Source: a virus. Taken from it: DNA of 64,000 nucleotides. The position numbers were made by a program, and so were the translations under genes. The notes under the pieces are model-generated. The model searched no databases, was not told where the DNA came from, and saw only the letters and a program-made list of their open reading frames with translations. The stretch spans positions 1 to 64,000 of IMG/VR virus record IMGVR_UViG_3300025655_000022; one strand, written 5' to 3'. Shown in pieces: positions 1 through 64,000 of this stretch. How positions within the stretch are numbered: the first letter of the stretch is position 1; every line of letters starts with the position of its first letter.

Positions 1-54
1 TTCGCCTGCACGGCAGTCAAGCATTACATGATAACCCCAATATTCAAACGCCAT
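1..54 (-). CDS. SpeD-family (AdoMet decarboxylase-like) protein, N-terminal fragment
   Basis: Only the first 18 codons lie in the window; the gene runs off the left edge. The visible start, MAFEYWGYHVMLDCRAGE, resembles the first beta strand of AdoMet_dc-family proteins (pattern G-x-H-hhh-D-x-x-x-C/G). The ATG lies inside the last codons of the upstream speD-like gene (11-base overlap), so the two are probably translationally coupled. The family call rests on very few residues and on the neighbour. I recall a phage/proteobacterial SpeD-like family starting with a similar WGYH-hMLDC segment, and this could be a member. Catalytic status cannot be seen. Confidence 0.45.
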   Translation of the reverse strand, partial: MAFEYWGYHVMLDCRAGE

Positions 55-337
55 CGTGTGCTCCTTTTGCTCTGATGAAATCAATATATTTTTGTTCAAT
101 ACATGAACTTAATTCCCAGTAGAATTTATTTTCTTCAGGGAACGTGTGAATCGCAAAATGCGACTCGCTCAAAAGCCATAGAGCTGTCCAGCCAAATGGC
201 TCAAAGGCATGTTCAACATAGTTTAGGACGTTGAATCCTGCTTCATTTAACATACTAGAAAATTCGCTTTCGAGCTGAGAATCGGTTTTATTATCAATTG
301 TTTCCCAACCTTGAGCGTTCCACATTTTCGCTTCCAT
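44..337 (-). CDS. speD: S-adenosylmethionine decarboxylase proenzyme, short form
   Basis: 97 residues. SpeD makes decarboxylated AdoMet, the aminopropyl donor for spermidine, with a pyruvoyl group formed by self-cleavage. The core segment WLLSESHFAIHTFPE is diagnostic. The cleavage-site Ser is Ser59 (after Glu58), the processing His is His64 and the catalytic Cys is Cys79. This 5- and 15-residue spacing equals Ser63/His68/Cys83 of the Thermotoga class 1B enzyme. The usual N-terminal G-x-H...D strand is not recognisable; the protein begins with a divergent segment and goes straight into the helix before the core. An SD-like AAAGGA lies about 12 bases before the ATG, and a T4-type late promoter motif lies about 80 bases upstream. 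The next gene (1-54) seems to be a second SpeD relative. Confidence 0.8.
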   Translation of the reverse strand: MEAKMWNAQGWETIDNKTDSQLESEFSSMLNEAGFNVLNYVEHAFEPFGWTALWLLSESHFAIHTFPEENKFYWELSSCIEQKYIDFIRAKGAHDGV

Positions 338-414
338 TGTTTTTACATCCTTTTATTTCAGAATAAAAAAATCCACACCCCGACGCGAATCGAAATGTAG
401 ACAAAAAGTTATTC

Positions 415-422
415 TATTTATA
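415..422 (-). promoter_or_regulatory. T4-type late promoter motif (TATAAATA) for speD
   Basis: The minus strand reads TATAAATA, an exact match to the T4 late promoter -10-like element recognised by gp55-class sigma factors. It lies in the 215-base divergent gap and points at the speD gene. The predicted 5' leader is roughly 70 bases. No sigma70-like -35 box was found at the right distance, as expected for a late promoter. A match of this length in A+T-rich DNA can occur by chance. Confidence 0.45.
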
Positions 423-552
423 TAGAATATTAAAAAGTATTAAAGTATACACATTATTATAAGAAAAAAATTATCAGTTAACGATCCTTTCTGGACAAAT
501 TAAAGTAAATAGCATTGTTAATATTCTTTTAACCTAGGAGGAAACATTAAAA

Positions 553-783
553 ATGAACTATGATTTTGCCACCGTTTTTAACCGTGGTTGGGATACCGTC
601 TTGGCAGAAGCCCAGCACAACAATGAATTCCACGCAGTTAGCCGTGATAAACTTCGTTGCATTATTAATAACAACACCATCGCTCGCTACCCAATTTGGG
701 CAGACTGGGGCGGTATCAAGCGCGATCTAAAGAAAAGTTATGGAGATACAGTAGCAGAAAAACTGCTATATTCAATGATCTAG
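553..783 (+). CDS. Small hypothetical protein (76 aa)
   Basis: I do not recognise this protein. It has a textbook ribosome binding site, AGGAGG at 536-541, 11 bases before the ATG, so translation is well supported. It is soluble-looking, with several Trp residues and a basic C-terminal half, and shows no signal peptide, membrane segment or Cys motif (a single Cys). It stands alone between the divergent speD promoter region and the MoxR promoter at 830. A copy of the AGTTAAC motif also found behind the two sigma70-type promoters lies upstream at 476-482. Confidence 0.7.
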   Translation: MNYDFATVFNRGWDTVLAEAQHNNEFHAVSRDKLRCIINNNTIARYPIWADWGGIKRDLKKSYGDTVAEKLLYSMI

Positions 784-829
784 CGCATCGTTGTTGTAAA
801 AATACGACATCAAAATCAACATGTTCGTG

Positions 830-858
830 TTGACATAGGGCTTCTGTGCCATTATAAT
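830..858 (+). promoter_or_regulatory. Sigma70-type promoter for the MoxR ATPase gene
   Basis: TTGACA at 830-835, a 17-base spacer and TATAAT at 853-858: a perfect consensus promoter. The start codon of the ATPase is at 934, giving a leader of about 70 bases. Nine bases after the -10 comes AGTTAAC (868-874), the same motif at the same distance as in the promoter at 2051. An inverted repeat TCAACA-6-TGTTGA (816-833) overlaps the -35 box and could be an operator. The consensus quality suggests early or middle transcription by host sigma70 polymerase. Confidence 0.8.
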
Positions 859-933
859 ACAAGGGTAAGTTAACGAAAAATCATAACACTTTCCAGGCAC
901 TTACACTTTACACTCAAAGACAAGGAGCACAAT

Positions 934-2016
934 ATGTCCGAAGGACGCACATTATCCGCCAAAGACGCTAAGACGTCTATTATGCACTGCTTCAACAAGA
1001 AGCGTCCGGTATTCTTATGGGGACCTCCGGGTATCGGTAAGTCAGAGCTTGTAGAAGAAATGACCCAGGACCTTAATGGTTACATGATTGACTTGCGTTT
1101 GAGTCAAATGGAACCCACTGATTTACGTGGTATTCCATTCTATAACAAAGATACCGGTACCATGGACTGGGCTCCACCAATTGATTTGCCTACACAAGAA
1201 CTGGCTAGCCAGTATCCGGTTGTTGTGCTTTTCCTCGATGAGTGCAACTCGGGTGCTCCGAGTGTTATGGCAGCGGCTTACCAGCTCGTACTCAATCGTC
1301 GCATCGGCAACTATCGTTTGCCAGACAATGTTGTGATTGTTGCGGCTGGTAATCGCGAAAGTGACAAAGGTGTTACCTATCGTATGCCGATGCCATTGAG
1401 CAACCGTTTTGTACACTTTGAAATGAAGGTAGACTACGATAGCTGGCTGGACTGGGCTGTTGCCAACAAAATTCACAAAGACGTTGTTGGTTACATTTCG
1501 TTTGCCAAACAAGACTTGTATGACTTCGATAGTAAGTCGAGTTCGCGTGCATTTGCTACGCCACGTTCTTGGACGTTTGTAAGCGAACTTCTTGAAGATA
1601 ACCCAGATGAAAAAACTACTACCAATTTGGTTGCTGGTGCAGTGGGCGAAGGCCTTGCGCTCAAATTTATGGCGCACCGCAAGGTTGCAGGCAAATTGCC
1701 TAAGCCAGAAGACATTCTTGCCGGCAAGGTTAAAGAACTGGAAACCAAGGAAGTATCGGCAATGTATTCTCTGGTAACTAGTATGTGTTATGAACTCAAA
1801 GACGCCGTCGACAAGGGTGTTGATGAAAAATCGTTCCATGTCATGGCTGACAACTTCTTTGGATTTATGATGGATAATTTTGAAGTAGAACTGGTTGTAA
1901 TGGGTGCTCGCGTCGCACTTACCACATATGAACTACCATTCAAACCTACTAAACTCAAGAATTTTGACAAGTTCCACGAAAAGTACGGCAAATACATTTT
2001 AAACGCCAATAACTAA
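934..2016 (+). CDS. MoxR-type AAA+ ATPase
   Basis: 360 residues. MoxR ATPases act as chaperone-like remodelling engines, usually paired with a VWA-domain protein, as here with the next gene. Visible features: Walker A GPPGIGKS (30-37), Walker B VVVLFLDE (ending at Asp102-Glu103), sensor 1 Asn140 in VAAGN, and a Ser-Asn-Arg-Phe segment about 20 residues later that probably carries the arginine finger. The C-terminal third is helical and matches an AAA lid. A GGAG-type SD (AAGGAGCA) precedes the start by 5-10 bases. A hairpin at 2025-2042 follows the stop. The substrate is unknown; in cellular systems such pairs insert metal cofactors or remodel complexes. Confidence 0.9.
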   Translation: MSEGRTLSAKDAKTSIMHCFNKKRPVFLWGPPGIGKSELVEEMTQDLNGYMIDLRLSQMEPTDLRGIPFYNKDTGTMDWAPPIDLPTQELASQYPVVVLFLDECNSGAPSVMAAAYQLVLNRRIGNYRLPDNVVIVAAGNRESDKGVTYRMPMPLSNRFVHFEMKVDYDSWLDWAVANKIHKDVVGYISFAKQDLYDFDSKSSSRAFATPRSWTFVSELLEDNPDEKTTTNLVAGAVGEGLALKFMAHRKVAGKLPKPEDILAGKVKELETKEVSAMYSLVTSMCYELKDAVDKGVDEKSFHVMADNFFGFMMDNFEVELVVMGARVALTTYELPFKPTKLKNFDKFHEKYGKYILNANN

Positions 2017-2024
2017 AAAGATAT

Positions 2025-2042
2025 TGGGGCATTTTTGCCCCA
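2025..2042 (+). terminator. Terminator-like hairpin after the MoxR gene
   Basis: A perfect 7-bp stem TGGGGCA/TGCCCCA closes a TTTT loop just after the stop codon at 2016 and before the promoter at 2051. The following bases (TTGTCACA) are not a real T-tract, so it may be a weak terminator, an attenuator or an mRNA 3'-end stabiliser. Confidence 0.5.
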
Positions 2043-2050
2043 TTGTCACA

Positions 2051-2079
2051 TTGACTTTTTAACTAAAGTTAAGTATAAT
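2051..2079 (+). promoter_or_regulatory. Sigma70-type promoter for the VWA protein gene
   Basis: TTGACT at 2051-2056, a 17-base spacer and TATAAT at 2074-2079, with the start codon at 2114. The spacer holds a perfect inverted repeat TTAACT-AA-AGTTAA (2059-2072), which could bind a dimeric regulator between the two boxes. AGTTAAC recurs at 2089-2095, nine bases after the -10, exactly as at the promoter at 830. The VWA gene is therefore transcribed separately from, but perhaps in step with, its ATPase partner. Confidence 0.8.
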
Positions 2080-2113
2080 ATATACATTAGTTAACAAAAA
2101 CGGAGTTCCAAAA

Positions 2114-3364
2114 ATGGCTGCTGGCACGACTCAGAACAAAGAAGACAAGAAGTTTGACAACTTAATTGGACCGACCGATCCTGCTGTCGATCGTGCCAGC
2201 CGCGAAAAACTAATTGGTGCTCGTGTAGGTTTGCTACTTAATTCTCCATTCTTTGGCAATATGGCAACTCGTCTACAGTTAACTAACGCAGACGATTGGT
2301 GTCCTACTGCTGCTACTGACGGACGTAATTTTTATTATAATAGCCGTTTCGTAGAAATGCTCAAAGCCAAAGAACTAGAATTTCTGTTTGGACACGAAGT
2401 GCTGCATTGCTGTTATGACCATTTTGGCCGGCGTGGTGACCGAGATCCGCAGTTATGGAACATTGCAGACGACTATGCAGTAAACTCAGACTTGATTAAA
2501 TCCAAAGTAGGGGTGCGCATTACCACTGTTCCTTGTTTGTACGATCCAAAGTACGAAGGCATGTGTTCTGAAGAAATCTACGACAAGCTCTATGAGAATG
2601 CCGAAAAAATTGATATCAATCAATTACTGGACCAAATGATCGATGAACACCTCGACGGAGACTCCGAAGGTGAAGACGGTAAAGGCAACAGCAAGCCTAA
2701 ACTAAGCAAAGAAGAACGCGACCAGATTCGCGAAGAATTAAAAGAAGCAATGTTAAGTGCTGCTGAACAAGCAGGTGCAGGAAATACTCCTGCAGGTGTA
2801 AAACGTTTAATTAAAACATTTACTGAGCCAAAGATGAACTGGCGCGAACTGTTGCGTCAGCATATTCAGTCAACTATCAAAACCGATTTTAGCTGGATGC
2901 GCCCGGGGCGCAAGACTTGGCACATGGACTCAGTTATGCCTGGCATGACCAATGGCGAAACAACTGATGTTGTAGTTGCCATTGATACTTCTGGATCAAT
3001 TGCGGAATCGATGCTGCGTGACTTTTTAAGTGAAGTTAAAGGTATTATGGAAGAGTTTGAGCAATTCCGCTTGCACTTGTTTACTTTTGATACTGATGTT
3101 TATAATCCTGTGACTTATAGTTCAGAAACACTAGACAACGTAGAAGACTACGATATTCAAGGCTATGGCGGCACTGATTTCACTGCTATTTTTAATTACT
3201 TGAAGAAGGAAGCAATCGAACCACAGCGTCTTGTTGTATTCACCGACGGTTATCCTTGGGGATCTTGGGGAGATCCAGATTATTGCGATACACTTTGGAT
3301 TGTACATGGTACTCGTGATGTAGAAGCACCATTTGGTATTACTGTTTATTATGACGAGCATTGA
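2114..3364 (+). CDS. VWA-domain protein with HExxH metallopeptidase-like domain (MoxR partner)
   Basis: 416 residues, matching the DUF2201-type architecture: an N-terminal zincin-like domain followed by a C-terminal VWA-like domain. The N-terminal part has HEVLH (His94-Glu95...His98) and a downstream N-I-A-D-D (116-120), consistent with a zinc site and third ligand. Residues about 170-235 are a charged, Glu/Lys-rich linker. The VWA domain starts near 284 with the MIDAS motif D291-T-S-G-S295. The partner is almost certainly the ATPase encoded just upstream; such pairs are widespread but their phage function is unknown. SD CGGAG precedes the ATG. The 3' end overlaps the next gene. Confidence 0.85.
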   Translation: MAAGTTQNKEDKKFDNLIGPTDPAVDRASREKLIGARVGLLLNSPFFGNMATRLQLTNADDWCPTAATDGRNFYYNSRFVEMLKAKELEFLFGHEVLHCCYDHFGRRGDRDPQLWNIADDYAVNSDLIKSKVGVRITTVPCLYDPKYEGMCSEEIYDKLYENAEKIDINQLLDQMIDEHLDGDSEGEDGKGNSKPKLSKEERDQIREELKEAMLSAAEQAGAGNTPAGVKRLIKTFTEPKMNWRELLRQHIQSTIKTDFSWMRPGRKTWHMDSVMPGMTNGETTDVVVAIDTSGSIAESMLRDFLSEVKGIMEEFEQFRLHLFTFDTDVYNPVTYSSETLDNVEDYDIQGYGGTDFTAIFNYLKKEAIEPQRLVVFTDGYPWGSWGDPDYCDTLWIVHGTRDVEAPFGITVYYDEH

Positions 3365-3632
3365 TCCCAGAGATTGGTTTGAAACACGTAGAGTAAGCTG
3401 GATGCCAGCACACTTTGCTCGTGTTAGTATTGACAATGTAGACATTTTTATGCATGGCGAAGCCGAAGTGTGGATTCAAGAAAATACTGCCGGGCGGTAT
3501 AGTGTTGTTACCTGTGCCGTGCGTCAAGGAAATAAACTGTTATCTAAAGTATATGCTGGGTTCGAAGACCCTGCTGAGGCAACATACTTTACTTTAGGTT
3601 TTTTAAGCAAACAAAAAAATAACGGCCATTAA
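3351..3632 (+). CDS. Hypothetical protein (93 aa)
   Basis: No family recognised. I place the start at the ATG at 3351 rather than 3333, because that start overlaps the VWA gene by only 14 bases and removes a hydrophobic stretch that exists only in the overlap. The protein is beta-rich in appearance (alternating V/I/F with charged residues), has one cysteine and no membrane segment. The overlap suggests coupled translation with the VWA gene. Confidence 0.55.
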   Translation: MTSIDPRDWFETRRVSWMPAHFARVSIDNVDIFMHGEAEVWIQENTAGRYSVVTCAVRQGNKLLSKVYAGFEDPAEATYFTLGFLSKQKNNGH

Positions 3633-3677
3633 CTACGCCGTTAAATACACACACGCTATTACACAAGGAGATTTATA

Positions 3678-3950
3678 ATGAGCGAAGAAAATACTGTCGA
3701 AGCTGCTGAAGAATCAGTAGATGCTGCAAACAATGTTGGTCTAAACGTTGGTGATTTAGCAGGTCTACGTCAAATTATTGCTGTTGCTGCACAACGCGGC
3801 GCATTCCGTGCTGAAGAAATGGAGGTTATCGGACGTGTATATAATAAGTTGAATGCTTTCTTGACTAGCCTTGCACCACAAGAAGAAGCAGCAGCAGCAG
3901 AAGAAGAAGCAGTAGAAACTACCGAGGAAACAACCTCCTCAGAGGAATAA
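3678..3950 (+). CDS. Conserved small phage protein with acidic tail (90 aa)
   Basis: The middle (about residues 20-65) is a predicted helical unit containing GLNVGDLAGLRQII and RGAFRAEEM; the C-terminal 25 residues are almost only Glu, Ala and Thr. I recognise the layout from marine T4-like phages, where the function is unknown. A strong SD (AAGGAG, 3665-3670) precedes the ATG by 7 bases. It is the first of three small genes (to 4940) that seem to travel together. Confidence 0.7.
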   Translation: MSEENTVEAAEESVDAANNVGLNVGDLAGLRQIIAVAAQRGAFRAEEMEVIGRVYNKLNAFLTSLAPQEEAAAAEEEAVETTEETTSSEE

Positions 3951-3953
3951 CAT

Positions 3954-4598
3954 ATGTTTTTAAAACACATTGGCAAACATAACGACCGTAAAGTAGTTAT
4001 AATTTACCGCAAAGTACCAGATGAAGGTCATATGGCATTAGTATCATATACAGATAATTTGCCAAGTAATTTTCATGATTCCATCATGGAAAATTTAGAA
4101 AGTCCGGCCGGCCAAGCAGCAGAAGAATTAGCAGACATTCTTTTTAGAAATCTGTTACCCGACGGTCGTTCAATCTTGCAAGCAATGCACGCAGAAGGGT
4201 TTATTAAAAAGGTTCAGACCAATCAGGTGATTTTAACACCAACTGCCAAGAGTAGCGCACGGTTAGATGAAATTAATCAGATTCTCGACGACATGGCCAC
4301 TGGTGAAGATGCTGCTAAAAGAATGAAGGATCTGGATGATAATGCAGGCTTGGTAGACCCAACAGCATTGAAATCTACTGATGTCGTAACCGACGATCCA
4401 ATGAGTGATGCTAGTATCGCAAATGATCTCTTAACACAAAGCCAAAAAATGGCAACTGAAGCCGAGGGGTTACTTGCAGAAAGCAAACGTTTAGAAGCAG
4501 AAGCATATGCAATGAATCCTGCTCTTAAACCAAAACGTGCTACTGCTAAAAAGAAGGCTACGGCAAAGAAGCGTGTTGCTACTAAAGCCAAAGCATAA
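3954..4598 (+). CDS. Conserved phage protein with histone-like Lys/Ala-rich tail (214 aa)
   Basis: The N-terminal 120 residues (starting MFLKHIGKHNDRKVVIIYR) match a conserved unknown family of marine T4-like phages, by recall. Residues 121-190 are helical and coiled-coil-like, and the last 25 residues consist of Lys, Ala, Thr and Arg repeats (pattern A-T-A-K-K-K-A-T-A-K-K-R) like the tail of histone H1 or bacterial HU-tail proteins, which suggests binding to DNA or another polyanion. It starts four bases after the stop of the previous gene. Function otherwise unknown. Confidence 0.75.
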   Translation: MFLKHIGKHNDRKVVIIYRKVPDEGHMALVSYTDNLPSNFHDSIMENLESPAGQAAEELADILFRNLLPDGRSILQAMHAEGFIKKVQTNQVILTPTAKSSARLDEINQILDDMATGEDAAKRMKDLDDNAGLVDPTALKSTDVVTDDPMSDASIANDLLTQSQKMATEAEGLLAESKRLEAEAYAMNPALKPKRATAKKKATAKKRVATKAKA

Positions 4599-4628
4599 TA
4601 GTAGTCCTCTTTATAATGAGAACAATAA

Positions 4629-4940
4629 ATGTACCTAAGCGAGGACTTCTACGACAGATGGCAACATATAATCGATAACATTGATAAAACTAATGTTCCG
4701 GTTGAATGTATTGAACGACTTGTAATTAAACTTTATGGTGACATTGGGCCTAAGCAAAAAACTGTCAACGTTAGAATGCTTAGAGAAAGCGGTTTAGACC
4801 CAGAAGAAATTGAAATAATTATTTCTAGAACTCTTACTGATTTTCAAGATGATATTCGTAAAGTAGATTTCTTTTTGGATCTAGAAGCTGTTGCTGATAT
4901 TATTCAACCCGAAACAGAACACTTTCTAAAAAATTTATGA
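4629..4940 (+). CDS. Conserved phage protein (103 aa)
   Basis: An acidic, probably helical protein beginning MYLSEDFYDRWQHIIDNI. I recognise it as a conserved unknown of marine T4-like phages. No catalytic motif, cysteine cluster or membrane segment is visible. The stop overlaps the start of the DHFR gene by 4 bases (ATGA), so expression is coupled to nucleotide metabolism genes. Confidence 0.7.
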   Translation: MYLSEDFYDRWQHIIDNIDKTNVPVECIERLVIKLYGDIGPKQKTVNVRMLRESGLDPEEIEIIISRTLTDFQDDIRKVDFFLDLEAVADIIQPETEHFLKNL

Positions 4941-5401
4941 AGGCAATTTTCGCAGTTGATGACACAGGTGGATTGGGCAAAGATGGTCACATGCCGTGGC
5001 CTAAAATTTCTGTCGACCTAAAACGATTTAAACAACTCACCGAAAATGGTATTGTTGTTATGGGTCGAGGTACTTGGGAATCTACAGATATGCCTACTCC
5101 TTTGCCCAAGCGTCGCAATGTTGTTATCAGTAGCAGAGACGACTTAGATTTGCCCAATGACGTTATTCATATGTACGATACATCAATGTTACATGCAACA
5201 CCAACAGCATGGATTATTGGTGGTGCCGGATTAATCAATAGTGTGTTTGATGATTTAGATTATATCTTTTTAACACGTGTTCCAGGCGATTATGCTTGTG
5301 ATACGCATGTTGACTTAGATAAGATTTATGAAAACTTTAAGATTGTACACGAAGAGAAGTTTGATGATCACACATTTCAGGTATTAAACAGAAAACAATG
5401 A
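4937..5401 (+). CDS. folA: Dihydrofolate reductase
   Basis: 154 residues, typical DHFR length. It reduces dihydrofolate with NADPH, regenerating the cofactor used by thymidylate synthase next door. Visible: N-terminal strand MKAIFAVDDTGGLGKDG, the MPWP loop, catalytic acid Asp27 in SVDLKRF, the NADPH-binding GRGTWES, and IIGGAGL before the C-terminal strands. It overlaps thymidylate synthase by 4 bases (ATGA). This is the functional equivalent of T4 frd. Confidence 0.95.
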   Translation: MKAIFAVDDTGGLGKDGHMPWPKISVDLKRFKQLTENGIVVMGRGTWESTDMPTPLPKRRNVVISSRDDLDLPNDVIHMYDTSMLHATPTAWIIGGAGLINSVFDDLDYIFLTRVPGDYACDTHVDLDKIYENFKIVHEEKFDDHTFQVLNRKQ

Positions 5402-6282
5402 GAGAATATCTAGATGCGCTTGGACACGTATTACGTAATGGACAGGATCGTACCGATCGTACTGGCACTGGGACTCGTAGCATTTTCGGTCTACAAACTC
5501 GTTACAATATTCGTGCCCACTTTCCAGCAGTAACCACCAAACGACTTGCATGGAAGGCAGTTGTATCAGAGTTGTTATGGTTCATCGAAGGGTCGGGTGA
5601 CGAACGCAGGCTGGCAGAGATTCTACACGGCACACGCGATCTAGAAAAGAAAACTATCTGGACAGCTAACGCAGAAGCAGACTATTGGAAACCTAAAGCA
5701 AAATACGACGGCGATTTAGGTCGTGTGTATGGTGTACAATGGCGTGGATGGCGTAAGTTTAATAATTATTCCAATGAATCAGATTTAGAAGTTGGTCACT
5801 ATCAAGAAATAGATCAACTTCAAAACTTAATCAAAGGCATTAAACATGATCCATTTGGTCGCAGACATATTTTAACTGCTTGGAATCCTGGAGAACTAGA
5901 TCAAATGGCACTACCACCATGTCATGTACTAAGCCAATTTTATGTAAGTGATGACGGGGAACTTAGTTGTCAGATGTATCAGCGTTCAGCAGATATGTTT
6001 TTGGGCGTTCCATTTAACATTGCTAGTTATAGTTTGCTCACATACATGATTGCTCAAGTATGCGATTTAACACCAGGCACATTTGTACACACAATTGGTG
6101 ATGCTCACATCTATCTCAATCATCTAGATCAAGTTAAAGAACAATTATCTAGAGAGCAACTGTCACTCCCAACGTTATGGCTTAACCCAGAAATTATAGA
6201 TATCGACAAATTTACAATGGATGACATTCAGCTTCAAAATTACGAATGTCATCCACCTATCAAAGCACCAATGGCGGTATGA
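5398..6282 (+). CDS. thyA: Thymidylate synthase (ThyA type)
   Basis: 294 residues. It methylates dUMP to dTMP using methylene-tetrahydrofolate. Visible: RTGTGTRSIFG phosphate-binding loop near residues 21-31, LLWFIEGSGD, catalytic Cys175 in PPCHVLSQFY, the MYQRSADMFLGVPFNIASY dUMP-binding block (193-211), and the C-terminal AxMAV end needed for closure. Equivalent to T4 td; no intron or insertion is seen, unlike T4 td. Together with DHFR it forms a dTMP cassette for phage DNA synthesis. Confidence 0.96.
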   Translation: MREYLDALGHVLRNGQDRTDRTGTGTRSIFGLQTRYNIRAHFPAVTTKRLAWKAVVSELLWFIEGSGDERRLAEILHGTRDLEKKTIWTANAEADYWKPKAKYDGDLGRVYGVQWRGWRKFNNYSNESDLEVGHYQEIDQLQNLIKGIKHDPFGRRHILTAWNPGELDQMALPPCHVLSQFYVSDDGELSCQMYQRSADMFLGVPFNIASYSLLTYMIAQVCDLTPGTFVHTIGDAHIYLNHLDQVKEQLSREQLSLPTLWLNPEIIDIDKFTMDDIQLQNYECHPPIKAPMAV

Positions 6283-6289
6283 CATAAAA

Positions 6290-7030
6290 ATGAAAAATCC
6301 TTCTCGTCTGATGTTTGTAGGATTAAATAGATTTTCTGATTTATTTAAAGTGCTCGATTATGACGCAAATTTATCTCCTAATTTTGATCATACATATATT
6401 TTTTGTGGGCCAAATGAGTTAACATTTGATCTTCACAAGGTACTAGTAAATTTAGGGTATAACGGAAATAACTTTACTGTATTCAATGATACTGTATTGT
6501 TTAACCACTTCAAACTATATGACTTAAATATTGATTTTTATAAATTTGGAGGTTGGATCACACAACAATTTATAAAATTATTAGCATTGGATTATATTAA
6601 TGAAGACAGAATGTTAATTCAAGATTGTGATACATTTGCTATCAATAATTATACATATTTTGACGATAGTAGTCCTGTACTATTTTACATCCCAAACCGT
6701 AAACAGTCTCCAGAATACTACAAGTATCTTAAGGATTTTACTAACTTAGAACCATTCGATAATCACTGTTACGTAACTGAATTTATGCCGGTTACATCTA
6801 AATTGTGGAGCAGTCTTAAAAATAAAATTGAATCTATTCATGGCAAATATTGGCTATTAGCAATGTACGATCAGTTTTCTCAAGATTTCATTGGAAATCA
6901 AATTTGGTTTAGTGAATATGAGTTGCTAGCAAATTGGATGTTACATCAAGATAATAGTATTAAAACGTTAGAACAATCAATTATAAGGATTAACGACAGT
7001 CGTCATAACTTCAATTGTGTTGGGTTCTAA
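6290..7030 (+). CDS. DUF6492-like putative glycosyltransferase
   Basis: I choose the ATG at 6290 (246 aa), seven bases after the thymidylate synthase stop; the earlier ATG at 6221 would lie inside thyA. The segment GGWITQQFIKLLA followed by LIQDCDTFAI resembles the DUF6492 family, where a helix with Gln-Gln precedes a GT-A-type D-x-D metal site (here Asp-Cys-Asp). A donor or acceptor cannot be told. Its base composition is more A+T-rich than the thyA gene before it, consistent with an accessory insertion. Confidence 0.6.
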   Translation: MKNPSRLMFVGLNRFSDLFKVLDYDANLSPNFDHTYIFCGPNELTFDLHKVLVNLGYNGNNFTVFNDTVLFNHFKLYDLNIDFYKFGGWITQQFIKLLALDYINEDRMLIQDCDTFAINNYTYFDDSSPVLFYIPNRKQSPEYYKYLKDFTNLEPFDNHCYVTEFMPVTSKLWSSLKNKIESIHGKYWLLAMYDQFSQDFIGNQIWFSEYELLANWMLHQDNSIKTLEQSIIRINDSRHNFNCVGF

Positions 7031-7051
7031 AACTAAAAATTAAAGAATTTT

Positions 7052-7291
7052 ATGACCCGCATTAAAATTCTAGAATTTAATGTCGGCGATGTGGATAATC
7101 TTGATCTCGTTGCTAACATGATTGTTGAGAGCAAACTTAAAGGCACAGAGCAAGGACAATGGGCTCTTGACAATTCTAAAGATATACGTTATAGTATTTC
7201 AGATCAAGCTGACGGTTTGAGCTACCTTATTCGCGTAGAAGCAGAAGTAGAAGATTCTGCTGCAACTTATTTTAATTTGCGTTGGGGATAA
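7052..7291 (+). CDS. Hypothetical protein (79 aa)
   Basis: No family recognised. It is acidic, without cysteine, membrane segment or motif. It sits between the DUF6492-like gene and the epimerase and ends one base before the epimerase start, suggesting one transcript. An AAAGAATTTT stretch precedes the ATG; no strong SD is visible. Confidence 0.55.
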   Translation: MTRIKILEFNVGDVDNLDLVANMIVESKLKGTEQGQWALDNSKDIRYSISDQADGLSYLIRVEAEVEDSAATYFNLRWG

Positions 7292-7292
7292 C

Positions 7293-8249
7293 ATGAGAGC
7301 AATGGTTGTAGGTGGTGCTGGGTTTATTGGGCACCACGTAGTCAAAGAATTACGAGATCTAGGTCACGAATGTATCGTCCTGGATAACTGGACTACATAT
7401 GGCATCTTAGAACCTAAAGCACATCAAAAGTTAATCGATGAACGTATTACATATATGGGTCATCCGACTATGTGTCCGTGGGATATTTCTAGCACTAATC
7501 ATATTAACTCTAGTTTTAACAGACATAAACCAGATGTTGTTATCCACTTAGCAAGTTTTCCACGTGCTAAAATTGTAAACACCAATCCATTAATGGCTCG
7601 TCATACTATGATCGACGGACTAGAAAACCTGTTAACTGCATCAGTTAATACAGGTGTTAAACGTTTTGTTTACATTAGTTCATCTATGGTATATGGTGAT
7701 TTTGAGGGAGGGGTAACCGAAGATGCTCCTTGTAAGCCAGGCAGCATTTATGCTGCCTATAAGCACGCAGGTGAACTATTAACCAAACACTTCGCAGACA
7801 AGCACGACATGGATTATGCTATTGTACGTCCAAGTGCTGTGTATGGTCCTCGTGATGTTGAGGATCGTGTAGTAAGCAAATTCTTTATGAACGCCATCCA
7901 GGATAAACCACTTAATGTAAATGGTGTGAATGAAAAACTAGACTTTTCATTTGTAGAAGATGTAGCGCACGGTATTGTGCTTGCTGCTACGCATCCGCTT
8001 GCGATGAATGAAACATTTAATATCACACGCGGCAAAGAGGACACTATCCTACGTGCTGCCGAACTTGTCAAGGCAATTGTAGGCAAAGGCGATATTAATG
8101 TGCGCGAGCGTGATATGAGTATGCCATCCCGTGGGTACCTAAGCACAGACAAAGCATATCGTTTAATTAACTACGAACCACGTACTAACATAGAACAAGG
8201 ATTCCCCATTTACTATGAGTGGATTCAAAATTCCCTTCTTCGGGCTTGA
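7293..8249 (+). CDS. NAD-dependent sugar epimerase/dehydratase (extended SDR)
   Basis: 318 residues, normal for the family. It acts on a nucleotide-sugar (epimerisation, dehydration or reduction); the exact substrate is not readable. Visible: N-terminal NAD motif GGAGFIG (7-13), VIHLAS near 83-88, the catalytic Ser cluster ISSSMVYG (128-135) and Tyr153-xxx-Lys157 in YAAYKHAGE, then RPSAVYGPRD and DFSFVEDV in the substrate domain. It overlaps the aminotransferase gene by 35 bases, so the two probably work in sequence on one sugar. Confidence 0.9.
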   Translation: MRAMVVGGAGFIGHHVVKELRDLGHECIVLDNWTTYGILEPKAHQKLIDERITYMGHPTMCPWDISSTNHINSSFNRHKPDVVIHLASFPRAKIVNTNPLMARHTMIDGLENLLTASVNTGVKRFVYISSSMVYGDFEGGVTEDAPCKPGSIYAAYKHAGELLTKHFADKHDMDYAIVRPSAVYGPRDVEDRVVSKFFMNAIQDKPLNVNGVNEKLDFSFVEDVAHGIVLAATHPLAMNETFNITRGKEDTILRAAELVKAIVGKGDINVRERDMSMPSRGYLSTDKAYRLINYEPRTNIEQGFPIYYEWIQNSLLRA

Positions 8250-9276
8250 CCGCCAACACTCTTATTTAAAAGATGAATTACTAGAAGCGACAGATCGTGT
8301 GCTTGCTAGTGGGCAGTGGATGGCTGGCGAAAATACAGAACAGTTTGAACAGTGGTTAGCACATAAAACTCACTCGCAATACGCAATCACTACGCATTCA
8401 GGCACTATTGCACTAGAAGCAATTGCAAAATACTACGAACGTTCTAATTATATTCCTGTTAAGCGTGCGTTAATTCCTACACTAACATTTCCTGCTACTG
8501 CCAATGCATTTATTAACTCTGGGTGGGATGTTGAATTTTTAGATTGTAATCGCAGCGGACAAGTAGAATGGCACAAACATGTGGATGGTAGCACAGAAGG
8601 TATTGCTGTTGGGGTTGGTCTATACGGAGAAGAAATATGTGATGTTCCGCATATTCCTTTTATTGAAGATGGGGCACAACATTGGTTGGCGGATGATTGC
8701 AGGCATCAAGGTCTAGCAACTACTATTAGTTTTGATCCAACTAAAAACTTACCAAGTACAGGTAACGGCGGTGCTATTGTAACTAATTCGGAAGTTATGT
8801 ATGAATGGTTAAAAGGTTACTTTAATCACGGTAAACATCATGTTCCATTTGCAGGCACAAACGCACGCATGAGTGAATTAGAAGCAGCTCATCTATTAGT
8901 TCGTAAAAATTATTTACAACATTGGCAAGGACGCAGACGTGCTATTGCTCGATATTGGATATATCGTTTCTCAGATACACCAGTGCGTGTATTATTGAGT
9001 CATATGGGAAATCACGCACTACAGAAATTTGTTATTGAAATTGATAACAGAGATCATGTAAGAGTCAATCTAGCAACAGATGGTATTGAAACCCGCATAC
9101 ATTATGAAAAACCTTTACACGAGTTAAAGCAATACGAAAAATATAAAGGACCAAACATGATGAGCGTTGCGAGCAGTTTAAGTAGACGTGTTTTAAGTTT
9201 GCCTTTCTACCCCGACTTGTCTGGCGATGAAGTGGAGTTTATAGCAGATCGGGTTCTACACCATGTACAGAAATAA
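8215..9276 (+). CDS. DegT/DnrJ/StrS-family PLP aminotransferase
   Basis: 353 residues. This family aminates keto-sugars or keto-cyclitols from Glu or Gln. Visible: FFGLDRQ start, HSGTIALEA at 61-69, EDGAQHW (151-157, Asp for the PLP nitrogen), and the PLP lysine Lys177 in SFDPTKNLPSTGNGG, then NARMSELEAAH. Its 3' end overlaps the oppositely oriented 673-aa gene by 38 bases. Whether it makes an amino sugar (as WecE/PseC) or an aminocyclitol (as StsC/BtrS) is open; the nearby amidinotransferase needs an amine acceptor, which this enzyme could supply. Confidence 0.9.
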   Translation: MSGFKIPFFGLDRQHSYLKDELLEATDRVLASGQWMAGENTEQFEQWLAHKTHSQYAITTHSGTIALEAIAKYYERSNYIPVKRALIPTLTFPATANAFINSGWDVEFLDCNRSGQVEWHKHVDGSTEGIAVGVGLYGEEICDVPHIPFIEDGAQHWLADDCRHQGLATTISFDPTKNLPSTGNGGAIVTNSEVMYEWLKGYFNHGKHHVPFAGTNARMSELEAAHLLVRKNYLQHWQGRRRAIARYWIYRFSDTPVRVLLSHMGNHALQKFVIEIDNRDHVRVNLATDGIETRIHYEKPLHELKQYEKYKGPNMMSVASSLSRRVLSLPFYPDLSGDEVEFIADRVLHHVQK

Positions 9277-11260
9277 AGTATTCTTGTAACCATTTCCATT
9301 CATACGTCTTGCGTAGTTCATCAAAGTTTCCGTTAACCTTTTCATAGTAAGCAACACCGTCAGCTGCTCCCTGCTTGCTCCAATATCCAATTGCACCTTC
9401 GCCTTTGGTTAGCCATTGCTTTAGACGATATTCTGTGTCTATTGTAGATTTTGCGTCTTTTAATTTAATTGCTTCGCGGAAAGCAGAGCGCCAGGCAGTC
9501 CATGGATCATCTGCATAGTTAGCAACTCCACTTAATACAGGAACCACTTCGTGTTCTTGATCCATTGTAAAGTCAAGACCTTGTGCTTCGTTATGTAAAG
9601 TTAATTCTTTATGATATGCAATCATTGCCATGTGTCCGTACTCTAGCCCATTAATGGGATTTTGAGCATGGAAAATATAATGCTTGTTCTTTTGCATACG
9701 ATCCGGTTGCCATGACCAATCAAAGTTTTCATCTACAGTTAGTTTAGCAAATACACAAAACGCCCACGGCGTTTCACTTATGCGCAATGCTGCTTGATAT
9801 GCTGCAACACGACCGTCAACGCCATCACTGCGAACTAATCTATTAGGTTTACCACGCAATATCTTTTGCAGGTGTTCCCAATTTTTTTCGGCAATTTTTT
9901 CACCATTGGAAATAAACACAACATCTAGTGGTTTATCAACTAAATTTCTACTATATGTTTTGTCAATATATGGATAATCGTACAATTCTTCTAAAATCGC
10001 CGTTTTTGCGTCTCTAGGTACTACTACAACACTATTTCCAGTGCTAAACGGTACAATAGTGCGTGTTTTTTCTCTCCATAGTGGAATAACCGGTGTTTTG
10101 TCTACAGGACGATCAGTAAATAAGGTTAATGGCTCTAAAAAGGTATGCGCCTTAACAGCATCTACAATGGAGTTACCGTTGGTATGAACTATTGGCATAG
10201 ACCATCTTGGCACATCTATACTGTCAACAAAATGTATGGTATCATACCATTCTAATAATTCAGCTCTAGCAATGCGGTTATTAAATGTTGGTGTGTTTAC
10301 TAAAAATGTGTCTCCAAACTTTTCGCCATCGCTTGGAAAAACGTGTAACATTGTGCCTTGCCATACTTCCGGATGCCAGGAAAAATCAAATTTAGAATAA
10401 TCACAAACGCTAGAACATACCCAAACATAATCGTGTTCTTCACGAGATAATATACGTTGCAATGTTCCTTTGTACGAGCTAATAAAGCGAGCAACTTTTT
10501 TAACTGTAAGCCCTTTGGATTCTAATTGTTTCTTAACTGTTTCTGTTTCCGGATTGCCATGATCTATTAGATAAACATCCTTTGTTACACTGATACTTTT
10601 AACACGTTCTTGAGTTACATACTTTGTTGCAATTGCACCTTCGATTTTGTACAGAGGACCGCCGGTCTTTTGCCATTGTGTACCAAACTGATAATCATAT
10701 GCTGGTTCTGTTGCATCTGGGTGCCATGTATAATCAAACCCTTCAAGCTCAACATCATCAGGAATAATCCAATTATCATCTATGGTTGTTTTTGTAATGC
10801 GATTTTCACGAACATATTTTACTACCGTTGCACCTGGCATTACATAACGTGGTCCACCGGTCTTTTGCCATTGCGTACCAAATTGATAAATGTACGGCGG
10901 CTCTGTTGGATCAGGATGCCATGTATAATCAAAACCGTCAACTTCTGTGTTATCCCAATTATCTTTGCTAGGCAATCGATATGCAGTCATCCCAGCATGA
11001 TATTGTGTATCTGTCCATCCTCCCTTAGGGCATAGACAAGTACCCGAATCCTTATTCCATTGACTAGCATATACGTGTCGCTGATGTGCTTCCCACGGCT
11101 TAGGCTCCCAAAGAAAATCAAACTCAGAATAGTCACATAAGTAATGTATGATCCAGAAGTATCTAGTTCTACTTAACTCTTGTGCTTCTTCTAAAGTCTT
11201 TACTTCACGCTCGTGAGCAAATTGATTTGGTTTTGGTCCAATATAAAATACGTCAAACAT
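9239..11260 (-). CDS. Large repeat protein with a GT-A-like C-terminal domain (673 aa)
   Basis: The protein contains five copies of a segment starting F-D-(Y/F/W)-x-W-x-P: residues about 49, 114, 178, 290 and 505. The two central copies are nearly identical, also as DNA. The C-terminal 230 residues (from LDVVFISNGEKIAEKNW) are paralogous to the 308-aa protein at 31143-32069, sharing the local order ...INGL-(E/M)YG... and AWR(S/A)(A/G)FREx(I/V)K. The paralog has a D-x-D motif (LIDGDN) where this one reads VFAKLTVDEN, so the metal site seems lost. It may be a glycan-binding or non-catalytic partner. It lies head-to-head with the gene at 11269 with an 8-base gap, and tail-to-tail overlapping the aminotransferase gene. 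Confidence 0.65.
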   Translation of the reverse strand: MFDVFYIGPKPNQFAHEREVKTLEEAQELSRTRYFWIIHYLCDYSEFDFLWEPKPWEAHQRHVYASQWNKDSGTCLCPKGGWTDTQYHAGMTAYRLPSKDNWDNTEVDGFDYTWHPDPTEPPYIYQFGTQWQKTGGPRYVMPGATVVKYVRENRITKTTIDDNWIIPDDVELEGFDYTWHPDATEPAYDYQFGTQWQKTGGPLYKIEGAIATKYVTQERVKSISVTKDVYLIDHGNPETETVKKQLESKGLTVKKVARFISSYKGTLQRILSREEHDYVWVCSSVCDYSKFDFSWHPEVWQGTMLHVFPSDGEKFGDTFLVNTPTFNNRIARAELLEWYDTIHFVDSIDVPRWSMPIVHTNGNSIVDAVKAHTFLEPLTLFTDRPVDKTPVIPLWREKTRTIVPFSTGNSVVVVPRDAKTAILEELYDYPYIDKTYSRNLVDKPLDVVFISNGEKIAEKNWEHLQKILRGKPNRLVRSDGVDGRVAAYQAALRISETPWAFCVFAKLTVDENFDWSWQPDRMQKNKHYIFHAQNPINGLEYGHMAMIAYHKELTLHNEAQGLDFTMDQEHEVVPVLSGVANYADDPWTAWRSAFREAIKLKDAKSTIDTEYRLKQWLTKGEGAIGYWSKQGAADGVAYYEKVNGNFDELRKTYEWKWLQEYFISVHGVEPDLL
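10656..10937 (-). repeat. Direct repeat of about 85 bases (two copies)
   Basis: Copies at about 10656-10740 and 10851-10937 encode repeats 3 and 2 of the 673-aa protein. They share long identical stretches, e.g. TCTTTTGCCATTG and GCCATGTATAATCAAA, and differ mostly at codon third positions. They indicate a fairly recent internal duplication. Confidence 0.75.
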
Positions 11261-11268
11261 TATAAATT

Positions 11269-12477
11269 ATGATTCGAATTGATGAGCTATATGATAACAC
11301 ATTTTGGCCTTGGTTGCAAGAACATGCTCCCGGTGTACGAATGTTTTATTGTGATCCACCCGGACATACTAGTGTCGATTGTTTATTTAATCACGGTTAC
11401 GATGATTGGCATAAAGAATTTGATTTTATCTTTATGCACGATCAAGAGCCGGTAGATTTAGATTTATATCAAAATCTCTTCGACGAAGTTGCATCACGTA
11501 ATGCAGATCTATCATTAGATACTCCGTATCCGGTTACTGATCCTCCAGAACCCTTTCCTTATTGGGATCCATTAATCCACTCAATCGATATGCTGCCTCC
11601 ATCATGGGGGTACAAATACACAAAGGCGCAAGGCGGGATTGTTGTTTCTGAAAAAGGTGCATTTGTTGATAAATTAATTGATACGTATGGATGGAGAAGT
11701 TATTACTACTTCTGGCACGGCTGGGCAGCATTAGACTGGTATCGTGGTTATGATCGTACATTTTTAGTTAAGCGTGCTGTTACTCGCAATCCAACTAGAA
11801 CATTTATGTCTCCTAACCGTATCATCGGCGGCCATCGCGACCATCGCGTGTTATTCTTATATGAAGTATTCAAGCGTAACTTACAGCATAATCATATTAG
11901 TGCTCCTCGTACCTGTCCTGTAGAACATACAGACATTACACACATTGCATCAAAATATCAGGATCGTATTCCTGATATTACTCAGGTACTATCTACAGAA
12001 GAATTACCAATTACATTTACCAATGAAGATACTCAAAAAATGTCATCGTGCTGGTTAGATAACTTTGATGCTGCGACGGATAGTATGTTTTACGTGCCTA
12101 CCGAAACTATATATTTTGGCAAGCGTTTACATATTACAGAAAAAACTTTTAAAGCCATTGCGCTTGAAATGCCTTTTATACTTGTTGCTCCAGCACACAG
12201 TTTAGAATACCTGCGTTCTTACGGATTTAAAACATTTGGAGATTTTATTGACGAAAGTTACGACGATGAAGAAGATGACTTAATTCGTATACAGAAAGTA
12301 GGGCAATTACTTGAAGATATAGATAATTTATCATATAATGAAAAACAACAATTATGGGAGCATTGTTCAAGGGTTGCTACACATAACTACAATCACTTTT
12401 ACAACGGTGCTTTTGAAAAGATTTTATGGGAAGAATTAACTGCAATGCTAGAACAAATCAAACAAGATTATGTATAA
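11269..12477 (+). CDS. Putative glycosyltransferase, 'FKTF...DESYD' family (402 aa)
   Basis: The C-terminal part reads HITEKTFKAIALEMPFILV, then YGFKTFGDFIDESYDD. The same block occurs in the proteins at 12470, 27207 and 29658. Its shape (a conserved Glu-Lys-T-(F/W)-K/R-(P/A)-I, a buried strand, then a Gly-Phe-Lys-Thr-Phe helix) is like the nucleotide-sugar-binding half of GT-B glycosyltransferases; I have no exact family name. The N-terminal half has no recognised motif. It overlaps the next gene by 8 bases. No signal peptide or membrane segment. Confidence 0.55.
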   Translation: MIRIDELYDNTFWPWLQEHAPGVRMFYCDPPGHTSVDCLFNHGYDDWHKEFDFIFMHDQEPVDLDLYQNLFDEVASRNADLSLDTPYPVTDPPEPFPYWDPLIHSIDMLPPSWGYKYTKAQGGIVVSEKGAFVDKLIDTYGWRSYYYFWHGWAALDWYRGYDRTFLVKRAVTRNPTRTFMSPNRIIGGHRDHRVLFLYEVFKRNLQHNHISAPRTCPVEHTDITHIASKYQDRIPDITQVLSTEELPITFTNEDTQKMSSCWLDNFDAATDSMFYVPTETIYFGKRLHITEKTFKAIALEMPFILVAPAHSLEYLRSYGFKTFGDFIDESYDDEEDDLIRIQKVGQLLEDIDNLSYNEKQQLWEHCSRVATHNYNHFYNGAFEKILWEELTAMLEQIKQDYV

Positions 12478-13678
12478 ATTTTACGTAGACAAGATTGCTA
12501 AAAACGCTATTGGGTTCTCTAAACCGCACCCAAACTGCACCTTGTGGAGTGCTAAACCATATACACCAGAATGGAGACAGTTTAGTACACAGTGGCCATA
12601 TTCCGAACCAGTGATGTTGTTTGAGTACATGGATTACTGGAATATAGAATATAAGATAGTAGATATTCATTCGACTGATAACAATACATTATATCCAATT
12701 GCACTTAGTTTTTTTGATTTCGCAGTTGATTGGTTTAATTTGTTTAAACCAGAAGTATTAACAAAAATACATCAAAAAAAATTAAAGGTGTTATTCTATT
12801 ACAGCGAAGGCGATAATCCCGAACGTATTAACAATAGATTAACAGAGTTATGTGAGAAATACTGTATACCCAGGGAGCAAGTGTTGTTTGCAAGTGCTAA
12901 TAGTGCGTGCCGTGATATACCTTATTTCTTTCACATAGTTGATGACGAATTATTGTTTAACTTTCGTAATAGAGAAACCGATCCTGTTGAGTATCATGAA
13001 CGTGTGCGAGGTAAAAAGTTTACAGCATTAGTTAGAATGCACAAGTACTGGCGTGCTAACACAATGGCTAAAATATGGGAACATGGTAACTATCAACAAG
13101 GATACTTTGGATACAGTAGCGAAATAACTGCTGACGAAACCGAATACGATAATCCCGTTGAAGTAGATCGGTTCGCAGGGTTGCGTGAACTGACACGTTT
13201 ATTTTTAAAAGAGTTGCCGTTTGTCGCAGATGATCTAAGTGTAGTTCAACACAACAATCATACACTAGCGTATCCGGAGCATTACAAATGCAGTTACCTA
13301 AATATTGTACTAGAATCACACATGGACGTGGATCAAAGCTATGGTGCGTTTCTAACAGAAAAAACATTTAAACCGATTAAGAATGCACAACCATTTATCA
13401 TATTTGGCGGACCGTCAAGCCTACGTTTGCTTAGAAGACTAGGATATAAAACATTCGAAAGTATAATCGATAACAGTTATGACGATATTACAGATACAAC
13501 AAAACGTTGGGACGCTGCGATTAATTTAACATTAGATTTAATCAGCTTAAATAACAAACAGTTACGTGAGATATACATGGCCTGTAAGTCTGATATACTT
13601 CACAATCAAGAATTATTTTTGTCAAACAAAAAAGATAGAGTTTTAAAACTTTTAAGAGATATAAATGAATCCAATTAA
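12470..13678 (+). CDS. Putative glycosyltransferase, 'FKTF...DESYD' family (402 aa)
   Basis: Paralog of the preceding gene. C-terminal block: TEKTFKPIKNAQPFIIFGG, then LGYKTFESIIDNSYDD. An internal FTALVRMHKYWRA (near 184-196) corresponds to MSPNRIIGGHRDHR in the upstream paralog and CLNRKPKPHRIR in the protein at 27207. Preceded and followed by overlapping genes, it belongs to one transcript with the amidinotransferase. Sugar donor and acceptor unknown. Confidence 0.55.
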   Translation: MYKFYVDKIAKNAIGFSKPHPNCTLWSAKPYTPEWRQFSTQWPYSEPVMLFEYMDYWNIEYKIVDIHSTDNNTLYPIALSFFDFAVDWFNLFKPEVLTKIHQKKLKVLFYYSEGDNPERINNRLTELCEKYCIPREQVLFASANSACRDIPYFFHIVDDELLFNFRNRETDPVEYHERVRGKKFTALVRMHKYWRANTMAKIWEHGNYQQGYFGYSSEITADETEYDNPVEVDRFAGLRELTRLFLKELPFVADDLSVVQHNNHTLAYPEHYKCSYLNIVLESHMDVDQSYGAFLTEKTFKPIKNAQPFIIFGGPSSLRLLRRLGYKTFESIIDNSYDDITDTTKRWDAAINLTLDLISLNNKQLREIYMACKSDILHNQELFLSNKKDRVLKLLRDINESN

Positions 13679-14708
13679 TGCCTATACATCGTGGGATCCA
13701 CTAGAAGAAGTTATCGTGGGTCGTTGTTATCCACCAGAATATTTTGATTTTATTCAGGATGATACTGTACGCAATCAGTTACAACGTGTGTTACGTGAGA
13801 CTGAAGAAGATCTAGATAACTTGCAAAAAGTTTGCGAAACATATGGTGCTACAGTTCGTCGCCCAACATTACAAATTACAAAAGATCAATTTTATCAATG
13901 GCAAACACAAGATGGCGGAGCGCCTTTGCCACCATTAACACCAAGAGATTGGCAAATTACATTAGGTGATAAATTATTACGTGTATTGAGAATGCATGAA
14001 CTTGATCATATTTGTGATGATTACGAAGCACAAGGTGGCAAAGTCATTAATCCTCACGGCGATTATTATGATGAAAATTGTATTCTAAATGGCGGGAGTG
14101 CTAGTTGCATTGTGCGTGTGGGGCGTGACGTATTTTTTGACAATTCAGAATTCTTAACTGAAGCACAAAGTTCATGGATTAAACAAAATGTACTAAATGA
14201 TCAGGATTATCGATTTCATGAAGCACGCACTGAAGGACACGGCGATGCTGTGTTTGCTATCTTAAAACCTGGTGTTATTCTTAGCACGTATCATGCAGAT
14301 GATTTAAATTTAGATGCAGAGTTTCCAGGGTGGGACTTTTTACGTTTAAATGATAGTTCTATTATTGCTGCACAAATGATCGGACGTGTTAAAGAAGAAA
14401 ACCGTTTAGATGAGTCGTGGTATTTACAAGGTGATCGTCCAACAGAACAGTTCAGAGATTATGTTAATAACTATCTAACACACTGGTTAGGTTATATTAA
14501 TGAAACTGTGTTTGACGTTAACTGCTTGGTATTAGATGAACAAAACGTTGTTTTTAGTGCAGAAAACAAAGAAGTATTTAAATTCTGTGAGAAACACGGC
14601 ATTAACCCTATTGTTAGCCCGCTAAGACATCAGTATTTTTGGGACGGTGGTGTTAGTTGCTGCACACAAGACATTCGCAGACGCGGCGGATTAGAAACTT
14701 ATCTTTAA
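13665..14708 (+). CDS. Amidinotransferase of the AGAT/StrB1 family
   Basis: 347 residues. Family members move the amidino group of arginine to an amine, making guanidino compounds (creatine precursor for AGAT, guanidino-cyclitol for StrB1). Visible: start WDPLEEVIVGR; TPRD (92-95); RVGRDVF (151-157); His192-Gly-Asp194 in EGHGDAVFAILKPG, aligning with the AGAT catalytic His; and Cys332 in GGVSCCTQDIRRRGG, aligning with the nucleophilic Cys. From remembered AGAT sequence, the catalytic Asp before RAGRD appears to be Cys148 here, which needs a real alignment. It ends 4 bases inside the oppositely oriented methyltransferase gene. Arginine deiminase is an alternative, but the RRRGG end favours AGAT/StrB1. 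Confidence 0.85.
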   Translation: MNPINAYTSWDPLEEVIVGRCYPPEYFDFIQDDTVRNQLQRVLRETEEDLDNLQKVCETYGATVRRPTLQITKDQFYQWQTQDGGAPLPPLTPRDWQITLGDKLLRVLRMHELDHICDDYEAQGGKVINPHGDYYDENCILNGGSASCIVRVGRDVFFDNSEFLTEAQSSWIKQNVLNDQDYRFHEARTEGHGDAVFAILKPGVILSTYHADDLNLDAEFPGWDFLRLNDSSIIAAQMIGRVKEENRLDESWYLQGDRPTEQFRDYVNNYLTHWLGYINETVFDVNCLVLDEQNVVFSAENKEVFKFCEKHGINPIVSPLRHQYFWDGGVSCCTQDIRRRGGLETYL

Positions 14709-15457
14709 AAGGGTTCCATCGAAAACGGATACAGCGGCGTTTCTTTTCCTGTACAAATTGGATGATCTAATACATGTAACGCATAAAAGTTAGGAATATT
14801 ATATATAGAAGACTTTTTGCAGATTTTCCTAACTTCATTTTTTTGGTTAAATTCTGTCAACGCCAATTCTTCCCCGCAAAACGGGTTAAACATAAAACTA
14901 GTTTCTACATCATCAAAGTATAAAGGCATTGCAGGTAAATATCTTTTTGCATCCATTTGAAACAATGGAAATGCATTTATTGTACTTGTGTATTGGTCTA
15001 AATCAACACTAACAAATCCTAAAACTCCAGAGAAATCATTACAGAACTCTGGAATAGTATTTTTAACATCACCGATTACAAGGGTTGCCCGATTGTTAAT
15101 CTTTTCAAGTAATGTGTTGATATCAACACGAAAATCACCCGGCAACCAAAGTTCTGGATGATCTCTGTAATCAACCGGCGGCGGCATCCCGTTTCCAACA
15201 TCAAATCCAGTTATTGTAAATTCTATATCAAATTCATTTCTATAAAATTCAGAATGTTCAATTAATGACAACAGTCCGCCGCCGTTTGCCACTCCTAACT
15301 CAATTACATCTATATGGTCTAACCCTAAACATTTTGCTTCCCAAACACTCATTAGTAAGCCTAAAGATGTACTTCTGTTTCCTTGAATTTCTAGACTATT
15401 TGATCTAATACGACTTGCAATATCGCGTATCTTATTCTCAATATTTCTTAACTGCAT
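14705..15457 (-). CDS. Class I SAM-dependent methyltransferase-like protein (250 aa)
   Basis: Motif I is VIELGVANGGGLLSLIE (51-67), the SAM-binding Gly loop, followed later by VSVDLDQYTST and LYFDDVE, consistent with the acidic residues of small-molecule or sugar O-methyltransferases (TylF/MycF-like shape). It is the last gene of the long minus-strand unit and overlaps the carbamoyltransferase by 10 bases. The target is probably the same glycan or cyclitol handled by its neighbours. Confidence 0.65.
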   Translation of the reverse strand: MQLRNIENKIRDIASRIRSNSLEIQGNRSTSLGLLMSVWEAKCLGLDHIDVIELGVANGGGLLSLIEHSEFYRNEFDIEFTITGFDVGNGMPPPVDYRDHPELWLPGDFRVDINTLLEKINNRATLVIGDVKNTIPEFCNDFSGVLGFVSVDLDQYTSTINAFPLFQMDAKRYLPAMPLYFDDVETSFMFNPFCGEELALTEFNQKNEVRKICKKSSIYNIPNFYALHVLDHPICTGKETPLYPFSMEPF

Positions 15458-16941
15458 ACCTTAACACCATACTTACGTTCAAAACGATCAGCATCCTTAC
15501 GATTGTTTACCATCGGTTCTCCGCGAATGTTTAGACTTGTGTTTAATAACATTGGGCAACCTGTTAGGTTATACCAGGCTTCGAGTAACTTACGAATACC
15601 GGTATCGTCTTTAGGTACTGTTTGTACACGACTTGTTCCGTCAACATGCACAATAGCAGGAAATTCATCTGGGTTGGTACAACGTGCAACTGCCTGCATA
15701 TAAGGACTAGTTTCAAACCCATGTGGCATATCAAAGTATTCGTGCGCATATTCTTCTAGTATAACAGGTGCAAACGGGCGAAAACGTTGTCTGCGTTTAA
15801 TATCATTTACCCGATCTTTGATATCTGGACCTCTGGGATCTGCTAATAACGAGCGTGTGCCTAGCGCACGTGGTCCAAATTCAGCACGTCCTGATGCTAC
15901 ACCCACAATCTTGTGAGATAATAATTCATCTAATAATTGTTTAACTGGATATTCTCCAGGAATGTTTAATCCTAAAAATGCATTAACCCAGTTTAACTTT
16001 TTACCATACGCCAGTGCTGCTGCGCCCAATGAACTACCAGCATCACCTGGATTAGGCATGATCCAGATATTATCATAAAAGTTACCTAGATTACGATTTG
16101 CTAAACAGTTAAGAGCAACTCCGCCCATGTATACTAAATTTTTACTGGTACCTAATTGTCGTGCTTTGCTCATGATATTGTAAATCATTGACTCGGTGAT
16201 CTCTTGTGTTGAGCAAGCAATGTTTTCTAGGTTGGCAGAATCATCCAAGAAGGTACCGGTACCAATATGCATGTTATGTTTGAACTGTGGAGGGTTAATT
16301 GTTTCAACAAATTCATCAAGAATTTCTTTGGTGTAATATGGCTTACCCCATCCTACCATGCCCATTAAAATATATTCTTCGTCCAATGGGCGCAACCCAC
16401 AACGCTGAGTAAATGCTGAATAGAATAACCCAATACTTTGGGGGTATTTCATACCCCAGAGTTTTTTATACTTTGCTATACCATTCTTGTTGTACTCGGC
16501 ATGCCAAATACTAATAGTATCTAGTTCTCCAATCGCATCAATAACAACCACAGTTGCGTCCATGTATGGACTTGTTTGAAATCCTGCTGCTGCATGTGAT
16601 CGATGGTGGGTATATTGTTTTAATTTTTTATTGTATAATAGATTTTCGTGTCCGACAAACTGTTTTAATAATACATCACGCAAACTAAAGTCCCATTGCG
16701 TAATGCGCTCGCCCGATCGGAACTGGCGCAGTTTCTTTAACCAATGATTTTCATAATATGCTACGGTATCAATATCACCATAACCGGCTGCTTCTTCTAG
16801 TATATCATAACACAAGTTTTCATCGTGCTTTCGTTTACTATAACGTTCAGAATGTCCGGCAAATAGTATATTGCCGTTACAGTCAATTACACTTACTCCG
16901 GCATCATGGAAACCGGCACTGATACCTAATATGTTACCCAT
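15448..16941 (-). CDS. O-carbamoyltransferase (NodU/TobZ family)
   Basis: 497 residues. These enzymes make carbamoyl-adenylate from carbamoyl phosphate and ATP and carbamoylate a sugar hydroxyl (NodU on Nod factors, TobZ on tobramycin). Visible: the Kae1-like N-terminal domain with GISAGFHDAG (6-15) and the metal-binding His112-xxx-His116 in THHRSHAAAGF; VVVIDAIGE; and the C-terminal YrdC-like/carbamoyl-transfer region SGRAEFGPRALGTRSLLADPR with RRQRFRPFAP. It starts inside the dehydrogenase gene (8-base overlap). Related genes are known in marine myoviruses. Confidence 0.93.
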   Translation of the reverse strand: MGNILGISAGFHDAGVSVIDCNGNILFAGHSERYSKRKHDENLCYDILEEAAGYGDIDTVAYYENHWLKKLRQFRSGERITQWDFSLRDVLLKQFVGHENLLYNKKLKQYTHHRSHAAAGFQTSPYMDATVVVIDAIGELDTISIWHAEYNKNGIAKYKKLWGMKYPQSIGLFYSAFTQRCGLRPLDEEYILMGMVGWGKPYYTKEILDEFVETINPPQFKHNMHIGTGTFLDDSANLENIACSTQEITESMIYNIMSKARQLGTSKNLVYMGGVALNCLANRNLGNFYDNIWIMPNPGDAGSSLGAAALAYGKKLNWVNAFLGLNIPGEYPVKQLLDELLSHKIVGVASGRAEFGPRALGTRSLLADPRGPDIKDRVNDIKRRQRFRPFAPVILEEYAHEYFDMPHGFETSPYMQAVARCTNPDEFPAIVHVDGTSRVQTVPKDDTGIRKLLEAWYNLTGCPMLLNTSLNIRGEPMVNNRKDADRFERKYGVKVCS

Positions 16942-17689
16942 TTCTTACCTTGTTGTTGTATATACAGGCTTGTTCTAACACAGTCATTGGCGCACCTGCT
17001 TCGCGTGACAGTTTAATCATTGCACGTGTATCTTTAGGAAAGCAATGTCCTCCCCAGCCGCGTTCTTTGGTTACGTATGAATGATCTGGGCCAATGCGTT
17101 CGTCTCTACATAAACTATAGCGCACATTGTTAAAATCCGCACCTACGTTCTCACATAAGTCATATAACTGATTAAAGAAACTTACTTTAGTTGCTAAGAA
17201 ACTGTTTTCAGCATACTTAACAAGGCTAGCTTCAATATCTGTTATATAATGTGCTGCAATATACGGAAATGCTTTTGTCCAAACATCAAGCCAAAAATCT
17301 TGATTGCCGCCGCCAAAAATAACATAATCTTGTGTTGCAAAATCTCTATCAGCACTATTAGCACGTAAAAACTCTGGACTATATGTAATCTCGTGATTGG
17401 GAAATTGTTGTTTTAGATCTAGTACGCCTTTAACGTCAACTGCTGATTTGATTACAACCGGAATAGCACTATCTATGGTTGTTAAAACTTGTGCTACATG
17501 CGAATAATCGCACGAACCATCGGCAGCACTTGGTGTATTAACACAAACAATAACACCGTCTATATTGTTATAATCCTCTATGGTTTCTGGGCCAATTTTG
17601 GGATCAACAACAATAATATCCATGTGCTTGCTAAATTTAGCAGCAACAGCATGACCAACAAAACCATATCCTGCAATTGCTATATTCAT
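16934..17689 (-). CDS. Short UDP-glucose/GDP-mannose dehydrogenase-like protein (251 aa)
   Basis: N-terminal NAD motif AGYGFVGHAVA (6-16), VNTPS (50-54), SPEFLRAN (104-111), KYAENSFLATKVSFFN (158-173, family Lys168) and the catalytic Cys216 in GWGGHCFPKD are all present. The family is normally about 390-450 residues and ends with a third, UDP-sugar-binding domain; here the protein stops about 35 residues after the catalytic Cys. Either it is a minimal oxidoreductase or it pairs with another protein. It starts with an ATGA overlap on the 40-aa gene. Confidence 0.85.
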   Translation of the reverse strand: MNIAIAGYGFVGHAVAAKFSKHMDIIVVDPKIGPETIEDYNNIDGVIVCVNTPSAADGSCDYSHVAQVLTTIDSAIPVVIKSAVDVKGVLDLKQQFPNHEITYSPEFLRANSADRDFATQDYVIFGGGNQDFWLDVWTKAFPYIAAHYITDIEASLVKYAENSFLATKVSFFNQLYDLCENVGADFNNVRYSLCRDERIGPDHSYVTKERGWGGHCFPKDTRAMIKLSREAGAPMTVLEQACIYNNKVRNG

Positions 17690-17808
17690 TTGTAGATAAA
17701 CGGATCGCGCTTACGTAATTCTTTTAGTTTCTTTCTGTAACGAATTTCAAGTTTAATCTTATTATATAATCTTCCAAAAATATTAATCTTCTTTAAAAAT
17801 GCTTTCAT
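17686..17808 (-). CDS. Small basic protein (40 aa) ending RKRDPFIYK
   Basis: A short open frame with perfect start and stop coupling on both sides: TAATG with the upstream 360-aa gene and ATGA with the dehydrogenase gene. It begins MKAFLKKINIFG and is rich in Lys, Arg and Leu, probably one amphipathic helix. I recall similar short proteins ending in R-D-P-F-I-Y near glycosyltransferases in marine phages; function unknown. A 57-aa gene at 33878 occupies an equivalent ATGA-coupled position. Confidence 0.7.
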   Translation of the reverse strand: MKAFLKKINIFGRLYNKIKLEIRYRKKLKELRKRDPFIYK

Positions 17809-18890
17809 TAATGTTTTCCTATTGCTATAATTTGTCTTTCAACAAAATCTGGATCGCTCCAGTGATAATCATATTCAGCATACGCATCTGATGTACGAAT
17901 ACTGTAAACATCTAAGTACTTATAGAGTGTATTCCATATAAGTTGATAATCTGTTGTACTAAATGATTTTTGTAAATCTACCTGCCCAACCTGCGGGTGC
18001 CCGATTGTTAAACTTTTATCTTCTGGATCAAACCCATTTATAATTAACCATTCTTTAAAATCAGATAATTTCTTTTGCATAAAATCAAAATGACTTGGAT
18101 CTCTTGCCCATTCGATATCAAAATCGCCTGCTGCTAATGTTTGACTACGTAGAGTCGTTGATACTAATTCATTGATTCGCGAATCTCTACCTTCATCATT
18201 AAAAACTTCCCAGTGATGTTTGCCTACTGCTTTGTTAACTCCGACAAAAACACCTCCTAATGGCCTTCCGATAGTTTCAATACCAAACAATTCGTAATCC
18301 TCATCAGTAAGTTCAAATTTTGGAGCATTAATCCAACACATAAGTTGGCTAGGTCGCATCCATTCAGGCATATGATGTTTCTTACCGTAACTCAATGCCC
18401 ATGATTCAAATTCATGACATAATAAATTAGTTTGTCTGATGTACCATTTTTGTTCTGGTGTTGCATTTATTGCATGTTTCGATGGATTTTGTGTAGTTCC
18501 TTCGAGTTCTTCAAAATATAAATGCAAGTGATTAAAATGATCATGGTTAACTACAATGCGATCTTGTCCATCAATATTTGATGGCTCGATCGCTAAGGAG
18601 TTTTCAAGAGTAAAATGATCGTTAATTGTATAATCAATTGGGCTATTGTTAATATAATCAATAACCTTATTAATTTCATCGATTAAAACTTGTCCCGAAC
18701 GAGCACCATCTGCAAATCCAAAAAAGCAATAATTCTTTTCTAAATGCAAATTACGATTAAGTATATCGTTAAGTGCAGTAAGCCATTTACGCGACAAACT
18801 ATTATCGTATATATCAAAATAAACAGAATGTAGATCTCCAGTTGCATAGTTACGCAACCGCATTTCTATTTTATCTAAAATATTGTTCAT
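17808..18890 (-). CDS. Hypothetical protein (360 aa)
   Basis: I do not recognise a family. It has many His, Trp and Asp residues, including NHDHFNHLHLYFEELEG (near 114-130) and DIEWARDP, giving a look of a metal-dependent enzyme, but no clear motif. No signal peptide or membrane segment. It overlaps the SGNH gene before it by 20 bases and the 40-aa gene after it by one base, so it belongs to the same pathway unit. Confidence 0.65.
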   Translation of the reverse strand: MNNILDKIEMRLRNYATGDLHSVYFDIYDNSLSRKWLTALNDILNRNLHLEKNYCFFGFADGARSGQVLIDEINKVIDYINNSPIDYTINDHFTLENSLAIEPSNIDGQDRIVVNHDHFNHLHLYFEELEGTTQNPSKHAINATPEQKWYIRQTNLLCHEFESWALSYGKKHHMPEWMRPSQLMCWINAPKFELTDEDYELFGIETIGRPLGGVFVGVNKAVGKHHWEVFNDEGRDSRINELVSTTLRSQTLAAGDFDIEWARDPSHFDFMQKKLSDFKEWLIINGFDPEDKSLTIGHPQVGQVDLQKSFSTTDYQLIWNTLYKYLDVYSIRTSDAYAEYDYHWSDPDFVERQIIAIGKH

Positions 18891-19815
18891 TGTTTATTTT
18901 TTTTATTAGTAAATTTGCCCAAGATCTATGTTGTTTTGGTCCTGGGTGACTATTATCTGTGCCTAGATCGAGCCATGTTGACATATTAATTTTTTCCATT
19001 ATGTATTCATCAATATTTGGCAGCATTGATAGTATCCTATCTGCCTGTTGTATTACTAAAATAATAACATTAACGCCTAACTTTTTGCAAATATTAAGAA
19101 CACATTCGATACTTGTTACATTTCTATACATAATAGTTTCTATATCTTGCGATCTATATTTCTTATGATCTATTATTCTTCCTTTCTCGTCATCCCAAAA
19201 TGGATTCCTATATTCATGAGGAAGTCCCCATATAAGTAAATCTCCTTTTCTAATGTCCGATCTTAAAATTTGTTCGGCACTCCATTCGATACTCATTCCC
19301 CTCCTAGCCAAATAACTAACAGGTATATTAAAATGTTCTTGCACTAAATTACCATATCTTTCTTTATCGGTGACTCCATCGCCAGCGGATATACTACACC
19401 CTGCTACCCAAATTTGAGGAGTATCTATTTTGCGAAAATCTTCTAATTTATTATATTTGTTATTGTTTGTTAAATTTAAATTTTGAACGGTATGATATAC
19501 ATTATTAATATTAACAAGAATAGTTTCAGTGAAGTATTGTTGACCAAAAATATAATTTAATTTTTCATTTTCGTCATTCCATTTTTCCGGAGGATAATAA
19601 AAGATTTTATCTGCTTTTAATAGTATGTCATACAATACTATTTGATGCGATGTTGCATCTGGTAAATCTGCCAATGATGTATAAATCGTGGCAGATTTAC
19701 AATTCAATAGAAAATCTTTATAATTATCATAATTTACTAGATAACTAGATTGATCATATTCTTTTGCTTTATCCGCTAAATATTGACCATTGTCACCTAC
19801 AAGCACAGTAATCAT
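18871..19815 (-). CDS. SGNH/GDSL hydrolase-like protein (314 aa)
   Basis: The catalytic domain starts near residue 135: block I VAGCSISAGDG with nucleophile candidate Ser141, and block V D287-N-S-H290 in TDNSHPGPKQHRSW, the expected D-x-x-H. The first 130 residues are an unassigned domain. SGNH proteins often add or remove acyl groups on sugars. Of three such proteins in this unit, this is the one with a complete Ser...Asp-x-x-His set. Confidence 0.7.
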   Translation of the reverse strand: MITVLVGDNGQYLADKAKEYDQSSYLVNYDNYKDFLLNCKSATIYTSLADLPDATSHQIVLYDILLKADKIFYYPPEKWNDENEKLNYIFGQQYFTETILVNINNVYHTVQNLNLTNNNKYNKLEDFRKIDTPQIWVAGCSISAGDGVTDKERYGNLVQEHFNIPVSYLARRGMSIEWSAEQILRSDIRKGDLLIWGLPHEYRNPFWDDEKGRIIDHKKYRSQDIETIMYRNVTSIECVLNICKKLGVNVIILVIQQADRILSMLPNIDEYIMEKINMSTWLDLGTDNSHPGPKQHRSWANLLIKKINNEQYFR

Positions 19816-21146
19816 TAATTTTTCACCTCAATTCTGTTCCACCACTCATATATTTCTAAATTCTGTTTTAATATTTCTGCCATTGTAATTGGTTGCGTTC
19901 TAATACTTTCTAGAGTTAAAATTCTTTCTTTGCCTCGACGCATACCATCTGCATATTCATCTGGCCATTGCTCTTCAAGCGTGGGCCTATTCAGTAGTTG
20001 TTCTAGAACATCAACTAACGGTTGTTGATGTTTATCGGCATGTGGTTTAATCCGTTCTAACACAGACGAAACATACGGTTCTAATATGTGTCTTGGCAAA
20101 GAAAGAGGACTCATTACAATGTCTGGACTAAACGCAAAAGTAACCTTAGCAAGTATCTGTGTATTTAATTCCTTCGATAGCCAAAACATATTTTCTACTT
20201 CAAAAAGTCCCGGTAAAGTTAGCGTGAAATCTAAACGCATTTGCCTGTCATTTGTTTGTATCGCTTGCGCATCTTTATAGTTTTGTAAAAACTGTTCCCA
20301 TTTTAATCCTGTGCGTATATATTCACCAACAGCACCAGTACCGTCTATACTCGCACAAATTTGCCAGTCTCGCAAATGTGCTAAAATATCTGTATATAGA
20401 TTTAACCCCTTGTAGTTAACCTGCGAAAGATTGGTATTGTATCTAGCATATACACGTAGACCATCACCTAATTCAATAACGCGACGCATATACTCCCAGT
20501 GTTCTTCAAACATCAATGGTTCACCGCCGACCCAATAAATTTCTTCTACACGATGCTCTTCGACTGCTGTTCTAAGTTCTTGATCAACTGCTACAGTTTG
20601 AAATCTTTGTATCTGCTTACGTACCGCAGGAAGCATCCAGTTGTTTTTTGGATTACTTTTATCCCACATATTATGTTTCTTTTCTTCTGCTTCCCAAGAA
20701 CTAGAAAGCATATCGCCGCACATACGACATTTAAAATTACATAAGTTTGAAAACCGATAATCCCAACTTACAGGTTTCATTGTTGTATAACCTGAATCGT
20801 CTGTGGTTTTCCATATTTGATCATATTTGTGATTAAACAAATGTTTAAAATAACTGCGGTATACATCTGTATTAAGAAGTTTATGATTACATACTTGGCA
20901 CTCTTCTGGTATATCGCCCAACATCATTTTAACACGCACATTACGCACGTGTTCTGAATTCCACCATTCATCTAGTGTTAGTGGATTATAATTTCCTGTT
21001 CCTGATTTGGTGTCAATGTACTGTGTAAAATTTTGCGCAGGTTCTCTGCTAGCGCAACAAAGACGACGTTCGCTTTGCGGCGATAGGTATGTGTGCGTCC
21101 AAGGCGCCATACACAAGAATTCTGGTTTGACTTCAGGCTTTTCCAA
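19815..21146 (-). CDS. Radical SAM protein with N-terminal twitch domain (443 aa)
   Basis: Radical SAM enzymes cleave AdoMet at a 4Fe-4S cluster to start radical chemistry. The cluster motif is Cys136-xxx-Cys140-xx-Cys143 in SNLCNFKCRMCG. Before it lies a second Cys set, Cys12, Cys30/31, Cys83 and Cys86 (FLCMAPWTHTY, RRLCC, ECQVC), typical of a twitch auxiliary-cluster domain at the N-terminus. VGGEP near 205-209 is the Gly-Glu SAM-binding motif. This corresponds to the 'twitch domain-containing radical SAM' proteins known in marine phages. Overlaps the previous gene by 14 bases. Substrate unknown. Confidence 0.88.
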   Translation of the reverse strand: MEKPEVKPEFLCMAPWTHTYLSPQSERRLCCASREPAQNFTQYIDTKSGTGNYNPLTLDEWWNSEHVRNVRVKMMLGDIPEECQVCNHKLLNTDVYRSYFKHLFNHKYDQIWKTTDDSGYTTMKPVSWDYRFSNLCNFKCRMCGDMLSSSWEAEEKKHNMWDKSNPKNNWMLPAVRKQIQRFQTVAVDQELRTAVEEHRVEEIYWVGGEPLMFEEHWEYMRRVIELGDGLRVYARYNTNLSQVNYKGLNLYTDILAHLRDWQICASIDGTGAVGEYIRTGLKWEQFLQNYKDAQAIQTNDRQMRLDFTLTLPGLFEVENMFWLSKELNTQILAKVTFAFSPDIVMSPLSLPRHILEPYVSSVLERIKPHADKHQQPLVDVLEQLLNRPTLEEQWPDEYADGMRRGKERILTLESIRTQPITMAEILKQNLEIYEWWNRIEVKN

Positions 21147-22725
21147 ATAAACACTCTGCTAATTCTGGCAAATAATCACGCATATTCTGTTCTCTACGTT
21201 TGTCCATACGCAAGATATCTTCGCGTAAAACATCTGAATCAGTGTCTTTGCTATTCATAAAGAAAGCAATATTTTTAAACTCTCGATAGTGTTTTGGATT
21301 TACTTCTGCTCTCAATAATCTTTCTGTAGCACGTAGTTTTGCTTCCTTGGACAAACTAGTTACGCAATACTGTGGGGCATCGTGTAACATATTCCAGTAT
21401 ACAAAATCAAATCCTTGTTCATCAATCCAATTAGCAAGTTCTTCTAAGTACATTACATTAAACACATTAACTGTAGAGCAAACTTGTAATGTTAAATTAT
21501 TACTGCGTTCACGCAGACGTTTGAATCTCTCTAAATTCTTTTCTAATGTACGCCACTCTGCTCCATATCGTTGGTATTCAAATCTTTCACGTAAGTCATC
21601 AATTGAAAACGCGACTTCAACGTGTTTAAACGGTTTCCAAATAGAATCATTTTTTGGATATAATGTTGTATTAGTGTTATAGTGTATTTCGATATTCTTT
21701 GCATAATCATTGTCGATTAAATATTGCAAAAAATCAAAATGTTCTTGAATCATAAACGGTTCGCCACCAGTAAATTCAATATATCGAATTCCTGAAGACA
21801 TATTATGTAACTCGTCCCAGAAGGTTAAACTTTTTCGTGGCCAATTTCCGCTGCGGTTTGCTTTATAAGGGAAACTATCCTTACGATCATTTAATGGAAG
21901 TTCTCTTAATTCTTCACCAGCATAGGTACTAGAACTCCAGGATCCACAAATACGGCACGCAAGGTTACAGATATTTCCTAATTTTAAATCCAAGAACATT
22001 AAATCTCTTGAGTCCGCTGTCCATTCTTTATCAGTTACAAACATATTTGACAATCGCAAAATAGTATTCATGCGTTTGCTAGTTCGATTTGATTTTTCTT
22101 CTTCCCAGCAATTATTACATTCAACGGGCTGAATTCCTTTAAGGAACGCCGAACGTAGTTGATTCATATATTCTGATTGATGAGCTGTTTTTAAACTATC
22201 CTTGTTCAGATCAAATTTAACACCATGATTGTTAACAATCTCGCCCTTAAACATACAACAGGGACGAATTGTACCAATTGGACTAGCTTCTAGACTAATC
22301 CAGGGCAAAACACAAAACTTACTATGTGGAAGATTCATTTTATCTACTTTACTTTGATCTGTGATCATTTTATCTTTAACCAACCTTGCCAATTTAATTA
22401 ATTCTTTTCCATTGAAATACTGCATCGGTTGCGGATCAAAACTAATATGTTCAGCAACCCAGGATATATCGTCTAAAACATTTTTGTCTTCCGAAACTAT
22501 TACAACAAAATCATTGCCAATATCAATATCATTTAATGCAAGTTGAATTTCTATTAACTTCTGTCTAGTTTGAGAAGCACTGACTACAAATACGATTCTT
22601 TCATTAGGGTTATACTGTTCTCTAAAAGAATTTTTACAAAACTCATTAATTTCCGTCACTGTGGTACTATCAAAAATTACAGTTGTATTAATAACTTCAA
22701 CTAATTCATTAAGTTGTTTAATCAT
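21133..22725 (-). CDS. Radical SAM protein with N-terminal twitch and extra Rossmann-like N-terminus (530 aa)
   Basis: Cluster motif Cys253-xxx-Cys257-xx-Cys260 in GNICNLACRICG; twitch cysteines Cys138, Cys156/157, Cys203 and Cys206; Gly-Glu motif FTGGEPF. It has about 130 additional N-terminal residues absent from its four relatives, with alternating strands and helices (RIVFVVSASQ, DFVVIVSED). This extension could bind a partner or carrier. It is coupled by ATGA to the gene before it. Confidence 0.88.
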   Translation of the reverse strand: MIKQLNELVEVINTTVIFDSTTVTEINEFCKNSFREQYNPNERIVFVVSASQTRQKLIEIQLALNDIDIGNDFVVIVSEDKNVLDDISWVAEHISFDPQPMQYFNGKELIKLARLVKDKMITDQSKVDKMNLPHSKFCVLPWISLEASPIGTIRPCCMFKGEIVNNHGVKFDLNKDSLKTAHQSEYMNQLRSAFLKGIQPVECNNCWEEEKSNRTSKRMNTILRLSNMFVTDKEWTADSRDLMFLDLKLGNICNLACRICGSWSSSTYAGEELRELPLNDRKDSFPYKANRSGNWPRKSLTFWDELHNMSSGIRYIEFTGGEPFMIQEHFDFLQYLIDNDYAKNIEIHYNTNTTLYPKNDSIWKPFKHVEVAFSIDDLRERFEYQRYGAEWRTLEKNLERFKRLRERSNNLTLQVCSTVNVFNVMYLEELANWIDEQGFDFVYWNMLHDAPQYCVTSLSKEAKLRATERLLRAEVNPKHYREFKNIAFFMNSKDTDSDVLREDILRMDKRREQNMRDYLPELAECLFGKA

Positions 22726-24008
22726 ATTTGTAATTCTTTTAATTCAGGTATATAATCTAACACATTTTCATTGCGAATGCTATCTAATTGGCGAGTCTTA
22801 TCCCAAAACTTTTGTAATAGTGCTGAGTTGTCATTGTTTAAAAAGTTAAGAGCAGAACGGTAACCAGTTGAAGCACGGGTTAAATAATCTTGCGGTTCAA
22901 GCCATTCTAAATGTCTGCTATATCTTTCTCGTATCGCGTCTTTGTATTCCGGGGTAGCAATATCAATTCTATAATGTGCTGGATCTTGTAAAATATTAAT
23001 ATTAAAGTCTTGCGGGTTAATCCACCCTTTTAAACACCAGTCTCTATGAAAGTCTGTAATATGTAATGCGTTAAAAATGCTTAATGTAGCACTAATGTAA
23101 AAATCAACATGCGGACATTCTTTGCGTAAGTCTTGAATATTTTGTTCGACATCTGCCCAGCGTGTGCCTGAACGAATATACTCTGCACGGGCACCCATTG
23201 CATCTAAACTTGCACCTACACTAACATTTGGAAAATGCTCCCACATATCAAATGCATGTTTGTCTCGTAGTTTTACTTGTGTAAAGTTTGTGTTATAAAT
23301 CAGTCGAACATCAGTACGTCCACGTTTAATAAGTTCTTCAAGTATAGCATAGTGTTCTTCCATCACAAGAGGCTCACCACCAGCAAAATAAATCTGTTCT
23401 ACATAATCAATATGTTCCAACACTTGCTCTAACAAGTCTGTTTCAAACTTGCCAGCATAGGTTAACTGTGGGTTATTCTCTTTATACTCTGGACCTGCTA
23501 GTGCAATTTGATCCTTGTACCATTGTGAACTAAAAATGTGGCCACAACTCCTACACTTGAGATTACACAAGTTACTGAAACGAACATCCCAATAGGTCAT
23601 CTTAAAATTGGCGTAGGCACCATCAGCGTCAGTTTCCGCTACACGCTTTATGTGCTGACCATGATGTTTGTTTGCTGACTTGCGACCACTAAAAAAGCCT
23701 GCCTCGTCTTGTTCATAACAACGAGTGCAGTATGAATTCTTTTGATTATTTAACATGTCCAAACGCAGTTTCTTTATGCGTTCGCTATTTGCTAGTTTGT
23801 TTAACGAGTCTTGTTTGGTAGTGCCCACACAACCTGCACTCATCTCTGCGTGACAACAAGGCCAAGTTTCGCCTGTAGGATATGTGTGCATGTGTATCCA
23901 CGGATAGATACAAAACGTTTCGCTGTCTCGCAGTAATTCTGTTTCTCGCTCTGTTAATTCATCTACCGAGATCTTAACAGGTTCCCAACTGTTATAATCA
24001 TAACTCAT
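22722..24008 (-). CDS. Radical SAM protein with N-terminal twitch domain (428 aa)
   Basis: Cluster motif Cys148-xxx-Cys152-xx-Cys155 in SNLCNLKCRSCG; twitch cysteines Cys33, Cys51/52, Cys94 and Cys97 (FCIYPWIHMHTYPTGE, WPCC, YCTRC); Gly-Glu motif FAGGEPLVM. It belongs to the same subgroup as the two downstream radical SAM genes (F-C-x-x-P-W start, Cys-Cys pair). Stop and start are shared with the next gene (ATGA). Confidence 0.88.
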   Translation of the reverse strand: MSYDYNSWEPVKISVDELTERETELLRDSETFCIYPWIHMHTYPTGETWPCCHAEMSAGCVGTTKQDSLNKLANSERIKKLRLDMLNNQKNSYCTRCYEQDEAGFFSGRKSANKHHGQHIKRVAETDADGAYANFKMTYWDVRFSNLCNLKCRSCGHIFSSQWYKDQIALAGPEYKENNPQLTYAGKFETDLLEQVLEHIDYVEQIYFAGGEPLVMEEHYAILEELIKRGRTDVRLIYNTNFTQVKLRDKHAFDMWEHFPNVSVGASLDAMGARAEYIRSGTRWADVEQNIQDLRKECPHVDFYISATLSIFNALHITDFHRDWCLKGWINPQDFNINILQDPAHYRIDIATPEYKDAIRERYSRHLEWLEPQDYLTRASTGYRSALNFLNNDNSALLQKFWDKTRQLDSIRNENVLDYIPELKELQI

Positions 24009-24756
24009 ATAAAATACCTTGATTTAGCAACACTTGGACTAGATATTCTGTTGTCCATTTGTAGTGTCCTTCAGCAGTAGGGTGGCCAGCCAGGTAACCA
24101 GCTGCCGATTTAGGATAGCAAAGGTTATGCATGTGTGCAACTTCATCAAGTGTTTGCATTCTGTTTATTAGAATCCATTTTGAGTAATCTAATTTTAAAT
24201 TTAACCTTTTTAGATGCTTGTTAAACTTAAATTTATTAGTAATAATGTCTGTGTCAAGTATTTGTGACAGTGTTGTAAATCGATAGGTATATTGGTTTAG
24301 TTCTAAATAGTTATAGAGATTTTGCATATTAATCCAATTTAACAGCACTTGCGTATTTTCACCTACTAAAGACCGGTAGGTATTACAAAAGTCTGTATCT
24401 GGACCAAAGTTGTCTCCGCCTAGTAAGAAATACTCGCTGTGTTCGTTGTACCTATATTCTGGATGCTGTTTTTCTATGGTGTACTTGTCTGACTCAACAA
24501 TAAGACTGGCGCGATCTAATCCGCTCCACATAACTAATACTAACGTATCTAACGGAGACATATTGTTAGCAGACAGATAATGCATTACGCTTCTAGATAT
24601 ATGCTCATTGGACTCGCTAGGCACTGCTAAGTTATGAATTTGCATGCCTGCGATATCAGCAAGCATATTTCCCCAAGATATACTTTCGTGATAATCGTTG
24701 GCCGTATAGCTACATCCGCTAACAACTAAGTGTTTGTACTTAGTCTTATAGTTCAT
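23998..24756 (-). CDS. SGNH-like protein (252 aa)
   Basis: I set the start at the ATG at 24756, where MNYKTKYKHLVVSGCSYT begins, because the longer frame lies entirely inside the preceding radical SAM gene. Block I is SGCSYT (nucleophile candidate Ser16). The C-terminal AGHPTAEGHYKW resembles block V, but the Asp three residues before the His is missing (Leu222), so catalysis may differ or be lost. Overlaps the upstream radical SAM gene by 11 bases. Confidence 0.6.
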   Translation of the reverse strand: MNYKTKYKHLVVSGCSYTANDYHESISWGNMLADIAGMQIHNLAVPSESNEHISRSVMHYLSANNMSPLDTLVLVMWSGLDRASLIVESDKYTIEKQHPEYRYNEHSEYFLLGGDNFGPDTDFCNTYRSLVGENTQVLLNWINMQNLYNYLELNQYTYRFTTLSQILDTDIITNKFKFNKHLKRLNLKLDYSKWILINRMQTLDEVAHMHNLCYPKSAAGYLAGHPTAEGHYKWTTEYLVQVLLNQGILYEL

Positions 24757-26101
24757 TATACCATTCTCCAATGACAGGGAATGTTTCTGCCAGGTTTTTG
24801 CCGCGACGTTGATCATATTGTGCATAAAACTTTTTAAAGTCATTGTGCAGCGATGGCATATCAAACGTATCTGAGTGCGGAGTCTTAACAACATCTAAAT
24901 AATCAATTAGTCGTTGCACATGATTAATCTCATGTTCATGCAGTAGTAGATTTTTATATGCATGTTCTTCTAACCAAGTATCTAGTTTGTCTGCATAATC
25001 CATACGCAAATCATCTGGTAATACCAATGGCGATTGAAAACTTGGAAAACGTAATATGTTTAATGTAAACGAAGGATAATCCTGACCAAAACGTTTCTTT
25101 AAATCTAGCATCCAATCTAAAAACTCTGTTAATGATTCTAAGCATAATGCATTAATAGTACACATAACATGGAAACCGTCCACTTTGCCTTCGGTTAGAA
25201 CACGTTCAACATTGTGTTGCCATTGTTCCCAATTTAAACCATCGCGTATATATTCTGCGTGTGCTCCAATACTTTCGTTACTGGTATATAACTGGAAATT
25301 TTTGATGTTATGGCTTGCTTTAATTAGCTGATCAAGTTTAGCATCGTCGATTCCAAGATTACTGTTTAGAGCAAATTTCACCGGGCTTTCATTCTCAACA
25401 AACCAATCAATGAGTCGCATGGTGTGCGGGCTCATCATAGGTTCGCCTCCGGTTAAGCGTAGCTCTTGTAGAGTTTTGTGCAGATCTGATTCCCACCATT
25501 TAAAGAACGCTTCTACATACGGATTAGTTTCGTTTGGCTTATACAACTGTGCTGCATCGTGTGTGTGCGTAAAGTGTCCTCTACCATCGCTAACCAGTCC
25601 TTCATACGCACCGTGTTTCTTTAAATCTGTAACCCATTGCGTACTAAACGCAGGATTGCAATACGAACATGCAAACTGACAAGTTCTGTCAAACGCAATT
25701 TCTAATGTCTTTAAATCTACATCTTCATCTGGATTTAGCATATATGCTTCTACAAGATCCTGCTCAGAATAGATCACACTTTTATAAACACGGTCGCTAA
25801 TAGCGTCGCGGCCCATGTCTTCGATCTTCCAACAATACTCACATCCGGGCGGACGTTCTCCTACTTGCATTTGCGCACGATCTTGTTTCTTTTGTGGAGT
25901 ATTGTGTAATGCTTTTGGATTAGCAACAACATCCCCAACACTTACTAAATGTGCCGGCGGGTGGTGGCAACTTGTAGTCATGCCGGATCCTAGCCAAATA
26001 GTAGCATTATACCACTTAGCTGCACAAAAGCTCGGACTAAAACCATCGATATATCCTTTAACTTCTAAGTCTGTATTTCTATCCTTCTTTCTTAAGCCCA
26101 T
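24746..26101 (-). CDS. Radical SAM protein, 'SPSFCxAKW' twitch subgroup (451 aa)
   Basis: Cluster motif Cys141-xxx-Cys145-xx-Cys148 in DRTCQFACSYCNP; twitch cysteines Cys26, Cys45, Cys87 and Cys90 (SPSFCAAKW, TTSCHHPP, GCEYC); LTGGEPMM Gly-Glu motif. With the protein at 28259 it forms a second subgroup, distinct from the three radical SAM proteins further downstream. Both its N-terminus (LRKKDRNTDLEVK) and C-terminus (ETFPVIGEWY) are closely mirrored in the broken gene at 27051-27223. Confidence 0.88.
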   Translation of the reverse strand: MGLRKKDRNTDLEVKGYIDGFSPSFCAAKWYNATIWLGSGMTTSCHHPPAHLVSVGDVVANPKALHNTPQKKQDRAQMQVGERPPGCEYCWKIEDMGRDAISDRVYKSVIYSEQDLVEAYMLNPDEDVDLKTLEIAFDRTCQFACSYCNPAFSTQWVTDLKKHGAYEGLVSDGRGHFTHTHDAAQLYKPNETNPYVEAFFKWWESDLHKTLQELRLTGGEPMMSPHTMRLIDWFVENESPVKFALNSNLGIDDAKLDQLIKASHNIKNFQLYTSNESIGAHAEYIRDGLNWEQWQHNVERVLTEGKVDGFHVMCTINALCLESLTEFLDWMLDLKKRFGQDYPSFTLNILRFPSFQSPLVLPDDLRMDYADKLDTWLEEHAYKNLLLHEHEINHVQRLIDYLDVVKTPHSDTFDMPSLHNDFKKFYAQYDQRRGKNLAETFPVIGEWYNEL

Positions 26102-26171
26102 ATGTTACTTAACCTACAATCGTTTTCAATAAATGTTTTATCTACATATTTCTCATCCACTGGCAGTGGAT

Positions 26172-26387
26172 TTAACACATCAGATAACTTCGCTCTTTAA
26201 AATTTAACAACTTATACCAGTCACTATTTTTAAATTATGAGTCAAACCAAGTCATGTTAATAACTAGATTTTGATTATTTGGAAACGCTTCGTCAACCTG
26301 CTGGCAACCATTGTTCCAGATCTCTTTCTCTGGTTTTGAATATTGATCTACAGATGATGGTGTTTGGCCTAATGTTATCGTACTCAT
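26172..26387 (-). pseudogene. Remnant of a glycosyltransferase gene (N-terminal part only)
   Basis: A 50-codon frame starts at 26387 with an ATGA overlap on the gene before it. It ends FPNNQNLVINMTWFDS and then TAA at 26235-26237; the same frame continues FKNSDWYKLLN to a second stop at 26172. The protein at 27207-28262 reads FPNERNLIVNITWLGPQFKNGIWEQV at the same position, so the frame aligns straight through the stop. The rest of the gene, including the conserved C-terminal block, is absent. The remaining 70 bases to 26101 hold a short open stretch in another frame that I cannot assign. Confidence 0.65.
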
Positions 26388-27061
26388 TGGATATACTTTT
26401 TATAATAAGTCTGATTATAATGCTGGTATTTTTCAATAAACTTTACGGCTTGGGTATTTAAATCAACAAAAAAGTTTTTATTTACAACGTCAACTAAACG
26501 TTTGTCAGATAGGCCAATAACTGTTGCAAAATCTATAACAACATCAAACTCTGTAGGATCTGTAGCTGTTACCCATTCTTTTACATAGTTTAAATTATGC
26601 AAAGATATCATTTCATTGGCAATTATTTCTGAATCTCGAATATTGGTTAGGCTGTATTCAGGCCAGTCATTTCCACGCAAGTTATTATATGCTGTCTCTG
26701 TCCACGACTCAGGATTTGAGTCAGCTTTAAAAGTTTTCTGTGCAGACACTAACAAAAAATCATCAGGTTTACAGTTGATCAATGTTACACACGATCCAGA
26801 ATAAAATTTTTCTATATCATTTCGGTTTGTAAAATGTGTAGTCCCAACTGTAAACTTTTTACTTTTATCTGACATCAAAAACGAAAAGTTGTTTCCTGAT
26901 TGCCATTTTCCAAAACCAATATCGTGGCAGTTTCCCTCGGGCGAAATGTAAACATTGTCTAAATCAAAACCTTGCAATCCAGATAATAGTACTAATTCTA
27001 AAAAAGTTCCTGATGCACCAGTCGGGTGATTTATTACATATTGTTGACTGTTATCTTGCAT
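26384..27061 (-). CDS. Hypothetical protein, possible P-loop/sulfotransferase-like (225 aa)
   Basis: The N-terminus, YVINHPTGASGTFLELVLLSGL, has the shape of a nucleotide- or PAPS-binding loop (Gly-x-Ser-Gly-Thr) followed by a helix, as in sulfotransferase-like proteins. The rest shows no second motif that would settle this. Its start overlaps the last codons of the broken radical SAM gene, and its stop overlaps the broken glycosyltransferase gene (ATGA). It thus sits intact between two remnants. Confidence 0.5.
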   Translation of the reverse strand: MQDNSQQYVINHPTGASGTFLELVLLSGLQGFDLDNVYISPEGNCHDIGFGKWQSGNNFSFLMSDKSKKFTVGTTHFTNRNDIEKFYSGSCVTLINCKPDDFLLVSAQKTFKADSNPESWTETAYNNLRGNDWPEYSLTNIRDSEIIANEMISLHNLNYVKEWVTATDPTEFDVVIDFATVIGLSDKRLVDVVNKNFFVDLNTQAVKFIEKYQHYNQTYYKKYIQ

Positions 27062-27223
27062 AATACCTACACTCCCACCAGGTAATCATCTCTGGAAATG
27101 TTTCTGTAAAATTATATCCATGCCGCTTATTATATTCGTTAAAGAAAAACTCGTACTGAATTCATCGACCCATTGCTTAATTTCCAGGTCTGTTTCTCTA
27201 CCCGGTTTACGTAGTTTGCTCAT
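27051..27223 (-). pseudogene. Radical SAM gene remnant: both ends kept, middle deleted
   Basis: From 27223 one frame reads MSKLRKPGRETDLEIKQWVD, matching the N-terminus of the radical SAM protein at 24746 (LRKKDRNTDLEVKGYID). From about 27146 a different frame reads YEFFFNEYNKRHGYNFTETF and continues with PEM, Trp-Trp and CRYYAR to a stop at 27051, matching the C-terminus of the protein at 28259 (RFFNEYDHRHNYDFLQVFPE...WW). About 380-400 codons, including the cluster motif and twitch cysteines, are missing between them, and the join is out of frame. The frame from 27223 could make a 45-residue peptide ending at 27086. Its start overlaps the upstream glycosyltransferase by 17 bases. Confidence 0.8.
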
Positions 27224-28262
27224 TGAATAACTCGTTTAATTTTTTATCTTGTTCTTGTGCAAATTCAAAGAATCTTTTTCTATTATAAACTAGATCAGGA
27301 AGCATGTCAACATACATACTGTTTAAATCTGCTGTAGTTAGATATTTAACGGCTTCTGTGATAGCTGGGATTATTTGTTCTTCGTTTACATCTTCTAACT
27401 CAACTGGGAAGTAATGCGTAAATGTTTTAAATCCGTTGTCTCTTAACCATTGATATATCTGCGGCTGACCGTTAATAAGGAACGGGCGCATGCCTATGAT
27501 TGGTTTCCATGTCTTTTCAGTGACAAACATAGGATCCCACGGCCGCCATTCTGTTTCAGATATGATGTTCAAAAAGTGCTTGCGCCAGATATCTAACCTT
27601 CCAAGACTGCAAACATCAAACGGCACACCACCAAATGCATTATAGCCGCTTACAGACTCTGGAGCATAATCTTCTGGTGCATCATTATTAATTTTTAAAA
27701 ATACATCTGTGTTAATGCCTTCGCTTGCGTCATAATCAGCATTGTTAAGTCCTAATGTAACAATACCATCATCAAGTAAATTGTTGTGCTTTAAGGATTC
27801 AACAATACGAATTCTATGTGGTTTGGGTTTTCTATTTAAACACATGTATTTGTATTCTATAGTTTCTAAACGCACATCTTCGTCTGTGTAATTTGGAAAA
27901 TCCTGATAGCTTGCAATAGCACCTGTGTTAAATGTATATGGCCCAGTATTAAACGAAGATCCAACATGAAACACACGGTTTACACCAAGACGTTGTTCAA
28001 TCTCGTTACGCTGTTTTTCTGTTATTGTTAGAGGGTCAACAGGAGCCAACCAAAATAGATTATCGTACGTCTTATTAATGCTACAAACCTGTTCCCATAT
28101 TCCATTTTTAAACTGCGGACCTAGCCAGGTGATATTAACTATTAAGTTACGTTCGTTAGGAAAGTTAAACTCAACTTGACGTTTTACTGTATCAATAATA
28201 TAATGCTCTTGTTTGCCCCACGGTTCATTAATGGCAAAATGTGTTCCAATAAATGTTATCAT
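27207..28262 (-). CDS. Putative glycosyltransferase, 'FKTF' family (351 aa)
   Basis: C-terminal block TEKTWKPIIGMRPFLING followed by NGFKTFTHYFP, shared with the proteins at 11269, 12470 and 29658; central CLNRKPKPHRIRIVES. I choose the ATG at 28262 because it gives an ATGA overlap with the radical SAM gene before it and because the related remnant at 26387 starts at the same place; an ATG at 28283 is also possible. Pairs with a radical SAM gene on each side. Confidence 0.6.
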   Translation of the reverse strand: MITFIGTHFAINEPWGKQEHYIIDTVKRQVEFNFPNERNLIVNITWLGPQFKNGIWEQVCSINKTYDNLFWLAPVDPLTITEKQRNEIEQRLGVNRVFHVGSSFNTGPYTFNTGAIASYQDFPNYTDEDVRLETIEYKYMCLNRKPKPHRIRIVESLKHNNLLDDGIVTLGLNNADYDASEGINTDVFLKINNDAPEDYAPESVSGYNAFGGVPFDVCSLGRLDIWRKHFLNIISETEWRPWDPMFVTEKTWKPIIGMRPFLINGQPQIYQWLRDNGFKTFTHYFPVELEDVNEEQIIPAITEAVKYLTTADLNSMYVDMLPDLVYNRKRFFEFAQEQDKKLNELFNEQTT

Positions 28263-29671
28263 TGATTGGCCCAGTACTTGCATTCATTCCACCAGGCTGC
28301 CATTTCCGGAAATACCTGCAAAAAGTCATAATTGTGACGATGGTCATATTCATTAAAAAATCTATAGAAATCTCCCTTGTGCTTTTGTGAATTTTCAATA
28401 GGTGTTTTCATCCAAGCAATGTCTCTGTCCAGGCGTTTAATTTCGTAATCTTTAAATCCTTTAAAGCGTGTTCGTGGTGTTTCAACATGTTCCATCATCC
28501 ACATCATTAGATCTTCTAGTTTGTCTGCGTACATATCCGGAAGCAATCGCATACTCTGCCATTTGGGAGTGTGCAATACAGGAGTATCAAACCAAACACG
28601 CTGATAGGTATTACTATAAAGTTGTCTTAATCCATATATTCCAGTAAACAAATGTTCTAAACTGGTTACTGATAGATTATTCATTGTAATAATAAATGTT
28701 AAACTACTTCTATATGGTACTTCTGTTAAAAATTGATTTACACGATCCCATAATAAATTAAAGTTTAGTCCAGCACGCATATATTCTGCTTGTTTACCAA
28801 ACCCATCAAGTGAAACATATTGCATAAAATGTTCAACATTCTCACCTTCATTACAAATACGTTTCACATAATCAATATATTTGTCCCATAGTTTTTGTTC
28901 TACACTGAGATTAGATGTTACATTTAGGTGTAAGTCTGGTTTTGGATTCTCTAATACATAATCAAACACACGATATGTGTTTTTATCCATTAGTGGTTCA
29001 CCGCCTGTCATGCGGAAATGTTTTAAATCAGGATACAACTCTGGCCACCATTGCCAAAATGCTTCTACGTATGGATTATACTCTGAATGCGGAATAGGTC
29101 TACGTTCTCCTTGGAAGTGTACAGGATCGTTATGAGGAACGCTTGTTGGATACGCACCATGTTCTTTTGCCTGGCGCATCCACGAACTGCTAAATTGGGG
29201 TGAGCAATAACTACACTCTAAATTACAAGCAGAGTTAAAGTTCACCTCAACATACGCAGGGTTAGTGTCTGCCATTGGGTCAGCTACAACTTCATCAAAC
29301 TTTTCAATAGCCCACGGTTCTCCTGAACGGTAGTGTCTATCACTAAGTTTTCCGTTATCTTCCATTGCCCAACAATAGAAGCACTCCTCAGGACGTTCGC
29401 CTGCGATCATCTTTTCACGCTGTAGTTTTTTATAATCAGTGTTATGCAACTTACCGGGATTTCCGGCGAGTTCTTCTACAGGTATTTTGCGTAGTGGTGG
29501 ATGATAACATGAGTTATTCATGCCATTGGTTAAATGCAAACTTACCTGCTTCCATTTAGCCAAGCAGAAACTTGGACTCACTGTATCTAATTTTTGTTGT
29601 GCTATTTCTGCATCACTTAAGAACTTTGACTTAAAGTCCTTGTCTACTTCGTCACCTTTATTTTGGTTCAT
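28259..29671 (-). CDS. Radical SAM protein, 'SPSFCxAKW' twitch subgroup (470 aa)
   Basis: Cluster motif Cys149-xxx-Cys153-xx-Cys156 in NSACNLECSYCSP; twitch cysteines Cys36, Cys55, Cys97 and Cys100 (SPSFCLAKW, NNSCYHPP, ECFYC); MTGGEPLM Gly-Glu motif. Close paralog of the protein at 24746, including the segment after the cluster motif (W...K-x-H-G-A-Y). It overlaps the glycosyltransferase gene before it by 14 bases. Confidence 0.88.
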   Translation of the reverse strand: MNQNKGDEVDKDFKSKFLSDAEIAQQKLDTVSPSFCLAKWKQVSLHLTNGMNNSCYHPPLRKIPVEELAGNPGKLHNTDYKKLQREKMIAGERPEECFYCWAMEDNGKLSDRHYRSGEPWAIEKFDEVVADPMADTNPAYVEVNFNSACNLECSYCSPQFSSSWMRQAKEHGAYPTSVPHNDPVHFQGERRPIPHSEYNPYVEAFWQWWPELYPDLKHFRMTGGEPLMDKNTYRVFDYVLENPKPDLHLNVTSNLSVEQKLWDKYIDYVKRICNEGENVEHFMQYVSLDGFGKQAEYMRAGLNFNLLWDRVNQFLTEVPYRSSLTFIITMNNLSVTSLEHLFTGIYGLRQLYSNTYQRVWFDTPVLHTPKWQSMRLLPDMYADKLEDLMMWMMEHVETPRTRFKGFKDYEIKRLDRDIAWMKTPIENSQKHKGDFYRFFNEYDHRHNYDFLQVFPEMAAWWNECKYWANQ

Positions 29672-30617
29672 TATATAAATCTAATAGTCTATTATAATTA
29701 TGATCTAAGATATCTTGCATATTCTTTAGCATCCAACTAATCTCTTCGGTAGATTCTTTTGCTAGGGTATCAATTACACGAGTTATTTCATGTATAGAGT
29801 GGGTATGTGGATCTTCGTCATATCCCTCGTCCCAAAAATCATTAAATGTTTTAAATCCCAAATTGCGTAAATTCTTTAGATAGCCTGCCGGGCCTTGCAC
29901 AATAAATGGAGTCTTTAATAATATTGGACGCCATATCTTTTCGGTCGGGAAAAATGTATTTCCGGTAAAATAGGTTTCACAAACAATCTCAATAGCAAAT
30001 TGACTGTACTTGTTTAAAAAATCATCAGAGTCATTCTTAAATAATTGCTGTGCAGGATTAATATCAAGAGTCTTATCGATTTCAACAGATTGTGTATTAA
30101 TCGGGCACTGGTTAATGTAGTTAGCAATATCTGTTATGTCAGTAATATTGTATTCGAGCATTAGTCTCTCTAGACCAATGTTAGCAGCATAGAACTCGTT
30201 GTCTAAATCTAAATGATTTGTGTGTAATGAAATATTGCGATGATTATTATAAAGGTACGACGACAAGTAAAGCCTTGGTGCGTTTCCTCGGCCGACAAAT
30301 AATCCAAAATGTTTTAGATCATTTGATTTTTTTATTGTGGATTCATATTCAAGTGCGTTATATACCAGGTGTATAGGAAAAGTCGATGACGGCTCTAGCA
30401 TATTACAAGTTTGGAAAGTAATGTTACCGGTATAGTTAACAGTAGTTTTAATGGTATCGATATATTCATCTATGCCAAGTGTTGTAAAGTCTGGGCCTTC
30501 TGAGTTTAGGTCTATTAGCAGATCCTGATTGGTATATAATGCTTGGGCTATTTTTGAATGGACCTCCACGGTGTTCCACACTACACTATCGCTAGTTTTA
30601 ACCTTAACTGTTATCAT
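29658..30617 (-). CDS. Putative glycosyltransferase, 'FKTF...DESYD' family (319 aa)
   Basis: C-terminal block TEKIWRPILLKTPFIVQGP followed by LGFKTFNDFWDEGYDED. The middle has HFGLFVGRGNAPRLYLSS, corresponding to the Arg-containing segment of its paralogs. The N-terminal 120 residues resemble no family that I know. It forms a GT-radical SAM pair with the next gene and overlaps the oxygenase-like gene before it by 14 bases. Confidence 0.55.
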   Translation of the reverse strand: MITVKVKTSDSVVWNTVEVHSKIAQALYTNQDLLIDLNSEGPDFTTLGIDEYIDTIKTTVNYTGNITFQTCNMLEPSSTFPIHLVYNALEYESTIKKSNDLKHFGLFVGRGNAPRLYLSSYLYNNHRNISLHTNHLDLDNEFYAANIGLERLMLEYNITDITDIANYINQCPINTQSVEIDKTLDINPAQQLFKNDSDDFLNKYSQFAIEIVCETYFTGNTFFPTEKIWRPILLKTPFIVQGPAGYLKNLRNLGFKTFNDFWDEGYDEDPHTHSIHEITRVIDTLAKESTEEISWMLKNMQDILDHNYNRLLDLYNEPK

Positions 30618-31146
30618 CTAATAGAAAGCCTGATACCTGTAAAGTAAACTTATCTTGAAAGCCAGCATTAGCACCAAGATGCCACACCTCTGAATCCCAC
30701 ATTAATGCATCGCCGGCTTTCCAATGTGTAAAAACTGTATCACCGTACTGTATAAAATGTCCCATTTTCCAGTCTTCTAGATGTACATTAGCACGAACTT
30801 TTAATCTGGTATCGTTAGGATATTTACTAGTAATCTGATAAAACATATCTCTGTGCAAAGGAATAACACATCCTGGACGTTGTCTAATAGCACTAACAGA
30901 AATTACTTCCATACCTAATTGTTTACCTAAATCTTCATAATCAATTTGTGTGTTGTCATACCATAATTGATTAATTCTTGTATTATCGTAAGAATACGAA
31001 TCTGGAAAACCGCCATATTCTTGGTGTATATCGGCGCACTCAGTGATTTGGTGTTTAATGCACGATCCTTCGTGTGTATTAAAGTCGTCATTAACAAACC
31101 TACTATAATTAATATCTAAATGTTTTTTATTAAAATACATTATCAT
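30604..31146 (-). CDS. 2-oxoglutarate/Fe(II) oxygenase-like protein (180 aa)
   Basis: A double-stranded beta-helix pattern with the metal triad His98-x-Asp100 in PLHRDMF and His156 in DSEVWHLGAN, and a basic residue ten residues later (Lys166) that could bind 2-oxoglutarate. The surrounding text (PGCVIPLHRD, KAGDALMWDSEVWH) is like the aspartyl/asparaginyl hydroxylase-type phage oxygenases. It may hydroxylate a sugar or peptide. Coupled by ATGA to the GT-A-like gene before it. Confidence 0.65.
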   Translation of the reverse strand: MIMYFNKKHLDINYSRFVNDDFNTHEGSCIKHQITECADIHQEYGGFPDSYSYDNTRINQLWYDNTQIDYEDLGKQLGMEVISVSAIRQRPGCVIPLHRDMFYQITSKYPNDTRLKVRANVHLEDWKMGHFIQYGDTVFTHWKAGDALMWDSEVWHLGANAGFQDKFTLQVSGFLLDDNS

Positions 31147-32069
31147 CCCTCTTGTGTTCTAACAACATCTATCTCACGTACAGTAGCACCCATATTGTGC
31201 CAATTACTGCGATAATGATGTTTAAAAAATTTACTTGATTTTGCGTCTAGTAGAATCATTGGCAAATCTAAACGTCCTGTTAAACGCTCGCCATAAAATT
31301 CAATCATTTCATGCGGATCGTTGTTTTGTGTTGTAGACCATAATTCTGCTAAATTATCGAACCATTGTACTTCTCGGTAATCCCAGTCTTCAAGCATAGT
31401 CATAGATGTGCCTTGACGTGCACCAGCAATCGCCCACGCTCCGTTTTCTACATCAAGTCCAACATTGTGCCAAATAGTTAAATGGTCCATGTTACGCTTA
31501 TGCACTGCATCCTTAAACTCGATTTCAGTCGGTTTACGTCCACGGTCCAAACACATCTTAACACCTTCCCTAAAACCTGCTCGCCACGCTTGAAATGCAC
31601 TGCCGTTTGGATATGTTGTACTATAACAATCATGCATAGACCAGTACAATGGATCAAAACAAAATTCTACGCAGGTATCATTAGACCCGTCTGATGCTTC
31701 GTGTGTTTTCATGTTTCGAATGAATTCACGTGTCCAGCAACTTAATCCACCGTTGCCGTACATAAGCCCATTAATATGATTAACTGCTCTCCAACGAAAC
31801 ACAGCCCGCTCATACTCTGGCGTTTTCATTTCTAGTTGTAGATTAAAGAATTCTGGATTTGGCAAATTATCGCCGTCAATAAGCACAAAACGTTCGGTTG
31901 TGCTTGCTTCTGCGGCTGCTTTGTGTGCAGCATCTGAACCTTTTACTCCGTCGACACGAACAGCCCAAGGTATCATGTTTTTAATTTTAACCCAGAATTC
32001 TTCTTTCTGTGGCTCATCATAACTTAGATACACAACATCCAAGTCGGCAATATCAATAATATCACTCAT
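31143..32069 (-). CDS. GT-A-type glycosyltransferase-like protein (308 aa)
   Basis: Starts with the strand LDVVYLSYDEP, then ERFVLIDGDNLPNPEF with the metal-binding D65-G-D67, as in GT-A enzymes. The C-terminal part (NGSAFQAWRAGFREGVKMC) is shared with the 673-aa protein at 9239, which has lost the D-x-D. Overlaps the gene before it by 8 bases. Donor and acceptor unknown. Confidence 0.7.
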   Translation of the reverse strand: MSDIIDIADLDVVYLSYDEPQKEEFWVKIKNMIPWAVRVDGVKGSDAAHKAAAEASTTERFVLIDGDNLPNPEFFNLQLEMKTPEYERAVFRWRAVNHINGLMYGNGGLSCWTREFIRNMKTHEASDGSNDTCVEFCFDPLYWSMHDCYSTTYPNGSAFQAWRAGFREGVKMCLDRGRKPTEIEFKDAVHKRNMDHLTIWHNVGLDVENGAWAIAGARQGTSMTMLEDWDYREVQWFDNLAELWSTTQNNDPHEMIEFYGERLTGRLDLPMILLDAKSSKFFKHHYRSNWHNMGATVREIDVVRTQEG

Positions 32070-32367
32070 AGCGTTTTAGTTTCCACGTTTGGTCAGGAGT
32101 AACGATTGCAACATCTATACCTTGTGCGACTGGTACAAGTTTCTGATAAACATATTGTCTGGGCTTAATTAATTTTCCATCAATAACTCGCACATCATAG
32201 CGTCCACTAGCATATGTTTCTTTGTCTACTATAATGTAATTACCCAATTCTTTGTCGATTGAATAAAAAACAGGTTCGCCTAGATCGTTATAATATAAAC
32301 GATATTCTAACTCTGAATGTTCTGCAGGCTGTTCTGCGTGTTCAAGTGCTTGCCAAAAGTTTGTCAT
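32062..32367 (-). CDS. Hypothetical protein (101 aa)
   Basis: No family recognised; beta-rich in appearance (ELEYRLYYNDLGEPVFYS, YIIVDKETY), without cysteines. I use the ATG at 32367; the frame is open further upstream only with a TTG at 32391, which would overlap the previous gene by 50 bases. It is squeezed between two glycosyltransferase-like genes and overlaps both. Confidence 0.6.
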   Translation of the reverse strand: MTNFWQALEHAEQPAEHSELEYRLYYNDLGEPVFYSIDKELGNYIIVDKETYASGRYDVRVIDGKLIKPRQYVYQKLVPVAQGIDVAIVTPDQTWKLKRYE

Positions 32368-33151
32368 ATACGGGTTCCAATTCTTGTGCAAAGTCTTTTT
32401 GATGGTAGTGTACTGGATAACGCTGACTTACAGTATTAATTCTAAACTCTCCATCAATTAATTCCCATACAAGTTGTTTACACCAATCATCAGCAGCGAT
32501 GTTATTGATGTGTTTTTTCATGTGTACCAAACTTGGGTACGAAGTATCGGGTAGTGTAACACGTTCTACACCGATAAAACAGGCAGCCATTGCGTATACT
32601 AAATCAGTGTTAGCAATTTCGCCCGATCCGCCGCGCAAACTTTGCTTATATACATCCCAATTTTCAAAAATATGTCTTACTCTAAAGAAAAAATCTTTTG
32701 CTGTTTTACTAACACGCCAATATGTAATAGCATTATATACATCTGGCAAATTATTCAAATCAAATATTTTACGATAGTGTCTTGATGTTGCCGTATGTTG
32801 TAAAAAATTTTTACTACCTTGTGTTACTACTACATCGCGATGTTCCAACATAGTCCACCAATGATCAATTGGCGCAGTAACAATCATATCTGCTTCTAAC
32901 TTAATAGTTTGTCTAAATGGACTAGCAGAAAACACTTGCCAATCATCAGCCCATCCACCTACTGTAGGATATGGAAACTGTTTTACATAATCAAACACAG
33001 GATCTGAATATTCTGTATCTGTTAACAAGCATATCTTTGCTGTTGGGTGCCAGTAACGTAGGCTTTTTGCAAGAACACGTGCGCACGCAATGTAATCTAC
33101 ATCAGATGTGTTAGTAGCAACAATTAAATATCCACGTTCTGCTTCAATCAT
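32342..33151 (-). CDS. GT-A-type glycosyltransferase-like protein (269 aa)
   Basis: The ATG at 33151 gives an 8-base overlap with the gene before it and starts MIEAERGYLIVATNTSDVDY. The likely metal region KLEADMIVTAPIDHWW (84-99) has Glu-Ala-Asp in place of D-x-D. It is a paralog of the next upstream gene: both share D-Y-(hydrophobic)-x-x-A near the start, a sugar-binding helix, and the (L/E)AD(Y/M)IV strand. Confidence 0.65.
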   Translation of the reverse strand: MIEAERGYLIVATNTSDVDYIACARVLAKSLRYWHPTAKICLLTDTEYSDPVFDYVKQFPYPTVGGWADDWQVFSASPFRQTIKLEADMIVTAPIDHWWTMLEHRDVVVTQGSKNFLQHTATSRHYRKIFDLNNLPDVYNAITYWRVSKTAKDFFFRVRHIFENWDVYKQSLRGGSGEIANTDLVYAMAACFIGVERVTLPDTSYPSLVHMKKHINNIAADDWCKQLVWELIDGEFRINTVSQRYPVHYHQKDFAQELEPVYDKLLAST

Positions 33152-33881
33152 ACAATGCCTCCAAGTGCTTTTTACCCATGGCATGAAAATCCATGCCAGA
33201 CAATTCTATGCGTTTATTGTCATAGCGTACTGTATACACGTTATCTGTACGTGTTAGTACGTGTTCGGGAACAACACTTTGTAGTGTCCAGGGAATATCG
33301 AACTGTTCTGCGTTAAAATGTCCGTCAGCAATGTTTAATGCAATACTTAGTGCATAATCATTTCTGTATGGGTGTTTTTTAAAGTTATACAAGTTAGCAT
33401 AATGCTCGTAGTTTGTTTCGACCATCTGCATCGCGTCAAATATAGCACGTGCAGTGTCGGATTTTGTAAAGTACACAACAGTCGCCCACCACATTGGAAA
33501 ACGGTATTCACCAAACGTGTTTAGCTGTTTGCTCCAACCTGTACCAGTAACACTGTTTGCATTCCGATGTGCTAGAAAATCTTGGCCACTTCTAAACAAA
33601 TTTAACAATTGGTCGCTATTTACAATATAATCTGCGTCCAACAATACAGTTTGATCGTATGGTGATAACTCGTAAGCACGTGAACGTCCAGAATTTAACC
33701 ACTTTACGCTTTTATCGTAATCCGCGAACCAACGTGTACTCGAAGTTTTTGTATCTATATCGGTTATAATAGTCGTAGGTAGGCCTAAATATTGCTTAAT
33801 GTTTTTAGCACTACGTTCTGCGAGTTTGACATAATCAATATCACCGTTATTATGTGCAAATATTAAACAACCTTGCGTCAT
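33144..33881 (-). CDS. GT-A-type glycosyltransferase-like protein (245 aa)
   Basis: Begins TQGCLIFAHNNGDIDYVKLA and has the D82-A-D84 metal motif in TVLLDADYIVNSDQL, like GT8-type and other GT-A enzymes. The following HRNANSVTGTGW and FPMWWATVVYF fit an acceptor site. I recall similar genes in marine T4-like phages. Overlaps the 57-aa gene before it (ATGA). Confidence 0.7.
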   Translation of the reverse strand: MTQGCLIFAHNNGDIDYVKLAERSAKNIKQYLGLPTTIITDIDTKTSSTRWFADYDKSVKWLNSGRSRAYELSPYDQTVLLDADYIVNSDQLLNLFRSGQDFLAHRNANSVTGTGWSKQLNTFGEYRFPMWWATVVYFTKSDTARAIFDAMQMVETNYEHYANLYNFKKHPYRNDYALSIALNIADGHFNAEQFDIPWTLQSVVPEHVLTRTDNVYTVRYDNKRIELSGMDFHAMGKKHLEALYD

Positions 33882-34051
33882 TTAATTTCCAGCGCCTTTC
33901 CAATTGTGTTATCAAGATCTTGCATTGTTGTATGTAAATCTTGTTGAATTTCCAATACCCGACGTTTTGGATTTAGATTAAATTTAGCAGTAAACCAAAT
34001 ATTAACACGATCTGCAATGTCTACTAGCATTCTAAAAATTTTACGTTTCAT
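33878..34051 (-). CDS. Small basic protein (57 aa)
   Basis: A short frame tied to both neighbours by ATGA overlaps (with the SGNH gene at its start and the GT gene at its end). It begins MKRKIFRMLVDIADRVNIWF, then a basic stretch NPKRR and a heptad-like helix (LEIQQDLHTTMQDLDNTIG), so it may be a small coiled-coil or membrane-edge protein. No family recognised. The coupling on both sides makes it real rather than chance. Confidence 0.7.
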   Translation of the reverse strand: MKRKIFRMLVDIADRVNIWFTAKFNLNPKRRVLEIQQDLHTTMQDLDNTIGKALEIK

Positions 34052-34734
34052 ACTATTCTCTCTAGTGTATCTAAAAACAAAGCATGCGCTTCGGGCGGAT
34101 TGTGGTTATTAACATTATGTGGGCCAAATGGCATATCCCAGGGTTGTTTTTCGTATGGCGGCCATAAACTATCGCCTAGCCAGTTCCATCCCATCCAAAA
34201 CATTGGGCCAGGCATAAAGATGAAACGCAGTCCACTCTCTTGTAAAGCACGTAGTCCGTCTCTAATAACGCAGCCATCGATGTTGTACTGTAGTCCCATA
34301 TCGTGCAAATCTGCAATATATCTTTGTACTGCCTGTTTAGTATCTTCACCAACATCAATATATTGTGCTTCGACGATATTTGCTAGTGTATCGCTTACAA
34401 TAAACACTTCATCGTGATCAAACTCTTGCTCGCTGCTACACTGATATCCTCGATATTCAATATGCTTTAATTCAACAGGTGACCTCCACCCATCCGGATT
34501 ACGTACAATATTAATTCTATCACTACTAGTAGCGCCAATAACAATTAAGTCTGGTTTCTGTTTAATGGCATAATCAATTTGCAGTCTAATAGCAAAATTT
34601 GTAGCGCCAGGACGGGCAATACAATGATATTCATATTTGTTGCGTTCACAAAACTGTTGTAAAAATGTTGGGAAACCACATGTAGAGGTATCATCACTCA
34701 TAAAACTACAACCTAAGCTATATAAGGTTTTCAA
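34048..34734 (-). CDS. SGNH-like protein (228 aa)
   Basis: Block I is LYSLGCSFMSDD with nucleophile candidate Ser10, then IARPGATN (block II Gly) and VIGATSSDR (block III region). The C-terminal VNNHNPPEAHALF resembles block V, but the Asp of D-x-x-H is Val208. It is the third SGNH-like protein of the unit. Coupled by ATGA to the gp4 gene. Confidence 0.65.
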   Translation of the reverse strand: MKTLYSLGCSFMSDDTSTCGFPTFLQQFCERNKYEYHCIARPGATNFAIRLQIDYAIKQKPDLIVIGATSSDRINIVRNPDGWRSPVELKHIEYRGYQCSSEQEFDHDEVFIVSDTLANIVEAQYIDVGEDTKQAVQRYIADLHDMGLQYNIDGCVIRDGLRALQESGLRFIFMPGPMFWMGWNWLGDSLWPPYEKQPWDMPFGPHNVNNHNPPEAHALFLDTLERIV

Positions 34735-35120
34735 AATAACTCCCGCTCAGTTAGTACCTGAAATTCCATATTATATTCTTTACAGTATTTCTCTGCCGCC
34801 GCCCATTTTGCCTTATTAACATGCCATTTCATTTGGTAACGTGGTTTAATCTCAATTAGCTTTTGTCGCGGATTGCCGTATTTGTCAATATAGTCAACAT
34901 AAAAGTCAGGATAATAATTACGCATACGGTTTTCTTTAGGATGCATATATGGAATATGAAAACTTTCCGAATCCCAAAATTGTATTGCATCCGAACGATC
35001 ACAATATAACATAAACCTACGTTCCCATAGACTACGATAGATAGGATCTTTTTTACCTAAAAACTTTGATTTGTTTGTAGGGGTAAATTTACCTTTTACG
35101 GCTGAGTTCTTGAAATTCAT
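34731..35120 (-). CDS. gp4: Head completion nuclease-like protein (T4 gp4 family)
   Basis: 129 residues, close to T4 gp4 (head completion, also known as gp50). Recognised by KGKFTPTNKSKFLGKKDPIYRS, the W-E-(R/L)-(R/K) helix, IPYMHPKENRMRNYYPDFYV and LIEIKPRYQ. The Asp of YPDFYV and the Glu-x-Lys of EIKP form a PD-(D/E)xK-type nuclease core. It acts at the DNA-packaging vertex. It overlaps the gene before it by 32 bases and leads into the glycan genes. Confidence 0.85.
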   Translation of the reverse strand: MNFKNSAVKGKFTPTNKSKFLGKKDPIYRSLWERRFMLYCDRSDAIQFWDSESFHIPYMHPKENRMRNYYPDFYVDYIDKYGNPRQKLIEIKPRYQMKWHVNKAKWAAAEKYCKEYNMEFQVLTERELF

Positions 35121-35394
35121 TTAACCACCCATTCATTTGTTCTTGCCAACGTTGTTGCGCAAGCAATTCAAGTTCTAGTGTGTTAATTTGTACTGGATTG
35201 TTGTACTCGTCGACAAGCACACAGTCTTCATCTGGGCATACTGCGATAGTCATTAATAATTCTGGACCAGCACGCCACATGCCTCCGTTGTATGCAAACA
35301 ACATCTTTGCTTCGTATTTTTCACGCAGAATCTGCTTGGCTTGATTGTGATCAAACCGTGCTCGTGATTGTTTGATAATATTGTCAGTATCCAT
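35089..35394 (-). CDS. Conserved small phage protein (101 aa)
   Basis: First gene of the long minus-strand unit. I use the ATG at 35394 (MDTDNIIKQSRARFDH); a GTG at 35409 is possible. No SD is visible for either. The protein is acidic in its second half (VCPDEDCVLVDEYNNPV) with a Gln-rich C-terminal helix. I recall similar unknowns beside gp4 in marine T4-like phages. A minus-strand TATAAT lies at 35401-35406, too close for a normal leader with the ATG start. Confidence 0.65.
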   Translation of the reverse strand: MDTDNIIKQSRARFDHNQAKQILREKYEAKMLFAYNGGMWRAGPELLMTIAVCPDEDCVLVDEYNNPVQINTLELELLAQQRWQEQMNGWLNEFQELSRKR

Positions 35395-35426
35395 ATGGGT
35401 ATTATACACGATTATATATCAAAAAT

Positions 35427-35448
35427 AAAGCCCCTTGCGGGGCTTTTT
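35427..35448 (-). terminator. Bidirectional intrinsic terminator
   Basis: An 8-bp perfect stem AAAGCCCC/GGGGCTTT with a TTGC loop; T-rich tails follow on both strands (TTTTT on plus, CTTTATTTTT on minus). On the minus strand it lies just after the structural gene ending at 35471 and separates the virion block from the glycan block. Confidence 0.85.
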
Positions 35449-35470
35449 GGTGTAATAAGTTAAAAACTTA

Positions 35471-36466
35471 TTAGCTTGTCATTGTCCAAGATGTAGCGTT
35501 CATTGCTGGTGTGCCCCAGGTATCTGACAAGTATGTTGTACTTGGTGGACGCACAACCATTGCATTTGAAAGTGTACCGTCCACAACGTCTAGTGCGTCG
35601 CCTGATCCTGAACCATCTGGAGCAACGGTATCGGCAGCAGCGTCAGTTAATGTAATAACATAAGTTAGCACAGTTGACGTAGCGTTTAATGCTAATGTAA
35701 TTGTAACATAGTTTGCGGTATACGGTGCACTATCAGCATACTGACGGAAAATTGTAGTTGCTGCACCACCTGGTGTTAAATCATAATAACCAGTGGTAGT
35801 AGTTAAGATATCTGGGGTACCTAATCCACCAACTTTTGTAGTACCAGTGTAAGAGGTGCCAGCAATAGATTGTGTTGCTGAGCCACCTGTAGTAACAATA
35901 GTACCGCATTTTGAAAGTAAGTCTGCCCATTCTAGTGACTTAGCGTCACCTGAAGTAAGTGTTAAACTTAAACTGTTACGAATCATACCACCTGCATTAA
36001 AGAAGTAACGTGCTGCATTTGCGCTGCTAAATGTTACAGTGCGTGTAATTGATGCGCTAACATCCCAGGTAGTAGTGCTTGTAATTGTGCCGTTTGTAGT
36101 AATATCTGTTCCATTAGCAGCAGCATTACCTCTGTTTGTAAAAATACTTGAAATATTTCCACTTAGTGCTGTGTATGCGCTAATAGTATCACCAGTGGTT
36201 GGATTTGTAATTGCTGTAATTGAAGTACCTTGGTGATTAGCAATTGTACTTGTACGGTTAAGTAAATTTACCCATTGTGTTGCAGTAATTGTTGTTCCTG
36301 CACTTACTGTTGAAAGATTACCTGATTGACCGTAACCTTTATCACTTGTTCCTGAACCCCAAACTGTATTCAAGTTTGCTGTATTATGATCTACTGCTGA
36401 TGCACCACCTTGTACAAAAATGTTATAGTGGTCATCTAGAATAGTATCGCCTGATGTATATGCCAT
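35471..36466 (-). CDS. Virion structural protein, probable tail fibre-associated (331 aa)
   Basis: Very rich in Thr, Ser, Gly and Ala, with no cysteine cluster, and starting MAYTSGDTILDDHYNIFVQG. I recognise this type of start and the ATQWVNLLNR segment from structural proteins of marine T4-like phages. Beta-rich and probably extended. It is the last gene of the structural block and is followed by the terminator at 35427. Confidence 0.65.
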   Translation of the reverse strand: MAYTSGDTILDDHYNIFVQGGASAVDHNTANLNTVWGSGTSDKGYGQSGNLSTVSAGTTITATQWVNLLNRTSTIANHQGTSITAITNPTTGDTISAYTALSGNISSIFTNRGNAAANGTDITTNGTITSTTTWDVSASITRTVTFSSANAARYFFNAGGMIRNSLSLTLTSGDAKSLEWADLLSKCGTIVTTGGSATQSIAGTSYTGTTKVGGLGTPDILTTTTGYYDLTPGGAATTIFRQYADSAPYTANYVTITLALNATSTVLTYVITLTDAAADTVAPDGSGSGDALDVVDGTLSNAMVVRPPSTTYLSDTWGTPAMNATSWTMTS

Positions 36467-36562
36467 TTTACTTTTCCCTTTGTATTAGTTGACTTTTACC
36501 AACGCCATACTTTATATACTTTGATATAAAAGTTATGGCTGGGATTGATTACTAGTCTTCTT

Positions 36563-37927
36563 TTAAAAATTAATTTTAACGACTGCTTCTACTGTGCCTT
36601 CGCCTGTTGTCTCTTTATTAGTTAGCGCACGTCCAATAATGTTACGTGCAGTTGCTTCACCGTCTTGTGCTGCTCTGGCAAAACCATTGCCTGCAGAAAC
36701 TAAGCGATCGCCTTTGTTTACAGTTCCAATGACTTTAACTGGCACACGTCCATTCATAGCGATTGGTGGGTGTGTAGCATTTGAACCTGCTTTTGCGTTC
36801 ATTAAGTACGCTGCACGGTCTGAGATAACGCCAAAAACGTTTTCTGATAATTCTTCAACCGCCTTAGTAATTTCAGCAATACCTCCTAACTCTACAACAG
36901 TACCTGCTTCATATTCAGCATCTGCTTCAAAGCGTTCTGCCAAGTCAGCATACTCGGCTGATGTGGCTGTTCCTTCGAAACTGTTTGCATAAACATTATT
37001 AAATTTGGTTCCGCTGGCACCCAAGTTAGTTGTGCCACCAACACCAGGCAGAATATCTGATGTTGCGCCATCAAAAACAAGTACCTGTGTGGTTGAACCA
37101 CCATCATTTACACGGAAAATAATATCTCCGTTGTTGATGAGATTATCTAAAATTACATTACCGGTTCCCAGTGGAGTAGTAATCTGAAAATCGCTGTCAA
37201 CACCCACTGTTAATCCTGAGTCGTTTAAAATTCCTAGGGAACCAACAGTTGTGTCATTGGCAACGGCGCTAAGGTAATCGGTGGCGCTGAACCCGTCAAG
37301 TTGGGCCGCATTAGTAGCCTTACCAGTAAACAATGCATTACCACTGTCAACAGTTGTGCTTAATTGAATTCCAGAAGCAATATTCGCAAAACCAGTTATT
37401 GAAGTTTGAGGTGTAAACGTTGAATCTTTACTAACAGTAGCAACAATATCATTTTCAACATATAATTTAACCACGATGTGGTCTATGCCGCCGGAATCTC
37501 TAACAGTATCAACAATTGCACCAGATGTACCGGTGCCTGAAGTGAATGCTGGACCTACCAAAACAAAACTCGATCCATCATAAACTTTTAATTGGCTGTT
37601 AGTTGAGTCAAACCACAAATCACCAGCAACGTTACCGGTCGGTGTGCTTGAACTTGACGTAGCAGCACCCAGGTTTTTCCATTGTGATCCGCTGTATACT
37701 TTAAGTAAGTTATTTCCTGAATCATACCATAATTGACCAGTTAATGGAGCAGTTGGGGCTGTGCTATTTGCACTGTTTTCAAGCATTTTGATAAAGTTTT
37801 CTCCCAAAAACTCACCATATCCTGCATAGTTTTTGCCGATAATAGTAATGCTACTTGATGTATTAATAGTACCGTCCGCAACTGTTGCAAAAATACTACC
37901 ATTTGTTTTGTTAATTGTATAAGCCAT
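36563..37927 (-). CDS. Tail fibre-like structural protein (454 aa)
   Basis: N-terminal MAYTINKTNGSIFATVADG and two repeats of the PxxGxLWYD...LKVY(S/D)GSxW/F type (about 63-87 and 96-125), typical for marine phage tail fibres. The C-terminal 130 residues (YADLAERFEADAEYEAGTVV, then RVPVKVIGTVNKGDRLVSAG) form a domain found at fibre ends in such phages, similar to peptidase_G2/intramolecular-chaperone-type tips. Likely a distal fibre or receptor-binding subunit. A late promoter-like CATAAATA lies about 60 bases upstream. Confidence 0.7.
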   Translation of the reverse strand: MAYTINKTNGSIFATVADGTINTSSSITIIGKNYAGYGEFLGENFIKMLENSANSTAPTAPLTGQLWYDSGNNLLKVYSGSQWKNLGAATSSSSTPTGNVAGDLWFDSTNSQLKVYDGSSFVLVGPAFTSGTGTSGAIVDTVRDSGGIDHIVVKLYVENDIVATVSKDSTFTPQTSITGFANIASGIQLSTTVDSGNALFTGKATNAAQLDGFSATDYLSAVANDTTVGSLGILNDSGLTVGVDSDFQITTPLGTGNVILDNLINNGDIIFRVNDGGSTTQVLVFDGATSDILPGVGGTTNLGASGTKFNNVYANSFEGTATSAEYADLAERFEADAEYEAGTVVELGGIAEITKAVEELSENVFGVISDRAAYLMNAKAGSNATHPPIAMNGRVPVKVIGTVNKGDRLVSAGNGFARAAQDGEATARNIIGRALTNKETTGEGTVEAVVKINF

Positions 37928-37984
37928 TGTTGCTCAACTCCAAATTCTTTATATAATCTTATTTATTCATTTTAAATATATGTA

Positions 37985-37992
37985 TATTTATG
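37985..37992 (-). promoter_or_regulatory. Late promoter-like motif (CATAAATA) before tail fibre gene
   Basis: One base away from the T4 late consensus TATAAATA, oriented towards the fibre gene whose ATG is at 37927. It overlaps the stop codon of the upstream gene. The same octamer stands before the gp6-like gene (55349-55356), which supports it being a late promoter variant in this phage. Confidence 0.35.
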
Positions 37993-38653
37993 TTGTACTC
38001 AAATTGGTTAACGTCTGAATACGTACAGTGTAATCAATTTGTATTTGCCTGTTCAAACTTTTCTGAACTGGGTGGAAAACCACATGTGTGATTAACTTTA
38101 AGTTGTCGGCTGAACCATTCCAACTTTTTAGTCCCAGTTCATCAAACACAAAGTCACCGTCTAGTGTGGTACTGTTATCAAATGCCTGTTGACCTGTTGG
38201 CTCTCCATAATCTAACAGACAACTAACAAGAATATCAGTATACACACGTCCTGATGTATGTAGAACCGTTAGATTATTTCGATTAGTATCAGTATTTGAC
38301 GAACTATTATCGTCTACAACTTTGCTAAATGTTTCGTTGTATAAGTTTGCGTTTTGTCCGGTACTGTTTGCGGGCAAATAGGTAATCACACCAGTGGGAT
38401 CCACGCTGGAACCACCGTTTCCAAAACTCATCTGGTAAATATAACCCAGATTTTTGTTAGCCAAGCTCTGTGCCAGTGCTTCACTCATGTTCTCATAATG
38501 AATGGCATTTCTTTTATCAATAAAGACTTCTTTACTGTTTGGATCAAAGATTTTAATATGGCCCTGGATGTTTACTGAGCTTGATTCGTTGGGTTTTGAT
38601 TCTTTGGTATCCATGGGTTTTTGATAATTTTTATTTGTGTCTGTCATTTTCAT
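37988..38653 (-). CDS. Virion structural protein (221 aa)
   Basis: Contains NIQGHIKIFDPNSKEVF and SFGNGGSSVDPTG, with the C-terminal LNRQIQIDYTVRIQTLTNL. I recognise it as a structural protein type placed between the giant protein and the tail fibre in marine T4-like phages. The start may be the ATG at 38653 or the one at 38647. Function probably in fibre attachment; not certain. Confidence 0.65.
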   Translation of the reverse strand: MKMTDTNKNYQKPMDTKESKPNESSSVNIQGHIKIFDPNSKEVFIDKRNAIHYENMSEALAQSLANKNLGYIYQMSFGNGGSSVDPTGVITYLPANSTGQNANLYNETFSKVVDDNSSSNTDTNRNNLTVLHTSGRVYTDILVSCLLDYGEPTGQQAFDNSTTLDGDFVFDELGLKSWNGSADNLKLITHVVFHPVQKSLNRQIQIDYTVRIQTLTNLSTT

Positions 38654-38670
38654 TATTTATGCATCCTAGA

Positions 38671-41600
38671 TCACTCGCCTCTGAAGAATCGTGCTGGAGT
38701 TGTTTGTTGTTTTTGCAGTGCAATACCATTGGTTATATACCATATTAAATTATATGGATGGCGTAAAACGCTACCTCGTGATTGGTCTTGTACTGAACTA
38801 GACGCGGCGTGTCTTTGAGTTGCTGTACCGGCTGTGCCTCTTCTGAGTCCACTGATGGTGTTATTGATTGTATCGCGTGTTCTGTAGGTAATCCTTTCAC
38901 CATTAATATTAACTACACCAAAGATACCTGCCGGAAGATTGGGTTCGCCCAGCTTGCTTGCGTCATCAACATACACTGTGTCATGCCAGGGTTCCAAATC
39001 TTGCACAAGTTCAGTTGTATTATCACGTATAATACGGTATACTGCTGCATTCCCACGCATATCGTTAAAAATTCTGAATGACAATTCATCAGGAACAACA
39101 CTATTAGTAAATGTGGTAATAGCAACCACATCAATTGAACTGATCGCACCTCCTGATAAAAGAATAGCAGTGCCATCGTTTGATAAAACAAAATCTTCAC
39201 CTGCTGTCAATCTGCGTCCATTGAGTGTTACCCAGATTCGGTCAGCATTTTCAATTGTTCGATATAGTTCAAAAATATTGACCGTTGAATCAACACCAAT
39301 AGTATAGTCAAACGGTACACTATCGAAACCAAAAACGTCCATCCCTTCTGATACTGGAAGTTCAATTACTTTGGGTCCTTGATACACCACAGTGAGTGCA
39401 TCTTGTTGTCTGATATCTCTGAATGTAGTCACTGCGATAACATCCCCAGCACTCAAGACAATACCAGAGCTTACAATTTTTAATTCATTATTGATGTTGT
39501 TAACTGTATAGTCAGCCGATCCAGTAACATAGACATCCACCGTATCGCCAGCATCAGGAGTTACTGACATGATAACATACCGTTCAGAACTTTCATCGTT
39601 AAGTGATACAGCATAATCGCTGCCCAGTGTTTTCTTTTGGTTGTTTATGTATACAACTACTTCTGAATCAGCAATTAATGTCTGATCAGTTCCTGTGCGG
39701 ATGCCATCTGGGAAATAAAACTCCACAGTTGTACCATCACCGATGTGTCGAATGCCTTCGCTAGGGCGCAATCTTCGTCCATTGAGTTCAACGATGATAT
39801 TATCTCTGGCTGAGCTTTCGATATTACCAGAAATAATAAAACTGGATGTGGTTCCGTCTGAAACAAATATTTCTGTTTCAGGATAACTATATCCATAATC
39901 GATTAATGATGAATCTGATTCAAGAATTTGTTCACCAAACAAAGTTACAACTATGAAATCATTGCCAGTGTATGTTGTGCTGAAAATAAATTCAGTTTCG
40001 CCAACCACGGTTTCAGAATAGCTATATGCGGTGGTTTCAATACCATTTATCAGGATCAATGCCTGATCAATGTCGTTAACATCCACTGGCACAGTTATTC
40101 GATTTCCAATCTTATCGCCGATATAATTTTTTCTGAATATCTGATGTCCGCCGCCAATCTCATAAACATAAATCTTTACTACTTGGCCGGACGATACACC
40201 AGAAGTTACTGTGATTGTTCTGTTTACCCAGTTGATGGTATAATTTCTGTTATTATACAACCTATCACCAGTGGTACCATTGAATACCACCAATTCCACA
40301 GGATGTTCAACAATTCCAGCAAAACTAAAGGTATCTCCGCCATCATAAACATATGATATGCCTTTGATCTGTGACGCATGCCCATTGCCAGTATAATCAT
40401 GCCCAGGTCTGGTTCTGACTGTCATATCAAGTGTATCAAATATTGCGCCAGGTACTAATTCTTCTGGAGCATGTGAACTATATTCATCAATAAATGCCCC
40501 ACCATCTACATTGATGTCTTCAGCACGTGTTCCGATGTAGATATCTGTAAACAAACTGCTGTATTCTGTGTCTAATATGGCATCACTATATGTGGGTAAT
40601 CCTTCAGGACCATAGTCAATATTATCAAATGGTGTAATATCAAAATTTCCAATATCATAACCAGTGTTATCACTAAAGTTTGTGCTTTGTACTTGTACAC
40701 CTGGATAATCGATTCCATCGATCAGCAAAGCCAAATCCAATCCAGGATTGTTTACATCAGCAACATAAAAACCGGTAGTACGATCAACACCGCTCAGTGT
40801 GGATGCATTTACCAGTTCATAATTTTCTGGATCAAATGTTGATTCCTGAATTGAGCTACCATCTGCTAAACTTACGCGATACACACGGTCGTTATAGCGC
40901 ACCAATTGATCTTCATTGTAAACCGTATCTGGCGTCCAATCCACTATCTGGCTCTGATATTCATAGCGATCATACTTGATTGTAGTCTTGATGTTTCTGA
41001 CCAGATCGTTTTTCATGTACACGGTAGTACGTGCGCCAGTGCCATTTCCACCAGTGATTTCTATGATCGGGGTTGTTCTGTATCCATATCCTGCGGTTGA
41101 AATTTGAATTTCAGTAACCTGTCCTACAGAATTAATCAGCGCAACTGCTTGTGCTGGCTGCGTGGCATCTCCAATAATGTTAACGGTGGGTGGTACTGTA
41201 TATCCAGATCCAGCATTGGTTATAACGATTTCATCTACTGCGAGCAGATGATTATCATACCAGTCTGACCAAGGTATGGTATCCCATACACTATCAGTGG
41301 ATAAACGATTGCTTGGATCTGTTTCCAGAGCAGCAAACCCATCATCTAGAATTGGACTTACATATTTTTCATAAACCGAATCATACGCCGCAGGATTATC
41401 AAAATCAGTTGCGCTGCCATCATATAAGTCAATACCTTCATATTTTAATAAGAAGTCTTTAATCTTAACGTGATATGGTTTAGCCTCTTCAATATAGTTT
41501 TGCACAAATGTTTGGTTGTCTTTTCTGTAAACATTGTACTTTTCAAGATTTCTGACTTTGTGTTCGACGTCGATTAAACTAGTCTTAAACAACCAATCAA

Positions 41601-44600
41601 TAGATCCTTGTTCAGATAAGATATAATTAAACATCATGACCAAAAGTTGATTTCTTTGCGCAATGGAATTCCCAACAAATAGCTCTTCATTAATTGCTTT
41701 GATTATTTGTCGAGTTTCTATAACTGGTTCTTGATCAAAATATTGTGCATCAAAGATCTCAACATCAAACCCATAAAATCCTGTGTTTGCATAATCCCAC
41801 AGTGCGTCACTTAACCGGATTGTGCCTCGTTGAGTGCCCACTCTGGTCCAACCACTTGTGCTATTATAATTGTAGAGTTCCCAATTGCCGGTACTGTTAA
41901 CATTAACTTTTACTAGCGTGTCATCAGGCACTGTTAACGCAAGAAGCTCACTATATGTGCTGACAATTCTTGATGGTTTGGATAAGCTATTGTATCCATC
42001 TGCATACCAATCAGTATAATCCCAGTACTTGGTTGTGTTATAATTTTGCACTCTGATTAACATCAAAGACAGATCAGCTTGCACCTGATATATGGTCCAT
42101 AATCCATTGTTGCTACTGTCAGATTCAACCAATATCCTGTACCCAGAGCCAACCAATTGTAAATTTTGATAGCTTAATTCTGAAAGATCAGCAACACGGT
42201 CGTCATATGCTCCGGAAGAACTGGACGGAATAGGATCTTTGCTACTTAAAATATTAAACGCAGTTAACTCAGCATATGGTTGTTGCGCGAGCAACAGATT
42301 TGCATTCGTGATGTAAATTTTTAATGCTGCTAACCGATCAACAAACAGACTTCTTCTGGGTCTGAATTCAACACCATATCTATCGTCAGGTGATAATCCA
42401 ATGTCCGGCACTTTGTTACCAAGTGTGTCTGTGCCACAAAAACTGTCTTGAAGTTTTCGATATATGCTATCAGACAAGAAATCTTTTGGTCTCTGTTCTC
42501 TGATTAAATCATACTCAACAAATACTTTGTTTTCATTAAAATTTTGATTGTACTCAATATGCAAAATACTATTGGACTCATCCACATATTCATTAACATT
42601 ATACAGAGCAACAACATTTTTTCTCATCATTGCTGCATATGGGATTCCTGAACTTTGTGGATTTTGGATATAAGATGCAATTGCAGTAGCACTCAGTGTT
42701 TTTCCTAGCTTTCTGTTAACTGTGGTGTAATCTTTGACCCAGAAATAATATCGTGTGGTGATTGTTCTGGTCTGATCCAGTCCACTGATAACTGTGTATT
42801 GATTGATGTCTTTAACTGTTCCTGTACCGGTGTATTGTGCCGGCGGTACTGAGCTTTCAATCCATTCATAAACATCAACACTACTACCATCTGCTAGTGT
42901 ACCCCAGTTTTTAGAACTATAAACTAAATCTTGTTGATTGTAATTCACAAACCTTGCATTAGTGGTATCCCACCAGATTGTTCCAGTTTGACTGGCTGCC
43001 CAATATGTTCCATTGTTATTAACACTATATGATGCTGGGTCCACTGCACCAATAATATCAATATTTTGTTGTGCAGCACCCAGAATTTTTCCATTTACTG
43101 GGTCAATAAAGTCCAGATATGCTTTGACTGCTTGTGTGTTTGCATCATAAATGTAAACAGCATCAATTAAACGATGATCAACTTTTGTTGGCTGTTCCTG
43201 AATTGGTTGCCATGCAGCAGATCCGGTTGAACTTGCAAAAATTGTTAGTCTGCCAATGTTAGTCAGTGCGGTATCGTAACCTGGGCTGGTAACCAAAAGA
43301 AGATTATCAGTAAAATCAACAGCCGTTCCAAATCCATCCAATTCTTTGACATCTGGGCTGAAGATCTGTTGGCCAAACACAAATTTTCCAGGTACATTAT
43401 AATTTGAGCTAGGTAGCAGATCGAACGTAAACACCGCACCACTGTCAGGCACAACATCTGATAAGTTAGTGGTGTTGCTATCAAACGTTGTATTGGATGA
43501 ATCAAACACAATTGGAATAAACGCACTGGATTTTTTAGCACCAACAACTAGATTGGTTGCACTATAATCAACATGAATACTTGAGCCGAACTCACTGTAT
43601 TCTTCTGGTCTTGGACTCACAATTGTTTGTGTTAATTCATATGGTTGTAACCCCAGTGTTTCAAATGCAGTGCCCTGACCTGGCATCACTGTCATTTTAG
43701 AAAGCAGCGGTGATTCATTGATATTAATGTTACTAATTCTGAGCTTATTATCGACAATAGATGCCTGAACATTTGGAATAACTGCTGAATTGATATCAGA
43801 TACTATTTGATTTAATGATGTTCCAGTAAATTGTACATCAATATTGTCAATTCTAATAGTTTCACCAACAGTCACTGATGGATTGACAACGGTACTATCA
43901 ATATATCCAAACACTCTGGTTCTGCTAACAAATCTGGCAACACTGCCTGCTTCAGGAAGCAAGGTATTATCTTTTGGTGAGCTCACATACACAGAACAAT
44001 CAGTTCTGCAAACACCAAGTGCTGAGCCGAAATAAGCACTCTGGTTGGATTTTTCTGCCGTTAGCGTCTGTACTAACTGAAATTGATTAACATCAATATC
44101 AATCAAATCGCCTGTATTTAATACTGTGCTTGCATCAACGGTAATACTGTTTGAACCAATATCAATACTATAATTTGAATCAACATTGTTGATCGAATTA
44201 ATTTGTTTTACTCTGTTGATTCTAACTGCGTTAACTGCATCGATTGATCTTCTGGTTGGATATCTCAATGTATTTTTGTTAGTTACAACAAATCGTTCCA
44301 CTATGCGTTCGTATACATAGGTTTTTCCTGCGAAACTTTGTATTTCGCCATCAACAATGTTTGTTGCATCAGGTGCACCAATTATTACTTGCTGTCCATC
44401 ACTAGTAGTCTTGACTGATCTACCAAAATCTTCGTTGGACGATCTAGAAATTTTACCAACATATCTGAAATAATCCTGTGCTCTGATTGATATTATTGTA
44501 CCAGAAGATGGGGCAACTGTAAACGTTATTTCTTTTGTGGAATCGTTAAATGTATAATCGTAATATGGACGTAAAAGAACACCATTAATATCTACACTAA

Positions 44601-47600
44601 ATGAATCAATGGTTGTGGCTGTATATAGTTCAGTTATATCAAATGTAAGTGTTGATCCATCACCAGACGGTGTTGTTGTGTTTTTTCTGGTTACGCTAAT
44701 TTGTGTTCCTGATGCTGGTGCACCATAAAAAATTAACGTTGTGCCAGACAAATAATAACCGGTACTGCTCTGAACAACGTCGTTGAACGAAACTGTTAAT
44801 TGTTCTGCAGCATTGATTTTTAGATCAGTTGACAGATCGTATTGTGTGGTCTGACCGTCTGCTATAAATGTGGCTGTTTGATTTTGATATACAATCTTTT
44901 CATATGCATACACACTTTCGATGCCAGTAGCACTTACATATATCCAGTTTTCATCCTCGCTGATTGCCACAGCCGCACCAAACTCTTGAGATTGGTCGCC
45001 TTGATCTGATACCGGAAGTGTCAAGTACTGCCAATTTTGGAAAATGTCCTGGCTTGGATTTCTATAAATTACAGTAGCCAAACCTTGGCCACTGATACTC
45101 AAGCTGGCGCCAGCTACACCCCAGTTTTTAGAAATTGCCACAGCGTTTCCATAACCCTGTGCTTTGTTCGAATCCAGGGTCAACACACTATCAAATACAT
45201 ATGTGTTGGCGTCTTTGTTGTAACAATAGACACCGCCGCTGGCATTCTGTCTGTCGGTATAATTAGTAGCACCAATTATAGCACCATAACCATCAAGTGC
45301 TTGCGCTAGACTTATTCCAAAATTGTAACTATCAGTAGCACCAGGCGCAGTAGTATTTTGTTCTAAACTAAACGGTACCTTTTTCTCATACACTTTCCAT
45401 TTGCCGTTTATGTCAGCATCAACCCAAACTTTATCGCCCTGGATTAAATTACTATTATATTCTGTGTTTGCAATATCACTTGCTTGATCGACTCTGGCTG
45501 TAGTAAGTTTGAATACAATCCCATTTCCTGTTGCAACTGATGTGCTTCCTGCAAGTGACCCAGCCACAGTAACCGATTTTGTGTCTTCGATTGTTAGAAT
45601 TTGATGGGCGCCATTGACCGTATCGTCAAAATATTTGATAATTATTAGTTCATCTCTATGTAAATCAACAGTCAAATCAAATTCCAGTGTCAGTGTTCCA
45701 TTAAGGTTATCGATCACTGACACAAGTTTTGGATTGTCTTCACGAACTCGATAGTCAATTGTTGTTGGCTCATCGGGATACACAAACATTGATTGTGATC
45801 TTAATAAGCTACAACGATAAACATCCCAATTATATTTGTTAGATTTAACAACCCACACATATGCGCCATCGCGAACTTTGTCTAATTGTTCTGTTAAGGA
45901 TGTTAAATCATCAAGATTAAAAATTGAAACATCTATATCATCACTGTTGACATATCCTGCACTAGGAAATGAAACGTCGGTTATAACTTCTGTTAATTCT
46001 GGAAAAATGTTTGTGGTTGTATTTTTGTTGCTTTGTTTATAGATATTATCGATCTGAACCAATTGATCTGCAACAGTATCTACACCTAATGTATTGACTT
46101 CAATAATACTAGGATTGGTTTTAATTAGTTGCTCATCTAATGAAAATTCCACAAATCGCTTGTTATCATTTGCACCATAAGTTGCACGCTTGATAGCCCA
46201 GTTTTCATAAATGTTATATTCGGCCAGATCTTTATCAAAAGTTACACCTTGAAATAATTTAACGCTCGATGGTGTTCCTTTATGATTGACAAGATCGCCA
46301 TATATGTTGATTTGACTTAAATCACTAATGTTAAGACTTTCCAAATAATCTCGGGGGCGGAATCCGGTAATTCCAAATGCAAGCAAATCAACATCGCTTT
46401 CCAGGTTAGCAGTTGTGTTATTATAGTATTTTGTCATTTGATCAGCTTTATTGCTGATATTAGGGAGCATTCCTTTGTTGATTAAATCATAATCAACTTT
46501 AATCCAGTCGTCGTATTCAAATGTTTCTGTTGGTTGTAATTTTTCAAATGCCGACCAATATGAATTTTTATATTTGACAATGTCGCCTTTGTTGTAATTT
46601 ACATTAGCGTTCCAATCAGATACATTATCCTGATTGATAATAAATCCTTGAGCATCTAGTTGCCCGTTCCATTCAAATGTGGTAAATCCATCAATTTTGA
46701 TTCGTTGTTGTCTGAGACCAGTTACTGGCTGATATATCAGATCATTAAAGATGCTAACATTGTCCATGATCAACAGATGTTCGTAGCTGGTGCTTCTCAA
46801 TCTCAAGTAACTTAATGATTTGTCAGCCAACATGACCAGTTTGAATTGATTATCCAACCGAACAACTGAGAAATCATCTGATTTTAATGGCTGTCTGTTC
46901 TGATCAAGCGGACGTTCATTAATTGCCAGATTATTTAAATTATCGACTACTGATAATGGACGCTGGTGTTTTAATACACTTGCTGAAGGGTTGATGTTGA
47001 TTAAACTTCCGGCAACCCAGTTCTGGTCAGCCCAGTAAACAAACTCTTGTGCCATTTGCGTCCAGGTTAGGATAATATTGTTTTCAACATCATCAAATGT
47101 CATGCCAGCTGCTTCTAGAAAAGCACCATAACTCACTAAGAAATCAACAACACTGTTAATACTTGCAAATGTATATCCATAAGGAACACGAACTACTCTG
47201 GAAGTAAACTTAGTTGGGATCCTTATTCTGGTTGTCCCTACTGTGATTGTTTCAAAGTCTCCGCTGGTGGAACTTTCTAGAATACGGAAATATGCTTCTG
47301 TCTGACTATTACCATACACTGCATATCCATTTTCTGTGCGTTGAATCATTACACTGGAAAACTGAATATCAGCAAACGACTGATTTTTGTAAAGCAACAG
47401 ATCATAACTTTCATCAGGTATTAGCAGACTTGTGTTAGAACTATCTGGGCTGCTCTTGTCTGTGAAGATTTTAAGATATTTTTTATCTGTGAATGCCCCC
47501 ATGCGATATGCAAGTCTGACATCTAGCTCAGATATTTCAGTTTTTAAACCATCGGTATCAGGTATTCCAGTACTACGGTTATATTCAGCAATCCAGTCGA

Positions 47601-50600
47601 TATAACTGTGCTTTGGCGTTGTATTATTGTAAACATCAATGGTTCTGACATCCAATCGGTATCGTCCAGCGTAAGCATATTGACCTAATGTGGTGCCATA
47701 TGTGTATGAATCTCTGTCTATGCCCAGTGCAAAATATTCAGCTGGTTTTGTTAGAGCAAACAATTTTTGCACAGCAAACGGCCAAGAGCTTGAACGTCTC
47801 CATGCATTTTCTGCCGGACCAACGTCTCCGGCAATCCAGCTTTTCTTAAAATCACTCTGGTTATAACTTGCAACTATAAATTCAAATGGATTTTTTAGTT
47901 GGCCTTCGCTATCTACAGGAATGATAGATGATAAACCAGTACGAGCATATCTGCTATCATATGTATCAGTACCTCTGATATATCCGGCTTCTAGATCATC
48001 CCATAAAATTTGGTTTCCTGAAGTATATGGTGCTGGACCATATTCTGTTTCCCACCATGATGGTTGTTCACTAAATCCAAGCATTTCCCAGGGATTGGTG
48101 TGTGGGCGATCAGTGTCATAATAATTTTTATATATTCCTCTCCAGTTTCCTTTGAGCGGAGTATTGTCCAGTGCAGATCCGGCCCGGCCATAATTCCAGG
48201 TCCATTCATTAGCAGAAGAATAATTCTGAGTCTTGTAATCAATTTTATGCCAACCTACCCAGTTCAATAACTCTGCGGAAAGAATTTCAGTAATTTCTGC
48301 ATCAGTATAGTCTGTGTTTCTGAACTTTCCAGGCAATACATCACTTAGTACGATTGGAATATCTGGATTGACTTTTATGTTATTGTATATTCTTTTTTCA
48401 AATTCTAAAAGTACATAATCTCGTACGTCATTAAACCCGATGTATATACTACCATCGTGTCCCTGGATTACAGTCTGATCCTCGACATAGGTGTTATCAA
48501 CATATATCTTAGGTTCATATTTTGGATATAAGCCCATTTTGGTTGGAGTTTCAGGAATAAAATTACCCAATGTAGACGAATATTCTCTGACTTTTAAAAG
48601 ATCTCCAGTTTGTGTTTGTGTTAAAATAGTAATTCTGGGACCATCAGTCTCCACAGAATAATCATAATCTTTGAGTAATAATGTGTCGTTCAGATAAACC
48701 AGTAGTCCCTGCTGGTTGGCTGATGTAAAATCATATACATTGTTTGTATTAAACGTTCCGGTCGTTATCGGTGTAATCTGATGAATGGTCTCAACATAGT
48801 TACTACCTGTAGGAATCATGTCGCTCCAGAAGAATGTGGAATCATTGGATTTACCAGAATTAATTTCAGTCAGTGCGGCATCGAGAATTTCACCATGAGT
48901 CATACCATAGGTGTCATTGTTATTAACCCAATCCAGTATCAAGTATTTGATTTTTTCGTATTGTGTGCCAACGTACTGTAATGCACCAAAGAGATCGTAC
49001 TTTTCTTTGCGCAGGAAAAATGCCGCGGGCGTTACTGGGGCCGAGTGTTGGACAATGATATCTCCATAATGACTAATGTCTCCCAGATCACGCAAGTTAT
49101 TGGCACCATTAATAATACCATCAAATGCAATAATATTTTCGGCCAAACGATTGAAATGGTTTCTGACTGTTCCCAGAGTTATTGTGTTAGCATTTTCATT
49201 GAACGGATTGCTTTCCAGGCTATTGGGAATTTCGTAATATCCAATACCACTGGCCTCGTCGCTAATAATTTTAACCTGCACCATTGTGCCTGCAGATACT
49301 GTATTTGGTTTAAATGTAACTGTGGCTGGTGAATTAACTGTGACTATGTAATTGTCTGGGTCAATGAACTGGTTGTTTGCATATACTTTTATTCCAGGCA
49401 CTGTGATATCAGTTCTGGGTGCAATATCCAGCAACAATGGTTTACCCTGATACTCGAATGTGAATACCTGGCGTTGCCAGTTACGGTCAACACTAGTTGT
49501 CCAACCAATTTTGTTTTCGTATTCTGTTCTGGATGAATATTTTCTTACAAATCCATCACTGACTTGTTTTTGAGTTCGTGTACTATTATTTGCATACACG
49601 AACGTGTCCGAATATTGATTGTTTTCAAATACAATATCACCCAGATTGTCGATGTTTAGATATGTTAGAGGAAAACCTAATACAGGATCATTTCTGCCTG
49701 ATCCTTGCTTATAAGAAAATAATTTACTTCCGGTGAATGTGTTACTTGGGTAGGCTGCCATATCTCCAAAACTATACCCATTGCTATCAAAAACATCAAA
49801 CAATGGAGCCTGGTTGGTCTGTGTCTTTTGTTGTGCTTCAATCCACGCAGTCCCGGTATACCTGAACATCTTCCCTTGTAAAGTATTACCGCTCAGACAT
49901 AGCACAGTGTCGTCTGTAACAACTTGTGTATCGTCGGCCGGAACCAGGTTTATGATATTCCCATATTCTGTACTGAGATCATCAGGATCAACAATTTGTA
50001 CAGTGTAGATTCGATTGCGCACAGATGCATTACTGTCGGCGGCAAAAATTATTCTGGTACCATTGATTAATTGATATCCATCAACAAAATATCCAGTACT
50101 TCCGTTAACGTTTGATAATGCATCTACCTGTGTTAAATCAATTATGTCCACAGGTTGTTTTGCTTGTGTGCCATGATTAAACAATCTTAATCCAGCATTA
50201 AATTCAATAATGGGGCGTTTGGCTTGCAGATCGCTATCAAAATTTGCGACACTGTTGTTGTATTCTGCGGTGGCTAGAATTACATCTCGATGGAACCAAC
50301 GATTGTAGCGACTCCAGGCATTTGAGTCTGCTGAGTTTCTTTTGATTGTCAGATAATCAGGATCTAAAGGAGAATTAAAACTGCCATCAAATCCCAGCGT
50401 ATCGAATGGTGATAAATCAAACAACTCTGAATCTGTGTTAACAAATGTTTCCGGGGTAACCAACTCTGAAACTGGAATCAATTCAATGCTGTGACCTACA
50501 CCTTCTACAATGTATTCATTGTTTTGATAAAAACTGGGCTCAGTTACACTTGCAAATCTTATTTTTAATCCGTTGGTAAACACTACTCCATTTGGACTGG

Positions 50601-51912
50601 TATAGGTTTGTTTTCCAAGAATATCATCGACATTGATGACTGCATCAGATTCTGGATCTACCAGTTGAATAACACCGAAACGCAGAGGATTCACACCATC
50701 CTGATAGTATAAAATGTTATCAAGGGCAGTTAGTTGAGGAATTTTTTCAAAGAATCCAGATGCGTTTTTATAATACTGAACGTTGCTGTATTCTGCACCA
50801 CTGCCAATCTTAAACTTATCATTAATATTAATATCACTAATTTTGACCAGTTTTATAAATGTACTGCCGTTTAGTTCTACATAAGTGATTCTGTATAATC
50901 CATACCTCTCATCTTGATCGGTAATGTATCTGGTGGGTTCAAATACAATTTCAGGATATGGAGCACCCTGATCAAATCTGGACGAATCATATGGAGTATA
51001 ATCAACCCAACCCAGATCTTCGGGATCACCTGCCTGCGTATTCAAAAATACCAGCGTCTTGCCTTCAAGATCAGTAATACCATCAATGTTATCTACCAAA
51101 GAAACCAATCTGTTGTGAATGCTATCAAATCTGTCCATGGTAGCCAGATCTATTGTGCCAATATTATTAAGACCATAATAAAAATTTTGATCGGTTGATT
51201 TTGGAACATTAAACGTAACTGTGCCTACATCATCACCGTTATTGACTACGCCTAGTACATCACGGCTACTTAAATTAGGCGAAAAGTTAAGTGTGCCATC
51301 TGTGCCTGATTCTGATTGAATCCAGAATGGATTTCCTGGTTGATTAACATTAAATGTGTATGACCCACCTCTGACCAATGTAATAGTTGGGTTATCACCA
51401 ACCAATCCACTTATACCATAATAACTTTCCTCAGTAGCAGATACATCAAAATCATCAATCAATGCAGCACTTCCAACATTCACATCAACTGCATCTGGGC
51501 CGGTAGGAATCCAATAATACTGGCTGTAATTGATGAATTTATCAAAATCAATATTTGGATCCCAGCTATACGTCTGACTGGCAAACAATCTGTCTGCACG
51601 AGATGTGTTTGCTCCTTTAACATCAAGAGCATCTAGCATGCCAACATATGTCATTGCATCTGTGACATTTCCATCATTGTCTTTGAATGCGACAGCTGGT
51701 TCAAATTGATAATTTGCACGCTGTAATGATGGTTCTAGAACATAACCATCGTTAAAGTTAGTACCAGGCCCGAATCTACGGCCAACGTAACCTTGTGTAC
51801 GTTTTAGCTTTGGTTGTTGAATTAGCTGATCAAGGGTAGCACCAAGAAATTCCCGATTTGCATCGGTTTTGAAAATTTCAGGCAAAAAGTCAACTGATCT
51901 GATGCGTGCCAT
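38671..51912 (-). CDS. Giant virion structural protein (4413 aa), baseplate/tail fibre
   Basis: Spans 13 kb. The N-terminus MARIRSVDFLPEIFKTD is of a type found in large structural proteins encoded next to gp6 in marine T4-like phages, so baseplate attachment is likely. Parts that I can see: seven FG-GAP-like repeats (about 2190-2890) suggesting a beta-propeller; two short W...Y-x-x-(G/E)-(D)-xV-x-Y modules like carbohydrate-binding CBM5/12 (near 1765 and 3655); a G-x-G-Y...P repeat pair (near 3570-3630); the conserved DGGAFIDEYSSHAPEELVPG segment (near 3795); and a run of beta-sandwich units with LNGRRL (near 4030-4260). No membrane segments. Probably a long adhesive fibre. Overlap-free: four bases from the gp6 stop. 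Confidence 0.8.
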   Translation of the reverse strand: MARIRSVDFLPEIFKTDANREFLGATLDQLIQQPKLKRTQGYVGRRFGPGTNFNDGYVLEPSLQRANYQFEPAVAFKDNDGNVTDAMTYVGMLDALDVKGANTSRADRLFASQTYSWDPNIDFDKFINYSQYYWIPTGPDAVDVNVGSAALIDDFDVSATEESYYGISGLVGDNPTITLVRGGSYTFNVNQPGNPFWIQSESGTDGTLNFSPNLSSRDVLGVVNNGDDVGTVTFNVPKSTDQNFYYGLNNIGTIDLATMDRFDSIHNRLVSLVDNIDGITDLEGKTLVFLNTQAGDPEDLGWVDYTPYDSSRFDQGAPYPEIVFEPTRYITDQDERYGLYRITYVELNGSTFIKLVKISDININDKFKIGSGAEYSNVQYYKNASGFFEKIPQLTALDNILYYQDGVNPLRFGVIQLVDPESDAVINVDDILGKQTYTSPNGVVFTNGLKIRFASVTEPSFYQNNEYIVEGVGHSIELIPVSELVTPETFVNTDSELFDLSPFDTLGFDGSFNSPLDPDYLTIKRNSADSNAWSRYNRWFHRDVILATAEYNNSVANFDSDLQAKRPIIEFNAGLRLFNHGTQAKQPVDIIDLTQVDALSNVNGSTGYFVDGYQLINGTRIIFAADSNASVRNRIYTVQIVDPDDLSTEYGNIINLVPADDTQVVTDDTVLCLSGNTLQGKMFRYTGTAWIEAQQKTQTNQAPLFDVFDSNGYSFGDMAAYPSNTFTGSKLFSYKQGSGRNDPVLGFPLTYLNIDNLGDIVFENNQYSDTFVYANNSTRTQKQVSDGFVRKYSSRTEYENKIGWTTSVDRNWQRQVFTFEYQGKPLLLDIAPRTDITVPGIKVYANNQFIDPDNYIVTVNSPATVTFKPNTVSAGTMVQVKIISDEASGIGYYEIPNSLESNPFNENANTITLGTVRNHFNRLAENIIAFDGIINGANNLRDLGDISHYGDIIVQHSAPVTPAAFFLRKEKYDLFGALQYVGTQYEKIKYLILDWVNNNDTYGMTHGEILDAALTEINSGKSNDSTFFWSDMIPTGSNYVETIHQITPITTGTFNTNNVYDFTSANQQGLLVYLNDTLLLKDYDYSVETDGPRITILTQTQTGDLLKVREYSSTLGNFIPETPTKMGLYPKYEPKIYVDNTYVEDQTVIQGHDGSIYIGFNDVRDYVLLEFEKRIYNNIKVNPDIPIVLSDVLPGKFRNTDYTDAEITEILSAELLNWVGWHKIDYKTQNYSSANEWTWNYGRAGSALDNTPLKGNWRGIYKNYYDTDRPHTNPWEMLGFSEQPSWWETEYGPAPYTSGNQILWDDLEAGYIRGTDTYDSRYARTGLSSIIPVDSEGQLKNPFEFIVASYNQSDFKKSWIAGDVGPAENAWRRSSSWPFAVQKLFALTKPAEYFALGIDRDSYTYGTTLGQYAYAGRYRLDVRTIDVYNNTTPKHSYIDWIAEYNRSTGIPDTDGLKTEISELDVRLAYRMGAFTDKKYLKIFTDKSSPDSSNTSLLIPDESYDLLLYKNQSFADIQFSSVMIQRTENGYAVYGNSQTEAYFRILESSTSGDFETITVGTTRIRIPTKFTSRVVRVPYGYTFASINSVVDFLVSYGAFLEAAGMTFDDVENNIILTWTQMAQEFVYWADQNWVAGSLININPSASVLKHQRPLSVVDNLNNLAINERPLDQNRQPLKSDDFSVVRLDNQFKLVMLADKSLSYLRLRSTSYEHLLIMDNVSIFNDLIYQPVTGLRQQRIKIDGFTTFEWNGQLDAQGFIINQDNVSDWNANVNYNKGDIVKYKNSYWSAFEKLQPTETFEYDDWIKVDYDLINKGMLPNISNKADQMTKYYNNTTANLESDVDLLAFGITGFRPRDYLESLNISDLSQINIYGDLVNHKGTPSSVKLFQGVTFDKDLAEYNIYENWAIKRATYGANDNKRFVEFSLDEQLIKTNPSIIEVNTLGVDTVADQLVQIDNIYKQSNKNTTTNIFPELTEVITDVSFPSAGYVNSDDIDVSIFNLDDLTSLTEQLDKVRDGAYVWVVKSNKYNWDVYRCSLLRSQSMFVYPDEPTTIDYRVREDNPKLVSVIDNLNGTLTLEFDLTVDLHRDELIIIKYFDDTVNGAHQILTIEDTKSVTVAGSLAGSTSVATGNGIVFKLTTARVDQASDIANTEYNSNLIQGDKVWVDADINGKWKVYEKKVPFSLEQNTTAPGATDSYNFGISLAQALDGYGAIIGATNYTDRQNASGGVYCYNKDANTYVFDSVLTLDSNKAQGYGNAVAISKNWGVAGASLSISGQGLATVIYRNPSQDIFQNWQYLTLPVSDQGDQSQEFGAAVAISEDENWIYVSATGIESVYAYEKIVYQNQTATFIADGQTTQYDLSTDLKINAAEQLTVSFNDVVQSSTGYYLSGTTLIFYGAPASGTQISVTRKNTTTPSGDGSTLTFDITELYTATTIDSFSVDINGVLLRPYYDYTFNDSTKEITFTVAPSSGTIISIRAQDYFRYVGKISRSSNEDFGRSVKTTSDGQQVIIGAPDATNIVDGEIQSFAGKTYVYERIVERFVVTNKNTLRYPTRRSIDAVNAVRINRVKQINSINNVDSNYSIDIGSNSITVDASTVLNTGDLIDIDVNQFQLVQTLTAEKSNQSAYFGSALGVCRTDCSVYVSSPKDNTLLPEAGSVARFVSRTRVFGYIDSTVVNPSVTVGETIRIDNIDVQFTGTSLNQIVSDINSAVIPNVQASIVDNKLRISNININESPLLSKMTVMPGQGTAFETLGLQPYELTQTIVSPRPEEYSEFGSSIHVDYSATNLVVGAKKSSAFIPIVFDSSNTTFDSNTTNLSDVVPDSGAVFTFDLLPSSNYNVPGKFVFGQQIFSPDVKELDGFGTAVDFTDNLLLVTSPGYDTALTNIGRLTIFASSTGSAAWQPIQEQPTKVDHRLIDAVYIYDANTQAVKAYLDFIDPVNGKILGAAQQNIDIIGAVDPASYSVNNNGTYWAASQTGTIWWDTTNARFVNYNQQDLVYSSKNWGTLADGSSVDVYEWIESSVPPAQYTGTGTVKDINQYTVISGLDQTRTITTRYYFWVKDYTTVNRKLGKTLSATAIASYIQNPQSSGIPYAAMMRKNVVALYNVNEYVDESNSILHIEYNQNFNENKVFVEYDLIREQRPKDFLSDSIYRKLQDSFCGTDTLGNKVPDIGLSPDDRYGVEFRPRRSLFVDRLAALKIYITNANLLLAQQPYAELTAFNILSSKDPIPSSSSGAYDDRVADLSELSYQNLQLVGSGYRILVESDSSNNGLWTIYQVQADLSLMLIRVQNYNTTKYWDYTDWYADGYNSLSKPSRIVSTYSELLALTVPDDTLVKVNVNSTGNWELYNYNSTSGWTRVGTQRGTIRLSDALWDYANTGFYGFDVEIFDAQYFDQEPVIETRQIIKAINEELFVGNSIAQRNQLLVMMFNYILSEQGSIDWLFKTSLIDVEHKVRNLEKYNVYRKDNQTFVQNYIEEAKPYHVKIKDFLLKYEGIDLYDGSATDFDNPAAYDSVYEKYVSPILDDGFAALETDPSNRLSTDSVWDTIPWSDWYDNHLLAVDEIVITNAGSGYTVPPTVNIIGDATQPAQAVALINSVGQVTEIQISTAGYGYRTTPIIEITGGNGTGARTTVYMKNDLVRNIKTTIKYDRYEYQSQIVDWTPDTVYNEDQLVRYNDRVYRVSLADGSSIQESTFDPENYELVNASTLSGVDRTTGFYVADVNNPGLDLALLIDGIDYPGVQVQSTNFSDNTGYDIGNFDITPFDNIDYGPEGLPTYSDAILDTEYSSLFTDIYIGTRAEDINVDGGAFIDEYSSHAPEELVPGAIFDTLDMTVRTRPGHDYTGNGHASQIKGISYVYDGGDTFSFAGIVEHPVELVVFNGTTGDRLYNNRNYTINWVNRTITVTSGVSSGQVVKIYVYEIGGGHQIFRKNYIGDKIGNRITVPVDVNDIDQALILINGIETTAYSYSETVVGETEFIFSTTYTGNDFIVVTLFGEQILESDSSLIDYGYSYPETEIFVSDGTTSSFIISGNIESSARDNIIVELNGRRLRPSEGIRHIGDGTTVEFYFPDGIRTGTDQTLIADSEVVVYINNQKKTLGSDYAVSLNDESSERYVIMSVTPDAGDTVDVYVTGSADYTVNNINNELKIVSSGIVLSAGDVIAVTTFRDIRQQDALTVVYQGPKVIELPVSEGMDVFGFDSVPFDYTIGVDSTVNIFELYRTIENADRIWVTLNGRRLTAGEDFVLSNDGTAILLSGGAISSIDVVAITTFTNSVVPDELSFRIFNDMRGNAAVYRIIRDNTTELVQDLEPWHDTVYVDDASKLGEPNLPAGIFGVVNINGERITYRTRDTINNTISGLRRGTAGTATQRHAASSSVQDQSRGSVLRHPYNLIWYITNGIALQKQQTTPARFFRGE
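43240..45340 (-). repeat. Seven FG-GAP-like repeats within the giant protein
   Basis: The segments are, in order: NFGISLAQALDGYGAIIGAT, GYGNAVAISKNWGVAGAS, EFGAAVAISEDENWIYVSAT, DFGRSVKTTSDGQQVIIGAP, YFGSALGVCRTDCSVYVSSP, EFGSSIHVDYSATNLVVGAK and GFGTAVDFTDNLLLVTSPG. Each has (F/Y)-G-x-(S/A)-(V/I/L), a strand, then h-h-(V/I)-(G/S)-(A/S). Seven copies fit a closed seven-bladed propeller of integrin-alpha type. Other domains are inserted between blades 3-4 and 4-5. Confidence 0.65.
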
Positions 51913-51915
51913 TTA

Positions 51916-54900
51916 TTAAATTACTCCACTGTTACTGGTCAATCTTAACTGACTGGATGTCAGTGAATTAACCACTTGAACGTCATTTACGGTTGCTGCA
52001 CTAACAAAAATTTCATTAGCCGCAGATTTGATTTCATATAAATTACCAAATTCTTTTGAGGTATCTTTTGGCAACAATATCACAGAGCCCAAGATTCCAC
52101 CCAATTGTTCATGAATATATGCCGATAGTTCGGAAAAATAGAATGTTTCACCAAAGTCCCAGTTATCAATATTAAAGTATTGGTTAATTGTTTCGATAAC
52201 ACGACTTTTAATTTCGCTTGTGCTGACCACACTGTTTTCAAGTTTAACTACCTTGATAGTGGCTTGCAATGCGGTGTTTGCTTTGTCACCAAACAACGGT
52301 TTAAATTTAACACTATTGAACACCATGTTATCACTTACCATTTTGTAATCATTCAAGGATTCATATGATGTTGTTAATTCATCAATGGTGGGTACGTCTG
52401 GTTCAAGAACTGTTCCAGTGGTATCCTGAATATATCTTTGATAGTTAGCATAGTACTCTGAAGTAACCAAATATACATCAATAATATTGGTCGACCCTGG
52501 GTTAATTCTTCTGGAATCTGGACTGTTGTGTCTGTATTGATAAATTAATCCCCCGCGACCAGTGCGAACAATATAATCAGTGACTTGCGTTACTGTTCTG
52601 ACATTAGCAGCAGTTACTGACAACTCAAAAAATTGCTGCTCAGTGGTGGCATAAAATACCTGTCCATCACTATATTCATATTTGGCAAGATTGATTGCAT
52701 CTTGTGTCGGGTATACAGATACTACTGTTCCTTCTGCCAGCGGAACATACCGTTCCAGGTTATCAAAATCTATGGTTCTTTGGAAAAATGTTAGTTTTTG
52801 TGTCGGACTGACATCCGATGCCACAATCAAATCAAAAAAGTCTGGGTCATCTGGAACATTATCATTATCAGTATCTGACCAGCTGACTTCAACATTAAAG
52901 TCGTTTACAAATCCATCAGTTTCTACAGTTTGTCCTACGATGTCCAGAACTATATCACCAGCAAGTGGGATGTGCGTATCTGGCTGGTTGTTGGTTCTGA
53001 GTATTTTAATATAGTCATTGATTAGTTTACCAGTCTTTGGATCAAAAATCAGTTGATTGTCATCATAAAAAAATCTGGTTTGAACAATACTTGAGAAGAA
53101 GTATTTTAGCCCTCTGAATGTAACAGTATATGATGTGCCATCACTCGTAAACTTTGCTAGCCAACTAGAATCTAATCCTGTGCCGGACGTATCTTGTGCA
53201 TATGTTTGTGCATACGAACCATTTTGGTTTAGATTGGATGATGTTATCAGATACCAGCTGTTGGTTGCATTATCGAATCCTATGCCAAAACTTCTGTACA
53301 ATTCAATCTGAGCAATCATGGATTGCTCTAAACTTGTTGGTAAATCTGATGTAAAATCAGGTATCACAACAGATGCAATTGCGCCAGTTGGCACATAATT
53401 GTTTAATGTTACTGGACCCACACCGTTGCTATCATTCCCATTGCCGGCATTTGTGCCATCATTCAGTAGCTCTCGTATGCTTGCCCAGATATAAGTCTTA
53501 TCACCAGGTTGACTGGCAGATCCAGTTTGTAATCTGTTGTTCTTATCAAAATATTGACCAGTGGGTGGTACAAATTTTATTAAACAGCGGGGGGTTAAAT
53601 ATTGTTTTGCTCCATCAAGAGCGGCACCAATTGCAATCGGAGAACCAATGTTGTTCTTAAAATATCCAGTGGTTTCATTCACAAGACTGGTACTGAATTG
53701 CCAGAACAAACCAGCTGATGTTAGGCTAAATCGATCAAAATTATCATAGTAAAACTGAAGCATACTTCTGGAAGCTAACTGTGGTTCAACATCGTTTCGA
53801 ATAACATTTTCAATGTCATTGACATCCACAAAAGTAAATCCAATCGTGTCAGATGTTTGATCGCGATGGATCATCCCGTCGTCACCGAACGTATTGATAC
53901 TGGAATATTTTCCAGTTGGATCAATCAAATCCAGATATCTGCTGGCACCGATGTTTGATCTGTTGACTGCCTTGCTCTTGATGATTGTGTTAAACTGAGC
54001 ATAGGGAAAATTATTATAATCTTCGCCATTGACCATTCTGTTTTGCGTATAAAATCTGGCTGGTGCTCTGCGTTTGATATCAAGTAGTGCTTCTCTTGAT
54101 CGACTGTTTGAAATATTTTCCTGTAATCCCAGCGTGAATGTTGCTGTTTCTAATCTGCCTTTGCGACTGACGTAAGTTAAGCCAACACTTACACTCTGAA
54201 TTTCGTTGGGATTAATTACATATTCCAAACCATTACTACTGCGTACATAACTTCTGAATGTACCAACTGGTACCTCACTGAACACGCCATCACCAAAATT
54301 TAGTGTGATCTGATCTGAGTTTCTGGAATCCACACTGAAAAACTTTCTGCCATTAGCACTATTTTGGTTTTGATTTGTGTAGATATTATCTACTTGTGTC
54401 CAGGTTTCTGTTATGTCACCACTGGACGGGTTTATTTTGTATAACCAAATGTCATTATTATTAACACCATTGATATTGATATCAACTGTTCTGTTATCAA
54501 TTTTTTCAGGTAAATTGAATTCTCTTGTCTGCAATGTGCCTTGCTTGAAATAGAAAAAATATCCAGTATTTGAACTACCAAATCCAAGACCATCATTACG
54601 ATAAAGAATGTTTAAGTCGCCACCTGGTTGTGGTTGTGGTTCATAGATATAAGTTTTATCCACACTTGATCCACTGACAACCTCAAACGGCATGCTAACT
54701 CCATCCACAGTTGTTGTAAACGGAATAACTGGCAAAAATCCTGGTGCTAGGTTAATTGTGTATTCACTGGTAGCAATACCTAAAATATCCTGTGTATTTC
54801 CTGGTTTACCAACACTCTGACTATTCACCATAATAGCATTCAAAATCGTTCTGAACTGTTCTTGCCAATCGTTGTTAGTTCGGTCGTTCCATTTGACTGT

Positions 54901-55320
54901 TACGTTTGCTAGATTATTTCGATTATAGTCTAAAATGTTTTCAGTCGTGCTAATTGCGGTTACTTTTAGATATCCTCTGGCTGCTTGATTACGTTTTGGT
55001 GTATAACCAACCAATTTAGCTAGGTTAACTACACTATCGCGGCGCTCTGCTGTGTCTAAAAAGTTTTCACGACTGTTTAAATCTACACGGAACGAAAGGC
55101 TTTGTCCCATGAACGCCATGAGATCAAGCATTGCCACAAATTCACTTGACTCAACAAAATCATTGAAGTTTTCTGGGTAATACTGGCGTAGATAATCTAC
55201 AAAAGTTTTTCTCAGTGTTTCGAAATTATAACTTTGAAAATCAGCTTCTCTATAATTTTGATAGATTCGTTTCCAATCTTCAATACCAAAAATTGTTGTT
55301 TGCCGTGAAGTTGTTGCCAT
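51916..55320 (-). CDS. gp6: Baseplate wedge protein, T4 gp6-like (1134 aa)
   Basis: The N-terminal 130 residues are characteristic of gp6/GpJ-type wedge proteins: WKRIYQNYREADFQSYNFET, FVDYLRQYYPENFNDFVESS, FVAMLDLMAFMGQSLSFRVD, then RENFLDTAERRDSVVNLAKL and VGYTPKRNQAARGYL. The C-terminal FNIDNWDFGETFYFSEL and ILLPKD also fit. At 1134 residues it is far longer than T4 gp6 (660); the extra sequence is in the middle. It forms the inner baseplate ring with gp25 and gp53. A CATAAATA late motif lies 29 bases before the start codon. Confidence 0.85.
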   Translation of the reverse strand: MATTSRQTTIFGIEDWKRIYQNYREADFQSYNFETLRKTFVDYLRQYYPENFNDFVESSEFVAMLDLMAFMGQSLSFRVDLNSRENFLDTAERRDSVVNLAKLVGYTPKRNQAARGYLKVTAISTTENILDYNRNNLANVTVKWNDRTNNDWQEQFRTILNAIMVNSQSVGKPGNTQDILGIATSEYTINLAPGFLPVIPFTTTVDGVSMPFEVVSGSSVDKTYIYEPQPQPGGDLNILYRNDGLGFGSSNTGYFFYFKQGTLQTREFNLPEKIDNRTVDININGVNNNDIWLYKINPSSGDITETWTQVDNIYTNQNQNSANGRKFFSVDSRNSDQITLNFGDGVFSEVPVGTFRSYVRSSNGLEYVINPNEIQSVSVGLTYVSRKGRLETATFTLGLQENISNSRSREALLDIKRRAPARFYTQNRMVNGEDYNNFPYAQFNTIIKSKAVNRSNIGASRYLDLIDPTGKYSSINTFGDDGMIHRDQTSDTIGFTFVDVNDIENVIRNDVEPQLASRSMLQFYYDNFDRFSLTSAGLFWQFSTSLVNETTGYFKNNIGSPIAIGAALDGAKQYLTPRCLIKFVPPTGQYFDKNNRLQTGSASQPGDKTYIWASIRELLNDGTNAGNGNDSNGVGPVTLNNYVPTGAIASVVIPDFTSDLPTSLEQSMIAQIELYRSFGIGFDNATNSWYLITSSNLNQNGSYAQTYAQDTSGTGLDSSWLAKFTSDGTSYTVTFRGLKYFFSSIVQTRFFYDDNQLIFDPKTGKLINDYIKILRTNNQPDTHIPLAGDIVLDIVGQTVETDGFVNDFNVEVSWSDTDNDNVPDDPDFFDLIVASDVSPTQKLTFFQRTIDFDNLERYVPLAEGTVVSVYPTQDAINLAKYEYSDGQVFYATTEQQFFELSVTAANVRTVTQVTDYIVRTGRGGLIYQYRHNSPDSRRINPGSTNIIDVYLVTSEYYANYQRYIQDTTGTVLEPDVPTIDELTTSYESLNDYKMVSDNMVFNSVKFKPLFGDKANTALQATIKVVKLENSVVSTSEIKSRVIETINQYFNIDNWDFGETFYFSELSAYIHEQLGGILGSVILLPKDTSKEFGNLYEIKSAANEIFVSAATVNDVQVVNSLTSSQLRLTSNSGVI

Positions 55321-55348
55321 ATTATAAACTCTTGCTATTTAATAGCAT

Positions 55349-55356
55349 TATTTATG
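55349..55356 (-). promoter_or_regulatory. Late promoter-like motif (CATAAATA) before gp6
   Basis: On the minus strand CATAAATA lies 28 bases before the gp6 ATG, leaving a leader of about 20 bases with an AAGAG SD-like sequence. It falls in the only sizeable gap (56 bases) of this part of the structural block, a sensible place for a late promoter. A small palindrome GCTATTTAATAGC follows. Confidence 0.5.
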
Positions 55357-55376
55357 GCATTAATAATGTGCGCAGT

Positions 55377-55751
55377 TTATACAACCTGCACTGTATTATC
55401 GTCTTGATCAAACATGAAATTGATAGTTTCTGGTGAAACGTTTGGGTTAATAATTATCACCAGTTCAAGATTTACTGTGTTATTTAGAGAAGATACAACA
55501 ACATCAACTACTTCTACTCTGGGATCATAGGTCGTTATGCGTTGAATTTCAGCAGTTATTTGCCGTATTACTTCCGGTGTGTTGGCTTCAAATATAAAAT
55601 TCCAGATTCTGGTACCAACATCAGGTTTACCAGGCAATTCACCTTCTCTGATAGACAGAATGTTTAACAAATCTCGTATTACCAGATCTCTGTCAGTAAC
55701 TGTGAACTTTTTATATCGATTAACGGTGCTAAAGCCTTTGAATCTTGCCAT
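55377..55751 (-). CDS. gp25: Baseplate wedge protein, T4 gp25-like
   Basis: 124 residues, near T4 gp25 (132). The family core is DVGTRIWNFIFEANTPEVIR, followed by the helix QITAEIQRIT and DPRVEV. It begins MARFKGFSTVNR with a basic stretch, as in other gp25s. It binds gp6 and gp53 to make the wedge, and is placed directly upstream of the gp6 gene. One-base overlap with the preceding gene. Confidence 0.9.
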   Translation of the reverse strand: MARFKGFSTVNRYKKFTVTDRDLVIRDLLNILSIREGELPGKPDVGTRIWNFIFEANTPEVIRQITAEIQRITTYDPRVEVVDVVVSSLNNTVNLELVIIINPNVSPETINFMFDQDDNTVQVV

Positions 55752-56929
55752 TATACTATTGTTCCTGTATTACTATTTACTGTATGACAGATCCATTTTC
55801 CACCAGCATTTTCGCATTCTGATTGCGTGGGTGCTATCAGAGTTGGATCGCTACAGGAGCACACTGTAATGGGGTTATCAGTGTTGACATTATCATTGTT
55901 TACCAGGCCACTCAAACTTGGAAGTTGAAATGAAGCTGCGTTAACTATGCCGGTATAATTTGGCACCGGTACTTTGGGATTGTCAATAAGACCAATTACA
56001 GATGTGTCGACTCCAGTACGATTAACTGTTTGGGTAACTGCCGGTGGGGTATAAGTTACTGGGCCGCTGCTGCCTCCAAAAAGTCCACCAAGTCCTCCAA
56101 GAAGCCCACTAAACCCACCGAGAACATTACTTAATGCTCCAGAAACACTACCAATTAAATTTCCAGCGACATCACTAATGGCGCTAATGCCACCGATACT
56201 TCCAGCTAGTTCACTAATACTTCCACTAATACCGCCAACAACGTCAGATATTGCGCCGGTTGCATCATTCAATAACGTACCACCACTGGTAAACATTGAT
56301 GTGAGTTTAGTATCCACAAAATCGACTGAAAATTGTGCGCCGCGGGCAATTGAATCCATGTTCAACGATTCATCTGCACTTAGCCCTTCACCAAGCACAC
56401 TTCCGGAATCCCCTAATCCCAACCAATCTTTAGTTGGCCCGATACCATGATCGCCTACCACACTCGTGACGCTTGCTACTACATCTGGAGACTCAAGCCC
56501 GCTAATAATTTTATTTGATTGTAATGTGTTTAACCCTTGCCCGAGTATATCTGACTGCATAGACGTTTGTATGCTACTACTTCCCAATACGTCTGATGCT
56601 GCACCAATACCATCTTTTCCAGTCCAAACCGTGGGACTGTTTAACACATTGGATAATGCACCAGGATCATCTAAGAACCTATCAACTGTTCCTGGTTTAA
56701 TGTATCCTGCATCTTCAAGCGCCTGTGGTTTTAAACCATACTTTCCTAATCCAGTAGTTGAACTAATAGTATTAACCATTTCATCAACAGACAGGGTGTT
56801 TGCACTAGCTACAGTTTTTGATTTCTGTGCTAATACTGTTCCAAGTTGATCGGTGCTCACTGATCCAACTGATTCAATAACACGATCTTGGTTAGCTAAG
56901 TCTGCAATATCTACGTTTAATATAGTCAT
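55751..56929 (-). CDS. Tail/baseplate structural protein (392 aa)
   Basis: Residues about 27-110 (QLGTVLAQKSKTV..., GLGKYGLKPQALEDAGYIKP, then WTGKDGIGAASDVL) form a domain that I know from structural proteins of marine T4-like phages, of peptidoglycan-binding-like helical shape. The middle (about 215-275) is a Gly/Ser/Ile-rich collagen-like or beta stretch. The C-terminus has Cys-Ser-Cys and ICHTV, possibly a disulphide or metal site. Located between gp5-like and gp25 genes, it is probably part of the hub or tail tip. Confidence 0.65.
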   Translation of the reverse strand: MTILNVDIADLANQDRVIESVGSVSTDQLGTVLAQKSKTVASANTLSVDEMVNTISSTTGLGKYGLKPQALEDAGYIKPGTVDRFLDDPGALSNVLNSPTVWTGKDGIGAASDVLGSSSIQTSMQSDILGQGLNTLQSNKIISGLESPDVVASVTSVVGDHGIGPTKDWLGLGDSGSVLGEGLSADESLNMDSIARGAQFSVDFVDTKLTSMFTSGGTLLNDATGAISDVVGGISGSISELAGSIGGISAISDVAGNLIGSVSGALSNVLGGFSGLLGGLGGLFGGSSGPVTYTPPAVTQTVNRTGVDTSVIGLIDNPKVPVPNYTGIVNAASFQLPSLSGLVNNDNVNTDNPITVCSCSDPTLIAPTQSECENAGGKWICHTVNSNTGTIV

Positions 56930-58440
56930 TATTCTGGTCTAACTCCTATGGAGGAAATTTCATTTAATTTATTAATTACATTGTCACTTGGCGGAACTTC
57001 ACCCGCACCATCATATTGAACGTTAGTTGATACACCTTTGTTGTGGTGTACATACGGTTCATGCGTTGGTGCCCGTGTTACGATGCTATCCAATAACCCT
57101 TCCCCACTGGACCATCCAGAATCCGAGTGTTTGGTATCTGGTAGCTTAGATCTGGCAGCATATACTGGTGGAGCACTGGGTAGACTTGGACCTGTGTTTA
57201 ATAATACAAATGCACCATTGACCGCAGTTGGACCAGTTGCACTTAAACTTGCCGCAGTAGTTCCAGCTAATCCTAATGTTCCGTCACTCTTTACACTGAT
57301 TGCTTTGGTGCTATACATGTTTACACTTTTTTCGCCTAACAGACTTACAATACCTTCTGAATTTAAAATAGTTGCTTTTTTACTGTGCAAGTTCAGTGCT
57401 TGGCCAGCAAATAAGTTTAAATTTTGATCGGCGTGTATGTTAACATCTCCCTGAGAACGCAAATTAATTGAATTGGCGGCATACACATCAACGGTACCCT
57501 CTTTGCCCAATTCCACCCATGACTGGCCATTTGCGTGAATAATGTGTATGCAATTTCCATCATCACTCAGCAGAATCTGATGACCTTTGCCAGTTCTGAT
57601 ACGTACCAGATTATCATTACCAGTTAGGTCTCCATCATCCATTACAAAACTGTGACCGCTACGTCTGCCAACGACCTTTACATCATCCGGAGTCATTGCG
57701 CCTGATCGCAAACTTTGCTGAATATTGTATTCAGATGCGCCACTTTCATAGATAGGTCTGCCAGGAGTATTGATACCGAATGTTGCACTGGGCGATTCTC
57801 TGTACGCACTGGAACCAATTGGCCCTCGAACGGGATCTTTGATTAGACCTTGCTGGTACATCACGGCCGCAGTGTAGCTATGTACTGGTCTGGTTTGTGC
57901 AAAACTACGTGAATCTTCACGAATTTCTGTGTTCTGGTTGTTGATCTCTGTAACGGGCAGTCGGGTAGCACCAGCATATCTTTTCTGCTCTTCTGAATTG
58001 TTAAATTCAAAATTAGAACTAGCTCCCACTGCTGGAACCATGTGCATCAGGTCTGGATCTGGAATTGCACCAACGTAGTAGCCCTGACTCTGATCGCCAG
58101 CCACAAAAAAGCATAATACTTTGACACCAACATCAGGCACAGTAAACCACATTCCATAACTATGACTGTTGCCAACGTATTGTCCTTGGCCTTGACTGGT
58201 TCCTGACTGTTGCGTGTTCCCAAAGAATGGACTCAGATATCTAACTGTTCTCCAAGATGTTTGATCACTTTTATCGTCTGCACCAAATTCTGGAATATAA
58301 ACCTGAACACGACCAATACGTGCCGGGTCGTGATTGTTCATGACTTCACCAATAAACGGTCCGGTTTCAGTAGGAAACCCACCGCGATCTATGCGATAAC
58401 TTCCTGGGCGGCCTCTGCTACTTTGTAAATTTTCTGCCAT
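56929..58440 (-). CDS. gp5: Baseplate hub spike, gp5/VgrG-like (503 aa)
   Basis: N-terminal OB-fold: GPFIGEVMNNHDPARIGRVQ and VYIPEFG, with SYGMWFTVPDVGVKVLCFFV completing it, as in gp5/gpV/VgrG. The C-terminal part from about 285 is a triple beta-helix: ILLSDDGNCIHIIHANGQSW, then short repeats such as INLRSQGDVNIHADQNLNLF. No lysozyme domain is seen between them, unlike T4 gp5, so cell-wall cutting must be done by another protein. It is the central tip that pierces the outer membrane. Confidence 0.85.
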   Translation of the reverse strand: MAENLQSSRGRPGSYRIDRGGFPTETGPFIGEVMNNHDPARIGRVQVYIPEFGADDKSDQTSWRTVRYLSPFFGNTQQSGTSQGQGQYVGNSHSYGMWFTVPDVGVKVLCFFVAGDQSQGYYVGAIPDPDLMHMVPAVGASSNFEFNNSEEQKRYAGATRLPVTEINNQNTEIREDSRSFAQTRPVHSYTAAVMYQQGLIKDPVRGPIGSSAYRESPSATFGINTPGRPIYESGASEYNIQQSLRSGAMTPDDVKVVGRRSGHSFVMDDGDLTGNDNLVRIRTGKGHQILLSDDGNCIHIIHANGQSWVELGKEGTVDVYAANSINLRSQGDVNIHADQNLNLFAGQALNLHSKKATILNSEGIVSLLGEKSVNMYSTKAISVKSDGTLGLAGTTAASLSATGPTAVNGAFVLLNTGPSLPSAPPVYAARSKLPDTKHSDSGWSSGEGLLDSIVTRAPTHEPYVHHNKGVSTNVQYDGAGEVPPSDNVINKLNEISSIGVRPE

Positions 58441-58465
58441 AATCTTAATTATTCTCTGTTATATT

Positions 58466-61400
58466 TTAACCCTTAATAAATTTTCCAGTCTTTTCATCAT
58501 AGTATCCTTCTTCGGCGGTAGTATCGGTTACGGGATCATAATTAACACGTATACGCTGATTTAAGTATGGATCATATGCATCATAGGAAATTGGTTGTCC
58601 AGAATCAATTGCTTGTACCTGCGCATCAAGTTCTGCTTGCGTGCGGCCACTAATATTCTTGCCTTTATAATAATACATTTGATCAGTGCCTTCAGTTAAC
58701 GGGTCTGGAGTTACACCTTCTGGTATTCGCTGAAGCGTTTCTGGTTCTGTCCAGCCTGGTCCACTCTTGGGAACTGTTGGTAATGTGAATGCTGTGTTTG
58801 CTTGTTCTGCTGGAATGTCGTTATATTTGGGTGGTAACTCTGTCTGAGTTTGGGGTTCAGGATTATCTGACAGAACTGGACTTGTATTGTTTTGCGCATA
58901 CACTGGTGGAGTTTCGACAACTGCTGTGGAAATCTCCTGAGCCGGCTCAGCATCATTATTATAAAAATCAGCAGCGGCTTCTGCGTCGCCATCAAACATA
59001 TCCAGTACTTCTGCATCGGTGCTCCATTCTGGCATACCATAATCAGCTGGATCTTGTACCTTGATTGGTGTGCCATCAGAACTTGCTTTGCCTCCACTAA
59101 GACTTGCTGATATATCACTGGTTGATATGTCAGCATCATGCGCAGTAGCAATAATGTTTGCCTGCCGGCGATCTTCTCGTATTCTGGCCTGAGCGCCTGT
59201 GCGTAATCCGCCTGACACCCGTTCAACATTTGGATCATCCAGGTAGGTCATTAGTGTGCCTTCTAATCTTTGCTTGAACTCTCCCTTGGATAACACGGTT
59301 GTAATAGTGTTTGCACGGTATACTAAACTTAATGAACCACCGCTGTAAGGTGTATCAGTTCTGAGTGTGTTTGGTTTATAGTTAATATCCATGAGACCAT
59401 CTGGACGATAGTCACCAGCAGTATTGTACTTGATGCCAAACAATACTTCACTAGCATCGTAATTTATCGAACCATCAGTCATAAACGGGCCCAACCCAAC
59501 ATCTGACAATGCCACATCTGGACTATAAAAAATTTCGCTCTGTGCCATCCAGTCAGGGTCACCTAAAATCTCAACTGTTGCGTTGGCTTGATCAGCCGGG
59601 CTATACAGCAGGCTGGCAATGTTGGCAGCGATTTCACCACTCTTACTTCCAGTTCCGCCCAATGCACTTTCGTTGGAGCGTGGCATGTAATAATTCTTGG
59701 TGATGTGAATTGTGTTGGTTTGTGGCATTGATTCAGATGCACCAGTTACGCCCAGTGCCTGCTGATAATACAAATAATTATATGACTGTGAAAAACTCAA
59801 AATCTCTGTGTTCTGACCAGTGAACCAATAGTCATACTGTTTGTGTACTCCACGATACAGTGGCGGACCAATATAAGGCGTTCGCAATGAGGTAACATTG
59901 TATCTGCTGATTACATAATGTATTCTGTATGCATAATCGTTGGTTTTGTTATCATATTTTATAGGTACAATTTTTGTTCTGATTTTATACCACATGAATG
60001 GATTTTTCTTTCCATCAGTATTAAATTTAACTTCACCAGTAACTCGATCCACATATACGTTTGTTTGTGATGAAATATAAGTGCTATTTTTGAGTACATA
60101 TTCAATTGCCTGAATAATACTGGTGCCAGCCGGTATGGTATAGATTTGGCTGGATTTTTGAACAGAATTTTTATTGGTATCCAGTTGATTTGCAGGATCA
60201 TCCTTGGTTGGCGGCATGCCAGTGTTGCTTTTGGCTGTGTTACCGGAAGCCAATACCTCAGCATCGGCAATTGATTCATGCTCAAATTCTATCACAAATT
60301 CATTGGGATAAGTCTGTTTTTTGTCTGGGGCATTGCCTGAAATTCTTTTCTGGTGTGCATTTAATGCTTCGGTTAGCCCTTTAAAAATTAATCGTTTGGT
60401 GGGATCTACGTTTGCGCCCTGTCGTTCCAGAGATTCAGACAATTGCACTGAAGCTGCACCACCAGCATCTTGTATTTGACCAGACAAAATGTCCTTTACT
60501 GTACCACCGATTAATTCAACATTGAATGGTATGTGTGAATGAGTATCACTAAATGGTAGCACACTTTGTGGTGCTGCGGCTTCACAGGTATATTCCACTA
60601 AGTTATCAGTTAGCTGGAATGTAATTCCCTTAAAGATGAACGGAATGAATTTTTCTGTGACTGCGTTTGGATCGCTGGTGGGTTCTCTTTTTTTCAGTGT
60701 ACTTCCACTAACTGGATTTCCATATTCATCATATCCATAAAAGCGCACCACCATCAGATAATTTTGCGCAGCATAGTTAATGTGTCCTGGTTTGGCACCT
60801 TCACGTTCCATGTACTCGGTAACAGCGGCATGTAGTCTTTCTAAAAAACTAAGTCCGTTGGGTTCTAAAATTTTAAACCTAATTTCAAACATGTTGTGTG
60901 CTGCCTGACTGCTCTGCCCACTTACTAGACCTTTGAGTTCAATATCATCAATATAAAAATCAACATCAAAGTGTTTGCTTCTGACTGCACCAAAATTACC
61001 TATATTTTCTGATGGATTTGTGCTGGAATTAGCACCGCCACTTTGTAGTATTAGTGTCATGCCGTTGACACTTTTGGTTCCTGAACTTATTAATTCTGCA
61101 TAGCGTTGAGCACTTAATGCATATACACTGACCGAATAGGTCATAGTTGAAAACTTTTTAAAAATATTTTCAGTTGGAATGATATTTGGAAAAAATTCTC
61201 CAGGTATTGACACATTGCCATCAGCACTGGTGTTGTTTTGTTTAGTTACAGAATCAGCACTAATTTCTGGTGTTGTTTGTCCAACAACAAATTCTGGTGA
61301 TATTCCAAACCCTGTACCAGCATCTTCGGCAAAACTTAGTTGAGATGCTGGATCAACTCCTGCCTGTGTAGGACTGATTGGTGTTGTTCCTGAAACTGGA

Positions 61401-62503
61401 ATTTGTGTGGCAGCATTTTGGCCGTCTACTGATACCGGAGATGTTACACCAGAATTTTCTAGCAATGGATCTGTGATTATTTCTGCATTTTCGGCATATT
61501 CAAGTTGATCTCCACGCACAATTGCACCTGCGCTATCAATTGGCACTGCTGTTTCAGCCAAAGATAACTGATCATTGTTTGCTGAGTATGATTGTGTTGT
61601 TGTGTTGCCCACGGTGCCTGGCAAGGCAGTGATGTTGGCACCGGGTTCTAGTTTAATTTCAGTATTTGGCGGCACAACAGCTACACCACCTTGCGACACA
61701 ACATATCTGCCATTGGCATCTTGTGTAACACCTGTGCCTAGCTGCGCATTGGTTGCAAGATCTGGTGTAATGTATAAATTCCCGTCTGCTGCCAGAGATA
61801 CCTGCGCCAATGGACCAGCTTCAACACTACCAGTGGTTGGATTAAATTCATTTGCACGAGATGGCACAATAACCGGAGCAGCATCTGGTAGAACATTGAC
61901 ATTTCCCAGTGCCGGATTTGAATCTATGTTTGCATTTATTGCTGACCCTGGCATACCAATTGTGACTGCGTTATTTCCAACAGTCACAGCTTGTTCTGCT
62001 GTTCTCACGGCCGGTGCTTCAGTAACTGGTACATTTGCAGTTGCATCCTGACCAATTACACGTGTATTTGCATCTGTAATCCTGCCAGAAACATTTGATA
62101 CAGCCGGAGTACCTTCAACATTTTGTACTGGCGGTAGAGCAGGTGATTGTGCAGGAGTCGAATAATCAATAACTGGTGCAACGATGGGCGCACTGAGACC
62201 AGTTTGAGCAGGGGGCAATACTCCGTATTGTGAATTTGATGGTGTGGGTTTCACTTCTGCAGACGGGGCACGAGATATCCCGCCAACCGATCCTTCACCC
62301 TGTTTCCATGCAAAATATGAATCTGAACCGGTAGCAGGAATGGGTGTTAATCCAGGATTACCAATAAAAATTCTGGGTACTGTTCCTGCATTTCCAGTAT
62401 CAGGACTTACCTCAATTGCGCTGACCACATTTCCAGCAGAGTCTCTGACCACACTGGTCCACACATCACCATTACGGTCAACATAATAATTTGAATCAGC
62501 CAC
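58466..62503 (-). CDS. Large baseplate/tail structural protein (1345 aa)
   Basis: Three parts are visible: an N-terminal 430-residue Pro/Ala/Val/Thr-rich, probably extended region; a central folded part from about 450 with HFDVDFYIDDIELKGLVSGQ, AAHNMFEIRFKILEPNGLSF and LERLHAAVTEYME, known from baseplate proteins of marine T4-like phages; and a C-terminal Pro/Glu-rich tail ending YYDEKTGKFIKG. The position between gp53 and gp5-like genes suggests a hub or wedge component (gp27-like role possible). No cysteine motif or membrane segment. Confidence 0.7.
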   Translation of the reverse strand: MADSNYYVDRNGDVWTSVVRDSAGNVVSAIEVSPDTGNAGTVPRIFIGNPGLTPIPATGSDSYFAWKQGEGSVGGISRAPSAEVKPTPSNSQYGVLPPAQTGLSAPIVAPVIDYSTPAQSPALPPVQNVEGTPAVSNVSGRITDANTRVIGQDATANVPVTEAPAVRTAEQAVTVGNNAVTIGMPGSAINANIDSNPALGNVNVLPDAAPVIVPSRANEFNPTTGSVEAGPLAQVSLAADGNLYITPDLATNAQLGTGVTQDANGRYVVSQGGVAVVPPNTEIKLEPGANITALPGTVGNTTTQSYSANNDQLSLAETAVPIDSAGAIVRGDQLEYAENAEIITDPLLENSGVTSPVSVDGQNAATQIPVSGTTPISPTQAGVDPASQLSFAEDAGTGFGISPEFVVGQTTPEISADSVTKQNNTSADGNVSIPGEFFPNIIPTENIFKKFSTMTYSVSVYALSAQRYAELISSGTKSVNGMTLILQSGGANSSTNPSENIGNFGAVRSKHFDVDFYIDDIELKGLVSGQSSQAAHNMFEIRFKILEPNGLSFLERLHAAVTEYMEREGAKPGHINYAAQNYLMVVRFYGYDEYGNPVSGSTLKKREPTSDPNAVTEKFIPFIFKGITFQLTDNLVEYTCEAAAPQSVLPFSDTHSHIPFNVELIGGTVKDILSGQIQDAGGAASVQLSESLERQGANVDPTKRLIFKGLTEALNAHQKRISGNAPDKKQTYPNEFVIEFEHESIADAEVLASGNTAKSNTGMPPTKDDPANQLDTNKNSVQKSSQIYTIPAGTSIIQAIEYVLKNSTYISSQTNVYVDRVTGEVKFNTDGKKNPFMWYKIRTKIVPIKYDNKTNDYAYRIHYVISRYNVTSLRTPYIGPPLYRGVHKQYDYWFTGQNTEILSFSQSYNYLYYQQALGVTGASESMPQTNTIHITKNYYMPRSNESALGGTGSKSGEIAANIASLLYSPADQANATVEILGDPDWMAQSEIFYSPDVALSDVGLGPFMTDGSINYDASEVLFGIKYNTAGDYRPDGLMDINYKPNTLRTDTPYSGGSLSLVYRANTITTVLSKGEFKQRLEGTLMTYLDDPNVERVSGGLRTGAQARIREDRRQANIIATAHDADISTSDISASLSGGKASSDGTPIKVQDPADYGMPEWSTDAEVLDMFDGDAEAAADFYNNDAEPAQEISTAVVETPPVYAQNNTSPVLSDNPEPQTQTELPPKYNDIPAEQANTAFTLPTVPKSGPGWTEPETLQRIPEGVTPDPLTEGTDQMYYYKGKNISGRTQAELDAQVQAIDSGQPISYDAYDPYLNQRIRVNYDPVTDTTAEEGYYDEKTGKFIKG

Positions 62504-62504
62504 G

Positions 62505-62810
62505 TTAGAACCCTAACACTTCTCGCAACGTTTCTAACTGAGGCAAATATATGTTTTTGCCCAGTGTAAAATCACCCAGAGGATCGACCAGTGTATTAGG
62601 GTTACGCTGCGCAAATACCCACCAGAGTTCGCTGTAACCATATAAATCATAGGCCAACAAATCGGGACGCAGGTTGTATACCTGGTTGATTGTGAATAAC
62701 CGATCATCAGCATTTTTGGGTATGCTGCGATTTACCATTAGATCCAGATAAAATTCGTTAGTACCGGTGTTATAATATGGGCTAACTGATGTGTATTTTA
62801 CTTTTGCCAT
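62505..62810 (-). CDS. gp53: Baseplate wedge protein, T4 gp53-like
   Basis: 101 residues with the LysM-like gp53 core: YNLRPDLLAYDLYGYSELWW, then VFAQRNPN...DPLGDFTLGKNIYLP. The N-terminus (YYNTGTNEFYLDLMVNRSIP) matches the strand that packs on gp6/gp25. T4 gp53 is about twice as long, so this is the minimal form common in marine relatives. Overlaps the upstream structural gene by one base. Confidence 0.88.
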   Translation of the reverse strand: MAKVKYTSVSPYYNTGTNEFYLDLMVNRSIPKNADDRLFTINQVYNLRPDLLAYDLYGYSELWWVFAQRNPNTLVDPLGDFTLGKNIYLPQLETLREVLGF

Positions 62811-64000
62811 TACCAGAATCCTTTCTTGGTTAAGTCACCATATGCATATTTTCTGAGGCTGAATTGATTGCTGATGCGATCTCTGCTGTCCACTGGGTGG
62901 AATGTAAGTTGTATGCCAATCTTGGTGGGCACATAAGTTTCGTCTTGTGAAATTTTAGTAACACCTTCAAATGCCAAATCAAAATCAGGTATCGTGGGTG
63001 GTGCACCTGACTCCAATTTACTAGTTATTAATCGTGTAATTTTGCTACTCCAGGATTGATAGCCCATGGCTGTGTCTGTTCTGCCCACAAAGTTATTGGT
63101 GTTAGGTCCAGCATAAGCACGCACATAATCCACATTATCAGGAATAGTATAGTTAAATGTACTTAACACACACGGATGTTCAGCAAATTGAAAATCACCA
63201 AAACCATTCATGTATAACAATGGTGGTGGAACACCCCTGCGCTGGTCCTGACCATAAAACATTTTGGTAGCAGATTTAAAAAAATGAATGGCTGCTAACA
63301 AATAATTAGCTTCGTCAGTATCTTGCGCTGTAAATGTTCCATTGACAACAATGTCACCTATTTGACTGCCCTGATAAAAAAATCCACGATAGTTACTGTG
63401 TGTCAATGCATAACTTGCATAGTTTGCCATATGTGGGACGGTAATGCTAGGAGTATATGGAAAAATTACCCCATCTGTTTTTTTAAGTGGTGCCAACACA
63501 TGTGCATTGTGCATGAGCGGATCATTATACAGATAGTCGCTGAATGGACTTAGTCTGATTTTAAATCTCCAGTCTTTTTTGTCGTAGTTTCGATTGTTTG
63601 ATTTTCTTGCTTCACGAATACTGATTGGTGGTTCAGGTGTTTCATCAAACGATAACTCAAACTCATCAAACAATTGTTCTGCTTCAACGTCTGTGAACTC
63701 ATCATCAACCGGAATTGGTTCGCCCAGATAATTGGAAGTTCCTCCAATAGGAACACACACTCCGTCAGTGTCATCATACTCTTCCTGACCAATGATACAC
63801 CCAAAATCATCATATTGTGGTTCTTGAGTTACTGTGGTGTCGCCATAGTTCCAGTTGTCTGGTAGATCTTCTCTGGGAACCCATTCACCAAGATCGTCGT
63901 TGTAAACAAACTCGTTTTGGTCTCTGGCTTGCCAATCTTCGGGACGGTCTGTGCGCGGTACATATTCGCCTAGACTGTCATCATACCATAGATTAGGATC
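62810..64000 (-). CDS. Virion structural protein with acidic N-terminal repeats (partial)
   Basis: The reading frame is open from the stop at 62810 to the window edge, 396 codons, so the gene starts outside. A GTG at 63758-63760 can look like a start, but the frame continues upstream with clear coding sequence. The N-terminal visible part holds repeats of W-x-Y-D-D-S-L-G-E-Y-V-P-R-T-D and F-V-Y-N-D-D-L-G-E-W-V-P-R-E-D. The folded part (DWRFKIRLSPFSDYLYNDP, FPYTPSITVPHMANYASY, IPDNVDYVRAYAGPN) looks like a baseplate or tail-tube-associated protein next to gp53 in marine T4-like phages. Confidence 0.75.
   Translation of the reverse strand, partial: DPNLWYDDSLGEYVPRTDRPEDWQARDQNEFVYNDDLGEWVPREDLPDNWNYGDTTVTQEPQYDDFGCIIGQEEYDDTDGVCVPIGGTSNYLGEPIPVDDEFTDVEAEQLFDEFELSFDETPEPPISIREARKSNNRNYDKKDWRFKIRLSPFSDYLYNDPLMHNAHVLAPLKKTDGVIFPYTPSITVPHMANYASYALTHSNYRGFFYQGSQIGDIVVNGTFTAQDTDEANYLLAAIHFFKSATKMFYGQDQRRGVPPPLLYMNGFGDFQFAEHPCVLSTFNYTIPDNVDYVRAYAGPNTNNFVGRTDTAMGYQSWSSKITRLITSKLESGAPPTIPDFDLAFEGVTKISQDETYVPTKIGIQLTFHPVDSRDRISNQFSLRKYAYGDLTKKGFW

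Follow-up and report, generated by a model that had tools for sequence, protein, structure and literature searches.

Phages are known to carry the decarboxylase genes speD or speDC singly, and the main survey of them names a single phage that combines polyamine enzymes, an AdoMet decarboxylase together with a spermidine synthase (PMC9992855). In bacteria, SpeD-SpeDC pairs and fusions have already been described (PMC10407285). We found no report of a speD-speDC pair in phages, in a literature search that was thin on subscription papers. Individual phage enzymes have been characterized: the SpeD of Croceibacter phage P2559S brought spermidine back in an E. coli delta-speD strain without a phage partner, and the SpeD of Sinorhizobium phage phiN3 is a proven AdoMet decarboxylase (PMC9992855). 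According to Li et al. 2023 (PMC10407285), four positions separate ornithine decarboxylases (SpeDC) from SpeD, and a Thr at one of them is diagnostic of active ornithine decarboxylases. The same study reports a Pro common to all true AdoMet decarboxylases, which we take, from the text on the sequence logo, to be T. maritima P71.

The locus considered here lies at the edge of a viral contig. The window, meaning the whole 64,000-base stretch of DNA that was analysed, is the first part of an 87,177-base IMG/VR record, which begins at window position 1. Two adjacent minus-strand genes, here called A and B, occupy this edge, and the start of gene B lies inside the 3' end of gene A, giving an 11-base overlap. 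With a probability of roughly 70%, we interpret them as a phage-borne speD-speDC pair that would provide decarboxylated AdoMet and putrescine for a host spermidine synthase. The features of the locus are as follows.

348..352, minus strand: Shine-Dalgarno-like AAGGA of gene A, 10 bases before the start codon, read from the sequence
44..337, minus strand: gene A, short SpeD (AdoMet decarboxylase) of the PHROG 27309 subtype; ORF 337..44, 97 aa
161..166, minus strand: Glu58-Ser59 of gene A, predicted self-cleavage site at which Ser59 would become the pyruvoyl group, placed by alignment with T. maritima Glu62-Ser63
161-163, minus strand: Ser59 codon of gene A, aligning with T. maritima S63
146..148, minus strand: His64 of gene A, placed by alignment with T. 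maritima His68
101..103, minus strand: Cys79 of gene A, placed by alignment with T. maritima Cys83
61..65, minus strand: Shine-Dalgarno AGGAG of gene B, 6 bases before the start codon and within gene A, read from the sequence
1..54, minus strand: first 18 codons of gene B, MAFEYWGYHVMLDCRAGE, predicted SpeDC-type (ornithine decarboxylase) homolog; ATG at 54-52, runs off the contig

Gene A: a probable short AdoMet decarboxylase

Gene A belongs to the SpeD family by profile comparison. It matched Pfam AdoMet_dc with E=8.9e-13 (49 bits, above the gathering score of 25) and PHROG 27309, 'S-adenosylmethionine decarboxylase', with E=2e-33. Its score of 42 bits against NCBIfam TIGR03330 falls below the equivalog cut-off of 75.65 bits, but so does that of the proven P2559S SpeD (63.3 bits), so for the short subtype this threshold is not a suitable measure.

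The catalytic residues are in place. Alignment with T. maritima S63, H68 and C83 confirmed the full set of Ser59, His64 and Cys79 that a preliminary description of this DNA had reported. Equivalents of T. maritima F49, P71 and E72 are also kept, and W70 is replaced by Phe in both gene A and P2559S SpeD. Together with Glu-Ser, His and Cys, gene A carries the Pro taken as the marker of a true AdoMet decarboxylase (T. maritima P71).

The AlphaFold model of gene A has the SpeD fold (pLDDT 94.6), and its best PDB matches by Foldseek are the AdoMet decarboxylases of T. maritima and A. aeolicus. The preliminary description had found no recognisable N-terminal strand with a G-x-H...D motif. The motif is indeed absent, as it is across the entire short SpeD subtype, but the strand itself is present in the model at residues 6-13. 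Compared with B and T. maritima, gene A instead has no C-terminal strand. Viral contigs often encode relatives of the same length, and we reject a reading of gene A as a truncated fragment, given dozens of relatives of about this length and the confident fold model.

Gene A shares 54% identity with P2559S SpeD over 92% of its own length and joins this proven AdoMet decarboxylase in the tree (support 98/95). Since this closest tested relative is active alone, gene A most likely encodes an AdoMet decarboxylase that would need no helper.

Gene B: a predicted ornithine decarboxylase cut by the contig edge

Only the first 18 residues of gene B are encoded in the window. They scored 20.7 bits against a profile of full-length B relatives, compared with a maximum of 7.9 bits among 40,000 random 18-mers from unrelated ORFs with family members excluded, so the match to the SpeD family is not due to chance. 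The earlier account had proposed reading the sequence to the left of position 1; there is none, as position 1 is the end of the 87,177-base record. The contig itself, and not just the window, ends within gene B, and the catalytic and signature residues of the window's B lie off the contig. An exact search of IMG/VR with 36 bases from gene B returned no contig that extends it, and no second complete SpeD was found in the window's record.

We note that L002, a near-identical contig, ends 12 bases earlier in gene B than the window's record, so that gene B is interrupted in two contigs from almost the same virus, at points within 12 bases of each other. L002 contains nothing that matches the final 2 kb of the window's record.

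A complete gene B is available from a related viral contig, L003, where a gene A 69% identical to that of the window is followed one base on by an ORF of 121 aa (L003:3284-3649). This protein matched Pfam AdoMet_dc (E=2e-17), and its AlphaFold model (pLDDT 95.4) shows the full SpeD fold, with TM scores of 0.84-0.87 to T. maritima SpeD. With the profile score of the 18-mer and the Pfam match of this ortholog, gene B stands as a SpeD relative, and the earlier reading of two adjacent, overlapping SpeD-family genes holds. We infer that the truncated B of the window resembles its L003 ortholog beyond residue 18.

Full-length B proteins have the signature of ornithine decarboxylases. We placed the four diagnostic positions of PMC10407285 by aligning two proven enzymes, those of Ca. 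Electrothrix aarhusiensis and Methanogenium cariaci; the name of the organism, rather than an accession, served to link each locus to its published enzyme. L003 B has Q/T/F/Y at T. maritima positions 58/62/69/77, matching the proven ornithine decarboxylases. The same Gln, Thr, Phe and Tyr occur in B of L004, L141 and L143, and the pyruvoyl Ser, His and Cys are kept in all four full-length proteins; the window's own positions are off the contig. L003 B has Thr-Ser where SpeD has Glu-Ser. The preliminary description had suggested checking whether the second protein lacks the Glu-Ser cleavage site: the site is absent from full-length B relatives, but what replaces it is Thr-Ser, whose Thr is reported in PMC10407285 as diagnostic of active ornithine decarboxylases.

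In the tree, L003 B groups with the ornithine decarboxylases of Ca. Electrothrix and Methanogenium cariaci, to which it is 52% and 46% identical, respectively. The base of this clade is occupied by phiN3 SpeD, which has Gln, Phe and Tyr but Asp for Thr. As phiN3 has three of the four ornithine decarboxylase residues and yet is a proven AdoMet decarboxylase, neither membership of this clade nor the fold is enough to settle the substrate, and the assignment of gene B leans on the Thr and on close proven relatives.

Gene B might instead encode an active pyruvoyl enzyme that acts on a different substrate, either a second AdoMet decarboxylase, as in phiN3, or an arginine decarboxylase (ADC), as in pelagiphage HTVC201P. 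Proven enzymes of both kinds fall within this clade or next to it (PMC9992855; our tree), and an ADC-like gene lies beside a SpeDC gene in one viral contig (L065). However, L003 B has all four ornithine decarboxylase residues, including the Thr that is Asp in phiN3; it is 52% identical to a proven ornithine decarboxylase versus 36% to phiN3 SpeD; and the SpeD homolog of the related pelagiphage HTVC115P is without the Gln, Phe and Tyr. We therefore consider another substrate unlikely. Gene B is most likely an ornithine decarboxylase (SpeDC), an activity predicted from its full-length relatives.

Recurrence of the pair

The arrangement was found repeatedly in viruses. Searching every retrieved locus with profiles, we identified a SpeD gene paired with a SpeDC-type gene in at least 11 distinct viral contigs; this and the following counts are minimum numbers and should not be read as frequencies. 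Five contain the short subtype (the window, L003, L004, L141 and L143) and six contain canonical SpeD (L060, L062, L063, L106, L133 and L135). The same pair occurs in bacterial loci of that scan (L243, L246, L261, L274 and L280). SpeD comes first in six of the 11 viral contigs and SpeDC in five, and spacing in the short-subtype pairs ranges from the 11-base overlap to a 7-base gap.

Most other relatives of A and B are unpaired. Among the 80 loci nearest to gene A, the five top E-values belong to the five with B alongside; the top match, L139, is a near-identical contig whose B is truncated just like the window's. A beta1-alpha1 (first) loop longer by 2 residues was seen only in paired A proteins.

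These features bear on whether A and B, as active pyruvoyl decarboxylases with different specificities, might be obligate partners in a heterodimer, a split counterpart of SpeD-SpeDC fusions, which would couple B's putrescine to A's activity. Such fusions exist in bacteria, two domains of this kind are joined in the eukaryotic enzyme (PMC10407285, PMC5201418), paired A proteins form a distinct subgroup with the longer loop, and the last strand is present in B and missing from A. On the other hand, unpaired A relatives are common, P2559S SpeD works alone, and the lack of a conserved gene order does not speak for an obligate complex, so that we regard this arrangement as quite improbable.

Two paralogs with overlapping genes, a short A without the G-x-H motif, and dead SpeD paralogs in viral arrays (the L135 middle gene) would fit the tentative proposal of the preliminary description that B is an inactive prozyme acting with A in a hetero-oligomer. 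We reject it because complete B proteins retain the catalytic residues (L003, L004, L141 and L143 keep Ser, His and Cys; those of the window's own B are off the contig), and it is highly improbable also given that A's relative P2559S is active alone (PMC9992855) and that prozymes are reported from trypanosomatids only, with a dimerization domain absent from bacterial enzymes (PMC5201418).

Other arrays of SpeD-family genes were observed among the loci. In L135:2301-3448, three such genes stand in tandem, with a degenerate copy between an intact SpeDC-type gene and a canonical SpeD. In this middle gene, Asn replaces the pyruvoyl Ser and Ser replaces the Cys, making it a candidate prozyme-like dead paralog by its residues. 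At L131:1497-2875, an intact SpeDC gene is immediately preceded by an ORF that combines a methyltransferase-like domain with a degenerate SpeDC-like domain, the latter having lost Ser, His and Cys. The viral contig L065 (357 kb) has, directly before a SpeDC-type gene, one that resembles the SpeD homologs of pelagiphages such as HTVC115P (L065:2087-2857); the homolog of pelagiphage HTVC201P is a proven arginine decarboxylase. In Microcystis phage MaAM05 (L056, MW495066), speD is followed by another speD-like gene, speE and speB without interruption, a gene set also published for the bacterium Vampirovibrio (PMC10407285). Either this phage encodes a nearly complete pathway, or the record contains bacterial DNA.

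Proposed function and significance

For the speD-speDC pair that we favour, gene A would self-cleave at Glu58-Ser59 to form its pyruvoyl cofactor and decarboxylate AdoMet to yield the aminopropyl donor. Gene B, probably co-translated with A from the overlapping start, would self-cleave at Thr-Ser to form its own pyruvoyl cofactor and decarboxylate L-ornithine to putrescine. The two products would then be joined by a spermidine synthase (SpeE), presumably supplied by the host. We found no spermidine synthase in the window's 87,177-base record, which is possibly partial, and the proposed pathway consequently depends on the host. In this way, the phage could relieve both rate-limiting steps of spermidine synthesis with ~220 residues and no PLP. 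Both enzyme activities are predicted from sequence.

AdoMet and ornithine decarboxylase genes are linked repeatedly in viral contigs, in either order, which suggests that certain phages drive the two rate-limiting steps of spermidine synthesis jointly. The phage pairs may also represent natural split versions of the SpeD-SpeDC fusions that have been proposed as ancestors of the eukaryotic AdoMet decarboxylase.

Other features of the window

One minus-strand block (19815-29671) encodes at least four proteins that match radical SAM enzymes, and a Nol-like carbamoyltransferase (15448-16941) lies near this block. A single ORF of 4,413 aa (38671-51912) adjoins baseplate-like genes.

Comparison with known systems

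P2559S SpeD (P2559S_67) resembles gene A in being of the short subtype (PHROG 27309), in having no G-x-H motif, and in keeping Glu-Ser, His and Cys. However, it has no second SpeD-family neighbour, the next gene encoding a hypothetical protein, and its first loop is 2 residues shorter.

For gene B, the SpeDC enzymes of Ca. Electrothrix aarhusiensis and Methanogenium cariaci share with L003 B the four diagnostic residues and the catalytic Ser, His and Cys (PMC10407285). In contrast to B, they are cellular, occur in other genomic settings, and have no short-subtype SpeD neighbour. The phage SpeDC singletons of a Lake Baikal phage and uncultured Caudovirales phages are, as predicted for B, pyruvoyl ornithine decarboxylases, with lengths of 117-122 aa (PMC9992855). 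Unlike the pair, they are reported as single genes, and we compare them with B by description rather than by sequence.

Bacterial SpeD1/SpeD2 pairs and SpeD-SpeDC fusions (Anaerolinea, Atribacteria and Desulfotignum; PMC10407285) place both activities next to each other, as proposed here, but they are clustered with speE and contain canonical SpeD rather than the short subtype. The trypanosomatid AdoMet decarboxylase and its prozyme (PMC5201418) are, like A and B, two paralogs with the SpeD fold. They differ in being fused class 2 enzymes that possess a dimerization domain and in having a dead, unprocessed prozyme, whereas B relatives keep their active-site residues.
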